Source: Lacisediminihabitans profunda
Lineage (GTDB): Bacteria > Actinomycetota > Actinomycetes > Actinomycetales > Microbacteriaceae
Length of the DNA: 64,000 nucleotides
Reading direction: 5' to 3'
NCBI RefSeq assembly: GCF_008040105.1
Contig: NZ_VRMG01000015.1
Span: 1-64,000 of the forward strand
Shown here: positions 1 to 64,000 of the stretch, one piece after another
Layout: the number at the start of each line of letters is the position of its first letter
Numbering within the stretch: the stretch's first letter is position 1
Translations under genes and position numbers: made by a program
The notes under the pieces: model-generated
The model's database searches: none
Told to the model about the DNA's origin: nothing
Seen by the model: the letters and a program-made list of their open reading frames with translations, nothing else

Positions 1-118
1 CTAAACCCAGGCCGAATCAATGTGAGCGACGGCTATCAATGGCTGACCGCGCGATCGAGCGCGACGCGACTGGTTCCGCAGTCTAGCCAGACCAAGCGGC
101 GCTGTACGATCTGGAGTC

Positions 119-1414
119 ATGCGACGATTCGACTGGGCGAACATTTGCCGCTGGATGATAACGATCGCCCTCGGCTACGTGATGTTCCTTCCGGTGGGGC
201 ACAACACAATTCTGTTGCCATCTCTCGGGTTGATCTTCGCCGCTTCGCTGACTCTCGCAATCAAGGGTCGGCGCACGATCGCGGGTCCAGCAGCCATACC
301 CATCCTCATCGTGATCGCTGTCGGCGTGTACGGGAGCCTGATCGGAATTAGCAATCCCGGTGTGGCAAACGGTGCCCTGGTTTGGATTGTCGCACCGATC
401 CTATTCGGCACGTGGGTGTGGGCTGGTGACAAGAAACTGATCCGTATGGTGATGTTCGCCGCAGTGATCGTCACGATCCTGATCTCAGTGATCGCCGTCG
501 CATATGTCGCGTTGTCGATGGCGGGCATCCGCGTGCCCCAGTGGATCGTGACCCAGTTGGAGTTGAACTACAACGGGAACTCATTCGGGGCGACCGCGAT
601 AACTCTTTACGGATTGTCGACTTTGGTTGCGACTGGTCCGATGTGGCTTACCGCCTCATTGCTGCCACAACATCCCCTGCTACCGAAGAAGCCGTTGGTG
701 ATGGTCGCTGGAGCTCTGTCGCTTCTCGTGTCGTTGTTAGCCGGCCGGTCAGCGCTCACCGTCGTTGCGATTGTTGTTCCCGTGGGCGCGTGGGTAGTGT
801 GGCGAATCTACTCGCGCCGCCTGCCCCGCAGTCTTCGAATGAAGATCGCACCACTTGGTGTCGTGGTTGTCGTTATCGTCGGAATTCTAGGTGCAGCAGC
901 GGTCGGCACCAACGGCTTCACCCGCGCGCTGAAGCGCCTGATCTCCGTGGTCACGGGAACCGGACAGACGATCAGCGAGAAGATCCGTGCCGAACAGAGC
1001 GACCAACTCGTGCACGCATGGTTTAACTCGCCTATCTTCGGGCATGGGTTCGGCGCGACGATCGCCGGCTACTCTCGCGAAGAGGCACGGCCGTGGAACT
1101 TCGAGCTTCAATATCACCTGATCCTCTTTCAGGTCGGCTTGCTCGGGGCGGTCGTCCTTGCCATTGGGGTGACGTTCGCGATCTTGGGTCTTTGGCGGGC
1201 AGTCCGCATGCAACCGGCTATGCTCGCGCCAGTGCTCGTGGCTGCCGCTGGTGCTGCGGCGATGCTCGTGGCGAACGCAAGCAACCCATATCTTCAAGCC
1301 CCAGGCAACATGTGGCCGGTCTACTTCGTACTGATGATGCTCAATGTGAGTCTCGTGCCGAAACGCAATGCCGAGGGCCAAGAGCCAAGCGTTCCGGTGG
1401 CCGCTATCAACTAG
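119..1414 (+). CDS. O-antigen ligase/polymerase-like membrane protein (Wzy/WaaL family)
   Basis: A 431-residue polytopic membrane protein with about ten hydrophobic segments. Near residues 300-340 a GHGFGA motif is followed by a Q-Y-H-x7-VGLLG stretch. That resembles the conserved periplasmic loop and following helix of the O-antigen ligase/polymerase (Wzy_C) family. Such proteins join lipid-linked oligosaccharide repeats or transfer glycans outside the membrane. GGAG lies only 3 bases before the chosen ATG; an ATG at 155 is an alternative. It is followed after 59 bases by an acyltransferase on the same strand. Which polymer it acts on cannot be read from the sequence. Confidence 0.75.
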   Translation: MRRFDWANICRWMITIALGYVMFLPVGHNTILLPSLGLIFAASLTLAIKGRRTIAGPAAIPILIVIAVGVYGSLIGISNPGVANGALVWIVAPILFGTWVWAGDKKLIRMVMFAAVIVTILISVIAVAYVALSMAGIRVPQWIVTQLELNYNGNSFGATAITLYGLSTLVATGPMWLTASLLPQHPLLPKKPLVMVAGALSLLVSLLAGRSALTVVAIVVPVGAWVVWRIYSRRLPRSLRMKIAPLGVVVVVIVGILGAAAVGTNGFTRALKRLISVVTGTGQTISEKIRAEQSDQLVHAWFNSPIFGHGFGATIAGYSREEARPWNFELQYHLILFQVGLLGAVVLAIGVTFAILGLWRAVRMQPAMLAPVLVAAAGAAAMLVANASNPYLQAPGNMWPVYFVLMMLNVSLVPKRNAEGQEPSVPVAAIN

Positions 1415-1461
1415 TCGACCCGCCGACACTCACCTTGGCACGAGACGATTCATCCTCGCCG

Positions 1462-1467
1462 TAATAT
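1462..1467 (+). promoter_or_regulatory. -10 hexamer of a likely leaderless promoter
   Basis: TAATAT ends 6 bases before the ATG at 1474, so transcription would begin at or near the start codon. TTGGCA at 1435-1440 is -35-like, but the 21-base gap is too long for a standard promoter. The gene also lacks a Shine-Dalgarno sequence. Confidence 0.4.
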
Positions 1468-1473
1468 GAGCGC

Positions 1474-2640
1474 ATGGGGGATCAGGTTCTACGCGCGCCG
1501 GCCATCAATTCGGAGCGATACCGATCGCTTGATGGCCTCCGGGGAATAGCTGCGGTGGTCGTACTGCTCCATCACTCGCTGCTGCTCGTCCCAGCTCTCG
1601 CGGCGCCCTACTACCAGACCCACGGTGTTCGCCAGACTGGCTCGTGGGCGTGGTGGTTGGTCGAGACCCCCCTTCACCTGATTTGGGAAGGCAAGGCGGC
1701 CGTCTACGTCTTCTTTGTGTTGAGCGGGATCGTCCTGACCCTCCCAGTCTTGAACTCGACAAGGTTCTCGTGGCGCGCGTTCTACCCGCAACGCCTGATC
1801 CGCTTGTATCTGCCCGTCTGGGCTGCGGTCGTGTTTGGCGTCCTGACCATAGAGCTTGTTCGACGCTCCGGCGACACCGGGAGCCTGTGGCTGCGGGAAC
1901 GACTAACCACCGTGACGCCCGGCACATTCATCAAAGACATGACGCTTGTGCTCGGCAACGGCGGACTGGTTTCGCCGTTGTGGTCACTCCGATGGGAGAT
2001 CCTCTTCTCCCTCGCACTTCCGCTGTTCGTCTGGGCAGCAGCGAAGTGGATCAATCTGAACGTCGCGAAGATTGTACTGTGCCTCGTCGTCGTCTCGGCC
2101 GGTGGTGTGACGCAGAATTCGGTCCTCTTGTACCTACCTATGTTCTTGGTCGGCACGGTCATCGCGACAGGCATGCCGGCGCTAAGGCGCATGTCCCAGA
2201 GAATTGGTCGGTCACGTTTCGCCGGCCTCACCTGGGGAACCGCGTTCGGGGCTGGGCTGCTTCTGATGACCTCCCACTGGATCGCGCAAGGCCTTGGGGC
2301 CTCTGTCGCTGTAGTCGATTCCACGTCCGGGCCAATGCTGGCCGGTGCCTGCGTCGTCGTCGTGAGCGCGATCTTCTGGAAGCCGGTCACCGGGTTCCTC
2401 ACCAAGCCGGCAGTGCTTTGGCTTGGTCGCATCTCGTTCAGCCTCTACCTGGTCCACGAGCCCATCGTCGTGGCATCTGGCTACTTGTTCGGACCGAATC
2501 ACGAGTGGCTTGGGATCCTCTGCACGATTCCCGCCGCCGTACTCGCCGGCTGGCTGTTCTACACGTTCGTCGAGAAGCCGAGCCACAGGCTTGCGAAGGT
2601 GGTTCGGGCTCGCATGAGTCCACACGCCACCGTCGTTTAG
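1474..2640 (+). CDS. Acyltransferase family 3 (OafA/YrhL-like) membrane protein
   Basis: A 388-residue integral membrane acyltransferase. The N-terminus carries the family signature R-Y-R-S-L-D-G-L-R-G-I-A-A at about residues 15-27, followed by the HH pair of the first membrane helix. A second block, W-S-L-R-W-E, lies near residue 170. About ten membrane helices span the rest, and the C-terminal S-F-S-L-Y-L-V-H-E-P motif is typical. Relatives O-acetylate polysaccharides from cytoplasmic acyl-CoA. It follows the Wzy-like gene and probably decorates the same polymer. There is no C-terminal SGNH domain. The acyl group and target sugar are not determinable. Confidence 0.88.
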   Translation: MGDQVLRAPAINSERYRSLDGLRGIAAVVVLLHHSLLLVPALAAPYYQTHGVRQTGSWAWWLVETPLHLIWEGKAAVYVFFVLSGIVLTLPVLNSTRFSWRAFYPQRLIRLYLPVWAAVVFGVLTIELVRRSGDTGSLWLRERLTTVTPGTFIKDMTLVLGNGGLVSPLWSLRWEILFSLALPLFVWAAAKWINLNVAKIVLCLVVVSAGGVTQNSVLLYLPMFLVGTVIATGMPALRRMSQRIGRSRFAGLTWGTAFGAGLLLMTSHWIAQGLGASVAVVDSTSGPMLAGACVVVVSAIFWKPVTGFLTKPAVLWLGRISFSLYLVHEPIVVASGYLFGPNHEWLGILCTIPAAVLAGWLFYTFVEKPSHRLAKVVRARMSPHATVV

Positions 2641-2811
2641 ACGGTCGCACTTTTCGATCTCGGCAGCTTCCTTCACACGCCAGCTTCATGACCGCGCCCT
2701 CGCGGTTGCAGCGGGATGAGCAACCCGCTCACTGACTAGACCATCCTTTCGATCCATCCAGCCCTGCACACGTCGTGCGGTGCTTTTGCATTTCCACCCG
2801 AAGGAGACACC

Positions 2812-2925
2812 ATGCTCAAAACCGAACCCACCGCGCAGGAGACAGTCGAGGAGCAACTCGCGCATGTCGACGAGGAAGGGGACCGCGTCGGCGATACTCT
2901 CGGCGGAATCGTGGACCAGCCGTGA
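2812..2925 (+). CDS. Small acidic peptide, 37 residues, strong ribosome binding site
   Basis: AAGGAG at 2801-2806 lies 5 bases before this ATG, one of the best ribosome binding sites in the window. The product is very acidic in its first two thirds (many Glu and Asp) and ends with G-D-T-L-G-G-I-V-D-Q-P. The double glycine after an acidic stretch recalls leader peptides of ribosomally made, modified peptides, but no family can be named. Its stop overlaps a GTG that opens a second tiny ORF. It sits in a 652-base gap between genes; the remainder of that gap (2641-2811 and 3024-3292) shows nothing else recognisable. Confidence 0.4.
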   Translation: MLKTEPTAQETVEEQLAHVDEEGDRVGDTLGGIVDQP

Positions 2926-3023
2926 CCGCCGTGCAGTGGGTCGGCTCGACGCAGTTCCACCCGCAGAACGGCGTCCCGAAGCTCTTGGCGACGCTTCATT
3001 CCGACTGTACGATGTGTAGCTAA
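2922..3023 (+). CDS. Second tiny coupled ORF, Cys-rich end, 33 residues
   Basis: This GTG overlaps the stop of the preceding acidic peptide by four bases (GTGA), so translation would be coupled or joined by a -1 frameshift. The product ends L-L-A-T-L-H-S-D-C-T-M-C-S. Thr and Ser residues alternating with two Cys near the C-terminus loosely resemble the core of class II lanthipeptides (mersacidin-type C-T-L-T-x-E-C). No modification enzyme, transporter or protease for such a peptide is present in the window. It could equally be a chance reading frame or the tail of a frameshifted gene. Confidence 0.28.
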   Translation: MTAVQWVGSTQFHPQNGVPKLLATLHSDCTMCS

Positions 3024-3292
3024 CGGGGCGTTGCCTGATTGCGTTTCAAGTCGCCGCACCCCCGGGGTTCCTTCATCAGCGAGTCGATCGAGCGACTGTT
3101 AGCGCTCGCTGGATATCCGATCTGGCTCAGGCGGGTTCAGTCAAAGTCGTAGCACTGACTGTGGGGCCAGCAGAGCCCGGTAAAGAGTCGTGGGTGTTTT
3201 GTCACCGAACACTTTTCGAAGCGGTCCGTTTGTTCGATCACATTTCTTGATCGCACAGTCGACACTTTGAGCCAAACCGTCAGCGCGAACCT

Positions 3293-4489
3293 TCAACTTG
3301 GCGCGCGGTCGAGCGGGAGTGCAACATTGGCGGGTTCTTTCACGCCTACACGTCGAACGGGCAACACAGCGATCGGGATAATCATGACTGCAGCTTGGAC
3401 CCGCAAGCGCTGCATCGTCCCATAGTTGCCGCTGGACACGATCAGGGCAAGGAGGAGAGCCGAAGCTGGAATCAACGCAACCAGAAGGCGGCGACGATGC
3501 TTGCTTTGTCTCCAGCCCATAAATACCAGCCACAACAGGAGAATCCATACGATCGCATCGATTGCAAATGCGACGCCAACGCTCGACCACTCCCAGGGGA
3601 GCGGCCCGAACAGAACCTTCGGCACGAGCAGGCCGAGAGTTCCGACCGCGGAAACCGGGTCAGCGACTTGGATTGCGGGGAAGTTCCCCGTCCGAGCCGA
3701 ATGCGCGAGAAGACTCTGGCCGGTGGCGAGCAAATTCGCGCTGTAACCACCGATCACTTTGATCCCCCCGAACAAGACAAGAGCCGCCAGGGCCGCGATG
3801 ACTATTGGGACGGCGATCCTAACGGCAATGTTGACTTTCCGCGCGAAGACGAGTGCTCCCGCCGCCGCGGCCCCGACTATGAGCGCCGCAGAGCCGCGAA
3901 CCCACAGCAAAGCGGCCAGGGACGATGCACTGATGAGCAAAGTATGCCAATCAAAGAAACGGTCAACCAAGCAAGCGAAGGACCAGACGATCACCGCGAG
4001 CAGTAGCCAAGTAAGAGACTCTCGCAACAACATCCCGCCCCACAGCAAGAAAGGCGGGAAGGCCGAGGCAATCCATGCTCCCGTCTTCGGACTCCCGCCA
4101 AAACGCTTCGCGGTGGCGGCGATTACAGGTATCGCAACCGTTGAAGCGGTCACGTTGAGAATAATGCCGAGAGCTGGAATGTGGCCTGCAACGGCGTACA
4201 AGGCGGCGAGGAGAAGTGGAAACGCCTCTTTGCCGGCACCCAACGCGGGCAAGGCGCCACTGCCGTGCCACGCGTCCACAATCTGCAGCGCCGAATTGTC
4301 GTAGTGGATGGCATCTGGCGCGAAGAGACCCGCAACCACCCAAACACCCAGTGCTGCGACTATCCGCGCACCATATCCAACAAGCATGGGAGTTCGGACA
4401 GCAACTCCGATCTCAGAACGCCATGCGATCGCCGCGACGCTGAGCACGCTGAGGATGCAGAAGACCGACACGGGGATAATTTGCTGCAC
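3293..4489 (-). CDS. Polytopic membrane protein, possible GT-C glycosyltransferase
   Basis: A 398-residue protein with about ten hydrophobic segments and no recognised domain name. An early loop holds acidic residues after the second helix (A-P-D-A-I-H-Y-D-N). A later F-P-P-F-L-L-W-G-G-M-L-L-R-E-S-L-T-W segment resembles a pattern seen in actinobacterial GT-C/ArnT-like proteins next to polysaccharide genes. A role using polyprenyl-phosphate sugars is inference. The start is GTG. On the minus strand TAAACT ends 6 bases upstream, which suggests a leaderless message. It stands alone between two plus-strand groups. Confidence 0.6.
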   Translation of the reverse strand: MQQIIPVSVFCILSVLSVAAIAWRSEIGVAVRTPMLVGYGARIVAALGVWVVAGLFAPDAIHYDNSALQIVDAWHGSGALPALGAGKEAFPLLLAALYAVAGHIPALGIILNVTASTVAIPVIAATAKRFGGSPKTGAWIASAFPPFLLWGGMLLRESLTWLLLAVIVWSFACLVDRFFDWHTLLISASSLAALLWVRGSAALIVGAAAAGALVFARKVNIAVRIAVPIVIAALAALVLFGGIKVIGGYSANLLATGQSLLAHSARTGNFPAIQVADPVSAVGTLGLLVPKVLFGPLPWEWSSVGVAFAIDAIVWILLLWLVFMGWRQSKHRRRLLVALIPASALLLALIVSSGNYGTMQRLRVQAAVMIIPIAVLPVRRVGVKEPANVALPLDRAPS

Positions 4490-4797
4490 CCGCGCAGTTT
4501 AGTCTCGAACCCCTCATGTGCCGGGGAACTACAACTAGCCCCCCTTGGCCGGAGCTCTTCCACACGATCAAGCGGCCTTCGACGGCGACGGCGCCGCACG
4601 GTCGCGTGGATCCCGGACTGCAAAGAGGGGTGATGGCAAATTGCATCCCGGCGCAACTGCATGCCAGTCCCGCCAATTCGATTCTCGCGGCGCTGATGCC
4701 TTCGCGGCGAGATGCAAAAGCTGAGCGATCTCATGAGACGATGGTTTGAGACGATGCCGGGCCAGTTTTCGGTTCTTCGAATACAGGAAACGAGCAC
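4490..4797. other. 308-base intergenic region
   Basis: Lies between the divergently transcribed membrane protein and epimerase genes. On its left side TAAACT read on the minus strand (4496-4501) is the likely -10 box of the membrane protein gene. At 4524-4543 there is a 20-base motif that matches 18 of 20 bases at 46419-46438, at the end of rmlA. Before the epimerase, AGGAAAC at 4788-4794 provides a weak ribosome binding site. No conserved coding frame was found here. Confidence 0.5.
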
Positions 4798-5733
4798 ATG
4801 AAGGTACTCATCACCGGTGGCGCAGGCTTCATCGGCTCCAATCTCGCACGACACTTCCTTAGGCACGATCCCACCGGAGAAGTGCGGATCCTCGACGACT
4901 TAAGCACGGGCCGGATAGAGAACCTAGACGGGCTTGACGTGGACTTCGTCAAGGGTTCGATCCTCGACTACGACCTCTTGGTCGCGACGACTGCAGGCGT
5001 AGATTCCGTCGTGCACCTAGCGGCGCTGGGGAGCGTCCCGCGCTCAATTGCGGCGCCTCGCCCCACCCACGAGACCAACATCACCGGAACGCTGAATGTG
5101 CTGGAAGCTGCCCGGGAGACGGGGATCGACCATGTCGTTGTGGCTTCATCCAGCTCCGTCTACGGGAGCAATCTCGCGCTTCCCAAGTCGGAATTCGATT
5201 GGACTCGACCGATGAGCCCCTATGCGACAAGCAAGTTGGCCACCGAGAGCTATGCGATCGCATACAACTTCTCGTTCGGGTTGAAGACCCTCGCATTCAG
5301 GTTCTTCAACGTCTATGGCCCCCGCCAATTCGCAGACCATGTGTATGCGGCGGTGATTCCCAAGTTCATCGACGCCGCTTTGAATGATCGCCCCCTTGTC
5401 ATCCACGGCGATGGCCTCCAGTCGCGGGACTTCACCTACGTTGGAACCGTGTGTGCTGCCTTGTTTGATGCCGTCAGCAGAAAAGTAACGTCGAAGGATC
5501 CCGTGAATTTGGCCTTCGGCACCAACACACCGTTGATCGAGTTGATCCAGGCGATCGAGTCGACCCTCGGCGTCCCGGCACGTGTGCAGCACGTCGAGAC
5601 CCGCGCAGGAGACGTGCGCGCATCCCGGTCCGACGGGATTCGCATGCGCGAACTCTTTCCTACCGTCGGTCCGACTGCGCTTGGCGTTGGGCTCCGCGAG
5701 ACGGCCGCGTGGTTTACACAAAGCAGGTCGTGA
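4798..5733 (+). CDS. NAD-dependent sugar epimerase/dehydratase (extended SDR)
   Basis: A 311-residue extended short-chain dehydrogenase. The Rossmann motif G-G-A-G-F-I-G is at residues 7-13, the S-S-S-V-Y-G active-site strand near residue 118, and the catalytic Y142-x3-K146 in Y-A-T-S-K. The sequence most resembles UDP-glucose/UDP-GlcNAc 4-epimerases (GalE/WbpP group), which interconvert Glc and Gal configured nucleotide sugars. It begins an operon of four genes with overlapping or touching stops and starts. The exact substrate cannot be assigned. Confidence 0.85.
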   Translation: MKVLITGGAGFIGSNLARHFLRHDPTGEVRILDDLSTGRIENLDGLDVDFVKGSILDYDLLVATTAGVDSVVHLAALGSVPRSIAAPRPTHETNITGTLNVLEAARETGIDHVVVASSSSVYGSNLALPKSEFDWTRPMSPYATSKLATESYAIAYNFSFGLKTLAFRFFNVYGPRQFADHVYAAVIPKFIDAALNDRPLVIHGDGLQSRDFTYVGTVCAALFDAVSRKVTSKDPVNLAFGTNTPLIELIQAIESTLGVPARVQHVETRAGDVRASRSDGIRMRELFPTVGPTALGVGLRETAAWFTQSRS

Positions 5734-6959
5734 TGGCAGGTGAATCCCGGCGAATTGTGATCGGCGTGACGGTCGACCAGTCGTTCAGGCTCCTCGAAGG
5801 CTTCCCTCAGTTCCTTTCTCGCGAAGGCTGGGACGTCCACCTGGTCAGCTCCCCGGGAGCCGGTCTCGAAAAGTTCAGTCACGAGTCGGGGATCACGACT
5901 CATTCATTGCCGATGGTTCGGAATCCCTCGCCGCTGAGAGACCTCGTTGCGCTTGCTCGCTGGGTGCGCCTTCTCCGGAGAATTGAACCCGACGTGGTCT
6001 CGGTTGGAACCCCGAAGGCGGGGCTATTGGGGTCGATCGCCGGAGCAGCCCTCCGGGTTCCAAATCGTGTCTACATGCTCCGGGGTCTTCGTTTGGAAAC
6101 GGCGACAGGTGTTGGCTTCGCTGTACTGCGATTCGCCGAGCAGGTGGCCGCTCGTGCCTCACACCGCGTGTTGGCGGTGAGTACGAGCCTTCGCGCAAAA
6201 GCAATCGAACTGAATGTCGCGCCCGCGTCGAAGATCGTCGTACTGGGGCGAGGGAGCTCGAATGGTGTTGATATCGCTGCATTCAGTCGAGCCCGCTATG
6301 CGTTGTCGGAGCTGCAGGAGCTCTCGCTCAGGCTCGGACTGAAACCAGGGGTGCCGGTAATCGGATTTGTCGGTCGGATGTCCGTCGACAAAGGCCTCCA
6401 AGTGCTGACTGAAGCTCGGAAGTTGCTGAGTCAACGGGGAACTGCCCACCAGCTTCTGGTTGTGGGAGGATCGGACACGCAGCCGTCAGTGGCCACAAAG
6501 GGGGAAGACCTCCGATCACTTTCGACCGTTTACACCGGGCATGTGCCGGACCCGGAGATCTACTTCCAGGTAATGGACGTGCTGTGCCTCCCTACGTTCC
6601 GGGAGGGCTTCCCGAACGTGGTGCTCGAAGCGGGCGCCTCGGGAATTCCGACTGTCACGACGACGGCAACTGGCGCGATCGATTCGGTTGTCGACGGCCG
6701 CACCGGACTGATTGCACGAGTGAAGTCGGCTGCAGCCCTCAGCGAGCGACTCGAGGAGATTCTGACGAATGCAGAGCAACGGGAGAGAATGGGGCGTGCC
6801 GCCTTCGAATTCGTGAATGACCACTACTCCCGCGAAATCGTCTGGTCACTCACCGAGCAGTTCTACGCATCGATGGTCCTGAACTCCAGCCCCGCGCGAG
6901 AGACGCGGAACGATGCCGCATTTCGGCTGGGCCCCGATCGACCAAGAAGCGGCGAATGA
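5733..6959 (+). CDS. Glycosyltransferase family 4
   Basis: The product (408 residues) has an N-terminal acceptor domain and a C-terminal GT-B donor domain. The donor domain holds the E291-x7-E299 motif in E-G-F-P-N-V-V-L-E and a V-G-R-M-S-V-D-K-G strand. The arrangement matches retaining GT4 enzymes of the PglA/WbpH type that extend undecaprenyl-linked glycans in the cytoplasm. The ATG at 5733 overlaps the preceding stop (TGATG). An in-frame ATG at 5709 is possible but would overlap the epimerase by 25 bases. The next gene begins within its stop (ATGA). Confidence 0.85.
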   Translation: MAGESRRIVIGVTVDQSFRLLEGFPQFLSREGWDVHLVSSPGAGLEKFSHESGITTHSLPMVRNPSPLRDLVALARWVRLLRRIEPDVVSVGTPKAGLLGSIAGAALRVPNRVYMLRGLRLETATGVGFAVLRFAEQVAARASHRVLAVSTSLRAKAIELNVAPASKIVVLGRGSSNGVDIAAFSRARYALSELQELSLRLGLKPGVPVIGFVGRMSVDKGLQVLTEARKLLSQRGTAHQLLVVGGSDTQPSVATKGEDLRSLSTVYTGHVPDPEIYFQVMDVLCLPTFREGFPNVVLEAGASGIPTVTTTATGAIDSVVDGRTGLIARVKSAAALSERLEEILTNAEQRERMGRAAFEFVNDHYSREIVWSLTEQFYASMVLNSSPARETRNDAAFRLGPDRPRSGE

Positions 6960-8035
6960 TGGTTAGTAACCCCTCCCTGGTACTTGTCTCGACGTACGAC
7001 GAACGAGGGGCGAGTACCCGAGTGCGTCTGTACGACTGGGTGTCTCGACTCAACCTGACGGCGGAGAAGTTCCAGTATCTCGGCCGCCCCACCAACGGTG
7101 CCCGTGCCCTCGCGCGAAACCCCCCTGCTTTGGCCAGCGCAGAGATCCGACTTCGCGGGCTGCGTCGGCACATTGGCGAGCAGACCTTGGTGTTGAGTCG
7201 CTTGGCCTCCCCACTCAGCTCTGGCACGCTAGAAGAGTCACTCTTGAAACAGGCGAAGCACGGTGTGTACGACTTCGATGATGCCATCTGGTCTGACACC
7301 TCCGGGTTGGCGAAGAAGCTCTGGTCGAGAAACTCGTTGTGGCAAAGAGCGGTTCGCGCCGCCGACATTGTGATAGCCGGGAGCGACTACCTCGCTGAGG
7401 CAGCTTCAACGATATCTCGCCGGGTCGTAATGATTCCGAGCTGTGTGGAGCCCTCGTTGTACAGTCGAAAGACGACCTTCGATGTGACTGGGCCTCCGAA
7501 AGCAGTCTGGATAGGATCGCCGGCCACCGAACAATTCCTCAAACCGCTGCTAACCCCTCTGCTCGAGCTCAACAAGAGATACGGGTTGCGGTTGATTCTC
7601 ATCGGAGCGACCGCGCCCAATCTCGGCGCAATGGAATCGATGGTCGACCGGCAACCTTGGTCGCTCAGCACGTTCGGGAGCGCGCTGTCGCAGGCCGATT
7701 TCGGCATCATGCCCTTGCCAGACAACGAGTACACCCGCGGGAAGTGCTCGTACAAGCTGCTGCAGTACGGGGCAGCGGGCCTCCCGGTAATCGGAAGCCC
7801 GGTGGGTGCGAATGCGTCGGTCTTGCAGCGAATGGGCGGCTTGGCCGCGACCACACCCATCGAGTGGTACGACGCCATGGCATCGATTCTGGAAATTGGC
7901 GCTGATGAGCGTTTGTTAATGGGGACGCGTGCGCACGAAACAGTGAACCGAGATTTCAGTTTCGATCGCTGGCAGGCTGAGTGGACTGCGGCCGTCGGCC
8001 CGGCCTCCGTTCCCAACCCAATTGTCGGTTCCTGA
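6956..8035 (+). CDS. Glycosyltransferase (GT4-like)
   Basis: A 359-residue GT-B-like glycosyltransferase. The N-terminal region has S-T-R-V-R-L-Y and a V-Y-D-F-D-D-A-I-W motif. The C-terminal half has a donor-site region C-S-Y-K-L-L-Q-Y-G-A-A-G-L-P-V-I with K and Y in place of the more common E-x7-E. This variant occurs in a group of GT4-like enzymes of O-antigen loci. Start ATG overlaps the upstream stop; a second ATG follows immediately. The stop directly abuts asnB, so the four genes are almost certainly one transcript. Donor and acceptor are unknown. Confidence 0.75.
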   Translation: MMVSNPSLVLVSTYDERGASTRVRLYDWVSRLNLTAEKFQYLGRPTNGARALARNPPALASAEIRLRGLRRHIGEQTLVLSRLASPLSSGTLEESLLKQAKHGVYDFDDAIWSDTSGLAKKLWSRNSLWQRAVRAADIVIAGSDYLAEAASTISRRVVMIPSCVEPSLYSRKTTFDVTGPPKAVWIGSPATEQFLKPLLTPLLELNKRYGLRLILIGATAPNLGAMESMVDRQPWSLSTFGSALSQADFGIMPLPDNEYTRGKCSYKLLQYGAAGLPVIGSPVGANASVLQRMGGLAATTPIEWYDAMASILEIGADERLLMGTRAHETVNRDFSFDRWQAEWTAAVGPASVPNPIVGS

Positions 8036-10003
8036 ATGTGTGGCATCTGCGGCTATTTTGAAGATCCGCGGGGGCGGAAGACGGACCGCGCCGATGTCCT
8101 CCTGATGGCCGATCAGATCACTCACCGAGGGCCGGACGGTGGAGGCGAGTGGATAGACCCCCGAGCGGGTATTGCGCTCGGGCACCGCAGGCTGGCAATC
8201 GTTGATCTATCCGAGGCCGGGCATCAGCCGATGGTGTCAGCGTCAGGCAATCTCGTGCTCTCGTACAACGGTGAAATCTACAACCATCTCGATCTGAGGG
8301 TGCGCCTGGCCGATTCCGGGCTGGCGCCTGAGTGGAGAGGGCACTCGGACACCGAGACACTCGTGGCGTGCTTCGAAGCCTGGGGCATAGTGAAGACGTT
8401 GGACGCCGCAATAGGTATGTTCGCCATCGCTCTCTGGGATCGTGGAGCAAGCGAATTAACGCTTGCACGCGACCGCTTGGGCGAGAAGCCGCTCTACTAC
8501 GGCTGGCAGGGAGACGCTTTCCTCTTCGGGTCGGAGCTTTCTGCGCTGAAGGCGCACCCGTCGTTCGACGGTGAGATCGACAGGAATTCGATATCGCTAC
8601 TGCTTCGCCACAACAACGTTCCCGCGCCGTTCAGCATCTACAAAGACATTTTCAAGCTGGAACCGGGTCGCTTCTTCACAATACGGCTAGGGACCGGGCC
8701 GCCGGAGGTTGGCGTTGATCAGGCATATTGGAAACTCAACGACGTAGTTGAGAATGGCGAACGAAGTCCCTTCACCGGAAGCGCGGAAGAGTCCGTCGAC
8801 CTGCTTGAGGACCGACTCGCGACCAGCATCGCCGGTCAAATGATGTCCGACGTGCCGCTTGGTGCGTTCCTGAGCGGTGGAATCGACAGCAGTGCCGTGG
8901 TCGCGCTCATGCAGGCTCAATCTTCCACTCCGATTCACACCTTCACCATCGGATCAGACCAGGCGAATTATGACGAGGCGGATCACGCGAAAGCAGTTGC
9001 TCGACACTTGGGCACCGATCACACCGAGCTTTACGTCACCTCAGATCTCGCACTGGAGGTGGTGCCGAAGCTCGCGTCCACCTACTCCGAACCGTTCGCG
9101 GACAGTTCCCAGATTCCGACCTTTCTCGTGAGCCACTTGGCCTCTCAGTCTGTCACTGTGGCCTTGAGTGGCGACGGCGGCGACGAGCTATTCGGGGGCT
9201 ACAACCGGTACCTCTCGGCCCAGAAGACATGGTCTCGGATGAGGAAGTTGCCAGCGCCGGTGCGGGCTGCCGCGGTGTCGGCTTTAAGGGGGCTGTCTCC
9301 CTCATCGTGGGACCGGCTGGTCGAAGGTCTTGGCCCCTTCCTGCCCCCGTCGCTCCGCATCGCCACGCCTGGCGACAAAGCGCACAAACTGGCCGGGGTA
9401 ATGCAATCGCCCGACGGACCGTCGTACTACCGGCACCTCACCAGCCACTGGCTGAACCCGGAAGAGGTCGTAATCGGAGCGGACGAACCTGCCACGAAGG
9501 TGACGGACTCAACCGCGTGGCCGACCACTGGCTCGCTCGAGACGTGGATGATGGCCATGGACAGCCAGACCTACCTTCCTGACGACATTCTCGCCAAAGT
9601 CGATCGCGCGGCAATGGCGAACGGCCTCGAGACACGGGTACCGATGCTCGATCACCGAGTCGTCGAGTTTGCCTGGCAACTACCTCTCGAGATAAAGATC
9701 CGTGACGGCGTCGGCAAATGGCCCCTCCGCGAAGTGCTCTTCCGCCACGTGCCGAGAGAGCTAATCGAGCGCCCAAAAATGGGCTTCGGTGTGCCCCTTG
9801 ACAACTGGCTGCGTGGGCCGCTTCGAGACTGGGCCGAGGCACTACTCGACTCGGATCGTCTAATCGAGGAGGGCTATTTCAGGCCGGCACCCATCCGTGC
9901 GATGTGGGCCGATCACCTCAGCGGCAAGCGCAATTGGCAACATCACCTTTGGACAATTCTTATGTTCCAGGCCTGGCTGGAACACGAGAACGCGTTGCGC
10001 TAA
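8036..10003 (+). CDS. asnB: Asparagine synthase (glutamine-hydrolysing)
   Basis: A 655-residue AsnB-type amidotransferase. Cys2 follows the initiator Met (M-C-G-I-C-G), giving the N-terminal nucleophile glutaminase domain. The ATP pyrophosphatase loop S-G-G-I-D-S-S is at residues 280-286. Members within polysaccharide loci are thought to amidate sugar carboxylates, as proposed for WbpS. A UDP-HexNAc dehydrogenase that would make a uronic acid is encoded 1.2 kb away, so a uronamide product is a reasonable inference. Simple asparagine synthesis cannot be excluded. The stop overlaps the end of the converging flippase gene by 4 bases. Confidence 0.93.
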   Translation: MCGICGYFEDPRGRKTDRADVLLMADQITHRGPDGGGEWIDPRAGIALGHRRLAIVDLSEAGHQPMVSASGNLVLSYNGEIYNHLDLRVRLADSGLAPEWRGHSDTETLVACFEAWGIVKTLDAAIGMFAIALWDRGASELTLARDRLGEKPLYYGWQGDAFLFGSELSALKAHPSFDGEIDRNSISLLLRHNNVPAPFSIYKDIFKLEPGRFFTIRLGTGPPEVGVDQAYWKLNDVVENGERSPFTGSAEESVDLLEDRLATSIAGQMMSDVPLGAFLSGGIDSSAVVALMQAQSSTPIHTFTIGSDQANYDEADHAKAVARHLGTDHTELYVTSDLALEVVPKLASTYSEPFADSSQIPTFLVSHLASQSVTVALSGDGGDELFGGYNRYLSAQKTWSRMRKLPAPVRAAAVSALRGLSPSSWDRLVEGLGPFLPPSLRIATPGDKAHKLAGVMQSPDGPSYYRHLTSHWLNPEEVVIGADEPATKVTDSTAWPTTGSLETWMMAMDSQTYLPDDILAKVDRAAMANGLETRVPMLDHRVVEFAWQLPLEIKIRDGVGKWPLREVLFRHVPRELIERPKMGFGVPLDNWLRGPLRDWAEALLDSDRLIEEGYFRPAPIRAMWADHLSGKRNWQHHLWTILMFQAWLEHENALR

Positions 10004-11223
10004 TCGCGCCGGGCAGATCCCGCTCGGAAGGCAAGCCACATCCAGACGAGGCCCGATATGAGGCTCGAGAGGGCAAAGCCCCAGATGGCGCCGTTGAGCC
10101 CCAAGACAAGGAAGCCGAGAATCGGCATGAGCACCACGAGCACGGTTTGCACCACACGCCCGCTGACAATCTGAGATCTTGACGCGTTTGTTCGGCAAAC
10201 AATGTAGTAGAGAGTTCCTACGAGACTGCCGGCGACGAAGATCCCCGATTGCAGGGCAAACGGCTCCAACGAGGTGAGGGTTCCGAGACGGATCCCGATC
10301 AACGGCACCAACCAGGCAAGGGCGATGAAGCATCCCGCGGCCAATACGATCGTTGCGGCAGCCACCGCAGCGAGGCTTCGAGGATTGAAAAGCATTCGCG
10401 GAGGCGTTCGTCCGAGAGCAGGGCGTATCGGGTCAATGAGCAGCCGGATTGGCAGTGCGACGTTGGAAACGGCACGATAGACACCAAAGCGGGCCGTTCC
10501 AAGGAACCCGGCCAGGAGAAATGGCGTGCCGATTGCGCCGAGGTCCATCAGCAAAGAATCAATGAGAAGGGGCTTGATCTGGCTGCCGTGAGACACAACC
10601 CAAGACAGCGGTCCGCCGCCGCGGCCGAGTCGAGGTAATCGAAGAAGCACACAGCTAGCAGCAGCGGAGGCGAGCCAAGTAATTGCCACCATTTGCAGAC
10701 TGTCGAACCCGGCGCCAACGGAGACAACCGCCGAGAGAGCGAACGCGACGATCCCTGCGACATCGGAGAACAACGCTCGCCGGAGTTCGCCTTGTGCCAC
10801 AGAAAAGTACCGCGCACCGTTTCTATAGAGTGCGCAAATCACTGCAAGGGCGAAGATCCACCAGTGACCGGCCAGGGTGGGCAAGGACACAGCGGCGACA
10901 ACGACGGCACATCCGAAGACCACGCTCAACGCAAGAAGCGCGCCCGAGAACGCCGGCCACGGCGCCTTTAGTCGCATGCGAGCCCATGCTTCGTTGACGA
11001 CGGAGTACTGAACTGAGATGCCGAACGCGAAGAGCAAGTACAAGATCGAGAACGCGCCATAACGCGCGGGAGGCAAGACAACGAGGGCGAATACGGCAGT
11101 CATCGCACTGTAGACGCCACCGGACACCGCGGATGATGCTAGCCGAAGAACAGAGAATTTCACCGGGGTTATTGCCTCGCCCGAGGGCAGCCGCCCCAAA
11201 CTACAACCGCTCGACTCTGACAC
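10000..11223 (-). CDS. Polysaccharide flippase (Wzx/MATE-like membrane protein)
   Basis: A 407-residue protein with about 12 predicted membrane helices and little else, fitting the MOP-superfamily polysaccharide transporters that flip undecaprenyl-diphosphate glycans across the membrane. The start used overlaps the upstream dehydrogenase by 23 bases. An internal GTG near 11163, before K-F-S-V-L-R-L, is an alternative that removes the overlap and starts just before the first helix. It is the last gene of the minus-strand Pgl-type operon, which suggests it flips the glycan begun by the PglC homologue. Confidence 0.75.
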   Translation of the reverse strand: MSESSGCSLGRLPSGEAITPVKFSVLRLASSAVSGGVYSAMTAVFALVVLPPARYGAFSILYLLFAFGISVQYSVVNEAWARMRLKAPWPAFSGALLALSVVFGCAVVVAAVSLPTLAGHWWIFALAVICALYRNGARYFSVAQGELRRALFSDVAGIVAFALSAVVSVGAGFDSLQMVAITWLASAAASCVLLRLPRLGRGGGPLSWVVSHGSQIKPLLIDSLLMDLGAIGTPFLLAGFLGTARFGVYRAVSNVALPIRLLIDPIRPALGRTPPRMLFNPRSLAAVAAATIVLAAGCFIALAWLVPLIGIRLGTLTSLEPFALQSGIFVAGSLVGTLYYIVCRTNASRSQIVSGRVVQTVLVVLMPILGFLVLGLNGAIWGFALSSLISGLVWMWLAFRAGSARRD

Positions 11224-12469
11224 CGGTGATACTGTCCTTCGTGTCGAGTACGGGCGCCGTTGATGCGCTCACGAGCGAGAGGTCAAAATCATCGTGATCG
11301 GTGACCACAACCACTACGTCTGAGGAATTGAGCGCTTCGGCTGAGAGAGCGACTCTCCCCACGCCATCCGGCCAGCGATAGTCCTCGACGTGTGAATCCA
11401 CCGCAGATATTTCAGCCCCGTACTCTGTCAGAAGCTCAATCAGTCGCAGCGACGGCGACTCCCGAATGTCACCCGTGTTCTTCTTATACGCGAGCCCTAC
11501 CAGCAGTACTCGTGCGCCGTTCAGCGCCTTTTTGTCTCTGTTCAGGATTGCAATCATTCTTTGCACGACATAGTCAGGCATGTGGTCGTTGATATCGTTC
11601 GCCAGTTCGATGAATCGGAAGCTCTGCCCTAACTTGCGACGCACCTGCCAAGACAGATAGCTGGGATCGACGGGAAGGCAGTGCCCGCCAACGCCTGGCC
11701 CTGGGGTGAACTTCATGAATCCGAAGGGCTTTGTGCCGGCCGCTTCGATGGACTCCCACACGTTCACCCCGAGTTGATGTCCGAAGATGGCGAGCTCGTT
11801 CACCAAGGCGATGTTCACGTGGCGAAAGGTGTTTTCAAGAAGCTTCGTCAGCTCTGCTTCCTTGGGCGAACTGACCGGAACCGTTGAGTTGACAAGTCCG
11901 TCGTAGAACCCCTTAACTCGCTCAAGGGAAGGCGCGTTGATTCCAGAGACCACCTTGGGCGTTTCGACAAACCCCCAGGTCTTGTTCCCTGGATCAATTC
12001 TTTCGGGACTGTATCCAACGTAGAAGTCCACCCCTGCCTTGAGGCCTGATCCCTTTTCCAGAATCGGTACGACGAGTTCCTGCGTCGTTCCGGGGTAAGT
12101 CGTCGATTCGAGAATTACGGTCGAACCGATCTTCAGCCGACTAGCGAGGGACTCCGAAGAGCGCTCGATGAAGGTGAGATCCGGGAGCCCCTCGCGAAGG
12201 GGCGTCGGAACGGTGATGACCGCGATATCGAAACCCTGAGTATCGTCATAGTCGACCGTTGGCAGGTAACGACCGGTCCCGAGAGCCGTCAACAGCCGCG
12301 GGGACGGAACATCGTCGACGTACGATTCGCCCGCTTTGAGACTCGACGTGCGGCGCTCGTCTAGATCGATGCCTACGACGTTGTATCCGACCTCGACGGC
12401 GCGCATCGCAACAGGCAATCCGACATAGCCTTGCCCGACGATAACCACGGTTTGGGCGCTGCTTGGCAT
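11201..12469 (-). CDS. UDP-N-acetylhexosamine 6-dehydrogenase (WbpA/WecC-like)
   Basis: A 422-residue UDP-sugar dehydrogenase with an N-terminal NAD-binding motif G-Q-G-Y-V-G-L-P at residues 12-19, an E-S-T-T-Y-P-G-T-T segment at 121-129 and the catalytic Cys264 in G-V-G-G-H-C-L-P-V-D-P. The G-G-H-C-x-P-V-D-P-x-Y-L-S-W form is typical of enzymes that oxidise UDP-GlcNAc or UDP-ManNAc to the uronic acid. The product could feed the asnB and the aminotransferase/oxidoreductase pair elsewhere in the window. It lies 77 bases after the pglD-like gene. Confidence 0.88.
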   Translation of the reverse strand: MPSSAQTVVIVGQGYVGLPVAMRAVEVGYNVVGIDLDERRTSSLKAGESYVDDVPSPRLLTALGTGRYLPTVDYDDTQGFDIAVITVPTPLREGLPDLTFIERSSESLASRLKIGSTVILESTTYPGTTQELVVPILEKGSGLKAGVDFYVGYSPERIDPGNKTWGFVETPKVVSGINAPSLERVKGFYDGLVNSTVPVSSPKEAELTKLLENTFRHVNIALVNELAIFGHQLGVNVWESIEAAGTKPFGFMKFTPGPGVGGHCLPVDPSYLSWQVRRKLGQSFRFIELANDINDHMPDYVVQRMIAILNRDKKALNGARVLLVGLAYKKNTGDIRESPSLRLIELLTEYGAEISAVDSHVEDYRWPDGVGRVALSAEALNSSDVVVVVTDHDDFDLSLVSASTAPVLDTKDSITGVRVERL

Positions 12470-12546
12470 AAGTCCTCGGTCCTTGATGATTGGGATGGAA
12501 TGGTAAGTGGTTGGACAACGGAATCGGCGGCTGTGTACCGTCGAAT

Positions 12547-13188
12547 TCAGCGGGCAGGTACGCCCTTTACGGTCGCACCGGGTTCGACGGGGCGAACAAC
12601 GCAGGCGCTTGCGCCGACGACAGCGTGGTCTCCGACGGTGAGACCTTGAAGAACTACCGCTCCTGCACCGATCAATGCACCCGTGCCGATAGTAACGTCA
12701 CCCGATATCGTTGCAGCCGGGTTGATCGAGACGTAGTCGCCGATGTCGGCGTCGTGGCCGACCGTTGCGTTGGGGTTCATGTGAACATGAATTCCTACGG
12801 AGGAATTCGTGGAGAGCTGGACTCCCCCGCAAACGACCGTTCCTTCGCCGAGCCGGACATGCGAACCAATCCCCGCGCGCGGGTGAACGGCTATAGCTGC
12901 CGTGAAACCAAGCCCGTGCAATCGCTCCCCGATACTGCGGCGAATCTCCGGTGATCCGATGCCCACCAGATACTCGACGGAGTTATCACCTTCGATCAAC
13001 TGATCGATGTCCCCGAGGTACGGAACATCGAGATCACCTAGACGCCGCAGATTCAGCGCGGTGGGAGAATCATCGACAACTCCGAGAACGTCAAAGATCC
13101 CGTCCCCGATTCCATTGATGGCTTGCACGACGTCGAGTGCTTCCCGGCCAAACCCGCCTGCACCGATCACTACTAACCTGCGGCTCAT
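12547..13188 (-). CDS. pglD: Sugar N/O-acetyltransferase, PglD-like
   Basis: A 213-residue protein with a Rossmann-like N-terminal sugar-nucleotide domain (V-V-I-G-A-G-G-F-G-R-E at residues 6-16) and a left-handed beta-helix of hexapeptide repeats from about residue 90. H-P-R-A and N-P-N-A-T-V-G-H segments hold the His typical of the active site. This architecture is that of PglD/NeuD. In Campylobacter, PglD N-acetylates the 4-amino sugar to give UDP-diacetylbacillosamine. It is encoded in a 4-base overlap with the pglC-like gene. The substrate is inferred from its partners. Confidence 0.85.
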   Translation of the reverse strand: MSRRLVVIGAGGFGREALDVVQAINGIGDGIFDVLGVVDDSPTALNLRRLGDLDVPYLGDIDQLIEGDNSVEYLVGIGSPEIRRSIGERLHGLGFTAAIAVHPRAGIGSHVRLGEGTVVCGGVQLSTNSSVGIHVHMNPNATVGHDADIGDYVSINPAATISGDVTIGTGALIGAGAVVLQGLTVGDHAVVGASACVVRPVEPGATVKGVPAR

Positions 13189-13829
13189 TCTGTCTGGGTA
13201 TTTCGTGGCGAGGACCCGAGGAATTCCGCGGCGGTCGCTTCGCCCTCAGCGGAGATGTCTTCTCTGCGCAACACCGTTTGAACGGTTCGGAGCAGGATTC
13301 TCAAGTCCAAGATGAGGCTGCGGCGGTCAACGTATTCCGTGTCAAGGTCGAATTTCTCTTGCCAGGTCAGTGAGTTGCGTCCGCTGACCTGCGCCAGACC
13401 GGTGATTCCCGGGCGCACGTCGTGCCTTCGCGCCTGCTCTGGCGTATACCGGTCAAGGTACTGCACAAGCAACGGTCGCGGTCCAACGATGCTCATCTCA
13501 CCTCTGAATACGTTGACAAGAGTCGGAAGCTCATCCAGGCTCGTAGATCGGAGACCCTGCCCGAACTTAGTGAGGCGCTGTTCGTCGGTGACGAGCCCGC
13601 GAGACAGATCGAGGTTCTTCATCGTGCGGAACTTGTAGAGGCGGAATACCTTGCCCTTCAGTCCTGGCCGTTGCTGTGCGAAGAGCACAGGTCGCCCGAG
13701 CCTCGCCGCCACAAGCACGCCCACGACGATCATTATCGGCGAGAGCAGAACGAGGGCAATCCCAGACGAACCGATGTCCAGCCCGCGCTTGAGGGCCGAA
13801 TATGCCGTCCGACGCGCAGAACCGCTCAC
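13185..13829 (-). CDS. pglC: Initiating phosphoglycosyl transferase, PglC-like
   Basis: A 214-residue monotopic phosphoglycosyl transferase. One N-terminal hydrophobic re-entrant helix (about residues 17-42) is followed by Y-K-F-R-T-M, S-L-D-E-L-P and S-I-V-G-P-R-P motifs. It has the short PglC form, without the extra helices of WbaP/WcaJ. The family transfers a sugar phosphate from UDP-sugar to undecaprenyl phosphate, starting glycan assembly on the cytoplasmic face. Flanked by pglE- and pglD-like genes with 4-base overlaps, it probably uses a bacillosamine-type sugar. A CDP-alcohol or galactose donor is less likely. Confidence 0.9.
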   Translation of the reverse strand: MSGSARRTAYSALKRGLDIGSSGIALVLLSPIMIVVGVLVAARLGRPVLFAQQRPGLKGKVFRLYKFRTMKNLDLSRGLVTDEQRLTKFGQGLRSTSLDELPTLVNVFRGEMSIVGPRPLLVQYLDRYTPEQARRHDVRPGITGLAQVSGRNSLTWQEKFDLDTEYVDRRSLILDLRILLRTVQTVLRREDISAEGEATAAEFLGSSPRNTQTE

Positions 13830-14962
13830 GCCCGAACGCTCGCGAAGGGTTGGAGGCCTGCGACAACGCGCGAGATCTCGATCTCACTCAACGACGACCC
13901 GCTTGGGAGCGTCAAACCCGTCTCGAATAGCCGCTGCGAGTTCCCATTGCGCAGAGAGCCGGAGGCCTCAAACACGGGCTGAAGGTGCATGGGCTTCCAC
14001 AGCGGCCGGCTCTCGATGTTGTCATCGAGAAGCGCGGCGCTCAACTCTGCCGGGGTCCAGCCGGTCCTCGCCGAATCGACAACGATCGACGTGAGCCAGA
14101 AGTTGTCTTCGTGATCGTCCTCGCCACCGAAGACCTCCACTCCATCGACGTCTGCGAAAAGTTCACGATAGACCTCTCGCATCGCCCGCCGTCGCGCGAT
14201 CATGTCGTCGAGCCGGGTGAGTTGGGCGCGTCCCAGAGCGGCAAGCAGGTTGCTCATGCGGTAGTTGTAGCCGATGTCGACGTGCTCGTAATGAGCAACG
14301 GGTTGGCGCGCTTGCGTCGCCAGGTATCGGGTGCGTGCTGCAAGCTCGGCGTCGTCGGTGAGCAGCATGCCCCCGCCAGACGTCGTCATGATCTTGTTGC
14401 CATTGAAGGAGATGACGGAAGCAGCGCCGAACGATCCGGCGGCACGCCCTTGATGCCGCGCGCCGAGCGATTCCGCAGCATCCGCCAGAACCGGAATTCC
14501 GAACTCCGCCGCAATTGCGCAAATCCGCGTGTAATCGACGGCCTTGCCCAGCAGATCGACGGGCACGATCGCCCCGATGCGCTCGCCGTCGCTCCTGAGT
14601 TGCTCGATCGCCTGGCGCAGCAACTGTGGGTGCATGTTGCCGGTCTCGAGCTCGCAATCGATGAAGAACGGTTCCGCCCCGGTGTAGACGATGGCGTTGG
14701 CCGTGGCCGCGAATGTCATCGTCGAGGTGAGAACTACGTCCCCGCGCTGGACTCCCAGTCCGAGCAGTCCGAGGTGCAGGGCCGCAGTTCCCGAACTCAA
14801 CGCCACCGCGTGAGCCACGCCCACTCGCGCGGCGAGTTCGGCTTCGAAGGCGTCTACATCCGGCCCCAGCGGGGCGATCCATCCGGAGCGCATCGCGGCG
14901 ATCACGTACTGCTCCTCCAACTCCCCGACATCGGGGGAGGACATGTAGATCCGGTCGCTCAC
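13826..14962 (-). CDS. pglE: DegT/DnrJ/EryC1/StrS aminotransferase, PglE-like
   Basis: A 378-residue PLP-dependent sugar aminotransferase. Visible features are the S-S-G-T-A-A-L-H cofactor loop near residue 56, D161 in D-A-A-E-S-L-G-A, and the PLP-binding Lys190 in F-N-G-N-K. PglE converts UDP-4-keto-6-deoxy-GlcNAc to the 4-amino sugar using glutamate. The gene starts in the stop of the dehydratase (4-base overlap). GC content seems to fall within this gene: its 5' two thirds match the GC-rich right side, while its end and the following genes are less GC-rich. Confidence 0.88.
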   Translation of the reverse strand: MSDRIYMSSPDVGELEEQYVIAAMRSGWIAPLGPDVDAFEAELAARVGVAHAVALSSGTAALHLGLLGLGVQRGDVVLTSTMTFAATANAIVYTGAEPFFIDCELETGNMHPQLLRQAIEQLRSDGERIGAIVPVDLLGKAVDYTRICAIAAEFGIPVLADAAESLGARHQGRAAGSFGAASVISFNGNKIMTTSGGGMLLTDDAELAARTRYLATQARQPVAHYEHVDIGYNYRMSNLLAALGRAQLTRLDDMIARRRAMREVYRELFADVDGVEVFGGEDDHEDNFWLTSIVVDSARTGWTPAELSAALLDDNIESRPLWKPMHLQPVFEASGSLRNGNSQRLFETGLTLPSGSSLSEIEISRVVAGLQPFASVRA

Positions 14963-16854
14963 CGCGCCGCCTTGCGGCGAGACGATGACGCCGCCGCGAG
15001 CGGACGGGTCGGATGACCGCTCAGTCGCGCATGCCAGCCCGCTTTGTCCAAGTGGGTGGGGTCGATCCCGTCGATGGTCGTGTGGGAGATCGACGGGTGC
15101 ACCGGGCGCTCGTCTGACTCGCGATCACCGATCAACACCTCGTGCAACTTCTCCCCCGCGCGCAAGCCGGTGTAGACGATGGCGATGTCCTTGCCCGACA
15201 TCTCGATCATGCGCTCTGCCACATCGAGGATGCGCACCGGCTCGCCCATGTCCAGAATGAGCACCTCGCCCGGGCGACCGATTCCGCCGGCCTGCACCAC
15301 CAGTTGGCAGGCCTCGGGGATGGTCATGAAGAAGCGTGTGACGTCGGGGTGGGTGATGGTGAGCGGGCCGCCCGCCTCGATGAGGGCGGTGAAGGTGGGG
15401 AGCATGGAGCCACGGCTGCCGATCACGTTGCCGAATCGCACCGAGAGGTAGCCGAGTCCGGTCTGGTCGGCCGCCCAAGCCGTGAGCTTCTCTGCGACGC
15501 GCTTGGAGTGGCCCAGCACGCTCGTGGGATTGGCCGCCTTGTCGGTGGAGATGTTGACGAAGGTGGTGACCCCCACCGCCCTCGCCGCGTTCAGGACGTT
15601 GAGCGTGCCGAGCACGTTGGTCTTCCAGGCCTCGTCCGGATACTGCTCGAGCATCGGCAGGTGTTTGAGCGCGGCCGCATGGAACACCACGTCGGGCCGG
15701 CGCGCTTGGAAGATCGCCTCGAGCGCCTCGATGTCGCGGATGTCCGCGAGCACCACATCCTTCGTGTCGAGCAGGCCGTGCCCGGAGATCGAGATCTGCG
15801 TGCCCTGGAGGCCGGTCTCGTCACGGTCGAGCATGATGAGTTCGCTCGGCTGGAATTTCGAAATCTGGCGACACAGTTCGGATCCGATCGACCCGCCCGC
15901 CCCCGTGACGAGCACCTTCTTGCCCTTGAGGTAGCCGGCGATCGACTCCATCTGGGTGTCGACCGGGTGCCTGCCGATCAGGTCCTCGATCGAGATCTCT
16001 CGAAGGTCGCGTAGCCGGGACTTGCCGGCGAGTACTTCTTCGAGGGGCGGAAGCACCTTCACGAGCAATCCGGCCTCGGCCGCGTTGTCGGAAATCTCAC
16101 GCAGGAGGGACGCGTCGGCGTGCGCGATCGTGACCACGAGCACCGTGGCATCCGTGGCTCGCGCCACCGCGTGCAGGTCGGCTCGGGTGCCCATCACCTT
16201 CACGCCGTGCACCCACGCGTGTCGCTTGTGCAGGTCGTCGTCGATGATGCCGGCTGGGACGTAGGCCGACCCCTGGTCGGTCTGCATGCGTCGGATGATC
16301 GACGCCCCCAGGTGCCCGGCCCCGTAGATGAGCGTCATCTCCGCGCCCTCCGCCGGTTGGGTCGACCGCTCGGCCACCACGCGGCTCACATAGCGGACGC
16401 CTCCCGTGAGCACGAAGGCGATGGGCGCCGCAATGAGCACCGTGCTTCGCGGGATTCCGACCTGGTTTCCGAAGAGCAGAATCGGGATGCCGAGGATGAC
16501 GGTGACGGAGGCCACGGCCCCGAGCAGCGAGACGACCTCGCCGAAGCTGCCGCTGGAGTGGCGGCCTCGGTAGAGGTAGAACGCCCAGCCGAAGACGAAT
16601 TGCAGCACGACGGCCGCGGCGCAGACGAAGACGAGTGGCAGCCAGGTCACCCGCTCGAGGTCGAGCTCGAAGCGAAGGATGATTCCGATGCCCAGCGCCA
16701 AGACCCAGGAGAGCGCATCAAAGGAGTACTGCGTGACGAAACGCGGAACGGTGCCTCTGCGCACACGCGATATCTCGCGCACCACCATATTCGTTTCCTT
16801 TTTGGTCCGCCGCCCAGTGGCCTGATTGACGTTCTCGTTCAAGCTGAGTGCCAC
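14959..16854 (-). CDS. pglF: UDP-GlcNAc 4,6-dehydratase, membrane-bound PglF/WbpM/CapD-type
   Basis: A 631-residue protein with four N-terminal membrane helices (about residues 45-155), a first Rossmann domain (L-I-Y-G-A-G-H-L-G-A at 175-184) and a catalytic SDR domain beginning V-L-V-T-G-A-G-G-S-I-G at 314-324. The S-T-D-K-A-A-N-P-T-S segment at 436-445 and the L-G-H-S-K-R at 447-452 are the family active-site region. It removes water from UDP-GlcNAc to give the 4-keto-6-deoxy sugar, the first step of bacillosamine synthesis. It opens the minus-strand operon F-E-C-D-dehydrogenase-flippase. The start codon is GTG. Confidence 0.92.
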   Translation of the reverse strand: MALSLNENVNQATGRRTKKETNMVVREISRVRRGTVPRFVTQYSFDALSWVLALGIGIILRFELDLERVTWLPLVFVCAAAVVLQFVFGWAFYLYRGRHSSGSFGEVVSLLGAVASVTVILGIPILLFGNQVGIPRSTVLIAAPIAFVLTGGVRYVSRVVAERSTQPAEGAEMTLIYGAGHLGASIIRRMQTDQGSAYVPAGIIDDDLHKRHAWVHGVKVMGTRADLHAVARATDATVLVVTIAHADASLLREISDNAAEAGLLVKVLPPLEEVLAGKSRLRDLREISIEDLIGRHPVDTQMESIAGYLKGKKVLVTGAGGSIGSELCRQISKFQPSELIMLDRDETGLQGTQISISGHGLLDTKDVVLADIRDIEALEAIFQARRPDVVFHAAALKHLPMLEQYPDEAWKTNVLGTLNVLNAARAVGVTTFVNISTDKAANPTSVLGHSKRVAEKLTAWAADQTGLGYLSVRFGNVIGSRGSMLPTFTALIEAGGPLTITHPDVTRFFMTIPEACQLVVQAGGIGRPGEVLILDMGEPVRILDVAERMIEMSGKDIAIVYTGLRAGEKLHEVLIGDRESDERPVHPSISHTTIDGIDPTHLDKAGWHARLSGHPTRPLAAASSSRRKAAR

Positions 16855-17068
16855 TCAATTTACCACACGGGCGGATTGCCCCGGAGCCGCGCCCACTCAG
16901 AAACGAGCGGATTTCATCAGTTCGGGAAATGCTGTCGAACACGCACCGTCTACTTGGGCTAGACAGAAAAGTGAGTGCACCTGAGTTTGCCACGACTTTG
17001 CCGTCCCCACCAATCCCTCGGTGCGTGTTGCTCGAACAGAGGCGGGCAGGAGGCTACGACGACGCGGA

Positions 17069-19447
17069 CTACCCGTTCAGCGTGAAGCCGTTCCAGCCGC
17101 TGCCTACCTGCACCTGGGGCAGCCAGCCGCCCTTGCCATCGCCCGGGTACAACCACAGCCGTCCGGCGGAATCGCGGGCCAGCAGATCCTGGTGACCGTC
17201 ACCGTTGAAGTCGCCGGCGTTCGAGATCGACGTGAACGAACTCCAGCCGCTGCCGACCTGCACCTGCGGCAGCCAGCCGCCCTTGCCATCGCCCGGGTAC
17301 AACCACAGCCGACCGACCGAATCGCGGGCCAGCACATCCTGGTGACCGTCACCGTTGAAGTCGCCGGCGCCGAAGATGGGGCCGAACGGAGTCCAACCGC
17401 TGCCAACCTGTGCCCGAGGCAGCCAGCCGCCCTTGCCGTCCCCCGGATACAGCCACATTCCGCCGCCAGAATCTCGAGCGAGCACGTCTTGATGACCGTC
17501 ACCGTTGAAATCGCCGACCCCGGATATGGCGGTGTACGTGCTCCAGCCGCTGCCGACCTGCACTCGGGGCAGCCAGCCGCCCTTGCCGTCCCCCGGATAC
17601 AGCCAGAGGAGCCCTGAGCCGTCGATAGCGAGCGAGTCCCGATGACCGTCGCCGCGGAAGTCACCGACCCCGACGAGGGAGCTGAACTCCTGCCACGATC
17701 CGGCCAGTTGCGACGGCGTCAGCCAGCCGCCGCTGCCGTTGCCGGGATACAGCCACAACGCGCCGGTCGAATCCCGGGCGAGAACGTCTTGTTTGCCGTC
17801 GCCGTCGAAATCCCCCGTCCCGGGATTGGATAGCACTGGCGCGGCCGCCGCGGGCAACCGCGAGTCGCTCGGGCCGGTCATTGCCGTCATCACATTCCAG
17901 CCGGTGCCCACCTGAACCCGCGCCGAGAGCGCACCCTTGCCGTTGCCGGCGAACATCCACAGCGTGCCGCCCGAATCGCGGGCGAAAAGATCCTGGAATC
18001 CGTCGCCATTGAAGTCACCGGCATTGACGATGGTCGTGTAAGCACCGAACCCGGCGCCCATCGAGATCGGGGTGAGCCATCCGCCCCTGCCGTCGCCCGG
18101 GTAGAGCACGAGCGAGCCCGAGGCGTCACGAACGACCACGTCGGGATGTCCGTCGCCGTTGAAGTCGGCCGATCCGATGATCGTGTCGAAGGCCTGCCAA
18201 CCGCTGCCGACGCCCCGAGCCGCCAACCAGCCGCCCGTGCCGTTTCCGGGATACAGGATGAGCGCTCCGCTCGTGTCTCGAGCGAGCACGTCGAGGCGGC
18301 CGTCGCCGTCGAAGTCGCCGGCGCTCACGATGGCGGAGAATATGTTCCAGCCGCTACCGACTTGGATGCGCGGTGACCATCCGCCCGCACCGTCCCGCGA
18401 GTACATCCAGAGCACGCCGCGGGTGTCCCGGGCGAACAGGTCTTGATGCCCATCGCCGTTGAAATCCCCGACGGAGACGAGCGAGGTCATTCCGGTCCAA
18501 CCGGAACCGACCTGACCCGAGGCGCCAAAGCTTCCCTTGCCGTCCTCGGCGTAGAGCCGAAGGCCGCCCGAGTCATCGCGGGCAAGCATGTACAGGGGTG
18601 GCTCGCCGAGACCGGCGTTGGCGAACGCGATCGGCGGTGCACCGACCGTGGAGCCGAACCAGTTGGTGTAGTACACCCAGAAGTTGCGGTTTCCGTAAGA
18701 AGAACAGGCATCGCCGGTGCCGGTGACGCTCACCAGCGCCGCGGCGTTCGGCTGGTACGGCGTGTAGTTGTAGAGGGCGGCCGTCGCATAGTTCTGCACG
18801 TTGACCAGTCCGCTGCCGCAGGCGCCGTTGGGGCTCCACTGGATGGCGTGGGTGCCGGGCTGCATGCCGAACTTGCTGGCCTTGTAGGTCTTGAGCTGCG
18901 CGGTACCGGAATAGACCTGATTACCGAAACCCAGATACTGGGAGTCGCAGAGCGCGGTGTCGGGGCAGGCCATTCCCATCGCGCGGTCGAGCGCCGCCTG
19001 GGAGGGCGCCGTCTTCGTCACGAGACCCTGTTCCTTCTGCAGGGTCACCAGAATCACCTTCGCGCTGATGCCACACGCAACCTGGGTGCGATAGATGATC
19101 TCCGCCGCGGAGAGCAGGCCACCCGTGAACGTGTCGCACTTGAGCATCCCGGTCGAATCCGACACTGTACGGGGCCTGCTGGCGACATCTGTCACTAGCA
19201 CGTTGAGACAGGCACCATTCGTACAGGTCCCGATCTTCGCGTTGAGGAAGGCCTGGATGTCGTAGGAGCTCATCGCGCCGGAGTCGTAGAACAGGTCGTC
19301 GGAGATGATGGCGCCGGCGTTGAACTCGCTGCCGCTGAGTGCCTCCGCCCTACTCGGGGCGTGCACCGCCAGAACACCCCCGGCCAGCAGCGCCAGCGCC
19401 GTCGCCCCCGCGACAAATCGGGCCCGCAAAAACTTTGAACTGTACAA
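17069..19447 (-). CDS. Secreted FG-GAP/VCBS repeat protein with N-terminal lysozyme-like domain
   Basis: A secreted surface protein of about 790 residues. I chose TTG at 19447 because AGGAG lies 8-12 bases upstream and the product then opens directly with a signal peptide (S-K-F-L-R-A-R-F then a hydrophobic run ending A-E-A). A GTG at 19498 would add 17 residues but lacks a ribosome binding site. The N-terminal 230 residues contain V-T-L-Q-K-E-Q-G-L-V and many Cys. They resemble a domain often labelled hemagglutinin and may adopt a lysozyme-like fold. Nine 50-residue repeats with G-D-F-N-G-D-G-H-Q-D follow, forming a calcium-binding propeller. It has no sortase motif or membrane anchor, so it is probably released or wall-associated. 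Confidence 0.85.
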   Translation of the reverse strand: MYSSKFLRARFVAGATALALLAGGVLAVHAPSRAEALSGSEFNAGAIISDDLFYDSGAMSSYDIQAFLNAKIGTCTNGACLNVLVTDVASRPRTVSDSTGMLKCDTFTGGLLSAAEIIYRTQVACGISAKVILVTLQKEQGLVTKTAPSQAALDRAMGMACPDTALCDSQYLGFGNQVYSGTAQLKTYKASKFGMQPGTHAIQWSPNGACGSGLVNVQNYATAALYNYTPYQPNAAALVSVTGTGDACSSYGNRNFWVYYTNWFGSTVGAPPIAFANAGLGEPPLYMLARDDSGGLRLYAEDGKGSFGASGQVGSGWTGMTSLVSVGDFNGDGHQDLFARDTRGVLWMYSRDGAGGWSPRIQVGSGWNIFSAIVSAGDFDGDGRLDVLARDTSGALILYPGNGTGGWLAARGVGSGWQAFDTIIGSADFNGDGHPDVVVRDASGSLVLYPGDGRGGWLTPISMGAGFGAYTTIVNAGDFNGDGFQDLFARDSGGTLWMFAGNGKGALSARVQVGTGWNVMTAMTGPSDSRLPAAAAPVLSNPGTGDFDGDGKQDVLARDSTGALWLYPGNGSGGWLTPSQLAGSWQEFSSLVGVGDFRGDGHRDSLAIDGSGLLWLYPGDGKGGWLPRVQVGSGWSTYTAISGVGDFNGDGHQDVLARDSGGGMWLYPGDGKGGWLPRAQVGSGWTPFGPIFGAGDFNGDGHQDVLARDSVGRLWLYPGDGKGGWLPQVQVGSGWSSFTSISNAGDFNGDGHQDLLARDSAGRLWLYPGDGKGGWLPQVQVGSGWNGFTLNG
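17090..17740. repeat. 150-base tandem DNA repeat inside the FG-GAP gene
   Basis: The last repeats of the FG-GAP gene are nearly identical at the DNA level. The string AGCCAGCCGC recurs at 17121, 17271, 17421, 17571 and 17721, exactly 150 bases apart, with long flanking identity in the first four copies. The N-terminal repeats have diverged much more, which indicates recent duplication or gene conversion at the 3' end. Confidence 0.9.
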
Positions 19448-19569
19448 CCGGCGACTCCTACCGTATTTCGACGTTCCCCCAGCCAGAACCGTATTCACAC
19501 CCTAGGCGCAGGAAGGTCGTTTTGTCGTGATTGCGGCACACCTGTTTACCCCCGAAATCTCGGCCCAGA

Positions 19570-19598
19570 TTGAGACTCGCAGGCACCCCGGTTAGGAT
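19570..19598 (+). promoter_or_regulatory. Promoter of the O-acetylation pair
   Basis: TTGAGA (19570-19575) and TAGGAT (19593-19598) are separated by 17 bases, a near-standard primary sigma promoter. It would give a leader of about 95 bases before the MBOAT gene at 19700. Confidence 0.55.
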
Positions 19599-19699
19599 CG
19601 CTTCGGTCAGTTGCGCTCGGTAGCCGCCCTCGGTTGCGCCGATTCCGCCTGCGAACGAGGCCTGTGAGCCTCCCCGTCCCCCACCGCGTTAGGTCCTAG

Positions 19700-21139
19700 A
19701 TGTCGTTCGCATCACCGGTATTTCTCTGGTATTTCCTGCCAGCGGTGCTTGCGCTTTACGTGATTCTGCCCAAGACGTGGCGCAACGGTCTGCTGTCGGT
19801 GGCGAGTCTGCTCTTCTACGTCTGGGGCGCCGGGGAGTTCGTCTTCCTCCTTCTCGCCTGCATGGCCGTGAATTTCGCCGCGGGCATCCTCATCGATTCG
19901 GCCTGGGCGAAGGATCGCCAGAAGAAGAGGCGCGCGATACTGATCGCGGCGATCGTCTTCGACGTGCTCATTCTCGCCATCTGGAAGTACGGCGGCTTCC
20001 TCTCGGTGCAGGTGCACAATCTCTCGCAGTCGCTCGGACTCGCCAACACGACGATCATCGCCCTCGCGCTGCCGATCGGCATCTCGTTCTTCACGTTCCA
20101 CCACATGTCCTATGTGATCGACGTGTATCGCGGATCGCGCACCGCCCAGAAGAGCCCAATCCAGTTCATCACCTACATTGCGATGTTCCCCCAACTCATT
20201 GCCGGGCCGATCGTGCGCTACAACGAGATCTCCGACCAGCTCGCCGACACAAATCGCGACCGATGGGCAGACATCTCCCGCGGGCTCCCGCGGTTCGCGC
20301 TCGGACTCTCCAAGAAGGTCATCGTGGCCGACTCGGTGTCGCCCATCGCCGATGCCGCGTTCGCCACGGCCAATGGCGACCTCACCTCGTCCGTCGCCTG
20401 GCTCGGCGCAATCGCCTACACCGTGCAGATCTACTTCGACTTCTCCGCCTACTCCGACATGGCGATCGGCCTCGGCCAGATGTTCGGGTTCCGGTTGCCC
20501 GAGAATTTCAACCGGCCGTACTCCGCCAACAGCATCACCGACTTCTGGCGGCGTTGGCACATGTCGCTTTCGCGCTGGTTCCGCGACTACGTCTACATCT
20601 CGCTCGGCGGCAACCGCAACGGCAAGTTCAACACCTACCGCAACCTCATCATCATCTTCTTCCTCACGGGCTTCTGGCACGGCGCGGCCTGGACGTTCGT
20701 GGTGTGGGGCATGTACCACGGCGCCCTCATGGTGATCGAACGTCTCACCGGCGTCGGCACCCGCGAGTCAACCAGCACGGCAGAGACGGTCATCAGAAGG
20801 GTCATCACCTTCTTCCTCGTCGTGGTGGGCTGGGTCTTCTTCCGCGCCCACGGCATGCAGCAGGTCGGGGCCTTTCTGCACGCCATGTTCTGGCCGACCA
20901 CCGGACCGATCCCCGACACGATCACGGCCGCCTGGAGCACGCAGGGAGCGATCCTTCTCGCTTTCGGTTTCCTGGTTGTGCTGCTGCCCCCCACCCTCGT
21001 CATGGGCCGCGTGATCGAGAACTTCTCCGGCAAGCCCGGCAAGATCTTCCGCGTCGCGGTGATCTGCCTCTTCGCCCCGTACGCGGCGCTCGCCGTCGCC
21101 GCGGGCACCTTCAGCCCCTTCCTCTACTTCCAGTTCTGA
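19700..21139 (+). CDS. MBOAT family membrane O-acyltransferase (AlgI-like)
   Basis: A 479-residue membrane-bound O-acyltransferase with about ten helices. The F-W-R-R-W-H-M-S-L-S-R-W-F-R-D-Y motif and the catalytic His327 in G-F-W-H-G-A-A-W are clear, with a second His340 in M-Y-H-G. AlgI-type proteins pass acetyl groups from a cytoplasmic donor through the membrane to a partner acetyltransferase. That partner is encoded just 7 bases downstream. The pair most likely acetylates an exported polysaccharide made by this locus; teichoic acid D-alanylation (DltB-type) is less likely because no dlt genes are present. Confidence 0.92.
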   Translation: MSFASPVFLWYFLPAVLALYVILPKTWRNGLLSVASLLFYVWGAGEFVFLLLACMAVNFAAGILIDSAWAKDRQKKRRAILIAAIVFDVLILAIWKYGGFLSVQVHNLSQSLGLANTTIIALALPIGISFFTFHHMSYVIDVYRGSRTAQKSPIQFITYIAMFPQLIAGPIVRYNEISDQLADTNRDRWADISRGLPRFALGLSKKVIVADSVSPIADAAFATANGDLTSSVAWLGAIAYTVQIYFDFSAYSDMAIGLGQMFGFRLPENFNRPYSANSITDFWRRWHMSLSRWFRDYVYISLGGNRNGKFNTYRNLIIIFFLTGFWHGAAWTFVVWGMYHGALMVIERLTGVGTRESTSTAETVIRRVITFFLVVVGWVFFRAHGMQQVGAFLHAMFWPTTGPIPDTITAAWSTQGAILLAFGFLVVLLPPTLVMGRVIENFSGKPGKIFRVAVICLFAPYAALAVAAGTFSPFLYFQF

Positions 21140-21146
21140 GACCAGC

Positions 21147-22436
21147 ATGAAAACTCGCAAGCGTCACACCCCATCGCCCACTGCGCGGCGCAGTCGCATC
21201 GTCGTGTTCCCGCTGATCGGCGCGCTGGTGCTGTTCTTCGGGCCCGCCGTCGGCTTCGTGCTCGGCGATCGCGCTACCCCGATCGACAACCGGCCGCTCA
21301 GCTCGTTCCCCTCCGTGGACGACGGCTGGAAGTTCCTGCCCAAGTTCCAGGCGTGGGCTAATGACTACCTGCCACTTCGCGCCCTGGCCGTGAAGGCCGA
21401 CACCAAGATCTCCGAGAGGGTCTTCGGAGAAGCCCCCCGCTTCTCGAGCGGCGGAGTCGGCGTCGCCGGGGTGGCCAATGGCACCGGGTCGGGGTCTGGA
21501 TCCGCCGCCCCCGGCAGCGGCGTGAAGTACCCCCAGGTGCTGACGGGCAGGAACGGCTGGCTCTTCTACGGTTCGGACATCGAGGCGCCGTGCAAGCCCC
21601 AGGAAGACATGGCCACTATCGTGGCGGGCTTCCAGAAGCTCTCCGATGCCGCCGCGCAGTCCGGCCGGAAGATGGTGATCGTGATCGCGCCGGACAAGTC
21701 GAGCGCGCATCCGGAACTCATGCCGGACACGTATGCCGGCAAGGCGTGCATGCAGAAGCAGAAGACGGCGTTTTGGGCGGCGACCAAGAAGCTCACGGGA
21801 CCCGGTCTCGTCGATCCGAAGGCGGACCTGGCCGCCTTCGAGAAGAACACCGGACGCTCCGCCTGGCGCAAGTTCGACACCCATTGGGACCCGGAAGGCT
21901 CCGCCGTCTTCTCGACGCTCGTCGCCTCTCAGCTCGACCCGTCGTTGCTCTCCTCAACGACCGTCGTACCCGGCCCGGAGGTGCAGAGCGAGGGCGACCT
22001 GTCGGCGATGGTCGGCGACCCGAAGTCGGAGCCCGTGGTTTCCGTGACGATTCAGCGGCCGGGCGTGCAGCTCTACAGCAGGGGCAAGCCCATCGGCCCG
22101 GACAAGGTACCCGACCTCGGATACTCGCCCCTCACGATCACTGCAAAGTCGACCGGCGCGGCCCTCTACCAGCCGAAGACGGTGCTGCTGGGGGACTCAT
22201 TCTTCGAGGCGTCACGATCGGAGCTCGCGCCGTTCTTCCGTTCACTGACCTACGTGCACAACATGTCCGGGGACATCCCGGGAGCCACGGCAACCCTGGC
22301 TGCCGAGATCGCCGACAGCGACACGATCGTGTACGAACTGGTCGAGCGTGCGGCGGCGGGTGGTTACGTCTCGTACCAGCATCCGGCCAACTTCGACGCC
22401 CTCGCCGCGGCCATGCTCAAGAACCCACGAAAGTAG
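21147..22436 (+). CDS. AlgJ/AlgX-like SGNH O-acetyltransferase, membrane-anchored
   Basis: A 429-residue protein with one N-terminal membrane segment (about residues 18-40), so the catalytic domain faces outside. The AlgX/AlgJ active-site pattern is present: D244-T-H246-W-D and Ser351 in L-L-G-D-S-F-F. A Gly/Ser-rich low-complexity linker (about residues 98-130) separates the N-terminal part from the conserved N-G-W-L-F-Y-G motif. It would receive acetyl groups from the MBOAT partner and place them on the polysaccharide. Two genes with this spacing form a classic export-and-transfer unit. Confidence 0.87.
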   Translation: MKTRKRHTPSPTARRSRIVVFPLIGALVLFFGPAVGFVLGDRATPIDNRPLSSFPSVDDGWKFLPKFQAWANDYLPLRALAVKADTKISERVFGEAPRFSSGGVGVAGVANGTGSGSGSAAPGSGVKYPQVLTGRNGWLFYGSDIEAPCKPQEDMATIVAGFQKLSDAAAQSGRKMVIVIAPDKSSAHPELMPDTYAGKACMQKQKTAFWAATKKLTGPGLVDPKADLAAFEKNTGRSAWRKFDTHWDPEGSAVFSTLVASQLDPSLLSSTTVVPGPEVQSEGDLSAMVGDPKSEPVVSVTIQRPGVQLYSRGKPIGPDKVPDLGYSPLTITAKSTGAALYQPKTVLLGDSFFEASRSELAPFFRSLTYVHNMSGDIPGATATLAAEIADSDTIVYELVERAAAGGYVSYQHPANFDALAAAMLKNPRK

Positions 22437-22455
22437 CGCCTCAGGCCGTGCTCGC

Positions 22456-24012
22456 CTAACGGGCAACCACGCCGAGACCGCTCGCTTCGACGACGACATC
22501 GTTCTCGCCGCCCCGTTGGAAGTGCCTGAACACCAGCCACGCGGCGACCGCAGCCCACGCTGCCATGGCCACCGTCAGGGCGATCCAGCCGAGCGGTGGC
22601 TGCCAGGCGGGGTTCGTGAGCATGTCGTTGAACGAGCCGTTGACACCCACCGCATAGCGCCGCAGCGTCCACGCGAAGCTCGCCACCTGCCCGATGGCCA
22701 GAAGTGCGATCCCCACGGCCGCGAGGCGGCGCGGGCGCCCCGTAACGACCTCCTCCGCCAGGGAGTCGTCGAGAGACAGTCCGCAGGCCACGAGAAGACA
22801 CACCAGCATCGCGAGCATGTAGCGCCCCTGCCAGATGTATCCGAGCTGGGGGGCGAGGATCGCCTGCACGACCGGTGGCACGACGACCATGACCATGCCG
22901 AAGCCGATGGCCACCCATCGTGACCTGCCAGATCCCCATACGAAGGCGACGAGGATCAGCGCCACGATTGCGGCGCTCCACACGATCACACTGAAGGCCG
23001 GCGACGGAGTGTCCAGCCAGCCGAAGTCGCCCACGTAGGAACTCGCGAAGTCGAAGGTGCGTACCAGCATGGTTCGAAAGGCCTCAGCGGAACCGGTCGT
23101 CTGCGTGCTCGCGAGGTCCGGGGCGAATGGGGTGGGATGGGCGTACCAGAACGCCGCGGCGCCGGATATGGCGGCGGACGCGCCCAGGAGAAGCCAGACG
23201 GCGGGAGTTCGGAAGAGTGGCACCAGCGTCTTTCGCGGCGTCACCGCCAGAACCGCACCGACGATCACGAGCGCCCAGAGCAGGGAGATGCTCCGGGTGT
23301 TAACCAGCAGAGTGAGGGTCACCAGCGTCAGCACCGTTCTCTCCCAGAGGACCGCACCGCCCAGATTCGACCGCACGAGCGCGAGGAGGGTTGCGAACAG
23401 AGCGCCCCCCGAGGCAACCTCTATCGCGTTCGGATTGATGGATCCACACAGGAAGAACACCATCGGGGTGAGACCGACGACCGCGCCAGCCGTCGCCCAC
23501 CGGGACCGCGAGAGTGTCGACAGCTGCATCACCATCACGGCGAGCGCCGCCGCGCAGAGGAGCGCGTTCACGAACCGCATGCCGTAGAGGGCGACATCGC
23601 CATGGAGGAATAGCGTGGGCAGCCCGACGATCGCGTAGTAGACGGGACTATTGTTGCCTGCCGAGGTCCCCGTGGTGACGATGGCCTCCGGGTCGCCGGC
23701 AATCGGCACCGCGCAGGCCGGTGTCAGGCGGGGGTGGCGCGCGAAACAGGCCCGCGCCACCATGTCCGCGACGTACGCCGGAACATCGGCTCGCGCCGTC
23801 GACGGATTCCCCACCCACGCCTCGGTGACGCTCTCCCCCCGAACCACCGCGGCCGCGCGGATCGCGTGCGCCGGTTCATCCGGCACGGAGGCGAGCGGCG
23901 AGCCGAGGGCCCACAGCAACATCGGCGCCAGAAGCACCGCGAACGATACGAGGAATACCCGCCACCGACCGGCGACCCTCTCGGCGTCCCCCGCAATGTG
24001 GTCCCCGGTCAT
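22456..24012 (-). CDS. DUF2142 polytopic membrane protein
   Basis: A 518-residue membrane protein with about 12 helices. After the first helix it carries V-P-D-E-P-A-H-A-I-R-A-A-A-V-V-R-G-E, and later N-N-S-P-V-Y-Y-A-I-V-G-L-P, both hallmarks of DUF2142. The acidic residues in the first external loop resemble those of GT-C glycosyltransferases, which use polyprenyl-phosphate donors. A transferase role is therefore plausible but unproven. A clear paralogue is encoded at 36947-38536. The start has no ribosome binding site; TAGACT lies about 35 bases upstream on the minus strand. Confidence 0.85.
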   Translation of the reverse strand: MTGDHIAGDAERVAGRWRVFLVSFAVLLAPMLLWALGSPLASVPDEPAHAIRAAAVVRGESVTEAWVGNPSTARADVPAYVADMVARACFARHPRLTPACAVPIAGDPEAIVTTGTSAGNNSPVYYAIVGLPTLFLHGDVALYGMRFVNALLCAAALAVMVMQLSTLSRSRWATAGAVVGLTPMVFFLCGSINPNAIEVASGGALFATLLALVRSNLGGAVLWERTVLTLVTLTLLVNTRSISLLWALVIVGAVLAVTPRKTLVPLFRTPAVWLLLGASAAISGAAAFWYAHPTPFAPDLASTQTTGSAEAFRTMLVRTFDFASSYVGDFGWLDTPSPAFSVIVWSAAIVALILVAFVWGSGRSRWVAIGFGMVMVVVPPVVQAILAPQLGYIWQGRYMLAMLVCLLVACGLSLDDSLAEEVVTGRPRRLAAVGIALLAIGQVASFAWTLRRYAVGVNGSFNDMLTNPAWQPPLGWIALTVAMAAWAAVAAWLVFRHFQRGGENDVVVEASGLGVVAR

Positions 24013-24138
24013 CGGCTGACATGCCGGGGGTGTGAGCGCATGGTGGGCAGTCTATCGGTGGCACCCATGGCTCTCGGCCGCTCGACCCGGCCCGGTGCCG
24101 CCCGGACTCTGGCGACCGATGGGATATTGTCGGCTGAC

Positions 24139-25125
24139 ATGAACACCTTGGTTTCGGTCGCGCTCTGCACCCGAAACGGGGCGGAATTCGTCGAGGCACA
24201 ACTGCGAAGCATCCTCGACCAGGATCGCCCGCCTGACGAGATCATCGTGTCCGACGATGCGTCCACGGACGAGACCCTCGCCATCGTCGACCGCGTCTTG
24301 GGAACACAACCTCCAGGTCGCGCGATTCGCTTTGTGATTCTGCGCAATGCGGTGGCCCTGGGCGTCACCGCAAACTTCGAGAGCGCGATCATGTCCTGCG
24401 GCGGCGAGATAATAGCCCTCAGCGACCAAGACGACGTGTGGCACCCGGGCCGTCTCGAGCGCGTGCTGTCGGAGTTCGAGGCGCGCCCTGACGTCGAGTT
24501 CTTGTTCTCGGATGCGCGCCTGGTCGATACCGAAGGGCGCGACCTCGGGCTGTCCCTCTTCGACGCCCTCGAGTTCGCGCCGTCCGAGCGCGAACGGGTG
24601 CACTCGGGCGACGCCTTCGGCCTGCTCCTCAAGCGGAACCTGGCCACGGGGGCGACAGCCGCCTTCCGCCGGGCACTCCTCACCACGGCGATGCCGATCC
24701 CCGAGCCCTGGCTTCACGACGAATGGCTCGCCATTGTCGCTTCTGCCGTCGGCCGAATCGATGCCATCGAGGAACAACTGATCGACTACCGCCAGCACGG
24801 GGCGAACGAGATCGGCGTGCAGCGCGCGACGCTGGTGCGCAAGGTGCGAAGGGTGCTGCAGCCACGTGGCTCACGGAACGAAATGCTCGCGCGGCGGTTC
24901 GGGGGGCTCGCCCAACGGCTGGAATCACTCGGGCCGCTGGTTCGCCCCGGCGATCTGCAGCGCGCTCAAGTCAAGGCCGCGATGGAGGCGGACCGGGCCG
25001 GACTGCCGACATCGCGGTTCGCCCGCCTGCGGCCCGTGCTGGCGAACTATCGAAAGGGCTGGTACGCCGAGTACAGCAGCCAGGGCCGGCTCGACCTGAT
25101 CCGCGACCTCCTGCAGCCCCATTGA
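24139..25125 (+). CDS. Glycosyltransferase family 2
   Basis: A 328-residue GT-A fold enzyme. It opens V-S-V-A-L-C-T-R-N-G, with nucleotide-binding V-S-D-D-A-S-T-D near residue 37 and L-S-D-Q-D-D-V-W-H at about 94-102, the metal-binding region. This form is common in rhamnosyl- and other O-antigen transferases (RfbF/WbbB-like). The ATG at 24139 is preferred: TATTGT ends 8 bases upstream, again suggesting little or no leader. It is transcribed away from the DUF2142 gene and is followed after 29 bases by a flippase-like gene. Confidence 0.85.
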   Translation: MNTLVSVALCTRNGAEFVEAQLRSILDQDRPPDEIIVSDDASTDETLAIVDRVLGTQPPGRAIRFVILRNAVALGVTANFESAIMSCGGEIIALSDQDDVWHPGRLERVLSEFEARPDVEFLFSDARLVDTEGRDLGLSLFDALEFAPSERERVHSGDAFGLLLKRNLATGATAAFRRALLTTAMPIPEPWLHDEWLAIVASAVGRIDAIEEQLIDYRQHGANEIGVQRATLVRKVRRVLQPRGSRNEMLARRFGGLAQRLESLGPLVRPGDLQRAQVKAAMEADRAGLPTSRFARLRPVLANYRKGWYAEYSSQGRLDLIRDLLQPH

Positions 25126-25154
25126 TCGGGCGTGTAGCCAACGCCGTCAGTAGG

Positions 25155-26429
25155 ATGAAGCGCGTGACCGACGCGAAACCGGGCCTGGCCCGGACGACCC
25201 GCACCTCGGGGTTCACGACCATTGTGATCGCCACAGCGATCGCCGGGGTGGCCGCCTACGCCGTCACCCTCCTCGTACCGAACGCAATCGGCCTGGCCGA
25301 CTACGCGGTCTTCGCGATCTTCTGGTCCACCATCTACCTCGTTGTGGGTGCTCTCTTCGGAATTCAGCAGGAGATCGCCAGGGGAACTCATCCGCTCCCC
25401 GCCGCCGCTGTCCCTCACTCCAACAAGGCGCGCTCGTTCGCCCTGTCGGCGGCGGTGATGGTTTTCGTCGTCGTGGTGGGCTCGGCGCCGCTGTGGGTGA
25501 CGGCCATCTTCCCCGCTGAGGGCTGGAGCCTCGTCTGGCCGCTCGCGGTGGGAACCTCGTCCTACGTATTGGTCGCCGTCCTGTGCGGATCCCTCTACGG
25601 GGTCTCCGCGTGGCGTCCGCTTGCCATGATGATGATCGCCGACGCCGTGCTGCGTCTCGCCGCGATCGGCGCTGTCCTGCTGTTCACGACCAACGTGACG
25701 GCCCTGGCCTGGGCCGTCGCCGCGCCCTTCCCCCTCACGATGATCGCCCTCTGGCCGTACGTTCGCAGCTTCGTCGTCGGCAAGTCCACGCTCGATGTGC
25801 CGTTCGGCACCCTCTTCTGGAATGTGGCGCGCACGATCGTCGCCGCCGCCTCGACCGGTCTGATGGTGAGCGGCTTCGCCCTGCTCCTCGGTCTGACCTC
25901 ACCGGCGGAGCCGAGGGCGCTCATCGGCACCTACATCCTCGCCATCACCCTCACCCGCGCCCCGCTCATCGTTGTCGCGATGTCGCTGCAGAGCTACTTC
26001 GTGGTGACCTTCCGCAACTCGGAACAACGCTTCTGGAGAATCTTCTTCGGGGTGCAGGCGGTGATCGTTGCGAGCGGCGTGGTTCTGGCCGCGGCCGGCT
26101 GGCTGATCGGGCCGGCGGTGTTCCATTTCCTGTTTCCCCGGGTGGCCGTCGAAGGCTGGTTCATCGCCGCCCTCGTGGGGTCGTCAGCCCTGGTCGCAGC
26201 GCTGTGCATCAGCGCGGCCGCCGTGCTCTCGCGCTCGCGTCATTTCGTGTACTCGGCGGGTTGGGTGATAGCCGCCGTGGTCACCCTCGGTGTGCTGCTT
26301 CTGCCGATCGAGTTCACGCTCAGGACCGTGCTGACGCTACTCTGCGCTCCGCTTGCCGGTCTGGCAGTGCACTGCGCCTATCTCGTCGGGTCAGCGCGCG
26401 GCAGTCGAACCGTCGGCCACTCCGCGTGA
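25155..26429 (+). CDS. Membrane protein of the polysaccharide flippase type
   Basis: About 424 residues with roughly 12 hydrophobic helices and no catalytic motif, like MOP-family O-antigen flippases. The GT2 gene directly upstream suggests joint function. An in-frame GTG at 25164 is an alternative start. Its last 39 bases overlap the end of the converging DUF2304 gene. A second, unrelated flippase-like protein is encoded at 10000-11223, so the locus may flip more than one lipid-linked glycan. Confidence 0.65.
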   Translation: MKRVTDAKPGLARTTRTSGFTTIVIATAIAGVAAYAVTLLVPNAIGLADYAVFAIFWSTIYLVVGALFGIQQEIARGTHPLPAAAVPHSNKARSFALSAAVMVFVVVVGSAPLWVTAIFPAEGWSLVWPLAVGTSSYVLVAVLCGSLYGVSAWRPLAMMMIADAVLRLAAIGAVLLFTTNVTALAWAVAAPFPLTMIALWPYVRSFVVGKSTLDVPFGTLFWNVARTIVAAASTGLMVSGFALLLGLTSPAEPRALIGTYILAITLTRAPLIVVAMSLQSYFVVTFRNSEQRFWRIFFGVQAVIVASGVVLAAAGWLIGPAVFHFLFPRVAVEGWFIAALVGSSALVAALCISAAAVLSRSRHFVYSAGWVIAAVVTLGVLLLPIEFTLRTVLTLLCAPLAGLAVHCAYLVGSARGSRTVGHSA

Positions 26430-26783
26430 TTCCTTCCGCTTCTCCAACTCATCGATTCGCATGGCCTGCAGAGCCGCCGTTTCGGCGAGGGAACGGATCT
26501 TCGCCTCGAGGTTGGTGAGTTCGGCACTGTGCTGGATGCAGACGAGAAAGAGCACCGCAACGCTCACGAAGAAGACGAGATTGAGGGGAACGGTCACGCC
26601 GAGGAGCGACGCCGCCCAGCCCAGCACGTTGGGGAATACCCCGACCACAAGCGCCAGGGTGCCGGCGATGAGCCACCAGATAGCGTGGCGCTCACGCAGT
26701 CTGCGCCGTCGCAACATCTCGATCACCACCCCCAGCGTCACAAGCGCGGTGAGAACCCCGAGGACGTAGCTCGCTGCGGTCAT
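26391..26783 (-). CDS. DUF2304 small membrane protein
   Basis: A 130-residue protein with three hydrophobic helices followed by a charged, coiled-coil-like tail (E-L-T-N-L-E-A-K-I-R-S-L-A-E). The pattern with R-R-x-L-R-E-R-H-A-I-W-W-L between helices one and two fits DUF2304. These proteins usually accompany a DPM1-like glycosyltransferase, and here that gene ends at the base where this one begins. A role as membrane partner or regulator of polyprenyl-phosphate sugar synthesis is inference. Confidence 0.85.
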   Translation of the reverse strand: MTAASYVLGVLTALVTLGVVIEMLRRRRLRERHAIWWLIAGTLALVVGVFPNVLGWAASLLGVTVPLNLVFFVSVAVLFLVCIQHSAELTNLEAKIRSLAETAALQAMRIDELEKRKESRGVADGSTAAR

Positions 26784-27520
26784 CAGGGGGAAACCTCTAC
26801 TCCGTGAAGTCGCGCCGGAGGTCGTATGAGGGCGAACAGCAGGGCGAGAATGGCGCGACCGAGGTAGCCGGCCGCCTTCAATGGATGGTGCGACGGACGT
26901 CCGCCGGCACGCACTCGCATCGCCACCGGCACTTGCGCGATGACGCAGCGTGCCCGGACCGCGATCACGAGGGACTCGACGGTGTCACCGAGGTACTCCG
27001 CCGGGTAGTGCTCTGCGAAGAGTCGGACGGCTCTTGGCCCGCTCATCCGAAAACCCGAGGTGGTGTCGGTGAGCTTGGTGCCGGCCGTATGGCTGAGGAA
27101 CTGGGAAAGCAGCACCATGGCCAGACGACGCGGGCCGCGCACGACGTAGTCGCCCTTGCCCGCGAAGCGCGCGCCGACGACAAGGTCGGCCGATTCGAGC
27201 CGCTCGAGAAGCGCGTGCACCCCAGCGGGGTCGTGTTGGCCATCGGCATCCACCTGAACGACGTTGTCGAAGCCCTGCTCCATCGCGTAGCGGAAGCCGA
27301 CCCTCATCGCGCCGCCGACTCCGAGGTTGAACGGCAGGCGCGCCACCAGCGCTCCGGCGGCCAGGGCCTCGGCGGCCGTGTCGTCGATGGATCCGTCGTC
27401 GACGACGAGGCACGTAATGCCTGGCAACTTCTCGAAGACTTCCAGAACTACTTGCCGCACGGACGATTCCTCGTTGAAGGCCGGCATCACCACAAGCGTT
27501 CGTTCCAACGTGGCGACCAT
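26783..27520 (-). CDS. DPM1-like family 2 glycosyltransferase
   Basis: A 245-residue soluble GT-A enzyme resembling dolichyl-phosphate mannose synthase. It opens V-V-M-P-A-F-N-E-E-S, has V-D-D-G-S-I-D-D-T near residue 41 and the metal-binding Q-V-D-A-D-G-Q-H at about 91-98. It probably moves a sugar from a nucleotide donor to polyprenyl phosphate for later use by GT-C enzymes outside the membrane. The ATG at 27520 is chosen because it immediately precedes the conserved N-terminal strand. It forms a unit with DUF2304. Confidence 0.87.
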   Translation of the reverse strand: MVATLERTLVVMPAFNEESSVRQVVLEVFEKLPGITCLVVDDGSIDDTAAEALAAGALVARLPFNLGVGGAMRVGFRYAMEQGFDNVVQVDADGQHDPAGVHALLERLESADLVVGARFAGKGDYVVRGPRRLAMVLLSQFLSHTAGTKLTDTTSGFRMSGPRAVRLFAEHYPAEYLGDTVESLVIAVRARCVIAQVPVAMRVRAGGRPSHHPLKAAGYLGRAILALLFALIRPPARLHGVEVSP

Positions 27521-27549
27521 AGGGGAATAGTACCCAATGGGACTCTGGA

Positions 27550-28503
27550 CTATTTCGTGCGCAGGTGATCGATGTTGTGAAGGTACCAGTCGTAGGTTCT
27601 CGCGATGCCGTCCGGGAACCCCACGGCGGCCTGCCATCCGAGAGCGGTCAGGCGGCTGACGTCGAGCAGTTTCCGGGGAGTCCCGTCCGGTTGGGATGTG
27701 TCCTGCACCAGCTCGCCCTCGAAGCCGACGGTCTCGGCGAGAAGCACAGCAAGGTCGTGAATCGACAGGTCGTCGCCGACCCCGACATTGATCGTCTGGC
27801 CGTCGTCGTAGTGCTCGAGCAGGAAGAGGCACGCTCGGGCGAGGTCGTCAACGTAGAGGAACTCACGGCGTGGGGTGCCGGACCCCCAGATCACGACTTC
27901 GGAGGCGCCCTGCAGCTTCGCCTCGTGGATGCGGCGCATGAGCGCGGGAAGCACGTGCGAGTTTTGGGGATGAAAGTTGTCACCCGGGCCATACAGGTTG
28001 GTCGGCATCGCCGAAATCCAGCGCCGGCCGTACTGTTTGCGATACGCCTGCACCTGCATTATTCCCGCGATCTTTGCGATCGCGTACGCCTCATTGGTGG
28101 GTTCGAGCACGCCGGTCAGAAGTGACGACTCCTTGATCGGCTGCGGCGCGTACTTGGGATAGATGCATGAGGAGCCGAGGAACAGCAGGCGATCGACGTC
28201 GATTGCGTTCGCGGCGTCCATCAGGTTCGTCTGAATCTGGAGGTTGTCGGTGAGGAAGTCGGCCGGGAACGTGTCGTTCGCGTGGATGCCTCCCACGCGG
28301 GCGGCGGCATCGATGACGACGTCGGGATTCGTGTCACGGATGTAGGAGAACACGCGGCCGCGATCGCGCAGGTCGAGTTCAGACGACGAAGCGCCGATCA
28401 GGTCCGTGAACCCCTCGGCGGTGAAGTGTCTCCAGATGGCCGAACCGACCAAGCCGTTGTGGCCGGCTATGTAGATTCGGGCGGATCTGTCCAGCGATTC
28501 CAA
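27550..28503 (-). CDS. fcl: GDP-L-fucose synthase
   Basis: An extended SDR of about 317 residues with A-G-H-N-G-L-V-G-S-A-I near the N-terminus, S-S-C-I-Y-P-K in the active site, and Y-A-I-A-K as the Y-x3-K pair. These and the P-T-N-L-Y-G-P-G-D-N-F-H motif identify GDP-4-keto-6-deoxymannose 3,5-epimerase/reductase. It would finish the pathway begun by gmd, 1 kb away on the other strand. I prefer a TTG start at 28503 (GAGG 9 bases upstream), because a GTG at 28527 lies upstream of the probable -10 box; the latter remains possible. Confidence 0.93.
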   Translation of the reverse strand: MESLDRSARIYIAGHNGLVGSAIWRHFTAEGFTDLIGASSSELDLRDRGRVFSYIRDTNPDVVIDAAARVGGIHANDTFPADFLTDNLQIQTNLMDAANAIDVDRLLFLGSSCIYPKYAPQPIKESSLLTGVLEPTNEAYAIAKIAGIMQVQAYRKQYGRRWISAMPTNLYGPGDNFHPQNSHVLPALMRRIHEAKLQGASEVVIWGSGTPRREFLYVDDLARACLFLLEHYDDGQTINVGVGDDLSIHDLAVLLAETVGFEGELVQDTSQPDGTPRKLLDVSRLTALGWQAAVGFPDGIARTYDWYLHNIDHLRTK

Positions 28504-28516
28504 AATTTGCAACCTC

Positions 28517-28524
28517 GTTATACT
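28517..28524. promoter_or_regulatory. Symmetric -10 element between fcl and a GT2 gene
   Basis: GTTATACT reads as TATACT on the plus strand and TATAAC on the minus strand, so one element could serve as -10 box for both divergent genes. No good -35 sequences were seen on either side. It lies downstream of the alternative GTG start of fcl. Confidence 0.4.
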
Positions 28525-28629
28525 CACTAAGCGCGTCGCGCCTTTGCAGAACGCTTGCGGTTCACTGCCGATTCCTGGCTGCCAGCCGTACGACTCATCC
28601 GTTGAGTAGCTATTCAGAAAGCAAGAGGG

Positions 28630-29439
28630 ATGTCACACCCCGAGATACTCGTAGTTCTCCCCACTTTAGGCGATCGGCTCGAGACTCTGAGGCAGGCACT
28701 CGACTCAGTCAACGAGCAGCGTGCGGAGGTTTCCGTCACCCTGGTCGTGGTCGCGCCGCCGTCGGCGGTGGCCGCGCGGGAACTCGCGGCATCGCTGGGA
28801 GCGGTGGTCGTGGACGACCCGAAGGCGGGGATCTCGGCGGCGATCAACTGCGGGCTGTCCGTCAGGACCACCGAGAAGTACTACGCGTGGGTTGGCGATG
28901 ACGACCTGCTGCGCCCGCACGGGCTCGCCACGCTCAGCGCCGAGCTCGACGCGGTCGAGGAGGCGGTGCTCGCGTTCGGAGGATGCGACTACATCGACAC
29001 AGAAGGCAGGACCATCGCGGTGAGCAATGCCGGCCGACTCGCGACCTTCCTGCTCCCGTGGGGACCCGACCTCATCCCTCACCCGGGAACGGTCGTACGG
29101 CTCGATGCCCTCGAGGCCATCGGCGGGTTCGACCCCGCCCTCAAGTTCGCGATGGACCTCGATGCCTTCCTCAAGCTTCGCAAGCACGGCAGGTTCGTCT
29201 GGACCCGAGCTTCGGTGTCCGCGTTCCGCTGGCACCCCGATTCGCTCACGGTGGCCAACCGTCTCGACTCGAGCAGGGAGGCGGAGTCCGTGAAGAGACG
29301 GCACCTGCCGTCGGGTCTTCGGCCGATCAGCGGTGCGTGGCACTACCCCATCCGGTGGGCGTCGTCGATCGCAGCGGGTCGCGTCAACGCACGGGCGCGG
29401 TCTATCGAGGCTCGGGCGCTCGCGGCACAGGCCGACTGA
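28630..29439 (+). CDS. Glycosyltransferase family 2
   Basis: A 269-residue GT-A enzyme. It begins I-L-V-V-L-P-T-L-G-D-R, has the D-D-P-K-A-G-I-S-A-A-I-N substrate loop near residue 62 and the W-V-G-D-D-D-L-L metal-binding motif at about 93-100. The later D-L-D-A-F-L-K-L block resembles the acceptor region of family 2 enzymes of capsule loci. AGAGGG directly precedes the ATG. It lies just before the GDP-sugar genes, so a GDP-fucose or GDP-mannose donor is possible, though GT2 enzymes more often use UDP or dTDP sugars. Confidence 0.82.
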   Translation: MSHPEILVVLPTLGDRLETLRQALDSVNEQRAEVSVTLVVVAPPSAVAARELAASLGAVVVDDPKAGISAAINCGLSVRTTEKYYAWVGDDDLLRPHGLATLSAELDAVEEAVLAFGGCDYIDTEGRTIAVSNAGRLATFLLPWGPDLIPHPGTVVRLDALEAIGGFDPALKFAMDLDAFLKLRKHGRFVWTRASVSAFRWHPDSLTVANRLDSSREAESVKRRHLPSGLRPISGAWHYPIRWASSIAAGRVNARARSIEARALAAQAD

Positions 29440-29518
29440 GATCCCCTGCGCTAGGCTGACACCGTTTTACCGCACTACCTCGAGACGTCGCGTAGATCTG
29501 TGCCCTGGGAGCAATTGA

Positions 29519-30547
29519 ATGACTGAGACCACGCCCAGGAAAGCAATCATCACCGGCATCACCGGTCAGGACGGCAGCTACCTGGCCGAACTTCTGCTCG
29601 GCAAGGGCTACGAGGTTCACGGTCTCATCCGCAGGTCGTCGACCTTCAACACCGACCGGATCGACCACATCTACCAGGATCCGCACGTCCCGCACCCCCG
29701 GCTGTTTCTTCACTACTCCGACCTCACCGACGGCTCCCGGCTCGTCACCCTGCTGAACGAGATCCAGCCGCACGAGGTCTACAACCTCGCCGCCCAATCG
29801 CACGTTCGAGTCAGTTTCGACGAGCCGGAGTACACGGGAGACGTGACGGGCCTCGGCACCATCCGTCTCCTCGAGGCCATCAGGGCGCTCGGGCTCGACA
29901 CCCGCTTCTACCAGGCGAGCAGTTCCGAGATGTTCGGCGCCACGCCGCCACCGCAAGACGAGAACACCCCCTTCTACCCGCGCTCCCCCTACGGCGTCGC
30001 GAAGCTCTATTCCTACTGGATCACGCGCAACTATCGCGAGGCGTACGGCATCTTCGCCTCCAACGGCGTGCTCTTCAACCACGAGTCCCCGCGGCGCGGC
30101 GACACCTTCGTCACCCGCAAGATCACTCGTGCCGTCGCGCGCATCGCCGCCGGCCAGCAGACGGAACTCTTCATGGGAAACCTCGATTCGGTGCGCGACT
30201 GGGGATACGCCCCCGAATACGTCGAGGCCATGTGGCTGATGTTGCAGCATGACACCCCCGGGGACTTCGTCGTCGCCACCAACACCGCCTTCACGGTGAA
30301 GGACTTCCTGCAGCTGTCGTTCGAGCACGCCGGTCTCGAGTGGGAGAAGTACGTGAGATTCGACGAACGGTACCTGCGCCCCACGGAGGTCGACTCGCTC
30401 ATCGGCGATGCGAGCAAGGCAAGAGACGTCCTCGGCTGGACCCCGACCATCCTCACTCCACGCCTCGCCCAGATCATGGTCGATGCCGACATCAAGGCCC
30501 TCGAGCTGGGCGGCATCCGGTACGTGGACAGTGTGCAGACGCAGTAA
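29519..30547 (+). CDS. gmd: GDP-mannose 4,6-dehydratase
   Basis: A 342-residue extended SDR with [14 protein letters not shown] at about residues 13-26, S-H-V-R-V-S-F near 95, S-S-S-E-M-F-G as active-site strand and the Gmd hallmark [12 protein letters not shown]. It converts GDP-mannose to GDP-4-keto-6-deoxymannose, the precursor of GDP-fucose, GDP-rhamnose and others. Length is normal for bacterial Gmd. It starts a three-gene unit with a GT4 and a Gmd paralogue. Confidence 0.96.
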
Positions 30548-30559
30548 GCCGGCGCGACG

Positions 30560-31627
30560 ATGCTAGAGGTTGCCCTCTCGATGTTGACGCTAGTGCCCGG
30601 GGGAATGGGTGGCAGCGAGACCTACGCTCGCGAGCTGACTCGCCAGCTGGCGGGCGTCGAAGACGTCTCTGCCACCGCGTACGTCGGCATCACGGGGCGC
30701 GGATTCAGCGAGGGAATTCCCGAGCGAGCGTTTTCCTTTGTGCGGGGTGGGCCATCGACCGCACAACGGCTCAGCGCCATTGCGAGCGCGACGGTCTTCG
30801 CCGGTTCCATCAGGCACGCGATGCGGTCGGCCGACGTGGTGCACTTCCCGTTGACGGTTTCCGTGCCGCGCCCCGCCCGCGGAACGGCCGTCGTTCAGAC
30901 GCTGCTCGACGTGCAGCACCTCGACTTGCCGCACCTCTTCTCCCGTCCCGAGCTCGCCTACCGCCGACGGTTCTACGAGGGCGGCGCGAAGTCGGCAGAC
31001 GCCGTGATCACGATCAGCGAGTTCGCGAAGCGACGAATGGTGGAACTGCTCGGCCTCGATCCGGAGAAGATTCACGTCGCCCACCTTGGAGTGGACGCGG
31101 AGCAGTTCGCCCCGAACTCCGGCGCCCGCGACGACTTCGTGCTGTACCCGGCGCGCGGCTGGCAGCACAAGAACCACGCCCGCCTCATCGAGGCGATGAC
31201 CATCGTGCGTCTGACCAGCCCGGAGACCCGACTCGTGCTCACCGGGGGCGCTCTCGATAGTCTCGGGGAATTGCCGGACTGGGTGGACCGCCGCGGTCTT
31301 GTCAGCTCGCAAGAGCTCAGGGAGTTGTACCGCTCGGCCTCCGTCCTGGCCTTCCCCAGCCTCTACGAGGGATTCGGCCTCCCCCCGCTGGAGGCGATGG
31401 CGTCGGGGTGCCCGGTCGCAGCCTCGAACGCCGGATCGATCCCCGAGGTCTGTGGAGACGCCGCCGTGCTCTTCGACCCGACCGAAATCGGCGCGATCGC
31501 CGCAGGCATCTCCGACGCGATGCGCCGCGGTCCCGAGCTTGCCGCGGCCGGCCTCCGCCAGGTGCGAAAGTTCACCTGGGAAGGGTGCCGCGATGTGCAC
31601 CTCGGCGTCTACCGGGGGGTGTCGTGA
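30560..31627 (+). CDS. Glycosyltransferase family 4
   Basis: A 355-residue GT-B enzyme. The N-terminus G-G-M-G-G-S-E-T-Y and the donor motif E270-G-F-G-L-P-P-L-E278 are clear. H-L-G-V-D and Y-P-A-R-G-W-Q-H-K-N-H mark the linker to the C-terminal domain. This subclass contains many mannosyltransferases that use GDP-mannose. It lies between gmd and a gmd-like gene and overlaps the latter by 4 bases (GTGA), which supports a GDP-sugar donor. The acceptor is unknown. Confidence 0.87.
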   Translation: MLEVALSMLTLVPGGMGGSETYARELTRQLAGVEDVSATAYVGITGRGFSEGIPERAFSFVRGGPSTAQRLSAIASATVFAGSIRHAMRSADVVHFPLTVSVPRPARGTAVVQTLLDVQHLDLPHLFSRPELAYRRRFYEGGAKSADAVITISEFAKRRMVELLGLDPEKIHVAHLGVDAEQFAPNSGARDDFVLYPARGWQHKNHARLIEAMTIVRLTSPETRLVLTGGALDSLGELPDWVDRRGLVSSQELRELYRSASVLAFPSLYEGFGLPPLEAMASGCPVAASNAGSIPEVCGDAAVLFDPTEIGAIAAGISDAMRRGPELAAAGLRQVRKFTWEGCRDVHLGVYRGVS

Positions 31628-32595
31628 CGACAGGCGAACGATCACTCATCACCGGGGCGAACGGCCAGGATGGCATGTACCTCGTGGACAGGCTTCTCGA
31701 GGCGGGCGACGAGGTGCACGGCATGTGCCACTCCGAGCACGGCGCGACACTGCTGCGCGCCCGCCATCCGCGGGCCGTTGCGCACGTCGCCGACCTCGGC
31801 GATTCGCCGGCCATCCGCGCCCTCGTGGACGAGGTCGAACCGACCAGGCTCTTCAATCTCGCCGGCAACACCTCCGTCGCGCGGTCCTGGGAATTCCCGG
31901 CGGAGGCCGCGGACATCCTGGGCGTTGGGCCTATCAGACTGCTCGAGGCCTCGTGGAAGCTTTCCCAGCGCACGAATAGGCCGGTGCGAATGCTGCAGGC
32001 TTCGAGCGCGGAGATCTTCGGAGACACCACCGAGGCGCCACAGACTGAAGAGACGGTGCGGCTGCCGGTGACGCCATACGGTGCCGCCAAGGAATTCGCG
32101 CACGAGATGGCTGGTGTCTACCGCAAGCGCGGCATGTACGTGAGCACAGCCATCCTGTACAACCACGAGTCGCCTCGCCGCCCCGAAACCTTCGTTGCCC
32201 GCAAGATCGCGGTCGCGGTCGCGCGGATCGCTGCCGGCCTGCAGGAGACGATCACGCTGGGGAACATCGAGGTCCATCGAGACTGGGGCTACGCGCCGGA
32301 CTATGTGGACGCCATGATCCGCATCATCTCCCATCCGATGAGCGGCGACTTCATCGTCGCGACCGGTGTCTCGCACACGGTCAGGGAGTTCGTGGCCGAG
32401 GCCTTCGATGTCGCGGGCGTGAGCCATTGGGAGGACAGGGTGATCATCGACCCGGCCCTCTATCGTCCGGCCGACCCGCAGACTCTCGTCGGCGATCCGT
32501 CTCGCCTGCGCTCTCTCGGCTGGGAGCCGAGCGTGTCCTTCCGCCAGCTCGTGCGCATCATGGTCACGTCGGAGCTCGACCGCCTGCGGGGGTGA
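31624..32595 (+). CDS. GDP-mannose 4,6-dehydratase paralogue
   Basis: A 323-residue SDR starting at a GTG within the preceding stop. It keeps the Gmd signatures T-G-A-N-G-Q-D-G-M-Y-L, Q-A-S-S-A-E-I-F-G, Y-G-A-A-K and N-H-E-S-P-R-R-P-E-T-F-V-A-R-K. It lacks the usual S-H-V-x-V-S-F segment, having G-N-T-S-V-A-R-S-W instead. It may act on a different nucleotide sugar or complement the first Gmd; a reductase (Rmd) activity is another possibility. Divergence from the neighbour is too large for a recent duplication. Confidence 0.82.
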   Translation: MTTGERSLITGANGQDGMYLVDRLLEAGDEVHGMCHSEHGATLLRARHPRAVAHVADLGDSPAIRALVDEVEPTRLFNLAGNTSVARSWEFPAEAADILGVGPIRLLEASWKLSQRTNRPVRMLQASSAEIFGDTTEAPQTEETVRLPVTPYGAAKEFAHEMAGVYRKRGMYVSTAILYNHESPRRPETFVARKIAVAVARIAAGLQETITLGNIEVHRDWGYAPDYVDAMIRIISHPMSGDFIVATGVSHTVREFVAEAFDVAGVSHWEDRVIIDPALYRPADPQTLVGDPSRLRSLGWEPSVSFRQLVRIMVTSELDRLRG

Positions 32596-32619
32596 GCGTC
32601 AACGGCTCTGGCGCTGGCC

Positions 32620-33324
32620 TCAGTGAGCGGCGCGCTCGAGCCACCGTTCGATCAACGGTCGCACGCTCTCCCTCGTGCGCAGCCCCTCCAGACCCGAGCG
32701 GGTCAGATCGTTCGCCTCGTAGGCGAGCCTGAGCGCGGTCACCGTGTCGTCGTCGATTCCGAGTCGCGACATTCCGACCGCATTCACCCCGTGCAGCCGA
32801 GCCGGATTCCCGAACGACTTGGCGAACGGCGGCACGTCTCTCGTCACCACCGCGCCCATTCCCACCATCGCCCCCGCACCGATGAAGCGCGACTGGTGTA
32901 CGGCCGCGCCGAGGCCGAGATTCGCGTTGTCGCCAATCTCGACGTGGCCGGCCAGGAGCACGCTCGACGCGAGGGTGATCCGGTCGCCCAGCACGCAGTC
33001 GTGCGCGATGTAGACCTGATTCATGACGAAAAGGTCGTCGCCCAGTCGGGTCGTGCCCTTCCAGCCCTGATGAACCTGGGCGTACTCGCGGATCACATTG
33101 CGGTCGCCGATCACGATTCCATTGCCGGAACTCATCGCCAGCGAATCGGTCGGATGCTCCCACGAGCGCACCTCGGGCGGGGCGCCGATCACGGCGCCCG
33201 TGCCGATCCAGTTGCCGTTTCCGATCGAGACCGGACCGGTGATCACCGCGAGGGGACCGACGGTGTTTCCGGTGCCCATGGTCACGTCACCGGTGATGAT
33301 CGCCGATGGGTGAATCGAATTCAC
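32620..33324 (-). CDS. LpxA-like UDP-sugar acyltransferase
   Basis: A protein of about 234 residues built of left-handed beta-helix hexapeptide repeats, with the C-terminal helical extension of LpxA. Counted from the upstream GTG at 33339, the LpxA histidines are present: H113 in I-A-H-D, H132 in L-L-A-G-H-V (the catalytic position) and H148 in A-V-H-Q. The G-N-P-A-R-L-H-G-V-N motif is also typical. I favour the GTG at 33324, preceded by AAGGGA. LpxA normally starts lipid A synthesis, absent from actinobacteria. The neighbouring aminotransferase and oxidoreductase suggest it acylates a 3-amino sugar. TTGAGC-16-TATAAC on the minus strand is a good promoter. Confidence 0.85.
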   Translation of the reverse strand: MNSIHPSAIITGDVTMGTGNTVGPLAVITGPVSIGNGNWIGTGAVIGAPPEVRSWEHPTDSLAMSSGNGIVIGDRNVIREYAQVHQGWKGTTRLGDDLFVMNQVYIAHDCVLGDRITLASSVLLAGHVEIGDNANLGLGAAVHQSRFIGAGAMVGMGAVVTRDVPPFAKSFGNPARLHGVNAVGMSRLGIDDDTVTALRLAYEANDLTRSGLEGLRTRESVRPLIERWLERAAH

Positions 33325-33382
33325 GTCTGATCCCTTCACCGCGCAGGGGCCCCGAAGCAGAGGCAGCTCGCAGAACGTCTAC

Positions 33383-33390
33383 GTTATAGT
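33383..33390. promoter_or_regulatory. Symmetric divergent -10 element
   Basis: GTTATAGT gives TATAGT on the plus strand (for the aminotransferase at 33438) and TATAAC on the minus strand (for the LpxA-like gene). The minus side has a -35-like TTGAGC 16 bases away (33405-33410). One element driving both would co-express the two halves of the proposed pathway. Confidence 0.5.
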
Positions 33391-33437
33391 TGCATGTTTG
33401 CTCGGCTCAAATTTCGCAATCAGCTCCGTGAGGTCCG

Positions 33438-34544
33438 ATGATCCCCATTACATCCGTTCGATTTGGACAAGAAGAAGAAGATCTCGTACTCGGAGTTCTC
33501 AGGTCCGGCTCGATCGCTCAAGGACCGATGGTGAAGAGGTTCGAAGAGGAATTCGCGTCAATGTTTGGCCACAAGCATGCGATCGCGGTAAACAACGGAA
33601 CGACCGCCCTCGTCGCGGCGCTCGAGGTTCTCGATCTGCAGCCCGGCGACGAAGTGATCACGACCCCGTTCACCTTCGTTGCCACCCTCAACGCCATCCT
33701 CGAGGCCGGCGCCAGCGTCACCTTCGCGGACATCCGTGAAGACGACTTCAACCTCGATCCGGATTCGGTTGCCTCCCGAATCGGCGAGCACACGCGGGTG
33801 ATCATGCCCGTTCACCTCTATGGCCAAATGGCCGACATGGCTCCCCTCGAGAAGCTTGCAGCCGTGCACGATCTGCGAATCCTCGAGGACTCGGCGCAGT
33901 CCCACGGCGCCACCTACTCTGGTCGACCGGCCGGCAGCTATGGCATCGGAACGTTCTCCTTCTACGCGACCAAGAACATCACTACCGGCGAGGGAGGCAT
34001 GATCGTCACCGATGACGACGCCCTGGCCGACCGACTCCGGATCTTGCGAAACCAAGGCATGCGGGAACGTTATGTCTACGAGGTCGCCGGCCACAACTAC
34101 CGACTCACCGACCTGCAGGCCGCAATCGCGATTCCGCAACTGGCGCGGTACGAGAGCACCGTCGCCACCCGCCAGTCGACGGCCGATCGGCTCATCGCGG
34201 GCCTGGGCGACGTCCCCGGCCTCATCGTTCCCCGCCAACTCGATGGCCGGTCGCACGTGTGGCACCAGTTCACCATTCGTGTCACGGAGGATGCCCCGCT
34301 CGATCGCGACGAGTTCGTTGCCCGCCTTCATGAGGCAGGGGTCGGGGCAGGCGTCTACTACCCGAAGCTGCTCTTCGATTACGACGCCTACCGCGACCAT
34401 CCTCGGGTCGCGCAGTCCGAGGTTCCGGTCGCCCGGAAGCTCGCGGGCCAGGTCGTGTCGTTGCCCGTGCACAACGCCCTGAGCGAGGACGACATCTCCA
34501 CCATCATCTCCGTGGTCACCGACGTGATGTCTGGCCGATCATGA
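33438..34544 (+). CDS. DegT/DnrJ/EryC1/StrS sugar aminotransferase (GnnB/WbpE-like)
   Basis: A 368-residue PLP enzyme with N-N-G-T-T-A-L near residue 52, D151 in D-S-A-Q-S-H-G-A and the PLP Lys179 in F-Y-A-T-K-N. The A-T-K-N-I-T-T-G-E-G-G form is typical of 3-aminotransferases such as WbpE, GnnB and DegT relatives, in contrast to the PglE form in this window. It would aminate a 3-keto nucleotide sugar made by the oxidoreductase whose gene overlaps it by 4 bases. GAGG at 33430 provides its ribosome binding site. Confidence 0.87.
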   Translation: MIPITSVRFGQEEEDLVLGVLRSGSIAQGPMVKRFEEEFASMFGHKHAIAVNNGTTALVAALEVLDLQPGDEVITTPFTFVATLNAILEAGASVTFADIREDDFNLDPDSVASRIGEHTRVIMPVHLYGQMADMAPLEKLAAVHDLRILEDSAQSHGATYSGRPAGSYGIGTFSFYATKNITTGEGGMIVTDDDALADRLRILRNQGMRERYVYEVAGHNYRLTDLQAAIAIPQLARYESTVATRQSTADRLIAGLGDVPGLIVPRQLDGRSHVWHQFTIRVTEDAPLDRDEFVARLHEAGVGAGVYYPKLLFDYDAYRDHPRVAQSEVPVARKLAGQVVSLPVHNALSEDDISTIISVVTDVMSGRS

Positions 34545-35503
34545 CGGCGCAACGGCGGGTCCTCCTCGTCGGGGCCGGCAACATGGGCACCAACCACGCC
34601 AGAGTCATCTCCCAGTCGGACCGCGCGACGCTCGTCGGCATCGTCGACCCGCGCGATGACGTAGGCAACTCAATCGCCGGGCGATTCAACACACAGTGGT
34701 ATCCCGAGCTCCCCGACCTCACAAACATCGATGCCGTAGTTGTCGCCGCGGCCACCGAGGCCCATTTCGACCTCTCGATGACGGTTCTGGCTCAGGAGAC
34801 GGCCCTGCTCGTGGAGAAGCCGGTGGCCGATAGCCTCCTGCGCACGAGCGAGGTGCTTGCTGAGGCTGACCGGCGCGACCTCCCCTTCATGTGCGGCCTT
34901 CTCGAGCGGTTCAATCCGGCCGTGCTCACGGCGATGACCCTGATCACCGACCCGTTCCACGTCACAGCAACTCGCCACTCCCCGTACACTCCGCGCATCA
35001 AGACGGGGGTCGCGTGGGACCTGCTCGTTCACGACGTCGACCTGGCGATCATGATCCTCGGCTCCAACCCGATCAAGGTCAACTCGAAGCTCGGCTTCTT
35101 CCACAAGGAGTCGAACCCCGAGGCGGAAGACGTCGCGGAGACCCTGCTCGAGTTCGAGAACGGTGCGGTGGCGCACGTCTCCGCCAGCCGAGTGGGCCAG
35201 CGCAAGATCCGACAGCTGTCCGTCTACGAGAGCGAGAAGCTCGTCGAGGTCGACCTGCTGAGGCGCGACGTGACCGTCTACCGGCACGTCGCCGAATCGG
35301 CGGACGACGAGGGCCGTGGGTACAGGCAGCAGACCGTCATCGAGATTCCCGAGCTGATCACCTCGCAGGAGCCGCTGACCACCCAGTTCACGCGCTTTCT
35401 CGACATCATCGACGGCAAGGTCGATGCGGCAACCGAGCGTTCATCGATCTTCCCCTCACACTCGGTGATCGATCAGGTCATCGCCGGCCGCTCGAACGGC
35501 TGA
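34541..35503 (+). CDS. Gfo/Idh/MocA oxidoreductase (GnnA/WbpB-like)
   Basis: A 320-residue NAD(P)-dependent oxidoreductase. The N-terminal dinucleotide motif G-A-G-N-M-G-T-N-H is at about residues 9-17, the E-K-P-V-A-D motif near 89, and D-L-L-V-H-D-V-D-L holds the conserved His. Relatives GnnA and WbpB oxidise C3 of UDP-GlcNAc or UDP-GlcNAcA, and the paired aminotransferase then makes a 3-amino sugar. Start ATG overlaps the aminotransferase stop. Simple inositol-dehydrogenase-type function is less likely given the neighbours. Confidence 0.85.
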   Translation: MTAQRRVLLVGAGNMGTNHARVISQSDRATLVGIVDPRDDVGNSIAGRFNTQWYPELPDLTNIDAVVVAAATEAHFDLSMTVLAQETALLVEKPVADSLLRTSEVLAEADRRDLPFMCGLLERFNPAVLTAMTLITDPFHVTATRHSPYTPRIKTGVAWDLLVHDVDLAIMILGSNPIKVNSKLGFFHKESNPEAEDVAETLLEFENGAVAHVSASRVGQRKIRQLSVYESEKLVEVDLLRRDVTVYRHVAESADDEGRGYRQQTVIEIPELITSQEPLTTQFTRFLDIIDGKVDAATERSSIFPSHSVIDQVIAGRSNG

Positions 35504-35504
35504 C

Positions 35505-35957
35505 GTGTCCGAATTGGACCAATCCCGCCGCGAGGAGCGTCTTCGAACACTCCTTGGATCTCTTTCCCGGAGAAGCGGAGTGCGCTATGTCGCGGTCGGC
35601 GGCCTGGCGTTCGTCGTGGATTTCGGCCTGGTGTTCGTGTTCTACCGGCTTGTCGGGTGGCCATTGTGGCTCGCCACCGGAGCGGGGTTCGTGGCCAGCT
35701 TCGGCGTCAACTACACGCTCCAGCGTCTCTTCTCGTTCAGTTCGAACGCCCCGCACGGCGGAGCGCTTCTGCGGTATTCGCTGCTCGTGGTGGTCAATAC
35801 GCTGCTCACGATAGGAATCGTCACTCTCTTCGATTCGACTATCGTGGGCTGGGGCGGGGGCAAGGTCGTCGCGACGATTGTCACCACGATCGGCAACTAT
35901 TTTGCCTACCGGCACTGGGTCTTCCCGTCCCGACGCACAACACCGAAGGAAGACTAG
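35505..35957 (+). CDS. GtrA family membrane protein
   Basis: A 150-residue protein with four hydrophobic helices and the GtrA pattern: F-V-V-D-F-G-L in the first helix, A-S-F-G-V-N-Y-T-L-Q-R-L-F-S-F in the middle and N-Y-F-A-Y-R-H-W-V-F-P at the C-terminus. GtrA-like proteins are thought to flip polyprenyl-phosphate-linked sugars. Starts at GTG one base after the oxidoreductase stop. The GtrB-like transferase follows immediately. Confidence 0.88.
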   Translation: MSELDQSRREERLRTLLGSLSRRSGVRYVAVGGLAFVVDFGLVFVFYRLVGWPLWLATGAGFVASFGVNYTLQRLFSFSSNAPHGGALLRYSLLVVVNTLLTIGIVTLFDSTIVGWGGGKVVATIVTTIGNYFAYRHWVFPSRRTTPKED

Positions 35958-35959
35958 CC

Positions 35960-36928
35960 GTGTACAAAGGCGCCACCATCGCTGCGGTCGTTCCGGCCTA
36001 CAAAGAAGAACAGATGATCTCAAAGGTCATCGAGACGATGCCGGACTTCGTGGACCACATCGTCATCGTCGACGACCACAGTCCGGATGACACCTCCGGC
36101 GCGGTCATGCGTGCAGCCGACCCCCGCGTGACCCTGATCAGGCACGAAGTGAACCAGGGCGTCGGTGGCGCCATCATCACGGGGCACCACGCTGCCATGG
36201 ACCTCGGCTCGGACGTCAACGTAATCATGGCCGGCGACGCCCAGATGGATCCCGACTATCTCCCGCAGCTGCTCGATCGGGTGACGGTGGAGGGATTCGG
36301 CTTCGCCAAGGCCAACCGTTTCTTCTCCCCGGAGTCCTTCGAAGGCATGCCGAGGCATCGTGTCTTCGGCAACATCGTGCTGTCCTTTATGACCAAGTTG
36401 ACGTCCGGGTACTGGCACCTCTTCGACCCCCAGAACGGCTACACCGCGATTCGCACCGAAGCCCTCAAACGGGTGCCTCTGCACGCGGTCTCACGCCGTT
36501 ACAGTTTCGAGAACGATCTGCTCATCCACCTCAACATCCTGCAGGTCTCCGCCGTCGACGTCCCGATTCCGGCCGTGTACGGCAACGAGGTCTCCAGCAT
36601 CAAGCTCGGCAGGGTCATCCCCGAACTTCTCAACCTGCTGTTCCGCGGATTTTGGCGCCGAATCTGGTACCGCTACGTGCTGTGGTCGTTCTCGCCCATT
36701 GCGCTGCTCCTCGTCCTTGGACTCTTCCTGTCCGCGTTCGGACTCGGAGTCGCGGTCTGGGTCTGCTTCCAAATCGCGGGCTCTGTGGTGGCCACGGCGG
36801 CGACAGTCATGCTTGCCGCGCTGCCGCTGATGCTCGGCACCCAGATGCTCATCAGCGCACTGCAACTCGACATCCAGGCTAGTCCGTCGTCGCCGACGTT
36901 CCTCCCCTTCGAGCCCGCAGAGAAGTAG
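35960..36928 (+). CDS. Polyprenyl-phosphate glycosyltransferase, GtrB/DPM1-like with membrane tail
   Basis: A 322-residue GT2 starting at GTG, 2 bases after the GtrA-like stop. It has A-V-V-P-A-Y-K-E-E at the N-terminus, V-D-D-H-S-P-D-D-T near residue 38, and M-A-G-D-A-Q-M-D-P as metal-binding motif. Two C-terminal membrane helices (about residues 230-300) follow, as in GtrB and ArnC. It would load a sugar onto undecaprenyl phosphate for use outside the membrane. The GtrA-GtrB pairing supports this. Confidence 0.88.
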   Translation: MYKGATIAAVVPAYKEEQMISKVIETMPDFVDHIVIVDDHSPDDTSGAVMRAADPRVTLIRHEVNQGVGGAIITGHHAAMDLGSDVNVIMAGDAQMDPDYLPQLLDRVTVEGFGFAKANRFFSPESFEGMPRHRVFGNIVLSFMTKLTSGYWHLFDPQNGYTAIRTEALKRVPLHAVSRRYSFENDLLIHLNILQVSAVDVPIPAVYGNEVSSIKLGRVIPELLNLLFRGFWRRIWYRYVLWSFSPIALLLVLGLFLSAFGLGVAVWVCFQIAGSVVATAATVMLAALPLMLGTQMLISALQLDIQASPSSPTFLPFEPAEK

Positions 36929-36946
36929 CGGGTAGTACCGGGCCGT

Positions 36947-38536
36947 TCAGACGCGATCGATCACCGGTTCCCCGGTCTCGAACGTCGGCTCGGGCAGCTT
37001 CTGGGCGGCGTGCCAGAGGGAGATCACCACGACCATTCCGAGGGCGAGCAGCGCAATCCAGGGCAGGGAGCCGCCTGGAGGAGCCCACGTCGGGTTGTGC
37101 AGGAAGCCGACGATCGAGGATGCCGCGGTGCCCGAGTAGCGGTTGATGGCGGTCGTCAGGCTGTACACCTGCCCGATGAACACGGCCACGGCGACCACAA
37201 TCACGAATCCCCCGACGGCCGCCGGCGCACGCTCCGTGACGAAATGACTGCGCCCGATTGCCACCGCCGCGAAAAGGGTGACGAACACGAAGGCGACCAG
37301 CGTGTATCGCCCCTGCCAGATGAACCCGGACCTCTCGACGGAGAGCGCCTGAACGACCGGTGGCACGAACACAAGCGCGGCGAGGGCGACGAGGAAGCCC
37401 GCGAGGGCGCGCCCCCTCGCGAGCGCGAATACTCCTGCCAGCAGCGCCGCGAACAAGGCGGACCAGACCAAATAGACGAAAGCGGGTGCCGGTGTATCCA
37501 GCCAACCGAAGATGCCCACGATGCCGGGGTCGATGGACCGATTGACCAGCATCTCGTAGAAGCCACGGACGAGCGACGTCTTTCCGGCGCCCGGGAAGAC
37601 GCCCATCGCGCTCAGCGTGCCCGTGCGTAGAAGCCAGACGCCTGCGAAGATCACCCCACCCACCATGACGGTGAGGGCGACGAGAACGCCGCGGTTCGCG
37701 AGCAGCGCCCTGATGCGGCTCCACGGAGAGAAGACGAGCACAGCGATCCCGATCACCGCCATCCACAGTGGGGAGAGCCCTCGCGCGTTCGCCATCAGGA
37801 ATCCCGATGCGGCGACGAAGCCGAGAACCGTGGACCGTCGCAGCCCCTGAGCGCCGAGCACAAGGTAAAGCAAGCCGACCGTGAGGGCGGCACCAGTGGC
37901 GATCTCAAGTGAGTTCGGGTTCACCGCCCCGGACAGGAACAGCACCATCGGAGTGAGTGCGGTGAAGAAGGCCGCGCCGGCGATCGCCGGACGAACGAGT
38001 CGAAGAAGTCCAGTGAACGCAAACGCGAGAAACAGGCTGGAGAGTATCCCGCTCAGGAACCGCATGGCGAGCACGGATGTCTGAGTGTCGGGGATCACGA
38101 GCGACGGCAGGCCGACGATGGCGTAGTAGATCGGGTTGTACAGCCCTGCGCTCGTCTGAGCACTCTTGAGCGTGAGGCCGCTGTCCACTCGGCCGATGCA
38201 GTCGGCGCCCGTGGCGGCGTTGAAGGCGTAGCACGGCCAGCTCGACGCCTGCGCGAGCCCGATCGGCACCTGAACTTTCGTGATGGCCGGTGAGGACGTG
38301 AGCTCCCCGATGAACTCGCCTCGAACAACCGCGGCCGCCTTGATGATGTGCGCCGGTTCGTCCGGACTGGCGCCAAGAGGGGTCGACCCTGCCCACGCGA
38401 TGGACGCTATCGACAGCGCGGCCCAGGTCACAAGAAAGGTGAGTCGCCCGGAACGAATGACGACGGTCAACAGCCGTGAAACGGAGTTGGTCGCGCCCCT
38501 TCGCTCGCTGCGTGCTGGTACATCGGTTTTAGTCAT
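36947..38536 (-). CDS. DUF2142 polytopic membrane protein (paralogue)
   Basis: A 529-residue membrane protein with about 12 helices. It shares with the protein encoded at 22456-24012 the block S-P-D-E-P-A-H-I-I-K-A-A-A-V-V-R-G-E, the Y-N-P-I-Y-Y-A-I-V-G-L-P segment and F-I-W-Q-G-R-Y near the C-terminus. The pair are clear but diverged paralogues. DUF2142 proteins are probably GT-C-like transferases acting on lipid-linked sugars outside the cell, which fits the GtrA/GtrB genes just upstream. No direct functional evidence is visible. Confidence 0.85.
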   Translation of the reverse strand: MTKTDVPARSERRGATNSVSRLLTVVIRSGRLTFLVTWAALSIASIAWAGSTPLGASPDEPAHIIKAAAVVRGEFIGELTSSPAITKVQVPIGLAQASSWPCYAFNAATGADCIGRVDSGLTLKSAQTSAGLYNPIYYAIVGLPSLVIPDTQTSVLAMRFLSGILSSLFLAFAFTGLLRLVRPAIAGAAFFTALTPMVLFLSGAVNPNSLEIATGAALTVGLLYLVLGAQGLRRSTVLGFVAASGFLMANARGLSPLWMAVIGIAVLVFSPWSRIRALLANRGVLVALTVMVGGVIFAGVWLLRTGTLSAMGVFPGAGKTSLVRGFYEMLVNRSIDPGIVGIFGWLDTPAPAFVYLVWSALFAALLAGVFALARGRALAGFLVALAALVFVPPVVQALSVERSGFIWQGRYTLVAFVFVTLFAAVAIGRSHFVTERAPAAVGGFVIVVAVAVFIGQVYSLTTAINRYSGTAASSIVGFLHNPTWAPPGGSLPWIALLALGMVVVISLWHAAQKLPEPTFETGEPVIDRV

Positions 38537-38633
38537 GAATTATCGCTGACCCCGGATATCGTGCGCTTCGGATGGTGGAATAGAGATCAATTGACGGCGG
38601 CACGCCACGCGGTCGCAAGGTCCGCCCATTGCA

Positions 38634-41579
38634 TCAGTTCTGCGGGTTGACCATGTAGCCGAACACCCCGTCTAGCGCGACGTCCCAGTCCGAGTGGTCG
38701 GAGGCGATGGTCGCCAGGCTCTCGCGCGACACGCTCTGCCTGAGATCTTTGTCCCGAATGAGCAGATCGATGTTGTTGACGAGGTCGTCATAGGTTCGAC
38801 GAGTGAGCACGGAGTTCTTCCCGCCGCGGAAAAGCCAACGGAACCAGTGGCTGTCCGGCGCGACCATCGCGACCCCGCTGGACATGAGCTCGAGCGGCAG
38901 GTACGACGGGTGCCGGGAAATCTGCATCGTCACGCCGATGTCCGTCTCGCGATACAGGGCCCCGGTCGCCCGATAGTCCAGAAGCCCCATGTCGATGAAG
39001 TCCGCGCTTTCTGGCAGGTATCGCGCTCCGGCGGCGACGATCCGCACCCCGTCACCGTGAATCCGCTTGATCTCCGACAGCGCCGCGAACACGAGTTCCC
39101 AGCAATTGCGGAAGTGGTCCCGGGCGTAGGCGAAGATCGTCACGGGCTCGTCGTCGCCCTTTTCCCGACGATCGACAGCGTTGTAGATCGACTGGTCGAC
39201 CGCGGGGGTGAAGTACATCGCCTCCCCCTCGTAGCTCTCGGTGTAGATCTTGTGCATGCTCACCGTGTTGCAGATTCCGTAGAGGCCAAGGCGGTAGCTT
39301 TCCTCTGCCATGGCGAACATGGTGCTCGCGGGATAGAAGCCCGGCTCGTAGTCCTGCATGAGGTAGAACTTGCGCTTGACCCCGGGAGCCTTGGCCACAT
39401 GAGCCGCGGTCAGCCACAACGTGGCGACGGCCGCGTCAGCGGGGGGAATGGTCGCGATCTCGCCGTCGCTCCCGTCGTAGAAGAAAAGCTCGGAACCGGC
39501 CAGCCCCGGGAATGCCGCAGCGAGTGCGCCCGCCACGTACGCCTCGTTCCGTGCCGCCATCATCACGAAGCGATTCGCCACGCCATGATCGCGGGCGAGC
39601 TTGTCGGCGAGTCGGAACGCCGTGTTGAGTCCGCCGAAAAAGGGCATATCGATATCGGGGACAAACCAGTTGACCGTGCGGATCTCGCGGAAGTCCGCGT
39701 TCTCCGCGTGGAGAGCGTGCACGGCATCGACTTCCGCGCTCGAGATCGACGCCTTGTACATGAGGCTGTTCGCCTCCGATGAGATGCCGGAACTCTGGGC
39801 GAGGTTGGCGAACACCCGACCGACCGCCTCGAGCGCCAACCGCACCGGCGCCACGTCTTTGCGGTTGTTGAAGGTGGGCCGGGCGCTGAGTCGTGAGACG
39901 CTCGGCGACGAGTAAGGGTCGCCGTTCTGCAACCAGGGGTGGTAGCGGAAGTAGCTGGCGTAGAAGTCCTCGGGAGGGATCGCCGTACCGCGGGTCAGCG
40001 ACTCAAAGTGACGCACCAGATCGAATGGCAGTACCACGTTCCGGCGACCCTGAATCACCTGGTCGAGACCGAGAACCACATCGCTGCCGGTCAGGATGAA
40101 GCGCTCATCCAATCCGCCGACCCGCTCGAAGTCGGTTCGACGAACGGCCACGCACGCCCCGGTGACCGCCAACGCGTTGCGATACCAGGAGGTCGGCCCG
40201 ATGAGGGTGTCGGAGCCTGGCCGCATACCCGAGAAGAGGTTGTCGGCGAATCCGCCGGGCCCGACGAGGACTCCTCCGTGCTGGATGAGTCCCTCCGCCT
40301 GGCGATGCTGCACACCCACGGTGCCGACCCCCTCGCGCAGCAGGGCTCCCACCATCTCCCTCAGCCACCCGGGATCGACTATCTGGGTGTCGTCATTCAG
40401 AAACAGAATGATCTCGCCGTCGGTGGACCGAGCACCGTGGTTGTTCACCCGGGAGTAGTTGAACGGAGACTCGACCCACCAGTCGACCGCCAGCGAGAGC
40501 CCGTGCGAATTTGCCGAGTACCATTCGTCGTTCTCTGTGGTGTGGCCGCCATTGTCGACGACTCGCACGTCGAAGCGTGGGTAGTCGGTGCTGGCGAGAC
40601 TCGGGAGCAGTCTCCCGAGATTGGCCCGGGAATGACGGGTCGGGATCACGACGGACACCGACGGCCACTGGTCAGGCAGGAATCGAACTCGGGCCACGTC
40701 GCCCGAATCGATCGTGACCTCGGTCTTCTCGCCGAGCTCCTCCAGCACGGCTCGCACCATCTCCGCGTCGTCGACGGTGAGTGGCGCTGCCTGTCCCGCC
40801 GGTTCAGTGAGCAGCACCCGGGGCAGCCTGCCCACGACGCGGCTCTCGAGCCGAGATGCAAGCAGCACTCGCCAGATGCCGCGGTCCGACACGACCGCGG
40901 CCCCAGTAGCCAGAAGAGCGTTCCGCTTGATGGCGAAGGCTCGGCCGAAGTAGTTGACTCCCAGAAGCATCTCCGGCGACCACTCCGGGCGGAATCGGGG
41001 GTTGCGCACCATTCCGAGCGGTCCGCGCTCGTCAGAGTCGAACCCGATGAGCTTGAGCGCGGGGTCAACCCGATGCAGCTTGGCAATCTCGGTCAGAGCC
41101 CCGCTCGCCAGGAGTGACCCGGCCTTGAGGAACAGCACGAAGTCCTGGCTGACCGGCGCGAGCGCGTCAGCCATCGAGATGCCTGACGAAACGGGAAACA
41201 CCGTTGCCCGAGTGCCGATCTGACGTTGGACGCTGCGCACCGTCGCCGCGACCGCGACATCCGCCCTGGGGCCGTCACGCTCGATGATCACGGCAAAGGA
41301 CGTCGCCATGGCAAGGTCGTTGCTTGCCGTGGAGATCTTTCGTTCCTGCCGTCGCCATGCCGCATACGTTCGCAGTCCGCTGCGCTTGCCGCGATAGAGC
41401 GGTCGGTCCCGGAGCGCCTTGGCGAAGGCTTCGGAGCCGCCCTTGTATGTCCAATAGAAGGCGGCGAGTAAGCGGCGAGATCGCGAGTTGGCGGGAAACA
41501 GTCGGAGGGCGACCTTTCGGAGGAAGGCCTTTGCGCGATTCATCTGGTGTAGCTCCCATGTGGCGCGGTCAAGAGGCAC
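38634..41579 (-). CDS. Double-domain glycosyltransferase (GT2 plus WsaF-like GT4)
   Basis: A 981-residue protein. Residues about 305-560 form a GT2 domain (V-S-V-V-I-P-T-R-H-S start, F-L-N-D-D-T-Q-I metal motif). After a linker, residues about 655-981 form a GT-B domain resembling the rhamnosyltransferase WsaF (N-W-F-V-P-D-I-D-M-P-F-F-G-G-L-N-T and P-L-E-L-M-S-S-G-V). The N-terminal 300 residues contain a degenerate GT2-like part. Fused enzymes of this type build repeating units exported by ABC transporters, and Wzm/Wzt genes lie next to it on the other strand. A Met at 41543 is an alternative start. Confidence 0.85.
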   Translation of the reverse strand: MPLDRATWELHQMNRAKAFLRKVALRLFPANSRSRRLLAAFYWTYKGGSEAFAKALRDRPLYRGKRSGLRTYAAWRRQERKISTASNDLAMATSFAVIIERDGPRADVAVAATVRSVQRQIGTRATVFPVSSGISMADALAPVSQDFVLFLKAGSLLASGALTEIAKLHRVDPALKLIGFDSDERGPLGMVRNPRFRPEWSPEMLLGVNYFGRAFAIKRNALLATGAAVVSDRGIWRVLLASRLESRVVGRLPRVLLTEPAGQAAPLTVDDAEMVRAVLEELGEKTEVTIDSGDVARVRFLPDQWPSVSVVIPTRHSRANLGRLLPSLASTDYPRFDVRVVDNGGHTTENDEWYSANSHGLSLAVDWWVESPFNYSRVNNHGARSTDGEIILFLNDDTQIVDPGWLREMVGALLREGVGTVGVQHRQAEGLIQHGGVLVGPGGFADNLFSGMRPGSDTLIGPTSWYRNALAVTGACVAVRRTDFERVGGLDERFILTGSDVVLGLDQVIQGRRNVVLPFDLVRHFESLTRGTAIPPEDFYASYFRYHPWLQNGDPYSSPSVSRLSARPTFNNRKDVAPVRLALEAVGRVFANLAQSSGISSEANSLMYKASISSAEVDAVHALHAENADFREIRTVNWFVPDIDMPFFGGLNTAFRLADKLARDHGVANRFVMMAARNEAYVAGALAAAFPGLAGSELFFYDGSDGEIATIPPADAAVATLWLTAAHVAKAPGVKRKFYLMQDYEPGFYPASTMFAMAEESYRLGLYGICNTVSMHKIYTESYEGEAMYFTPAVDQSIYNAVDRREKGDDEPVTIFAYARDHFRNCWELVFAALSEIKRIHGDGVRIVAAGARYLPESADFIDMGLLDYRATGALYRETDIGVTMQISRHPSYLPLELMSSGVAMVAPDSHWFRWLFRGGKNSVLTRRTYDDLVNNIDLLIRDKDLRQSVSRESLATIASDHSDWDVALDGVFGYMVNPQN

Positions 41580-41754
41580 CGGCCGCAGAGCAGGGCACCA
41601 CGGCGTCGTCTAGTACAAGAGATCGAGTTTAGCCGACAGCCCCGAGCATCTAGTCACGACGAGTGCTACCTCACAGATTGGCACGGAAGGGTGTTGTATC
41701 CTCTCATACGCAGCATCATGTCGCTGTTTATTCGCAACGGCTTGGAGCTAATCG

Positions 41755-42666
41755 ATGGCAGGCACAGAAATGTCTTCTCGTGAGCGCGAGGCGGCCCTTG
41801 CAGCGGCACCCTGGCAGGACGCAGGAGCGACGGGCAGCCTCTTCCGCGGCACCGCCACCTCGATTTCGGACATCTGGCGGCGCCGGGAGCTGTTGAGCAT
41901 GCTCACCCGCCGAGAACTCAAGTCTCGGTATAAGGACAGCGCCCTGGGTTTCCTCTGGAGCCTGGCCCGCCCGTTGACGCAGCTGCTCATCTACTACGTC
42001 GTCGTCGGCCAGTTCCTCCACGCCGCTCGCGGCATCGACAACTTCGCTGTGTACATCTTTTCCGGACTGACGATCTACACGCTGTTCAGCGAGATCATTC
42101 AGACCGGTACCGGGTCGATCATCGCCAACTCCGGACTCGTCAAGAAGGTCTACCTGCCCCGGGAGATCTTCCCGCTGGCCACAATCGGCTCGGCACTCTT
42201 CAACTTCTTTATTCAATTCCTCATCCTCGTTGTGGCTGCCCTGGTCATCGGCACTCTCAGCTTTGGGACTCACCTGCTTTTCGCCGTCGGAGCTCTGGGC
42301 ATCGTCCTCATCTATGGCGCGGCCTTGGCGCTGATTCTGTCCGCGGTGAACGTGTTCCTGAGGGACGTTCAGTACATCGTCGAGGTTGTGCTGCTCCTGC
42401 TGATGTGGGGTTCGCCGATCGTGTATTCGCTGAAAGCGGTCTCCGGCTTCTTCCCGAATTGGCTCCTCCAGATCTATATCGACAACCCGGTGACGCTCGC
42501 CGTACTCGGGTTCCAGGACGCGTTCTGGTCGCCCACCGGCGAGGGAGGGTCTCCCTCGGATCTGCCACTCCGAATGTTGCTCATCGGGCTTCTCGGGCTC
42601 GTCCTACTTTTCGGTGCCCAGCGCCTCTTCACGAGACTCTCCGGTAACTTCGCTCAGGAGCTGTAA
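41755..42666 (+). CDS. wzm: Polysaccharide ABC exporter permease (Wzm-like)
   Basis: A 303-residue ABC-2 permease with six membrane helices. R-R-E-L-K-S-R-Y-K-D-S-A-L-G-F-L-W-S at about residues 57-74 is the typical cytoplasmic coupling region of polysaccharide or teichoic-acid exporters (Wzm/TagG). GGAG lies 8 bases before ATG. Its stop overlaps the ATPase start (TAATG). It would form the channel for lipid-linked polymers completed in the cytoplasm. Confidence 0.92.
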   Translation: MAGTEMSSREREAALAAAPWQDAGATGSLFRGTATSISDIWRRRELLSMLTRRELKSRYKDSALGFLWSLARPLTQLLIYYVVVGQFLHAARGIDNFAVYIFSGLTIYTLFSEIIQTGTGSIIANSGLVKKVYLPREIFPLATIGSALFNFFIQFLILVVAALVIGTLSFGTHLLFAVGALGIVLIYGAALALILSAVNVFLRDVQYIVEVVLLLLMWGSPIVYSLKAVSGFFPNWLLQIYIDNPVTLAVLGFQDAFWSPTGEGGSPSDLPLRMLLIGLLGLVLLFGAQRLFTRLSGNFAQEL

Positions 42667-43871
42667 TGAATTCCCCCGTCAACGTCGTGCAGGTCAATGA
42701 CGTCTCCAAGCGCTTCATCGTGCGCAAAGACAACAGCATCAAAGAGCGCATCGTCAATTTCGGTCGCGGAGCCCGCTATCGGGAAGACTTCTGGGCCCTT
42801 CGCAACGTCGACATCGAAATAGCGGCCGGTTCGACAGTCGGCCTCATCGGCCCCAATGGTTCGGGCAAGAGCACGCTCCTCAAGGCCATCGGCGGGATCA
42901 TTCAGCCGACCACCGGGTCGGTGCAGCGCCGCGGACGGATGGCCGCGCTTCTCGAATTGGGAGCAGGCTTCCACCAGGACCTCACCGGCCGCGAAAACGT
43001 GTACCTCAACGCGTCGATTCTGGGCCTGTCCCGCAAACAGACCGACATGCACTTCGATGACATCGTGGAGTTTTCCGGCATCGAGGCCTTCATCGACACT
43101 CAGGTCAAGTTCTACTCGAGCGGCATGTATGTGCGCCTCGCCTTTGCCGTGGCAGTGCACGTTGATCCCGATCTACTCCTCGTCGACGAGGTGCTTGCGG
43201 TGGGCGACGAAGCGTTCCAACGCAAGTGCCTGGACAAGATTCGATCCTTCCAGGACGAGGGCCGCACCATCGTGCTCGTCACTCACTCTCTGAATCAGGT
43301 GACGGACTTCTGCAATCGAGCGATCGTTCTCGCGCGTGGCAGCGTGGTCTTCGACGGGGAACCGATCGACGCGGTCTCCGTTCTGAGGTCCGGTTTCGAG
43401 GCGACATACGAAGCCGACGCCACAGGGCACGGGACCTTCAAACAGCCCGCCGGCGAACGCGGAAAGATCGCCCGAGTGCGCGTTCTGGACGGCCAGGGGC
43501 ACGAGCAGAGAAACTTCTCCACTGGTGACGATCTCCTCGTCGAGGTCGACGTTGAGTCGGCCACCCCATTGAACAAATGGGCGGTGGGCCTGCACATCGA
43601 CAACCCCCTCGGTCAACTCGTCACCGGAGCCACCTCCAAGAGCCTCGACGCGAAGTTCCCGACCCTTGACGGTGCGGCCCGGGTGCGCTTCGCCCTTCCT
43701 CGAGCCAACTTCGGCGGCGGGGAATACGGGGTCACGGTGGCAATGTTCGGCTCTGACGACCAGGAAATCGCCCGTGCAACCGACGCGGCCTCCTTCTCAA
43801 TCGGGCAGCACGCGCGGTCCTGGGGGCCCCTCTTTACCGATGTCTCCGTCGGCATGACGCCGATTGACTAG
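42666..43871 (+). CDS. wzt: Polysaccharide ABC exporter ATPase with Wzt carbohydrate-binding domain
   Basis: A 401-residue protein. The ATPase domain has Walker A G-P-N-G-S-G-K-S-T at residues 62-70, signature Y-S-S-G-M-Y-V-R-L-A-F and Walker B L-L-L-V-D-E-V-L-A-V-G. Residues about 255-400 form a beta-sandwich like Wzt-C, which in Gram-negative O9a systems binds the terminal modification of the finished glycan. This implies that the exported chain ends in a defined cap; the methyltransferase encoded 1 kb downstream may supply it. TagH-type exporters lack this domain. Confidence 0.93.
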   Translation: MNSPVNVVQVNDVSKRFIVRKDNSIKERIVNFGRGARYREDFWALRNVDIEIAAGSTVGLIGPNGSGKSTLLKAIGGIIQPTTGSVQRRGRMAALLELGAGFHQDLTGRENVYLNASILGLSRKQTDMHFDDIVEFSGIEAFIDTQVKFYSSGMYVRLAFAVAVHVDPDLLLVDEVLAVGDEAFQRKCLDKIRSFQDEGRTIVLVTHSLNQVTDFCNRAIVLARGSVVFDGEPIDAVSVLRSGFEATYEADATGHGTFKQPAGERGKIARVRVLDGQGHEQRNFSTGDDLLVEVDVESATPLNKWAVGLHIDNPLGQLVTGATSKSLDAKFPTLDGAARVRFALPRANFGGGEYGVTVAMFGSDDQEIARATDAASFSIGQHARSWGPLFTDVSVGMTPID

Positions 43872-43908
43872 GTCGGGATCCCCCGTCAGCGATCGAGGCA
43901 TCCGATCT

Positions 43909-44814
43909 ATGATTGGTGAAATGCCCAGCAACTCCGTGTCGTCCACAGCCGCCGTCGGGGTGATCACCGTCAGCTTTGGATCAGACGCTGTGCTGCCGGG
44001 TTTTCTTGCCAGCATTTCCGCTTCGTCCGCGAGGCAACTTCGGGTGATTGTCGCCGACAACAAGGCGGACGACGGATCGATTTCCACACTCGTGCGCAGA
44101 GCCGGATTCGATTACCTTCCGATGACCGGCAATCTCGGCTATGGAGCGGCGATCAACGCCGCTGTAGCCACTCTCCCCGCCGAAATCGAATGGCTGGTTA
44201 TCGGCAATCCAGACATCACGATCGACACCGGAGCCATCGACACGTTGATCGCCCGGGCGGAGAGCAACCCGCGAATAGCGCTGGTCGGCCCACGAATAGT
44301 GGACGAAGCAGGGGTCATCTACCCATCTGCGCGTTCCATCCCTTCACTTCGAACGGGCGTAGGCCACGCGCTCTTTGCGAACATCTGGCCGACCAATCCA
44401 TGGAGTAGCGCCTACCACAACGACCGCACCGAGATGCTGAAGGCGCGTACCAGCGGCTGGCTGTCCGGCGCGTTCTTTCTCGCGAGACGATCCGCATTCG
44501 AACAACTCGGCGGATTCGATGAGCACTTCTTCATGTACTTCGAGGATGTCGATCTCGGCTATCGAATGGGCAAGGCAGGCTGGTTGTGTGTTTATGAGCC
44601 AGCAGCGACCGTTGTGCATTCCGGAGCGCACTCGACCGCTACCGACTCGAGTGCGATGGTGCGCGAGCATCACCTCAGCGCTCGCAAGTTCCTGATGCGG
44701 AAATACTCGGGTTGGGCACTCTGGCCGGTGCGCGTCGCGCTTCGCGCCGGGCTGTGGACGCGCCTGGCAGTGGTGCGGCTGCGACGGAGTCGATCGGGGC
44801 CCTCGGTTCACTGA
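43909..44814 (+). CDS. WbbL-like family 2 glycosyltransferase (probable rhamnosyltransferase)
   Basis: About 301 residues. G-V-I-T-V-S-F starts the GT-A fold, G-N-P-D-I near residue 100 is the metal site, and G-A-F-F-L-A-R-R followed by F-M-Y-F-E-D-V-D-L-G-Y-R is the classic signature of WbbL-type rhamnosyltransferases. dTDP-rhamnose can be made by the rml genes to the right. Alternative starts are ATG at 43864 and 43921; none has a strong ribosome binding site. It follows wzt on the same strand. Confidence 0.85.
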   Translation: MIGEMPSNSVSSTAAVGVITVSFGSDAVLPGFLASISASSARQLRVIVADNKADDGSISTLVRRAGFDYLPMTGNLGYGAAINAAVATLPAEIEWLVIGNPDITIDTGAIDTLIARAESNPRIALVGPRIVDEAGVIYPSARSIPSLRTGVGHALFANIWPTNPWSSAYHNDRTEMLKARTSGWLSGAFFLARRSAFEQLGGFDEHFFMYFEDVDLGYRMGKAGWLCVYEPAATVVHSGAHSTATDSSAMVREHHLSARKFLMRKYSGWALWPVRVALRAGLWTRLAVVRLRRSRSGPSVH

Positions 44815-44854
44815 CCCCGACGCAGGGCGACTCTCTGTAACTGGAGCGTGTCGG

Positions 44855-44860
44855 TATAGT
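44855..44860 (+). promoter_or_regulatory. -10 hexamer of a likely leaderless promoter
   Basis: TATAGT ends exactly 6 bases before the GTG of the methyltransferase gene, which has no Shine-Dalgarno sequence. Transcription would begin at or close to the start codon. No good -35 box is visible. Confidence 0.45.
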
Positions 44861-44866
44861 CGTGAC

Positions 44867-45766
44867 GTGACCGACGCCGTTTCGCCCTACGCCAAGCATG
44901 AATTCGCTGCTGGCTCACACAACAACAGCTGGGCCAACCTCTTCGAGTTGATCCCGGAGGGCTCGCGCGTACTCGACGTCGGCTGCTCCACGGGCAACTT
45001 CGGAGCCGCCCTCATCCGGGAGCGGGGCTGCACCGTCACCGGAATCGATACAAATTCGGCCGATATCGGCATCGCACGCGAGGTCCTGAATCGGGCGCTG
45101 GTGATCGACATCACTCAACCCGAGGCTCTCGAATCGCTGGGCGTCTTCGATGTGGTGATCTTCGCGGATGTCCTCGAGCATCTTCCCGACCCGCGTGCGA
45201 CGCTTCGATTGATCCGCCCGCGCCTCGCTCCCGGGGGTTTCGTGGCCTATTCGATCCCCCACATGGGACACCTTTCCGTGCGTCTCGATCTACTCTCGGG
45301 CGAATTCCCGTACACGGAGACCGGACTGCTCGATCGCACCCATTTCCACTTCTACGACAAAATGGAGATTGCCGACACGTTCGCCTCAGGGGGCTTCGCG
45401 ATCGTCGATGAACGCCCTGTCGTCGTTCAATATCCCGATTCCTGGCTTAAAGATCGTCTGGCTCAGTTGGGCCTTGTGCCCAACGCACACTTCTTCGACC
45501 TCATGCGCCAGACGGAGAGCGAGGTCTTCCAATACATCGGAACCGCCTACCCGCTCGACGCCCCCGAGGTCGGCGAGATTGCCGCCAGGCGACGCCCGAT
45601 GCCGAACGACGAGATCATCGGCTATGTTCAAGCCCTCATAGACGAAAAGGAGCGCGCGCAGACCTCGCTCGCCGAGCTCCAAACCCGGGTTGCGTCCGCG
45701 CGTCGAAACCCTCTCGGCTACGCCTGGCGACAGCTGACCCACCGGCTCCGACGTCGAATCACCTAG
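44867..45766 (+). CDS. SAM-dependent class I methyltransferase
   Basis: A 299-residue enzyme. The SAM-binding motif V-L-D-V-G-C-S-T-G-N-F-G lies at about residues 36-47, followed by I-D-T-N (acidic cofactor residue) and F-A-D-V-L-E-H-L-P-D as motif IV region. This is the Methyltransf_23/UbiG-like fold. The C-terminal 50 residues look like a coiled coil with many charged residues. In O9a-like systems a methyltransferase with coiled coil stops chain growth; that function here is inference from the neighbouring Wzt. Confidence 0.85.
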   Translation: MTDAVSPYAKHEFAAGSHNNSWANLFELIPEGSRVLDVGCSTGNFGAALIRERGCTVTGIDTNSADIGIAREVLNRALVIDITQPEALESLGVFDVVIFADVLEHLPDPRATLRLIRPRLAPGGFVAYSIPHMGHLSVRLDLLSGEFPYTETGLLDRTHFHFYDKMEIADTFASGGFAIVDERPVVVQYPDSWLKDRLAQLGLVPNAHFFDLMRQTESEVFQYIGTAYPLDAPEVGEIAARRRPMPNDEIIGYVQALIDEKERAQTSLAELQTRVASARRNPLGYAWRQLTHRLRRRIT

Positions 45767-45900
45767 CTGCACCGCCCAGGGACGTTAGTTAACCGGCTGA
45801 TGGGTGGGCCGGCTCCGATCGCGGTGTGGAGCCAGGCCAGGAGGGCATTTCGGCCCGCCTGTCCCCGCCATTGTGCGGCACTCCCTCGCCCGGGCACGCG

Positions 45901-46275
45901 TTGTGCAGGACGGCTCGGGCGTCCACGGGTGTCCGCCCTACACACTCCAGTTATGCAGGACGGGTTATGCAGGACGGGTTGTGCAGGACGGGTTGTGCAG
46001 GACGGGTTGTGCAGGACGGGTTGTGCAGGACGGTGCCGCCGTCCACGGGCGCCCACCCCGCAGACTCCAGTTATGCAGGACGGGTCGCGCAGGACGGCAG
46101 GACGGGTTGTGAAGGACGCCTCGGGCGGATAGCGAGGACGAGAGGTGCAGAACCGACGGGAGCGTCCTGCAGAGCGGGACCCTTCGGTTCGCCACCCCCT
46201 GCCGTGTCCTGCACAAGCTGTCCTGCACAACTGGAGTCTGCGGGGTAGGCACCCGCACCACCGGGGCCCGTCCTG
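45901..46275. repeat. Mosaic of tandem 14-mers and inverted long repeats
   Basis: Six tandem copies of a 14-base unit (TTGTGCAGGACGGG and variants) fill 45951-46034. A longer 64-base unit occurs at 45901-45964 and again at 46021-46084 (54 of 64 bases identical). Its right half, 46047-46080, reappears inverted at 46221-46254 with 31 of 34 bases matching. Further partial copies, such as the inverted CGTCCTGCAG, lie at 46163 and 46269. All of this sits in the 663-base gap between two converging genes. It resembles a REP- or MITE-like element. Flanking parts 45767-45900 and 46276-46429 show nothing else. Confidence 0.85.
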
Positions 46276-46429
46276 CAGAACACGGCCCGACCGACGCGGG
46301 CGGCACAACTAGAGGGCCGAGAAGGTCCAGCTTCCGGCACACGAGATCCGCAACGTCGCCGACGGCCATACGCGAACGTCCGTGACGGTGCTTGGAGTCA
46401 CAGCAGTACAACGTCCCCGGGAACTACAC

Positions 46430-47293
46430 CTAGTCCCCGAGCAGTGAGCTCAAGTAGCGACCGTATCCACTCTTCTGTAGGGGCTCGGCAAGGCGACGCA
46501 GCTGCTCGTCACCGATCCATCCGGCACGCCACGCGATCTCCTCGATACAGCCGATCTTGAAGCCCTGCCGGTCCTCCACGACCTTCACGAATTCAGTTGC
46601 CTGCACCATGGATTCGAATGTCCCAGTGTCCAACCAGGCCGTACCGCGGTCGAGCACCTGCACCTTCAACTTGCCCTGGCGGAGGTAATGTTCGTTGACT
46701 GTAGAAATCTCGAGTTCACCGCGGGCGCTCGGTTTGATTGACTTCGCAATCTCGATGACTGAGTTGTCGTAGAAGTAGAGGCCGGGCACTGCGAAGTTGC
46801 TCTTCGGGCTCTGCGGCTTTTCCTCGATCGAGATCGCACTCATGTTCTCGTCGAACTCGACAACGCCGTAGGACTTCGGATTGGAGACGTGGTAGGCGAA
46901 GATCATCGCTCCATCGATGTCCGCGTTGCCGCGAAGGGCAGACCCGAGGCCGGCCCCATGAAAGATGTTGTCTCCGAGAACCAGGGCGGCGCTCTCGTCG
47001 CCGAGGAACTCTTCACCGATGATGAACGCCTGGGCCAGCCCGTCCGGGGATGGCTGCGAGGCGTACTGGATCGTGATGCCGAGGTCCGACCCATCCCCCA
47101 GGAGCGCCCGGAACTGCGCGTTGTACTCGGGCGTCGTGATGATCAGGATCTCGCTGATCCCCGCCATGAGCAGCGTTGAGAGCGGGTAATAGATCATCGG
47201 TTTGTCATAAATAGGCATCAGCTGTTTCGAGATGCCTTTGGTGATCGGCCACAAGCGCGTGCCGGACCCGCCGGCGAGGATGATTCCGCGCAT
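46430..47293 (-). CDS. rmlA: Glucose-1-phosphate thymidylyltransferase
   Basis: A 287-residue nucleotidyltransferase. [11 protein letters not shown] at residues 6-16 binds the nucleotide, and [21 protein letters not shown] and E-E-K-P are classic RmlA motifs. It makes dTDP-glucose, the first step to dTDP-rhamnose. The ATG at 47293 directly precedes the conserved R-G-I-I-L-A-G-G. It follows rmlC with a 2-base gap. Base composition seems slightly less GC-rich than rmlC and rmlB next to it. Confidence 0.96.
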
Positions 47294-47295
47294 GC

Positions 47296-47907
47296 TCAGC
47301 TGCCCTGCTGGCCGAGGCTCGCGTAAAAGGACCGGGCGTCCGCCCACGTCGGCAGCAGCCCCATGGCTGCCGCCTCCGAGAGTCCAGGTGCCGAGGTGTC
47401 CTTCGGAGACAACAGCAGATCACCGGCCTCCGGAGGGAAGGTCAGCCCGATCTCCTCGTCGAGCGGATTGATGCCATGCTCGCGGCCCGCGTCGAAGGTC
47501 GACGTGACGAGATACGACACGGTGGCGTCGGCCGTCAGCGCCACGAAGGCGTGCCCCAGGCCTTCAGCGATGTAGATGGCTTTGCGATCGGTCGAGTCGA
47601 GGAGCACAGTGTCCCAGTGGCCGAAGGTCGGTGAACCGACGCGGATGTCGACGACGTAGTCGAGCACTGCCCCGAACTGGCACGACACGTACTTGGCCTG
47701 GCTCGGGGGAATGTCGGCGAAATGGATGCCCCTCACCACACCCCGCTTGGACACCGACGTGTTCGCCTGGGCAAGCTGCAAGGAATGCCCGATGGTGGCC
47801 TCGAGCCGGTCAAACCGATACCACTCAAGGAAGACGCCGCGATCGTCGGTTAACTGCTTCGGGGTTATCTCGTAGCTGTCAGGGACCTTGAGTTCGCGAA
47901 TTTGCAC
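47296..47907 (-). CDS. rmlC: dTDP-4-dehydrorhamnose 3,5-epimerase
   Basis: A 203-residue cupin enzyme. [17 protein letters not shown] at about residues 50-66 holds the catalytic His, and [13 protein letters not shown] follows. [10 protein letters not shown] is the second conserved strand. It inverts C3 and C5 of dTDP-4-keto-6-deoxyglucose. The start is GTG, with TAGACT ending 7 bases upstream (47915-47920 on the minus strand), suggesting a leaderless transcript for rmlC-rmlA. Confidence 0.94.
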
Positions 47908-47914
47908 GGTTTGG

Positions 47915-47920
47915 AGTCTA
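47915..47920 (-). promoter_or_regulatory. -10 hexamer of rmlC-rmlA
   Basis: TAGACT read on the minus strand ends 7 bases before the GTG of rmlC and fits TANNNT. No ribosome binding site precedes this GTG, so a leaderless start is likely. Confidence 0.4.
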
Positions 47921-48003
47921 GCAAGGCACCCTTCGCGCGAACCGGGCACGGCAGACGGCTGGCAGCTAAGATCTAGGAGGTCGATCCAAGGAGCTCCCAC
48001 TAC

Positions 48004-48987
48004 ATGAAAATTCTTGTCACCGGCGGCGCCGGTTTCATCGGCTCGAACTTCGTTCGCCGCACCATCGAAGACGCCTACCCGGGACTCGAGGGCGCCGACG
48101 TCGTCGTGCTCGACGCCCTCACCTACTCCGGCAACCTGGAGAACCTCGCCTCGGTCGCCGATTCGCCCCGGTACACGTTCGTGAAGGGCGACATCCGTGA
48201 CGCCGCCCTGCTCGACGAACTGTTCCCCACCGTCGATGCCGTCGTGCACTTCGCCGCGGAGTCCCACGTCGACCGCTCGGTGCGCGACGCGTCGATCTTC
48301 GTCGAGACGAACGTGCTCGGCACCCAGAAGCTGCTCGACGCGGCCCTGCGCAGCGGACTCAAGCGCTTCGTGCACGTCTCCACCGACGAGGTCTACGGCT
48401 CGATCGCGGAGGGCTCGTGGGACGAGCAGCGCCCGCTCGAACCGAACTCGCCGTACTCGGCGTCGAAGGCCGGCAGCGACCTGCTCGCGCGCAGCTACTT
48501 CCGCACCCACGGGCTCAACGTCTCGATCACCCGCTGCTCCAACAACTACGGTCCGTATCACTTCCCCGAGAAGGTGATCCCGCTCTTCGTCACCAACCTC
48601 ATCGACGACAAGCACGTTCCCCTCTACGGCGAGGGCAACAACATCCGGGATTGGCTGCACGTCGACGACCACACCCGCGGCATCGCGATGGTGCTCACCC
48701 GCGGCCGGGCCGGCGAAATCTACAACATCGGCGGGGGAACGGAGCTCACCAACAAGGAGCTCACCCAGCTGCTGCTCGACGCGACCGGCAAGGACTGGTC
48801 GTACGTGGACCGGGTCGCCGACCGCCTCGGCCACGACCTGCGCTACAGCGTCGACATCGGGAAGATCCGGGCCGAGCTGGGCTACGAACCGCTCGTCCCG
48901 TTCGAGCAGGGACTCGCGGATGTCGTGCAGTGGTACCGCGACAACCGCGCCTGGTGGGAGCCGCTCAAGGCGCGAGCCGCTCTCTAG
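48004..48987 (+). CDS. rmlB: dTDP-glucose 4,6-dehydratase
   Basis: A 327-residue extended SDR: G-G-A-G-F-I-G-S-N-F near residue 7, A-E-S-H-V-D-R-S and S-T-D-E-V-Y-G in the active site, and Y151-x3-K155 in Y-S-A-S-K. R-D-W-L-H-V-D-D-H is typical of RmlB. It makes dTDP-4-keto-6-deoxyglucose. AAGGAG lies 10 bases before the ATG; TAAGAT at 47967-47972 may be its -10 box. It is divergent from rmlC-rmlA. Confidence 0.96.
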   Translation: MKILVTGGAGFIGSNFVRRTIEDAYPGLEGADVVVLDALTYSGNLENLASVADSPRYTFVKGDIRDAALLDELFPTVDAVVHFAAESHVDRSVRDASIFVETNVLGTQKLLDAALRSGLKRFVHVSTDEVYGSIAEGSWDEQRPLEPNSPYSASKAGSDLLARSYFRTHGLNVSITRCSNNYGPYHFPEKVIPLFVTNLIDDKHVPLYGEGNNIRDWLHVDDHTRGIAMVLTRGRAGEIYNIGGGTELTNKELTQLLLDATGKDWSYVDRVADRLGHDLRYSVDIGKIRAELGYEPLVPFEQGLADVVQWYRDNRAWWEPLKARAAL

Positions 48988-48996
48988 GGCCCATCT

Positions 48997-50328
48997 CTAG
49001 GGTTTCGGAAACTCGCCCGAGCGATAGAGCGCGAGCAGGTCCGCCCCGAGCAGGTCGGGCGACCAGGTGGCATCTGCCGCCCTCGCAAGCAGTGCCGGGT
49101 CGCCGGGGCTCTCCAGCAGTCGCGCGAGATCCGCGTCGATCCGCCGCTCGCTGCCGGTCTCCCGCACCGCCTGGGCGTGAGCCTCGATCACCAGGTCGAC
49201 GGTGTTGAAACCGATGATCAGCACGAGACCGGCGGCGACCGCCGCGAACGCTCGCCTCCCGCGAGCCGCGAGCCAGGTGAGCTGAAGACCGAGAGCCGGC
49301 AGCAGGAACACGATCACGAGGTAGGCGTAGCGCTCGGATGCGGCTGCCGAGATCCCGAACGACATGCGCGAGTAGGTGGTGAGCGCCACGAACACGAGCG
49401 ACCCGCCCACCATGGCGTAGGCCGCCGCGGCTCGGGACTTCAGGCCGCGTCGCACGGTCCTGATCGCCCAGACGGCCGTCGTGAGCGCGGGAATCACGCC
49501 GAGCCAGATCACGGGCAGGCCGCGCCCGAGTCCTCCCCCGTACATCGCCGCCGCGTAGAGCCCGGCCCGGGCCACCCCGCCGATCGAGGTGATCCCCGCG
49601 GCCGGCACCGCGTAGCCGCGGGCGACGAGGACGTACCAGACCAGGTAGCTGGCCGCCGTGGGGACCAGCAGCAGACCCGTGCGCCACCAGCCGTGCCGAA
49701 CCACGCCGACGGCAGCCGCGGCGGCGAGAACCGGAATGGCGGTGCCCGAAAAGGTGGGGGCGAGAAGCGAGAGCACCAGGATGAGCGGGATGTTGAGGCG
49801 CGGGCGGTCGAACAGCACGAGCACCCACAGGCCGAGGGCGATCGCACCCATGAAGCCGAACTGGAACGCCCAGAAGATGTTCTCCGATGCCCCGCCGAGA
49901 AGCAGGAGCGCGATGCCCAACACGCTCGCGAGCCACGGCTGCACTCCCACCCGGTTGAGGATTCGCCAGACCAGGTGCACGACGGCGACGTGGGCGAGCA
50001 CGGCGAGCGCGAGGAACGGCAGGTAGGAGCCGAGCCCGAGCCAGTTGCGCAGCGATTGGAAGACGATCGCCGGCGACATGTTCCAGTGGCCGACGTGCGG
50101 TACCAGGATGCTCGCATCCAATCGCGGGACGAGGATCGCCCAGTCGTCGCCGAAGAACCACTGGTCGTGTCCGATCCAGAGGATCGCGACGAACCCCAGC
50201 ACCAGCGACCCGTAGTGCAGGGTCGCGGGGGTCCACGGGGTTCGGCGCCCCTCGCGCACGCCGACCGCCGCTCCCGGCCCAGGCTGGCCGGACGAGTCGG
50301 GGACTTCGAGAGTCGGGTCGTGTGGCAT
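48997..50328 (-). CDS. Polytopic membrane protein, possible GT-C glycosyltransferase
   Basis: A 443-residue protein with about ten hydrophobic helices. After the first helix comes W-F-F-G-D-D-W-A-I-L, where the D-D pair in the first outside loop resembles the catalytic acidic pair of GT-C enzymes. A family name cannot be given. It converges on rmlB with a 9-base gap and is divergent from a nucleotide-sugar dehydrogenase operon. A role adding sugars outside the membrane is inference. Confidence 0.65.
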   Translation of the reverse strand: MPHDPTLEVPDSSGQPGPGAAVGVREGRRTPWTPATLHYGSLVLGFVAILWIGHDQWFFGDDWAILVPRLDASILVPHVGHWNMSPAIVFQSLRNWLGLGSYLPFLALAVLAHVAVVHLVWRILNRVGVQPWLASVLGIALLLLGGASENIFWAFQFGFMGAIALGLWVLVLFDRPRLNIPLILVLSLLAPTFSGTAIPVLAAAAAVGVVRHGWWRTGLLLVPTAASYLVWYVLVARGYAVPAAGITSIGGVARAGLYAAAMYGGGLGRGLPVIWLGVIPALTTAVWAIRTVRRGLKSRAAAAYAMVGGSLVFVALTTYSRMSFGISAAASERYAYLVIVFLLPALGLQLTWLAARGRRAFAAVAAGLVLIIGFNTVDLVIEAHAQAVRETGSERRIDADLARLLESPGDPALLARAADATWSPDLLGADLLALYRSGEFPKP

Positions 50329-50401
50329 CCGGCGTCCAGCCTAGCGGCGGGATCGGAGGCGTCGGCGGGAGCCACCCGTTCTGGCGCTCTCGTCGCACAG
50401 G

Positions 50402-50407
50402 TATATT
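50402..50407 (+). promoter_or_regulatory. -10 hexamer of the dehydrogenase operon
   Basis: TATATT with a weak TTCTGG 17 bases upstream (50379-50384). It would start a transcript about 60 bases before the dehydrogenase at 50473. Confidence 0.45.
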
Positions 50408-50472
50408 GGCTGGAAACCCCGCCCAGCCGAGATCCGCTCGTTTCGAGTGCCTCCGCGATCCCGAGGACACCA

Positions 50473-51678
50473 ATGCCACGAGAATTCGACAACGACGTCG
50501 TCGTCGTCGGCGGCGCCGGCCACGTCGGCCTGCCGCTCGCGATCGCGCTCGCCGACCGTGGGGCGTCCGTGGTGATCTACGACCTCAGCGAAACCGCGGT
50601 CGCGCTGATCAACGGCGGCACGGTTCCGTTCCTCGAGCCGGGGGCCGAGCCGATGCTTCGCGGGGCTCTCCTGGCCGGACGCATCCGCGCCACGACGGAT
50701 GCAGCGGTCGTCGGCGACGCCCGCAACATCGTCGTCGTGATCGGCACGCCGGTGGACGATCACCTCAATCCAGACCCGAATGCGATCCCCAAGGCACTCG
50801 GCGCCTGCAGCCAATACCTGCGTGACGGGCAGCTGCTGGTGCTGCGCAGCACCGTGTACCCGGGAGTGACCGCCCTCGTCGAGAGGATGATCGCGGGTCT
50901 CGGGGTGGACGTTCCCGTGGCCTTCTGCCCGGAGCGCATCGCCGAGCACCGGGCGATGACCGAGCTGTTCAGCCTGCCGCAGATCGTCTCCGCCCGCACG
51001 TCGGCGGGGCGGGAGCGCGCCGCCGAGCTCTTCGGACTGCTCACCGAACAGATCGTGCACCTCGAACCGGAGGAGGCCGAGCTCGCGAAGCTCTTCACGA
51101 ACACCTGGCGGTACATCAAATTCGCCGCGGCGAACCAGTTCTACATGATGGCCAATGATCGCGGACTCGACTTCGAGAAGATCCGCGCCGGGCTCACCAA
51201 GGACTACCCGCGGGCGAGCGACATGCCCGGCCCGGGCTTCGCCGCCGGTCCGTGCCTCTTCAAGGACACGATGCAGCTCGCCGCGTTCAGCGACAACACC
51301 TTCAGCCTCGGGCACTCGGCAATGCTGGTGAACGAGGGCCTGCCGCTCTACCTCGTCAGCCGGCTCGAGAAGCGATTCGACCTGGCGAACGCCACCGTGG
51401 GCATCCTCGGCATGTCGTTCAAGGCCGAATCCGACGACATCCGCTCGAGCCTGTCGTACAAGCTGCGTCGGGTGCTCAAGTTCAAGGCGAAGGGCGTGCT
51501 GTCCACCGACCCGTACGTCTCCGAGGAGACCGATGACACTCTCCTGCCTCTCGACCTCGTGCTGGAGAAGGCCGACATTCTCGTGATCGCCACCCCGCAT
51601 CCCGAGTACCGGGACTTGCGCACGGACAAGCCCGTCGTCGACGTCTGGAACATCCTGGGCAACGGGGTATTGGTGTGA
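50473..51678 (+). CDS. Nucleotide-sugar dehydrogenase, divergent subgroup
   Basis: A 401-residue UDP-glucose/GDP-mannose dehydrogenase family protein. The N-terminal V-V-V-G-G-A-G-H-V-G-L-P binds NAD, R-S-T-V-Y-P-G-V-T is the second motif, and the catalytic Cys261 is in A-A-G-P-C-L-F-K-D-T. That differs from the usual G-G-H-C-x-P-x-D-P, marking a separate subgroup with unknown substrate. It is the first gene of a tightly coupled operon with a GT2 and an epimerase. GAGG sits 7 bases upstream of the ATG. Confidence 0.85.
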   Translation: MPREFDNDVVVVGGAGHVGLPLAIALADRGASVVIYDLSETAVALINGGTVPFLEPGAEPMLRGALLAGRIRATTDAAVVGDARNIVVVIGTPVDDHLNPDPNAIPKALGACSQYLRDGQLLVLRSTVYPGVTALVERMIAGLGVDVPVAFCPERIAEHRAMTELFSLPQIVSARTSAGRERAAELFGLLTEQIVHLEPEEAELAKLFTNTWRYIKFAAANQFYMMANDRGLDFEKIRAGLTKDYPRASDMPGPGFAAGPCLFKDTMQLAAFSDNTFSLGHSAMLVNEGLPLYLVSRLEKRFDLANATVGILGMSFKAESDDIRSSLSYKLRRVLKFKAKGVLSTDPYVSEETDDTLLPLDLVLEKADILVIATPHPEYRDLRTDKPVVDVWNILGNGVLV

Positions 51679-52430
51679 CGCAGCCGACGCACCGGGTGTC
51701 GATCATCATCCCGGCCTACAACGAGGGCGAGCACATTCTGCCCGGTCTGCGGCGCATCGTCGCGGCCGTCACGAGCGACGCCGAGATCCTCGTCGTGGTC
51801 GACAGCGCGGACGACACGACGATCCCGCCCACCGAGCTGTTCGCCATCGATCACCCGCAGGTGCGGGTGATCGTCAACGACTACGGGCGCGGACCGGCGA
51901 ACGCCCTGCGCTACGGCATCGACCACGCGAACGCGCACACGCTCGTCGTGACGATGGCTGACGGCTGCGACGACCCGCGGCAGATCGACGACCTCGTTCT
52001 GCTCGTGGAGCGCGGAGTGGTGATCGCCGCGGCCTCGCGCTACATGGCCGGCGGCCAGCAGGTCGGGGCGCCACGCTTCAAGAGCCTCCTCTCCCGCACC
52101 GCCGGGCAGTCCCTGCACGCATTCGCGAATGCGGGCACCCGGGACGCCACCAACTCGTTCAAGGCCTACGACGCCGCCTTCGTGCGCTCCGTCGGCATCG
52201 ACAGCCGGGACGGCTTCGAGATCGGGATCGAGCTCACGGCGAAGGCGCGGCGCCTGCGACTGCCGGTGGCCGAGATCCCGACGATCTGGCTCGACCGCAC
52301 CGCCGGCACCACCAACTTCCGGGTGGCCGCCTGGATCCCCAAGTACCTGAGGTGGTACCGGTTCGCCTTCGGACCCCGCCTCACGCTCGACCAACTGAAC
52401 GCCATTTCAAAGAGGAGCCCCACATCATGA
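51675..52430 (+). CDS. Glycosyltransferase family 2 (DPM1-like)
   Basis: A 251-residue GT-A enzyme starting at GTG inside the upstream stop. I-I-I-P-A-Y-N-E-G-E starts the fold, V-V-D-S-A-D-D-T is the nucleotide site near residue 40, and M-A-D-G-C-D-D-P-R replaces the usual D-x-D. Without C-terminal membrane helices it resembles soluble polyprenyl-phosphate sugar synthases. It is translationally coupled on both sides (GTGA and ATGA overlaps), which suggests the three products act together. Confidence 0.8.
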   Translation: MTQPTHRVSIIIPAYNEGEHILPGLRRIVAAVTSDAEILVVVDSADDTTIPPTELFAIDHPQVRVIVNDYGRGPANALRYGIDHANAHTLVVTMADGCDDPRQIDDLVLLVERGVVIAAASRYMAGGQQVGAPRFKSLLSRTAGQSLHAFANAGTRDATNSFKAYDAAFVRSVGIDSRDGFEIGIELTAKARRLRLPVAEIPTIWLDRTAGTTNFRVAAWIPKYLRWYRFAFGPRLTLDQLNAISKRSPTS

Positions 52431-53461
52431 CCGAACCCACGAAGGTGGTCGTCACCGGCTCGGCCGGATTCATCGGCGGCTACATCGTCGAGGAGCTCCT
52501 GCGCGAGGGCCACAAGGTGGTGGGCGTGGACAACTACTCCAAGTACGGCCGGGTCGTGAAGTCCTACGACTCCCACCCCGACTACGAACTGATCGTGGGC
52601 GACGTGCAGGACGTCGACCTGATGACCCGCGTGCTTTCCGACGCCGATCACTTCATCGCCGGCGCCGCACTCATCGGCGGCATCTCCTACTTCCACACCT
52701 ACGCCTACGATCTTCTCGCCCAGAACGAGCGCATCATCGCCTCCTCGGTGGATGCCGCGATCGCCGCCCACAAGGCAGGTCGCCTGAAGAAAGTCACCTA
52801 CATGTCGAGCTCGATGGTCTTCGAGTCCACCGACCGCTGGCCGAGCAAGGAGGGCGACGAACGCCTGGTCCCGCCGCCCCTGTCGTCCTACGGCTTCCAG
52901 AAGCTCGCCGTCGAGTACTTCGCCCGCGCGGCCTGGGACCAGTACAAGCTGCCGTACACGATAGTGCGGCCGTTCAATTGCGTGGGGATCGGCGAGAGCC
53001 GGGCGCTCGGCGACGTCGAGATCGACTCCGGAAACGTGACCCTCGCGATGAGCCACGTCGTGCCGGACCTCGTGCAGAAGATCGTCAAGGGGCAGGATCC
53101 CCTGCACATCCTCGGTGCGGGCGACCAGGTTCGCCACTACACCTATGGCGGCGACCTCGCCCGCGGCATCGTGTTGACCCTCGACCACCCGAACGCGCTC
53201 AACACCGACTTCAACATCTCCACCGCATCCGGGCACACCGTCACCGAACTCGCCGAGGTGATCTGGCGCAAGATCAAGGGCGAGGGCGTTCCGCTTCGTC
53301 TCGTGCACGACGAGGGCTACGAGCACGACGTGCAGAAGCGCGTGCCAGACACCACGAAGGCCAGGGACCTGCTCGGCTTCGAGGCGACCACCACCCTCGA
53401 GGACATGCTCGACGAGGTGATCCCGTGGATCCAGGCCGCGGTGAAAGATGGCACGATCTAA
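52427..53461 (+). CDS. NAD-dependent epimerase/dehydratase (extended SDR)
   Basis: A 344-residue SDR. G-S-A-G-F-I-G-G at residues 11-18 is the cofactor motif, S-S-S-M-V-F-E the active-site strand, and Y-G-F-Q-K the Y-x3-K pair. A-L-I-G-G-I-S-Y-F-H-T-Y is unusual and sets it apart from GalE and RmlB. Start ATG lies in the GT2 stop, with AGAGGAG 8 bases upstream. It probably modifies the product of the dehydrogenase; neither substrate nor product can be named. Confidence 0.82.
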   Translation: MTEPTKVVVTGSAGFIGGYIVEELLREGHKVVGVDNYSKYGRVVKSYDSHPDYELIVGDVQDVDLMTRVLSDADHFIAGAALIGGISYFHTYAYDLLAQNERIIASSVDAAIAAHKAGRLKKVTYMSSSMVFESTDRWPSKEGDERLVPPPLSSYGFQKLAVEYFARAAWDQYKLPYTIVRPFNCVGIGESRALGDVEIDSGNVTLAMSHVVPDLVQKIVKGQDPLHILGAGDQVRHYTYGGDLARGIVLTLDHPNALNTDFNISTASGHTVTELAEVIWRKIKGEGVPLRLVHDEGYEHDVQKRVPDTTKARDLLGFEATTTLEDMLDEVIPWIQAAVKDGTI

Positions 53462-53464
53462 GGC

Positions 53465-54325
53465 GTGACCACTTTGCGATACCTCATCACCGGAGCCGGC
53501 GGAATGCTCGGCACCGACCTTCGGCTGGCCCTCACCGGGCGGGACGTCACGGCGCTCACCCGTGCCGACCTCGACGTGACCGACCTCGACACGGTGCGCG
53601 CGGCGGTGGCGGGCCATGACGTCGTGATCAATGCGTCCGCCTACACGAAGGTCGACGATGCGGAGAGTCACGAGGCCGAGGCGTACGCCGTGAACGCGAC
53701 CGGGGCGCAGAACCTGGCGATCGCGGCGGCGGAGTCCGGGGCGCGGCTGGTGCAGGTCTCCACCGACTACGTCTTCGACGGCTCGGCGACCTCGCCCTAC
53801 GACGAAAGCACCCCCCTGAACCCGATCTCGGCCTATGGACGCACGAAGGCGGACGGCGAGCGATTCGCCACGGCGGCCCACCCAGACGGCACGTACATCG
53901 TGCGCACGGCCTGGTTGTACGGGGCGAACGGCGGCAACTTCGCGCGGACGATGCTCAAACTCGCCGCGACCCACGACACGGTGAGCGTCGTGAACGACCA
54001 GCGCGGCCAACCCACCTGGACCGCGGATCTCGCGGCGCAGATCGTGACGCTGCTCGACTCCGAGGCCGCCCCGGGCATCTACCACGGCACCAACTCCGGC
54101 GAGGCGACCTGGTTCGACTTCGCCCGTGAGGTCTTCCGCCTGGCCGGTCTCGACCCGGAGCGCGTGCTCCCCACCACGAGCGACCAGTTCGTGCGCCCGG
54201 CCCCGCGACCCGACTACTCCGTGCTCGGGCACGCCGCGTGGCAGCGGGCAGGCATCCCCGAGATGCGCGACTGGCGCGAGGCCCTCTCGGCAGCGAACGA
54301 CGCCGGAGTGCTCTCCGCCGGTTGA
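53465..54325 (+). CDS. rmlD: dTDP-4-dehydrorhamnose reductase
   Basis: A 286-residue SDR with G-A-G-G-M-L-G-T-D at about residues 10-18, N-A-S-A-Y-T-K-V-D-D-A-E, S-T-D-Y-V-F-D-G as active-site strand, Y-G-R-T-K as Y-x3-K, and R-T-A-W-L-Y-G. These identify RmlD, which completes dTDP-L-rhamnose. It starts at GTG 3 bases after the epimerase stop and therefore belongs to that operon, 5 kb from rmlB and rmlAC. Confidence 0.94.
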   Translation: MTTLRYLITGAGGMLGTDLRLALTGRDVTALTRADLDVTDLDTVRAAVAGHDVVINASAYTKVDDAESHEAEAYAVNATGAQNLAIAAAESGARLVQVSTDYVFDGSATSPYDESTPLNPISAYGRTKADGERFATAAHPDGTYIVRTAWLYGANGGNFARTMLKLAATHDTVSVVNDQRGQPTWTADLAAQIVTLLDSEAAPGIYHGTNSGEATWFDFAREVFRLAGLDPERVLPTTSDQFVRPAPRPDYSVLGHAAWQRAGIPEMRDWREALSAANDAGVLSAG

Positions 54326-54341
54326 TCACCGCTCGGTGATC
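54324..54341 (+). terminator. Hairpin at the rmlD stop codon
   Basis: GATCACCG and CGGTGATC form a perfect 8-base stem with a 2-base spacer, overlapping the rmlD stop. No T-run follows, so it may be a weak terminator or mRNA 3' stabiliser. The rest of the 244-base gap before the next gene shows only TAAAGT at 54522-54527 as possible -10 box. Confidence 0.45.
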
Positions 54342-54569
54342 TCCTCACTGCGCCCCTCACCGAGGTCCCCCTTCGGCAGAATGTGCCCCTGCGTAGCGAT
54401 CACGCTGGGTCGACGAGCACCATTCGCGACAAACGGGCCCAGTGGCGGGTGGGGGTGGCCGCGGGAACGGATGCCCGGGTCCGGCAGTGGCCCCCATTCG
54501 TGGGGCACGCTCGTCGGCTGGTAAAGTCGAGCGGTGGCCCGGCAGGCCCGAAAACTTCATTGGAGCGAC

Positions 54570-55709
54570 ATGACGACCCTTCGCGTGATCGTGGACCAGA
54601 TCGTGGCCCCGATCCCCGGCGGCATCGGCAGGTACACCGAGGAGCTCACCCGCGAGCTGATCCACACGGCGCCGCTCGGCTGTGAGGTGACCGGTGTCGT
54701 CTCGGCCTCACCCGAGCAGGACTACGAGCGCATCACCACCCTGCTGCCCGGTCTCGCCGGCCTGTTCAAGAGCGCCCTCGCCCGGCGCGAACTCGAAGTA
54801 GCCTGGCAGTTCGGTCTCACCCGCCTGCCCGGCTCGGGAATGCTGCACGCCCCCGGCCTCTTCGCCCCGCTCTCGAAGCACGACCGGCTCAACAACGTGG
54901 GCGATCAGACCGTGGTCACGATCCACGATGTCATCCCGTGGACCCACCCCGAGTCGCTCTCGCCCCGACGGTTGGCCTGGTACAAGGCGATGACCAAGCG
55001 GGCATACAAGTACGCGGATGCCGTGGTGGTGCCGACGCACGCCGTGGCTATGGAACTGGCGGAGATCTACGACTTCGGCGACCGCATCCGGGTGATCGGC
55101 GGTGCGGTCAGCTCCAAGCTGACGACGCCGATCGACCCGGAGGCGCGCGCAGAGCGGCTCGCACTTCCCGACCGGTACATCCTGAGCATGGGCACCCTCG
55201 AGCCGCGCAACGGTCTCGTCCCGCTCATCCAGTCGCTGTCCCGCCCGGAACTCGACGGAATCCCCCTGCTCATCGCGGGCCCGGAGGGCTTCAAGGGGCT
55301 CGACCTGACCAGCATCGCCGCCGAGGCCGGACTCGAGGAGGGCCGCGTGCGCTCCCTCGGCTACCTCGCCGACGCCGACCTGGCCGTGGCCCTGGGGCGC
55401 GCCGCGGTCTTCGTCTTTCCGAGCCTCGCGGAGGGTTTCGGGCTTCCCGTGATCGAGGCGTTCAACTTCGGAACGCCCGTCGTGCACTCGGATGACGCGG
55501 CCGTGGTCGAGGTCGCCGCCGGTGCCGGCCTCGTCGTGGCCCGAGACGACCCGGAGGGCTACCCCGACCGGCTGGCCGCGGCCATCTCCACCGTTCTCAC
55601 CGACCAGGAACTCGCGAGCCGGCTGGGCTTCCTCGGCCAGGACCGCGCGGGCGCGTTCAGCTGGAAGGACTCGGCGGAGAAGGTCTGGCAGCTCCACGCC
55701 GACCTCTAG
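54570..55709 (+). CDS. Glycosyltransferase family 4
   Basis: A 379-residue GT-B enzyme. P-I-P-G-G-I-G-R-Y-T near the N-terminus and E288-G-F-G-L-P-V-I-E296 at the donor site are typical GT4 motifs; V-T-I-H-D-V-I-P-W is a common strand of the mannosyl/rhamnosyl subgroup. The ATG at 54570 has GGAG 5 bases upstream. A GTG at 54534, 6 bases after TAAAGT, would allow a leaderless start adding 12 residues. It converges with the LCP gene 11 bases away. Confidence 0.87.
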   Translation: MTTLRVIVDQIVAPIPGGIGRYTEELTRELIHTAPLGCEVTGVVSASPEQDYERITTLLPGLAGLFKSALARRELEVAWQFGLTRLPGSGMLHAPGLFAPLSKHDRLNNVGDQTVVTIHDVIPWTHPESLSPRRLAWYKAMTKRAYKYADAVVVPTHAVAMELAEIYDFGDRIRVIGGAVSSKLTTPIDPEARAERLALPDRYILSMGTLEPRNGLVPLIQSLSRPELDGIPLLIAGPEGFKGLDLTSIAAEAGLEEGRVRSLGYLADADLAVALGRAAVFVFPSLAEGFGLPVIEAFNFGTPVVHSDDAAVVEVAAGAGLVVARDDPEGYPDRLAAAISTVLTDQELASRLGFLGQDRAGAFSWKDSAEKVWQLHADL

Positions 55710-55720
55710 AGTCAGAAACG

Positions 55721-57055
55721 CTACGGCGCGGGCGTCGCCGTCTTGGGCGCGAGAGCCTGGGCGACGAGCTGACGGATCTTGCTGAAGTCGGGGTTGCCCG
55801 GCTGCACGACGGGCGGAACGAGCTCGAGGTGCGCCACCGGGAGCTTGCGCGACTTCTCGGCGAGATCGACGAAGCCGCCGAGCGCCGAACTCGGCACATC
55901 GGTCTTCACGACCTGGGCTCCCGCCTGCGCGATCGCCTGGAACTTGCTCACGATGATCGCGGGTTGGAACTGCTTGATGATCGCCTCCTGCACGAGTCGC
56001 TGGCGCGCCATCCGCTCGAAGTCGTTGCTGTCGTAGCGCGTGCGGGCGTACCAGAGGGCCGTGGCGCCGTTCATCTTCTGGGTGCCGGCCTCGACCCAGC
56101 CGGTGGGCTTCGCCCCGGTGACTCCGCCGATCGGCGTGCGAGTCGGCACGTCCACCGTGACGCCGCCCAGCGCGTCAACGAGGTCGGAGAAACCCTGCAT
56201 GTCGATGAGGCCGAAGTACTGGATCTTGATGCCGAGCACGCCTTCGACGGCATCCCGCATCGCCTCGATCCCCGGCAGGCTGCCGTTCGTGACGGCCTTC
56301 GGGTACAGGGAGGGGTGCTCTTCTCCGTAGGTGTACAGGTAGTCGATGAGGCACTTGTCGCCGCAGTTGTAGCCGTTGGGGAACGGGCCGTAGAGGGGTG
56401 AGCCCGTGACGAACGGGATCTGCTCGAGGTTGCGGGGGATGCCGATGATGGTGGTCGCGCCGGTCGCGGCGTCGATGCTCGCGACGGAGGTGCTATCCGG
56501 ACGGAGTCCCGTGCGGTCGGGTCCCGCGTCCCCGCCGAGCAGCAGGATGTTGTATCGGCCGTTGACGGGCGGGGCCATCGTCGATCCGGCGAAGATCTGG
56601 CCGAGTGCCGAGCGGGCGCTCCCGGCCGTCACGGCGGCATAGCTGGCGCCACCGGCCGTCGCCACGAGAGCGAGCACCGCGAGGGCCGCGATGAACGGGC
56701 GCGTGATCGGGGCGGCGCGGATCAGCCGCACGAGCCGCAGCGTGTCCAGAGTGAGCACGATCCAGAGGATCGCGTATCCGGCGAGCGCCACCTGCGCCAC
56801 GGTGAGCACGATCGGGTTGGTCACGATCGTGTAGAACACCGGATGCGCCACGAGGTAGACGACGAGGCTGAGGAGGGCGACCGCCCAGAGCAGGAAGGTC
56901 GTGCCGACGCCGAAACGACCCAGCCTGCGGTTGCCCGCGAGGATCTGCGCCGAACCGGGGATGAGGATGTTGAGTCCCACGAGCCACCAGGCCCGCTTGG
57001 TCATGACGTTCGGGGAGCGGAGGTCCGGGTCGCGCACCGGGTTGACGGCGGTCAC
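55721..57055 (-). CDS. LytR-CpsA-Psr (LCP) family glycopolymer transferase
   Basis: A 444-residue membrane protein. About four hydrophobic helices occupy residues 20-155, then the external LCP domain begins with N-I-L-L-L-G-G-D. Conserved R-P-D-S-T-S, I-G-I-P-R-N-L and the [17 protein letters not shown] motif bind the polyprenyl diphosphate. The family ligates wall polymers to peptidoglycan, so it may anchor the polysaccharides made here. Its start overlaps the purE stop by 4 bases. Confidence 0.93.
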
Positions 57056-57552
57056 AGCGTCGACTTCAGCGCGGCGTTCTTCTGCGCGACCAGAGCCTCG
57101 AGACCCTTCGCGTATTCGGACAGTCGCGTCGCCAGGGACGGGTCCGAGACGGCGAGAATGCGGATGGCCAGCAGGGCCCCGTTCCGGGCCCCACCGATCG
57201 AGACGGTGGCGACGGGAACGCCGGCCGGCATCTGCACTATCGAGAGGAGCGAGTCGAGGCCGTCGAGTTTGGAGAGGGCCACCGGCACTCCCACGACCGG
57301 GAGCGTCGTGACCGACGCCAGCATCCCGGGCAGGTGCGCGGCGCCGCCCGCGCCGGCGATGATCACTCCGAGGCCGCGACCGGCCGCTTCCTTGCCGAAC
57401 GCGATCATCTTTTCGGGGGTGCGGTGCGCCGAGAGCACCTCGACCTCGTGCTCCACGCCGAACTCCGTGAGGGTCTCCGAGGCGTCGCGCATCACGGTCC
57501 AGTCGGAATCTGAACCCATGACAACGGCGACCCGGGGCTCTGGCATAGGCAT
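57052..57552 (-). CDS. purE: 5-(carboxyamino)imidazole ribonucleotide mutase
   Basis: A 166-residue class I Pur[10 protein letters not shown] near residue 10, S-A-H-R-T-P near 41 and [11 protein letters not shown] near 70. It moves the carboxylate of N5-CAIR to make CAIR in purine synthesis. The ATG at 57552 shares a base with the purK stop (TGATG); a second Met lies two codons later. Purine gene coupled to an LCP gene, which is unusual outside this lineage. Confidence 0.96.
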
Positions 57553-58676
57553 CAGCCTAGATTGTCGTCCTGAAAATACGCCGCAGCGGCACGCGCCTGA
57601 TAGGCCACCTCGTCGAGATCGTCGCCGCCGGCGGTCACATGGCCCACCTTGCGGCCCGGCCTCGGCTCCTTGCCGTAGTTGTGCACCTTCACCGTCGGCT
57701 GGTCGCCCAGGGCGGCCGGGTATCGGTCGGCGAGCGAGCCCTCGGCCGGCCCGCCGAGGATGTTCACCATCACGGACCACTGGTCGCGCGTTCCGGTGGC
57801 CCCGAGCGGCAGGTCGAGGACGGCGCGCAGGTGCTGCTCGAACTGGCTCGTCGTCGACCCGTCGATGCTCCAGTGGCCCGTGTTGTGCGGGCGCATGGCG
57901 AGCTCGTTGACCAGCAGCCGCTCGTCCATCGTCTCGAACAGCTCCACCGCGAGCACTCCGGTCACGCCGAGTTCCTCGGCGACGGTGGTGGCGATCTCGC
58001 AGGCGACATCGGCGAGCTTCCCGGCCGATCGTGGGGCCGGGGCGATCACCTCTGCGCACACTCCGTCGCGCTGGATGCTCTCCACCACCGGCCAGTTCAC
58101 GATCTCGCCGGATGGGCGCCTGGCCACCAGCTGCGCGAGCTCCCGACGAAAGTCCACGAGTTCCTCGGCCAGCAGCGGGTCGCCGACCGCGAGCCAGTCG
58201 GCGATGTCGGTCGACGAGGAGACGACGCGCACGCCCTTGCCGTCGTAGCCGCCGCGCGCCGTCTTCACGACCGCCCGGCCGCCGTTCGCCTGGAGAAACA
58301 GGTCGAGTTGCTCAGCCGTTTCGATTCGCGCCCACTCGGGCACAGGCACCCCGAGCTCGGACAGCCGCTCCCGCATCAGCAGCTTGTCCTGGGCGTAGAC
58401 CAGCGCATCCGGACTCGGATGAACTCGCACTCCGCGTTCGACGAGCTCGCGCAGGATCTCGGTCGGCACGTGCTCGTGGTCGAAGGTGACCACGTCCACC
58501 CCCTCCGCGAAACGCAGGACATCCTCGCGCTCGCGGTAGTCCCCGATGGTGGTCGCGGCGAGCGCGGCAGAATCTCCTGAGTTTTCGGCGAGAACATGGA
58601 GTTCGATGCCGAGATTCACCGCGGCCGGGATCATCATCCTGGCGAGCTGTCCGCCTCCGATTACGCCTACTCGCAC
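57552..58676 (-). CDS. purK: 5-(carboxyamino)imidazole ribonucleotide synthase
   Basis: A 374-residue ATP-grasp enzyme: [13 protein letters not shown] at the N-terminus, [10 protein letters not shown] glycine-rich loop near residue 145 and [12 protein letters not shown] metal-binding end. It carboxylates AIR using ATP and bicarbonate. The GTG at 58676 has GGAG 8 bases upstream and begins just before the conserved strand; an ATG at 58706 would add ten residues. Confidence 0.95.
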
Positions 58677-58769
58677 GGGACTGTCTCCATCCTGTCTCGG
58701 GTGCATCGCCCTGCTCTCACACGGAGCCGGGCTACTATGCTCAGTGTCTCATTCTCCCCCATGGCCAGT

Positions 58770-58775
58770 TAGGGT
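58770..58775 (+). promoter_or_regulatory. -10 hexamer of the GtrA gene
   Basis: TAGGGT ends 7 bases before the ATG at 58783 and 4 before an in-frame GTG. No ribosome binding site is seen, which fits a leaderless start. Confidence 0.35.
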
Positions 58776-58782
58776 CTGCGTG

Positions 58783-59307
58783 ATGTCTCGGCTGCAGAGC
58801 TTGATCAGTTACCTGTACGAACGCATCATCCGCTACGCCTTGAAATTCGGCGTGGTTGGATTGGCCGGCTTCTTCATTGACGTCGGCATCTTCAACGCGC
58901 TCAGGCTCGGGGCATTCGGAGCGGACCATTTCTTTCAGCAGCCGCTCGGGGCGAAGATCGTCTCCGTGACCATCGCGACGATCGTCACGTGGTTCGGGAA
59001 TCGATACTGGACGTTTCGAGAGCATCGCCGCGAGAACTTTGTGCTGGAGCTCATCGAATTCGGGGCCATCGCCGTGGTCGGAATGGGCATTAGCCTGCTG
59101 TGTCTCTACATCTCGCACTACGTCTTGGGGTTCAACACTCTCCTCGCCGACAACATCTCCTCCAATGTGATCGGACTGTTTGTAGCCACTGCCTTCAGGT
59201 TCCTCATGTATCGGTATTGGGTGTACGGTCCACACCGCAGCGACGGACTCGCGGCCCGCAACCGGCGCGACGCCGAGGGCGCCGACCGGACGACGACTCC
59301 CGTCTAG
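58783..59307 (+). CDS. GtrA family membrane protein (second copy)
   Basis: A 174-residue protein with four hydrophobic helices. F-G-V-V-G-L-A-G-F-F-I-D-V-G-I-F-N in the first helix, W-F-G-N-R-Y-W-T-F in the middle and F-L-M-Y-R-Y-W-V-Y-G at the end are GtrA signatures. It probably flips or helps flip a polyprenyl-phosphate sugar. There is no GtrB next to it, unlike the first copy. It is divergent from purK and its last bases overlap the converging PH-domain gene by 4. Confidence 0.87.
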   Translation: MSRLQSLISYLYERIIRYALKFGVVGLAGFFIDVGIFNALRLGAFGADHFFQQPLGAKIVSVTIATIVTWFGNRYWTFREHRRENFVLELIEFGAIAVVGMGISLLCLYISHYVLGFNTLLADNISSNVIGLFVATAFRFLMYRYWVYGPHRSDGLAARNRRDAEGADRTTTPV

Positions 59308-59840
59308 CGCGTGCCCCAGGCCGTCGTCTCGTCCGACGCCCTCGACGCCTCGGCCTGTCGGCGAGCGGCGATCGGGTTCAGGCTGCGTTCCATCAGGTCG
59401 TGCAGCGCACTTTGCACGAGGTCGGCGCCCGGCACGTCGCGCAGCAGCACCGGATGCTCGAGGCCGGCGTTGATGAAGACGTCGCCGCTGCCGAACATGC
59501 TCTGCAGGGAATTCTGCCGAACGGTCACGTCGTAGCCGCGGCTGTGCAGCAGTTCCTGCCGCACCCGCACGAAGAATCCGGTGCGGATGATGATGCGTCG
59601 AGTGGTGATGATGTAGCGCTTGCCCAGCCAGGCCAGGAGCGGCAGGAGCCAGAGCAGCACGATCACGAGGGTGCCGCCGGCGAGAACCGCCACGTTCTGC
59701 CACTGTTCGGAGAAGTCTCCGTTGAAGTACGCCATCGCACCGACGGTGGCGATCAGGACGAGGCTCGGCCAGAACAGCACGCGACCGTGCGGCCTCAGCC
59801 GGGCGACTACCCGTTCGCTGTCCTGCTCGTCGCTTGCCAT
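59304..59840 (-). CDS. PH domain-containing membrane protein
   Basis: A 178-residue protein with two N-terminal hydrophobic helices (about residues 24-42 and 50-70) followed by a bacterial PH (bPH2) domain: K-R-Y-I-I-T-T-R-R-I-I-I-R-T-G, then V-T-V-R-Q-N-S-L-Q. Function of this family is unknown in bacteria; membrane-associated binding is likely. Encoded 3 bases after birA on the same strand, as commonly seen in this lineage. Confidence 0.87.
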   Translation of the reverse strand: MASDEQDSERVVARLRPHGRVLFWPSLVLIATVGAMAYFNGDFSEQWQNVAVLAGGTLVIVLLWLLPLLAWLGKRYIITTRRIIIRTGFFVRVRQELLHSRGYDVTVRQNSLQSMFGSGDVFINAGLEHPVLLRDVPGADLVQSALHDLMERSLNPIAARRQAEASRASDETTAWGTR

Positions 59841-59843
59841 GTC

Positions 59844-60653
59844 CTATTCATACCGCAGATGTGTCACGTCCCCGGCGGCGACAGCCACTACGCGGCCATC
59901 CGTCGACCGGGTGACGACGAGCCTGCCGGTGCGATCGATCTCGGTGGCCGTTCCGACGAGAACGTCTCCTCCCGGCAACTGCACCTTCACCTGCTGGCCG
60001 AGCGTGCTGCAGAGTTCGCCGACCGCCTCCGCCACACCGCTCGCCCCGGGGTCGGCCCCGAGCCGGAGGAACTCGGCGTAGAGGGGCGTGAGCTCACCGA
60101 GGAAACCCGCGAGCGCGGCATCCGCGAGTTCCGGCAGGGCGGCGGATGCCCCGAGAAGCGAGAGGGACGTCGAGGTGGGAGTGGGCAGCTCGTGCTCCTC
60201 GAAGGCGAGGTTGAGCCCGGCGCCGATCACGACGGCATCCTGGCTCGGGAGCAGTTCGGCGAGCAGCCCGGACACCTTGCGGCCGTCGACCTGCACGTCG
60301 TTCGGCCACTTGAGCGTCACGGAGTGGTCGGGCACGAGCGCGGCGACCGCCCTGGTCATCGCCACCCCGGCGATGAGCGGCAACCAGCCGAAGTTCTCCA
60401 GGCCGAGCGGCTCCCCGGCGGGCAGACGGGGTCGCAGCAGCACCGAGATCGCGATCGCACGCCCGGGCGGCGCGACCCAGACCCGGCCGAGCCTGCCGCG
60501 GCCCTCGGTCTGGTTCAGCGTCACCAGCGCGGAGAGGTCGGGCCACTCGTCGCCGTGCGTCGACGCCCGCCGCACGAGCTCGGTGTTCGTCGAGCCGCAC
60601 TCGTCGAGAATCTCGAGTCGTGCCGCGAGCCGTCTGCTGCGAGGAAAGTCCAT
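59844..60653 (-). CDS. birA: Biotin--[acetyl-CoA-carboxylase] ligase
   Basis: A 269-residue biotin protein ligase without an N-terminal DNA-binding domain. G-S-T-N-T near residue 20, G-R-G-R-L-G-R near 51-57 (biotinyl-AMP binding) and L-K-W-P-N-D-V-Q-V-D near 115 are clear. It attaches biotin to carboxylase subunits, fitting the acyl-CoA carboxylase genes transcribed divergently next to it. On the minus strand TACCCT (60660-60665) ends 6 bases before ATG, with GGAG also present. Confidence 0.95.
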   Translation of the reverse strand: MDFPRSRRLAARLEILDECGSTNTELVRRASTHGDEWPDLSALVTLNQTEGRGRLGRVWVAPPGRAIAISVLLRPRLPAGEPLGLENFGWLPLIAGVAMTRAVAALVPDHSVTLKWPNDVQVDGRKVSGLLAELLPSQDAVVIGAGLNLAFEEHELPTPTSTSLSLLGASAALPELADAALAGFLGELTPLYAEFLRLGADPGASGVAEAVGELCSTLGQQVKVQLPGGDVLVGTATEIDRTGRLVVTRSTDGRVVAVAAGDVTHLRYE

Positions 60654-60659
60654 GCTCCA

Positions 60660-60665
60660 AGGGTA
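60660..60665 (-). promoter_or_regulatory. Possible -10 hexamer of birA
   Basis: TACCCT read on the minus strand fits TANNNT and ends 6 bases before the birA ATG, the spacing seen at other likely leaderless genes here. Confidence 0.3.
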
Positions 60666-60731
60666 CGGCCGACCATGCTTTGGCCGGTGTTTTGTAGATG
60701 ATCACCAGCGGTTGCGTCCGATCGTGAACGC

Positions 60732-60737
60732 TAAAGT
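60732..60737 (+). promoter_or_regulatory. -10 hexamer of the acyl-CoA carboxylase operon
   Basis: TAAAGT ends exactly 6 bases before the GTG at 60744, with no ribosome binding site between. This fits a leaderless transcript. TTGCGT at 60712-60717 is a poorly spaced -35 candidate (14 bases). Confidence 0.45.
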
Positions 60738-60743
60738 GAACGG

Positions 60744-62333
60744 GTGACTGCAGACAACGACATGTATACGACGGCGGGCAAGCTCGCCGACCTCAAGGTG
60801 CGCTACCACGAGGCCGTGACGGCGAGCGGTGAGGCGGCGATCGAGAAGCAGCACTCCAAGGGCAAGAAGACTGCCCGCGAGCGCATCGAACAGCTGCTCG
60901 ACCACGGGTCGTTCGTGGAGCTGGACGAATTCGTCCGTCACCGCACCCACGCGTTCGGCATGGAGAAGAAGCGTCCGTACGGTGACGCAGTCGTCACCGG
61001 CACCGGCACCATCCACGGTCGCCAGGTCGCCGTCTACAGCCAGGACTTCACCATCTTCGGCGGATCGCTCGGCGAGGTCGCCGGCGAGAAGATCATCAAG
61101 GTCATGGATCTCGCCCTCAAGACGGGCGTGCCGATCATCGGAATGCTCGACTCGGGAGGCGCGCGCATCCAGGAGGGTGTCGTCGCGCTCGGCAAGTACG
61201 GCGAGATCTTCCGCCGCAACACTGCCGCGTCCGGCGTCATCCCGCAGATCTCGATCATCATGGGCCCGGCAGCCGGCGGCGCCGTCTACTCCCCCGCCCT
61301 CACCGACTTCGTGATCATGGTCGACAAGACCAGCCAGATGTTCGTCACGGGCCCGGACGTGATCAAGACGGTCACTGGCGAGGACGTGGGAATGGAGGAG
61401 CTCGGCGGCGCACTCACCCACAACAAGGTCTCCGGTGTCGCCCACTGGCTCGCCGCCGACGAGGATGACGCCCTCGACTATGCCCGCACCCTGCTGGGCT
61501 TCCTGCCCGACAACAATCTGGCCGAGCATCCGGTCTATGAGAGCAGCGTCGAACTCGAGACGACCGACGAGGACCGTCGCCTCAACGTCCTCATCCCGGA
61601 CAGCCCCAACCAGCCGTACGACGTCGTCACAGTGATCGAGCACATCGTCGACAACGCCGACTTTCTCGAGGTGCAGCCGCTCTTCGCACCCAACATCGTG
61701 ATCGGATTCGGCCGGGTCGAGGGACGATCGGTCGGCATCATCGCCAACCAGCCGTCGACGATGGCCGGCACGCTGAACATCGATGCCGGGGAGAAGGCGG
61801 CGAGGTTCGTGCGGTTCTGCGATGCGTTCTCGATCCCGATCCTCACTCTGGTCGACACCCCCGGGTACCTGCCGGGCACCGATCAGGAGTGGACCGGCGT
61901 CATCCGCCGCGGGGCGAAACTGCTCTACGCGTACGCCGAGGCGACGGTGCCCCTCGTCACGGTCATCGTGCGCAAGGCCTACGGCGGCGCCTACATCGTG
62001 ATGGGGTCGAAGCAGCTCGGAGCCGACCTCAACTACGCCTGGCCCACCGCGGAGATCGCGGTGATGGGCGGCCAGGGGGCCGTGCAGATCCTCTACCGCA
62101 GCGAGATCAAGGCCGCGGAGACCGCCGGCGAGGATGTCGCCGCCGTGCGCACCAAGCTGGCCAACGAATACACCTACAACGTCGCGAGCCCCTTCCTGGC
62201 GGCCGAGCGCGGTGAGCTCGACGGCGTGATCGAGCCGGCGGCAACCCGGGTCGTCGTGACGAAGGCCCTCAGGGCCCTCAGGACCAAGCGCGCGAGCCTC
62301 CCGCCCAAGAAGCACGGGAACATCCCCCTGTGA
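60744..62333 (+). CDS. accD: Acyl-CoA carboxylase beta subunit (carboxyltransferase)
   Basis: A 529-residue carboxyltransferase of the AccD5/PccB type. S-G-G-A-R-I-Q-E-G near residue 135 and G-P-A-A-G-G-A-V-Y near 175 form the first oxyanion site; [12 protein letters not shown] near 415 forms the second. It moves carboxyl groups from biotin to acetyl- or propionyl-CoA for fatty acid synthesis. GTG 60744 is chosen; ATG at 60762 is an alternative. The epsilon subunit gene overlaps its end by 4 bases. Confidence 0.94.
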
Positions 62334-62566
62334 GCGGCAGCGAGGCGCAGGAGGCCGCGGAGGCGATCACCGTGCTCGGCGGGGATCCGACCCCGCTCGA
62401 GCTGGCCGCGGTCACCGCGGTCATCACGGCGATGCTGGATGAGGCGCAGGACGATGACGACTCACGCCTCGCTCGGGGCGGACAGAGCGCGTGGCAGCGG
62501 AGCCAGCGACAGCTGCGCGGCACGCTCGTGCCCGGATACGGCGCCTGGCGGAGCTTTTCCGGCTAG
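62330..62566 (+). CDS. accE: Acyl-CoA carboxylase epsilon subunit
   Basis: A 78-residue actinobacterial AccE-type protein. It has [20 protein letters not shown] near the N-terminus and a charged C-terminus with W-Q-R-S-Q-R-Q-L-R, as in other epsilon subunits, which strengthen the alpha-beta complex. GTG start within the stop of the beta subunit gene. Position and length match the family well. Confidence 0.87.
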
Positions 62567-62890
62567 GTTTCTGGCCTAATCACCCCCGAACGAGTGCCAA
62601 TTCTGCGGTATCCAAAGCGCGGAGGCTTCGATTCGACGAATTCCGCATCCCCACCTGCGGATACCGCCGGTATTGGGACACGTGACGGAGGAAAAGTTCC
62701 CTCTTTTGCCAAACGTACCCCGGCATCCGCACTTGTGGCCCGGGAATTCCCGGTATTTTCGGCCCTCGAACGGGTGACAGGGTACAAAATTGTCCCCCGG
62801 AAGTCCCCCTAAGTGACGACTTTGCGGTACGGTCTGTGCATTGCAGTATTGACAGTGCTAGGTGTTTCTCCTTGGAGTGACACCACCATT
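62567..62890. other. 324-base noncoding stretch
   Basis: Downstream of accE. Less GC-rich than flanking genes, with several short palindrome-like patches such as CCCGGGAATTCCCGG (62737-62752 region) and two TCCCCC runs near 62795-62812. A TTGACA near 62849 has no good -10 partner. No supported gene; reading frames are short and lack ribosome binding sites. Confidence 0.45.
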
Positions 62891-62920
62891 CATTAGCCAA
62901 CTAGGGTAAGCGGGCTAATG
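62891..62920 (+). repeat. Inverted repeat CATTAGCC/GGCTAATG
   Basis: Perfect 8-base arms at 62891-62898 and 62913-62920 separated by 14 bases. It may be an operator-like site or the first hairpin in a stacked set; no adjacent promoter is evident. Confidence 0.5.
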
Positions 62921-62930
62921 ATTTGGGGGC

Positions 62931-62965
62931 GGGTCAGGGCGATATTCGGGTTATCGCCCTGACCC
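62931..62965. terminator. Strong hairpin, 14-base perfect stem
   Basis: Arms at 62931-62944 and 62952-62965 pair perfectly with a 7-base loop (TTCGGGT). No T-run follows. It is the first of two strong stems between the converging accE and the minus-strand gene at the window edge. Confidence 0.65.
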
Positions 62966-62974
62966 GGGGCTTCG

Positions 62975-63007
62975 AAACGGGATCGGCCTTCGGGCCGGTC
63001 CCGTTTT
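62975..63007 (+). terminator. Intrinsic terminator
   Basis: A 14-base stem with a TTCG tetraloop (arms 62975-62988 and 62993-63006, one G-T pair) runs straight into TTTT. An A-run on the left arm means it could also act on the minus strand. It probably ends the carboxylase transcript. Confidence 0.8.
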
Positions 63008-63044
63008 CGCGTCCGGCCGCTGCCACGTCCTGTCTCTGCCCGAG

Positions 63045-63152
63045 ACGCGTTTCTCCGGAGGTTTCGGCGCACCGGGCGACAAGTCCGCCGGAGTTGCCCG
63101 CATCCGCGGGCTACTCCACCGAGGTCCGCGCGAAACCTCCGGAGAAACGCGT
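63045..63152. repeat. Nested palindromic element
   Basis: Perfect 22-base inverted arms lie at 63045-63066 and 63131-63152 (ACGCGTTTCTCCGGAGG at the start of the left arm). Between them sits a second hairpin, GGAGT-T-GCCCGC-ATCC-GCGGGC-T-ACTCC, at 63090-63117. Outside the arms, TCTGCC-like sequence also matches. It lies 21 bases past the stop of the minus-strand gene. It may be a bidirectional terminator or a dispersed REP-type element. Confidence 0.8.
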
Positions 63153-63173
63153 GGCAGAAACGGCGAGGGGTGC

Positions 63174-64000
63174 CTACAGGGTGCTCGCGTGCTCCCGCGC
63201 GGCGACGCGGGGAATCTCCAGCCAGAGGTCGACCTCGTCTTCCTCGTCGTCGACGCCGTGGCTGCCGAGCGCGCTCGCGTGGCCGTCGTCGCTGGAGGAG
63301 AGCCCGACCACCGTCACGGCGATGTCCGAGCCCTCGGGCACCGTGCGGGCGATGAGCTTGCCGGTCTGGGTGTCGCGGATGGCCTCGGCCAGGCGATTGA
63401 GCACCCTCTCGAGCTCGTCGTCGTCGAGATCGTCGATGCCGCCCTCGTCGAGCAGGGTGACCGTGGTGCCCTTGCGCCTGGCCACCATCACCTGTTCGCG
63501 CACCCGGTCGTTGAGCAGCTTCCGGCCGCGGATCTCGTCGCGGATGGCGCCCTCCAGGTACAGGCACTCCCGCCGTTGCGCCTCGGTGAGCTCCCCGCCC
63601 ACGGAGACGATCCTCTGCAGCATCGGCAGGGACATCCGGCTGGTCTGGCCGAGACGGAACTGGCGCTCGGACACGTGTGCCTCCTGCGCCGCCCGCCACT
63701 CGACGGCCTCGCGTTCGGCCAGCGCGTACTGGCGGGTGTCCCGGCTGGCCTTGGCGAGCGACAGCGACAGCGCGTGGGAGACGGCCACCCAGGCCGTGCT
63801 GCCGATGACCCCGTAGGCGAGCAGGCCGCCGACACCGGACCACGCGATGGTCTCCACGATGAGCGCGCCGGTGCCGATCCAGGCGAAGGTGTGCCGACGC
63901 CGGGTCGAGGTGATCACCATGAGCGTGCCGATGGCCGCGGTGTGCCAGGCCGCATAGCTGTCGCCGACGACCTTGTTGAGCTGGCTCGTGACGAGCAGGG
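63174..64000 (-). CDS. Membrane protein of unknown function, 5' end outside window
   Basis: The reading frame stays open to the window edge, giving at least 275 residues. An ATG at 63920 is internal to a hydrophobic stretch, so the true start is probably outside. Two or three membrane helices lie in the visible N-terminal part (S-Y-A-A-W-H-T-A-A-I-G-T-L and W-S-G-V-G-G-L-L-A-Y-G). A long charged cytoplasmic region follows, with an E-R-V-L-N-R-L-A-E-A-I helix and a very acidic D-D-E-E-D-E-V-D-L stretch near the end. No domain could be named. Confidence 0.7.
   Translation of the reverse strand, partial: LLVTSQLNKVVGDSYAAWHTAAIGTLMVITSTRRRHTFAWIGTGALIVETIAWSGVGGLLAYGVIGSTAWVAVSHALSLSLAKASRDTRQYALAEREAVEWRAAQEAHVSERQFRLGQTSRMSLPMLQRIVSVGGELTEAQRRECLYLEGAIRDEIRGRKLLNDRVREQVMVARRKGTTVTLLDEGGIDDLDDDELERVLNRLAEAIRDTQTGKLIARTVPEGSDIAVTVVGLSSSDDGHASALGSHGVDDEEDEVDLWLEIPRVAAREHASTL

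Follow-up and report, generated by a model that had tools for sequence, protein, structure and literature searches.

In Acidithiobacillus ferrooxidans, GnnA and GnnB act together with LpxA in the pathway to GlcN3N lipid A. In Gtr glycosylation, three genes supply a GtrA flippase, the family 2 glycosyltransferase GtrB, and a membrane transferase. The A. ferrooxidans pathway is also set out in excerpts of PMC5644692, which are the source of the GnnA and GnnB reactions assumed below. A WbpA/B/E/D/I route is described for Pseudomonas aeruginosa and Thermus thermophilus in excerpts of PMC10622841, and Streptomyces griseus produces a wall polymer of ManNAc3NAcA through its utr cluster, by steps that the authors of PMC13274773 compare with the P. 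aeruginosa route. The structure 8e62 is titled as Pcryo_0615, a Psychrobacter cryohalolentis N-acetyltransferase needed for a diacetamido-2,3- sugar; going by a paper title cited in PMC10622841, this enzyme works in a glucuronic-acid pathway and thus differs in having a uronic substrate.

The window analyzed here, a 64,000-nucleotide stretch of Lacisediminihabitans profunda DNA, encodes the same three protein types as the A. ferrooxidans system (Table 1), and its oxidoreductase is nearest to the crystallized GnnA (7bvj), although the identity is only ~22%. The first-pass annotation had described divergent genes for an LpxA-like acyltransferase, an aminotransferase, and a Gfo/Idh oxidoreductase, which is borne out by the ORF map and the Pfam domains; the oxidoreductase gene start overlaps the DegT gene end by 4 bases. 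Relatives of the acyltransferase begin M-N-[SAT]-I-H-P, and its start is therefore probably the GTG at 33324, not 33339. Among the best 80 named oxidoreductase loci of at least 251 confirmed, the aminotransferase adjoins the oxidoreductase in 79, and an LpxA-like gene is present in 65 and divergent within 400 bp in 56. Given this conservation across the surveyed loci, the arrangement is not a matter of chance. The unit was found in six actinobacterial families, which counts for the UDP-GlcNAc route proposed below, whereas the 15 of these 80 loci in which no LpxA-like gene was found in the flanking DNA examined count against it. No description of the unit in actinobacteria was found among the matches listed for the open-licence PMC literature. 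A symmetric -10 element shared by the divergent genes had also been proposed: the octamer GTTATAGT is indeed present and could be a -10 element on both strands, but a consensus scan of the intergenic region for a sigma-70-like site gave 0 (expected 0.2), and of the 56 named relatives with the divergent arrangement (from the best 80 of at least 251 loci), L061 alone has the octamer.

Table 1. Features of the three-gene unit and of the surrounding polysaccharide cluster (window coordinates; locus counts refer to the best 80 named of at least 251 loci)
Feature	Position	Strand	Remarks
UDP-HexNAc-type 6-dehydrogenase (WbpA-like)	11201..12469	-	~20 kb from unit; needed only by a uronic-acid route
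LpxA-like N-acyltransferase gene	32620..33324	-	~234 aa; ORF open to 33339; Pfam Hexapep + Acetyltransf_11 (LpxA C-terminal domain)
Intergenic region between divergent genes	33325..33437		GTTATAGT at 33383-33390
DegT/DnrJ/EryC1/StrS aminotransferase gene	33438..34544	+	Pfam DegT_DnrJ_EryC1; putative GnnB-like role
Gfo/Idh/MocA oxidoreductase gene, GnnA-like	34541..35503	+	Pfam GFO_IDH_MocA; proposed UDP-GlcNAc 3-dehydrogenase
GtrA-family membrane protein	35505..35957	+	Proposed flippase of polyprenyl-linked sugar; in 11/80 named loci
Family 2 glycosyltransferase	35960..36928	+	Putative GtrB-like role; in 11/80 named loci
DUF2142 membrane protein	36947..38536	-	Putative GT-C-type transferase
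ABC-2 permease + ATPase with Wzt C-terminal domain	41755..43871	+	Polysaccharide exporter of surrounding cluster
Second nucleotide-sugar 6-dehydrogenase, more divergent	50473..51678	+	~15 kb from unit

The setting differs from that of A. ferrooxidans in that no lipid A pathway was found and the unit lies in a polysaccharide context with GtrA, GT2, and DUF2142. In the genome of the window (98.97% complete), no match was found for lpxC or lpxB and no LpxD match reached the cut-off. This agrees with the first-pass expectation that lipid A is absent, and lipid A synthesis was rejected; in excerpts of PMC3087551, the Kdo2-lipid A genes are likewise absent from all seven Gram-positive genomes considered. 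As in a Gtr system, GtrA is followed here by GT2 and then by a large membrane protein, but the third protein is DUF2142, is encoded on the opposite strand, and is a transferase only by prediction. The three occur together in 9 of the best 80 named loci of at least 251. GDP-mannose 4,6-dehydratase-like genes are also found in the cluster.

The oxidoreductase is GnnA-like by both profile and predicted fold. Its top match was A. ferrooxidans GnnA (7bvj/7bvk) by single sequence, profile (111 bits), and fold (ranks 1-5), and E92-K93-P94 and D160/H164 are invariant (23/23 rows). By comparison, 3q2k, which we take to be Bordetella pertussis WlbA, came at row 41 of the profile search with 34 bits, and no WlbA or WbpB title appears among the 50 fold matches listed. 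The placement between GnnA and WbpB suggested in the first-pass annotation thus comes out on the side of GnnA, and a WbpB-type oxidoreductase was rejected on fold and profile ranks. The archaeal UDP-GlcNAc 3-dehydrogenase equivalog NF040723 gave 151.7 bits against a cut-off of 450 and was still the best of all models. For the DegT protein, the best NCBIfam model was PseC, below its cut-off, and perosamine synthetase structures were among the best matches; the sequence fits 3- and 4-aminotransferases alike, which counts against the UDP-GlcNAc route.

The acyltransferase has the LpxA fold, including the C-terminal helices, and the LpxA equivalogs are its two best NCBIfam models, both below cut-off (183.8 versus 226 bits and 170.1 versus 231.05). 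Its best PDB match was Burkholderia LpxA 4eqy (39% over 212 columns, 142.4 bits), and it aligned to 8e62 at 38% identity over 172 columns (106.9 bits); by plain identity it is equally near to both, which counts against a short-chain reading. The 8e62 chain has 189 residues, and its C terminus, judged from the alignment, is probably shorter than that of the window protein. In an unrooted tree of 77 rows (E. coli LpxD left out and some close Amycolatopsis rows thinned), the acyltransferase family was separate from 13 LpxA proteins with a branch support of 100%, but the alternative in which 8e62 joins LpxA was not rejected (AU p 0.755) and was 10.2 log units better, which counts against the UDP-GlcNAc route. 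One row, L072, was removed from alignment A2 for a stop codon inside the stretch. Ten LpxA references came from a plasmid collection (five records without annotation); in these short loci, an E. coli FabZ match adjoins LpxA in 10 of 10 and LpxB does so in 7 of 10.

In E. coli LpxA numbering, the first-pass statement that the LpxA histidines are conserved holds for H125, H144, and H160 and fails for H122, which is Tyr. His125, which we take to be the catalytic histidine of LpxA, is present in the acyltransferase and in the other rows counted. Position 155 is Met or Leu in 82 of 82 actinobacterial rows (72 + 7 counted in the alignment, with one duplicate, L012 = L058, in the 72, and L036-L038 read separately), Leu in the window protein, and Met in Pcryo_0615; it is Gly or Ala in 13 of 13 LpxA compared (12 counted in the alignment and 5dem by eye). 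Position 173 is Met in all 82 rows, the window protein, and 8e62, but also, by eye, in P. aeruginosa LpxA 5dem, and Met173 alone is not decisive. A small residue at 155 presumably makes the open acyl groove of LpxA, with 173 as the ruler position. The window acyltransferase and 8e62 have an LpxA-like fold in common, together with Glu73, Tyr122, Met173, and Pro191, and both carry a bulky side chain at 155. At the presumed LpxA sugar-site positions N198, E200, R204, and R205, the equivalents of N198 and R204 are kept, and E200 and R205 are replaced by Val and Leu. At the level of aligned residues, the 155/173 signature sets the actinobacterial family apart from LpxA, and long-chain acylation by the acyltransferase is unlikely.

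Taken with the GnnA-like oxidoreductase, the 8e62-like pocket suggests that an N-acylated 2,3-diamino sugar of a surface polymer, as the first-pass annotation had put forward, is the best reading of the unit. We consider it rather probable that UDP-GlcNAc is converted, with UDP-GlcNAc3N as intermediate, into a wall-glycan precursor N-acylated with a short chain, and we infer the substrates, acyl donor, transfer steps, and polymer as follows. The GnnA-like oxidoreductase would oxidize UDP-GlcNAc at C3, the DegT enzyme would turn the 3-keto into a 3-amino group to give UDP-GlcNAc3N, and the LpxA-like enzyme would place a short acyl group on the 3-amino group, most probably an acetyl donated by acetyl-CoA, and so form UDP-2,3-diacetamido-2,3-dideoxyglucose. 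The GT2 protein may then load the sugar on polyprenyl phosphate, GtrA may flip the polyprenyl-linked sugar, and the DUF2142 protein may add it to a wall polysaccharide.

A Wbp-like uronic route, in which the 11201-12469 dehydrogenase would provide UDP-GlcNAcA and the Gfo, DegT, and LpxA-like enzymes would carry it to UDP-GlcNAc3NAcA without a final 2-epimerase, seems to us doubtful. The Wbp route has the same 3-oxidation, 3-amination, and 3-N-acetylation. The WbpA-like dehydrogenase noted in the first pass is present, and in fact two 6-dehydrogenases were found, although at a distance from the unit; the occurrence of UDP-HexNAc-type enzymes in this genome, one of them 20 kb away, and in 4 of 9 other unit-bearing genomes counts against the UDP-GlcNAc route. 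Also on the uronic side, a HexNAc-type 6-dehydrogenase lies 12-22 kb from the acyltransferase in 5 of the 6 second-context genomes that contain a Gfo gene, a related Gfo (33%) of Haloferax mediterranei is accompanied by a nucleotide sugar dehydrogenase and wecB, and Pcryo_0615 belongs to a glucuronic-acid pathway by the titles given above. The wall polymer of S. griseus, an actinomycete, made by a P. aeruginosa-like route according to excerpts of PMC13274773, likewise favors it. Against it, none of the best 80 named loci of at least 251 has a nucleotide-sugar 6-dehydrogenase (four queries, up to 6 kb on each side; positive controls recovered 7/7), and 5 of the 9 other genomes that carry the whole trio in a single locus (G178, G055, G024, G173, and G473) show 6-dehydrogenases of the UDP-glucose type only (PF03721 at E <= 1e-10). 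The oxidoreductase ranks given above and the distant matches to 3q2k and WlbB further separate the unit from the Wbp route, and no UDP-sugar 2-epimerase (PF02350) match was found in the window's genome, so ManNAc3NAcA was judged unlikely as a product here. In the genus G221, taken as Streptomyces, the LpxA-like protein finds a match in 2 of 199 genomes at E <= 1e-20 and in 17 at E <= 1e-12. The grouping with WbpD that the first-pass annotation had raised against its own proposal was not seen at the family level: WlbB enters the fold search from rank 35, behind LpxA and 8e62, and a WbpD-type acyltransferase was rejected as such. Despite the other family, the chemistry is expected to be the same as that of WbpD.

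LpxA activity proper, placing an ACP-borne medium- or long-chain hydroxyacyl group on N3 to make a lipid-like wall sugar, we regard as very improbable. Among named families and folds, LpxA comes closest, C-terminal helices included, the catalytic histidine is kept, and GnnA and GnnB are known from organisms whose LpxA uses their product. Yet scores below the LpxA cut-offs, the fully supported separate branch, and the Met/Leu155 and Met173 pocket residues of an N-acetyltransferase speak against the LpxA-type acylation from acyl-ACP suggested in the first pass, as do the polysaccharide-cluster context and the failure to find lpxC, lpxB, or LpxD in the genome. It is also improbable that the three enzymes use a different nucleotide sugar (e.g., UDP-GalNAc or a dTDP or GDP sugar) or transfer another short acyl group (such as formyl or 3-hydroxybutyryl). 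The mixed DegT matches and the GDP-mannose 4,6-dehydratase-like genes would fit such a role, but in both the fold and the profile search the oxidoreductase has a UDP-GlcNAc 3-dehydrogenase as its best match, and N198 and R204 of the sugar site are kept even though E200 and R205 are not.

Under the UDP-GlcNAc route, the residue signature would predict a surface N-acetylated 2,3-diamino sugar in Cryobacterium, Agromyces, Amycolatopsis, Lentzea, Cellulomonas, and others, in a family for which the best NCBIfam models are LpxA although lipid A genes were not found. Such 2,3-diamino sugars matter as receptors; the ManNAc3NAcA polymer of S. griseus is a receptor of umbrella toxin particles, according to excerpts of PMC13274773. 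More speculatively, and rather unlikely as it stands, GnnA, GnnB, and an LpxA-fold N-acetyltransferase could be a Gram-positive wall-sugar module of common ancestry with the first steps of GlcN3N lipid A synthesis, LpxA having been recruited from an acetyltransferase by opening of the pocket at 155, or the reverse, the tree being unrooted. The actinobacterial acyltransferase family may thus offer relatives with which to ask how the fatty-acyl specificity of LpxA arose.

The open reading frames that the first-pass annotation assigned to an LpxA-like acyltransferase, a DegT aminotransferase and a Gfo/Idh oxidoreductase were borne out, with the acyltransferase gene divergent from the other two. 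Given that the trio is surrounded by an ABC polysaccharide exporter, glycosyltransferases and genes for sugar-nucleotide enzymes (an epimerase and two resembling GDP-mannose 4,6-dehydratase), we read the region as a surface-polysaccharide cluster. This one cluster also encodes two DUF2142 membrane proteins, perhaps two extracytoplasmic sugar transferases, and a cassette resembling those for Pgl/bacillosamine synthesis lies beside a UDP-HexNAc dehydrogenase gene. The 14-mer GTTGTGCAGGACGG of an intergenic array occurs in 89 exact copies genome-wide (34 on the forward strand, 55 on the reverse; zero for the reversed-pattern control), many of them clustered at spacings such as 14, 50 and 64 bp; a text search on the sequence gave no bacterial paper with this 14-mer among the matches listed.

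Features of the trio and its surroundings in the window
Feature	Position	Strand	Remark
UDP-HexNAc-type 6-dehydrogenase	11201-12469		
Pgl/bacillosamine-synthesis-like cassette	12547-16854	-	PseB-like dehydratase, LegC-like aminotransferase, Bac_transf, NeuD/PglD-type acetyltransferase
DUF2142 gene	22456-24012		
LpxA-like acyltransferase	32620-33339	-	start probably GTG at 33324
DegT aminotransferase	33438-34544	+	
Gfo/Idh oxidoreductase	34541-35503	+	4-base overlap with DegT
GtrA	35505-35957	+	downstream of Gfo/Idh, same strand
GT2	35960-36928	+	after GtrA, same strand
DUF2142 gene	36947-38536	-	opposite strand to GtrA/GT2
Intergenic array	45900-46033	+	GTTGTGCAGGACGG, 6 tandem copies at 45950-46033
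UDP-HexNAc-type 6-dehydrogenase	50473-51678		

The expectation that lipid A would be missing here held when the genome (4,016,580 bases, 171 contigs, 98.97% complete) was searched. It gave zero matches to lpxC and lpxB, both of which were matched over cut-off in all four controls (E. coli, Caulobacter, Synechococcus and Bacteroides). The best LpxD score, 57.2 of 242.5 bits and far under cut-off, belonged to the LpxA-like gene of the trio itself; the LpxD control was matched in 14/14 genomes, in 4 of them over cut-off.

The acyltransferase was found in 14 of 199 family genomes (E <= 1e-30), including the window's own, with no match in the three same-genus genomes listed. Seven of the 14 carry the divergent trio (the window's own, G178, G055, G044, G024, G173 and G068), six have the acyltransferase adjoining a Gfo gene on one strand (G051, G121, G088, G014, G151 and G158), and the last, G047, has no Gfo gene within the 16 kb examined. 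In the phylum sample, where few candidates were scored per genome and counts are lower bounds, the acyltransferase occurred in at least 4 and the oxidoreductase (E <= 1e-45) in at least 10 of 396 genomes. An alignment of the oxidoreductase, used to search named genomes, gave at least 251 loci, of which the best 80 were analysed. DegT adjoins the oxidoreductase in 79 of these best 80, the other (L119) lying at a contig end, and an LpxA-like gene is nearby in 65 (locus DNA up to 6 kb each side): divergent within 400 bp in 56, divergent with a larger gap in 6 and elsewhere in 3. By family, the LpxA-like gene was present in 19/19 Microbacteriaceae, 40/50 Pseudonocardiaceae, 1/6 Micromonosporaceae, 3/3 Cellulomonadaceae, 1/1 Nocardioidaceae and 1/1 Geodermatophilaceae loci of the same 80. 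The trio is therefore a patchy yet real cassette.

Some of the 15 loci without the LpxA-like gene have a flippase-like, HAD-like or ATP-grasp-like gene instead (named by eye). The ATP-grasp-like gene takes the acyltransferase's divergent position in L073, L109 and L130 and was matched by tblastn in 5 of the best 80 loci; its product might aminoacylate the 3-amino group. The LpxA-like gene also has a second context in the same family (L027, L028, L029, L032, L033 and L035), with Gfo and acyltransferase on one strand and, in several loci, exporter-like genes next (by eye). On the haloarchaeal plasmids L149 and L150, acyltransferase, DegT and Gfo genes lie in series, the hexapeptide acyltransferase being more distant, and this row is a related unit in archaea; in Haloferax mediterranei it is followed by a nucleotide sugar dehydrogenase gene and wecB.

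The predicted acyltransferase fold (pLDDT 93) has LpxA-type C-terminal helices. LpxA structures led the fold search, with 8e62, the Psychrobacter cryohalolentis N-acetyltransferase Pcryo_0615, among them at ranks 27, 28, 32 and 33 and WlbB from rank 35. By phmmer the protein scored 142.4 bits with 4eqy (Burkholderia LpxA) and 106.9 with the shorter 8e62, while 8e62 scored 78.7 bits with Sinorhizobium LpxA, last of 18 rows. At 39% identity to 4eqy, 38% to 8e62 and 34% to E. coli LpxA, plain sequence identity gives no decision between the two kinships. We then compared residues in E. coli numbering with 12 LpxA proteins (E. coli, 4eqy and ten from a plasmid collection, with FabZ matched alongside in 10/10 and LpxB in 7/10). 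Position 155 is Met or Leu in every actinobacterial row (72/72 named or divergent-type, 7/7 second-context and 3/3 others); 8e62 has Met there, and LpxA has Gly (10) or Ala (2). Position 173, which we take to be the hydrocarbon ruler of LpxA, is Met in the same 82 rows and 8e62, and Gly (10), Val (1) or Ala (1) in LpxA. Given that 5dem (P. aeruginosa LpxA) has Gly155 but Met173, by eye from the alignment, position 155 is the better marker. Position 73 is Glu in 68/72 rows, 7/7 second-context rows and 8e62, and Gln in 12/12 LpxA; at position H122 the 72 rows have 36 Tyr, 34 His and 2 Trp. The tree set 13 LpxA apart from the other rows with 100% SH-aLRT, and 8e62, on a long branch, was compatible with either side of this split.

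For the oxidoreductase (predicted fold pLDDT 91), the top PDB match by sequence, profile (111 bits) and predicted fold (ranks 1-5) was 7bvj/7bvk, entitled UDP-N-acetylglucosamine 3-dehydrogenase GnnA of Acidithiobacillus ferrooxidans. The profile scored 34 bits with 3q2k, presumably WlbA, over the N-terminal part only. The top NCBIfam model was NF040723 (UDP-GlcNAc 3-dehydrogenase), at 151.7 of 450 bits and under cut-off; two second-context Gfo proteins came closer (230 and 223 bits). Identity with GnnA is about 22%, and the two therefore share a subfamily at best.

The rival Wbp route would yield a diamino-uronic acid. The WbpA-like dehydrogenase noted at first pass is indeed present, as two UDP-HexNAc-type 6-dehydrogenases in the window, and two UDP-glucose-type enzymes are encoded elsewhere in the genome; no PF02350 2-epimerase was found in this genome (control matched in 11/14). 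As queries, these four 6-dehydrogenases matched none of the best 80 of at least 251 named loci (tblastn E <= 1e-3), and 8 of these 80 are shorter than 12 kb; all seven control loci were positive. Nine other genomes carry all three genes at a single locus. By best match, five of them have only the UDP-glucose type (G178, G055, G024, G173 and G473) and four have a HexNAc-type enzyme (G044, G068, G479 and G387; in G387 some 5 kb separates the acyltransferase gene from its two partners); the type was checked with NCBIfam in G024 and G044. This distribution favours, short of proof, the view that what the divergent unit makes is not a uronic acid. For the second context the uronic route is likelier than it is for the divergent unit. 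Five of the six second-context genomes with Gfo have a HexNAc-type enzyme 12-22 kb off; G151 (99% complete) shows no 6-dehydrogenase at all.

GnnA and GnnB convert UDP-GlcNAc to UDP-GlcNAc3N, according to an excerpt of PMC5644692, and the LpxA-like third enzyme would acetylate this product. The adjoining GtrA, GT2 and DUF2142 genes, found together in 9 of the best 80 of at least 251 loci (GtrA with GT2 in 11), suggest that the sugar would be transferred from polyprenyl phosphate outside the membrane. A precedent for a 2,3-diacetamido sugar in an actinomycete wall polymer is that of Streptomyces griseus; in the excerpted part of PMC13274773 its biosynthesis is compared by the authors to the Pseudomonas pathway. 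Most likely, enzyme types known from lipid A serve surface sugar synthesis here.
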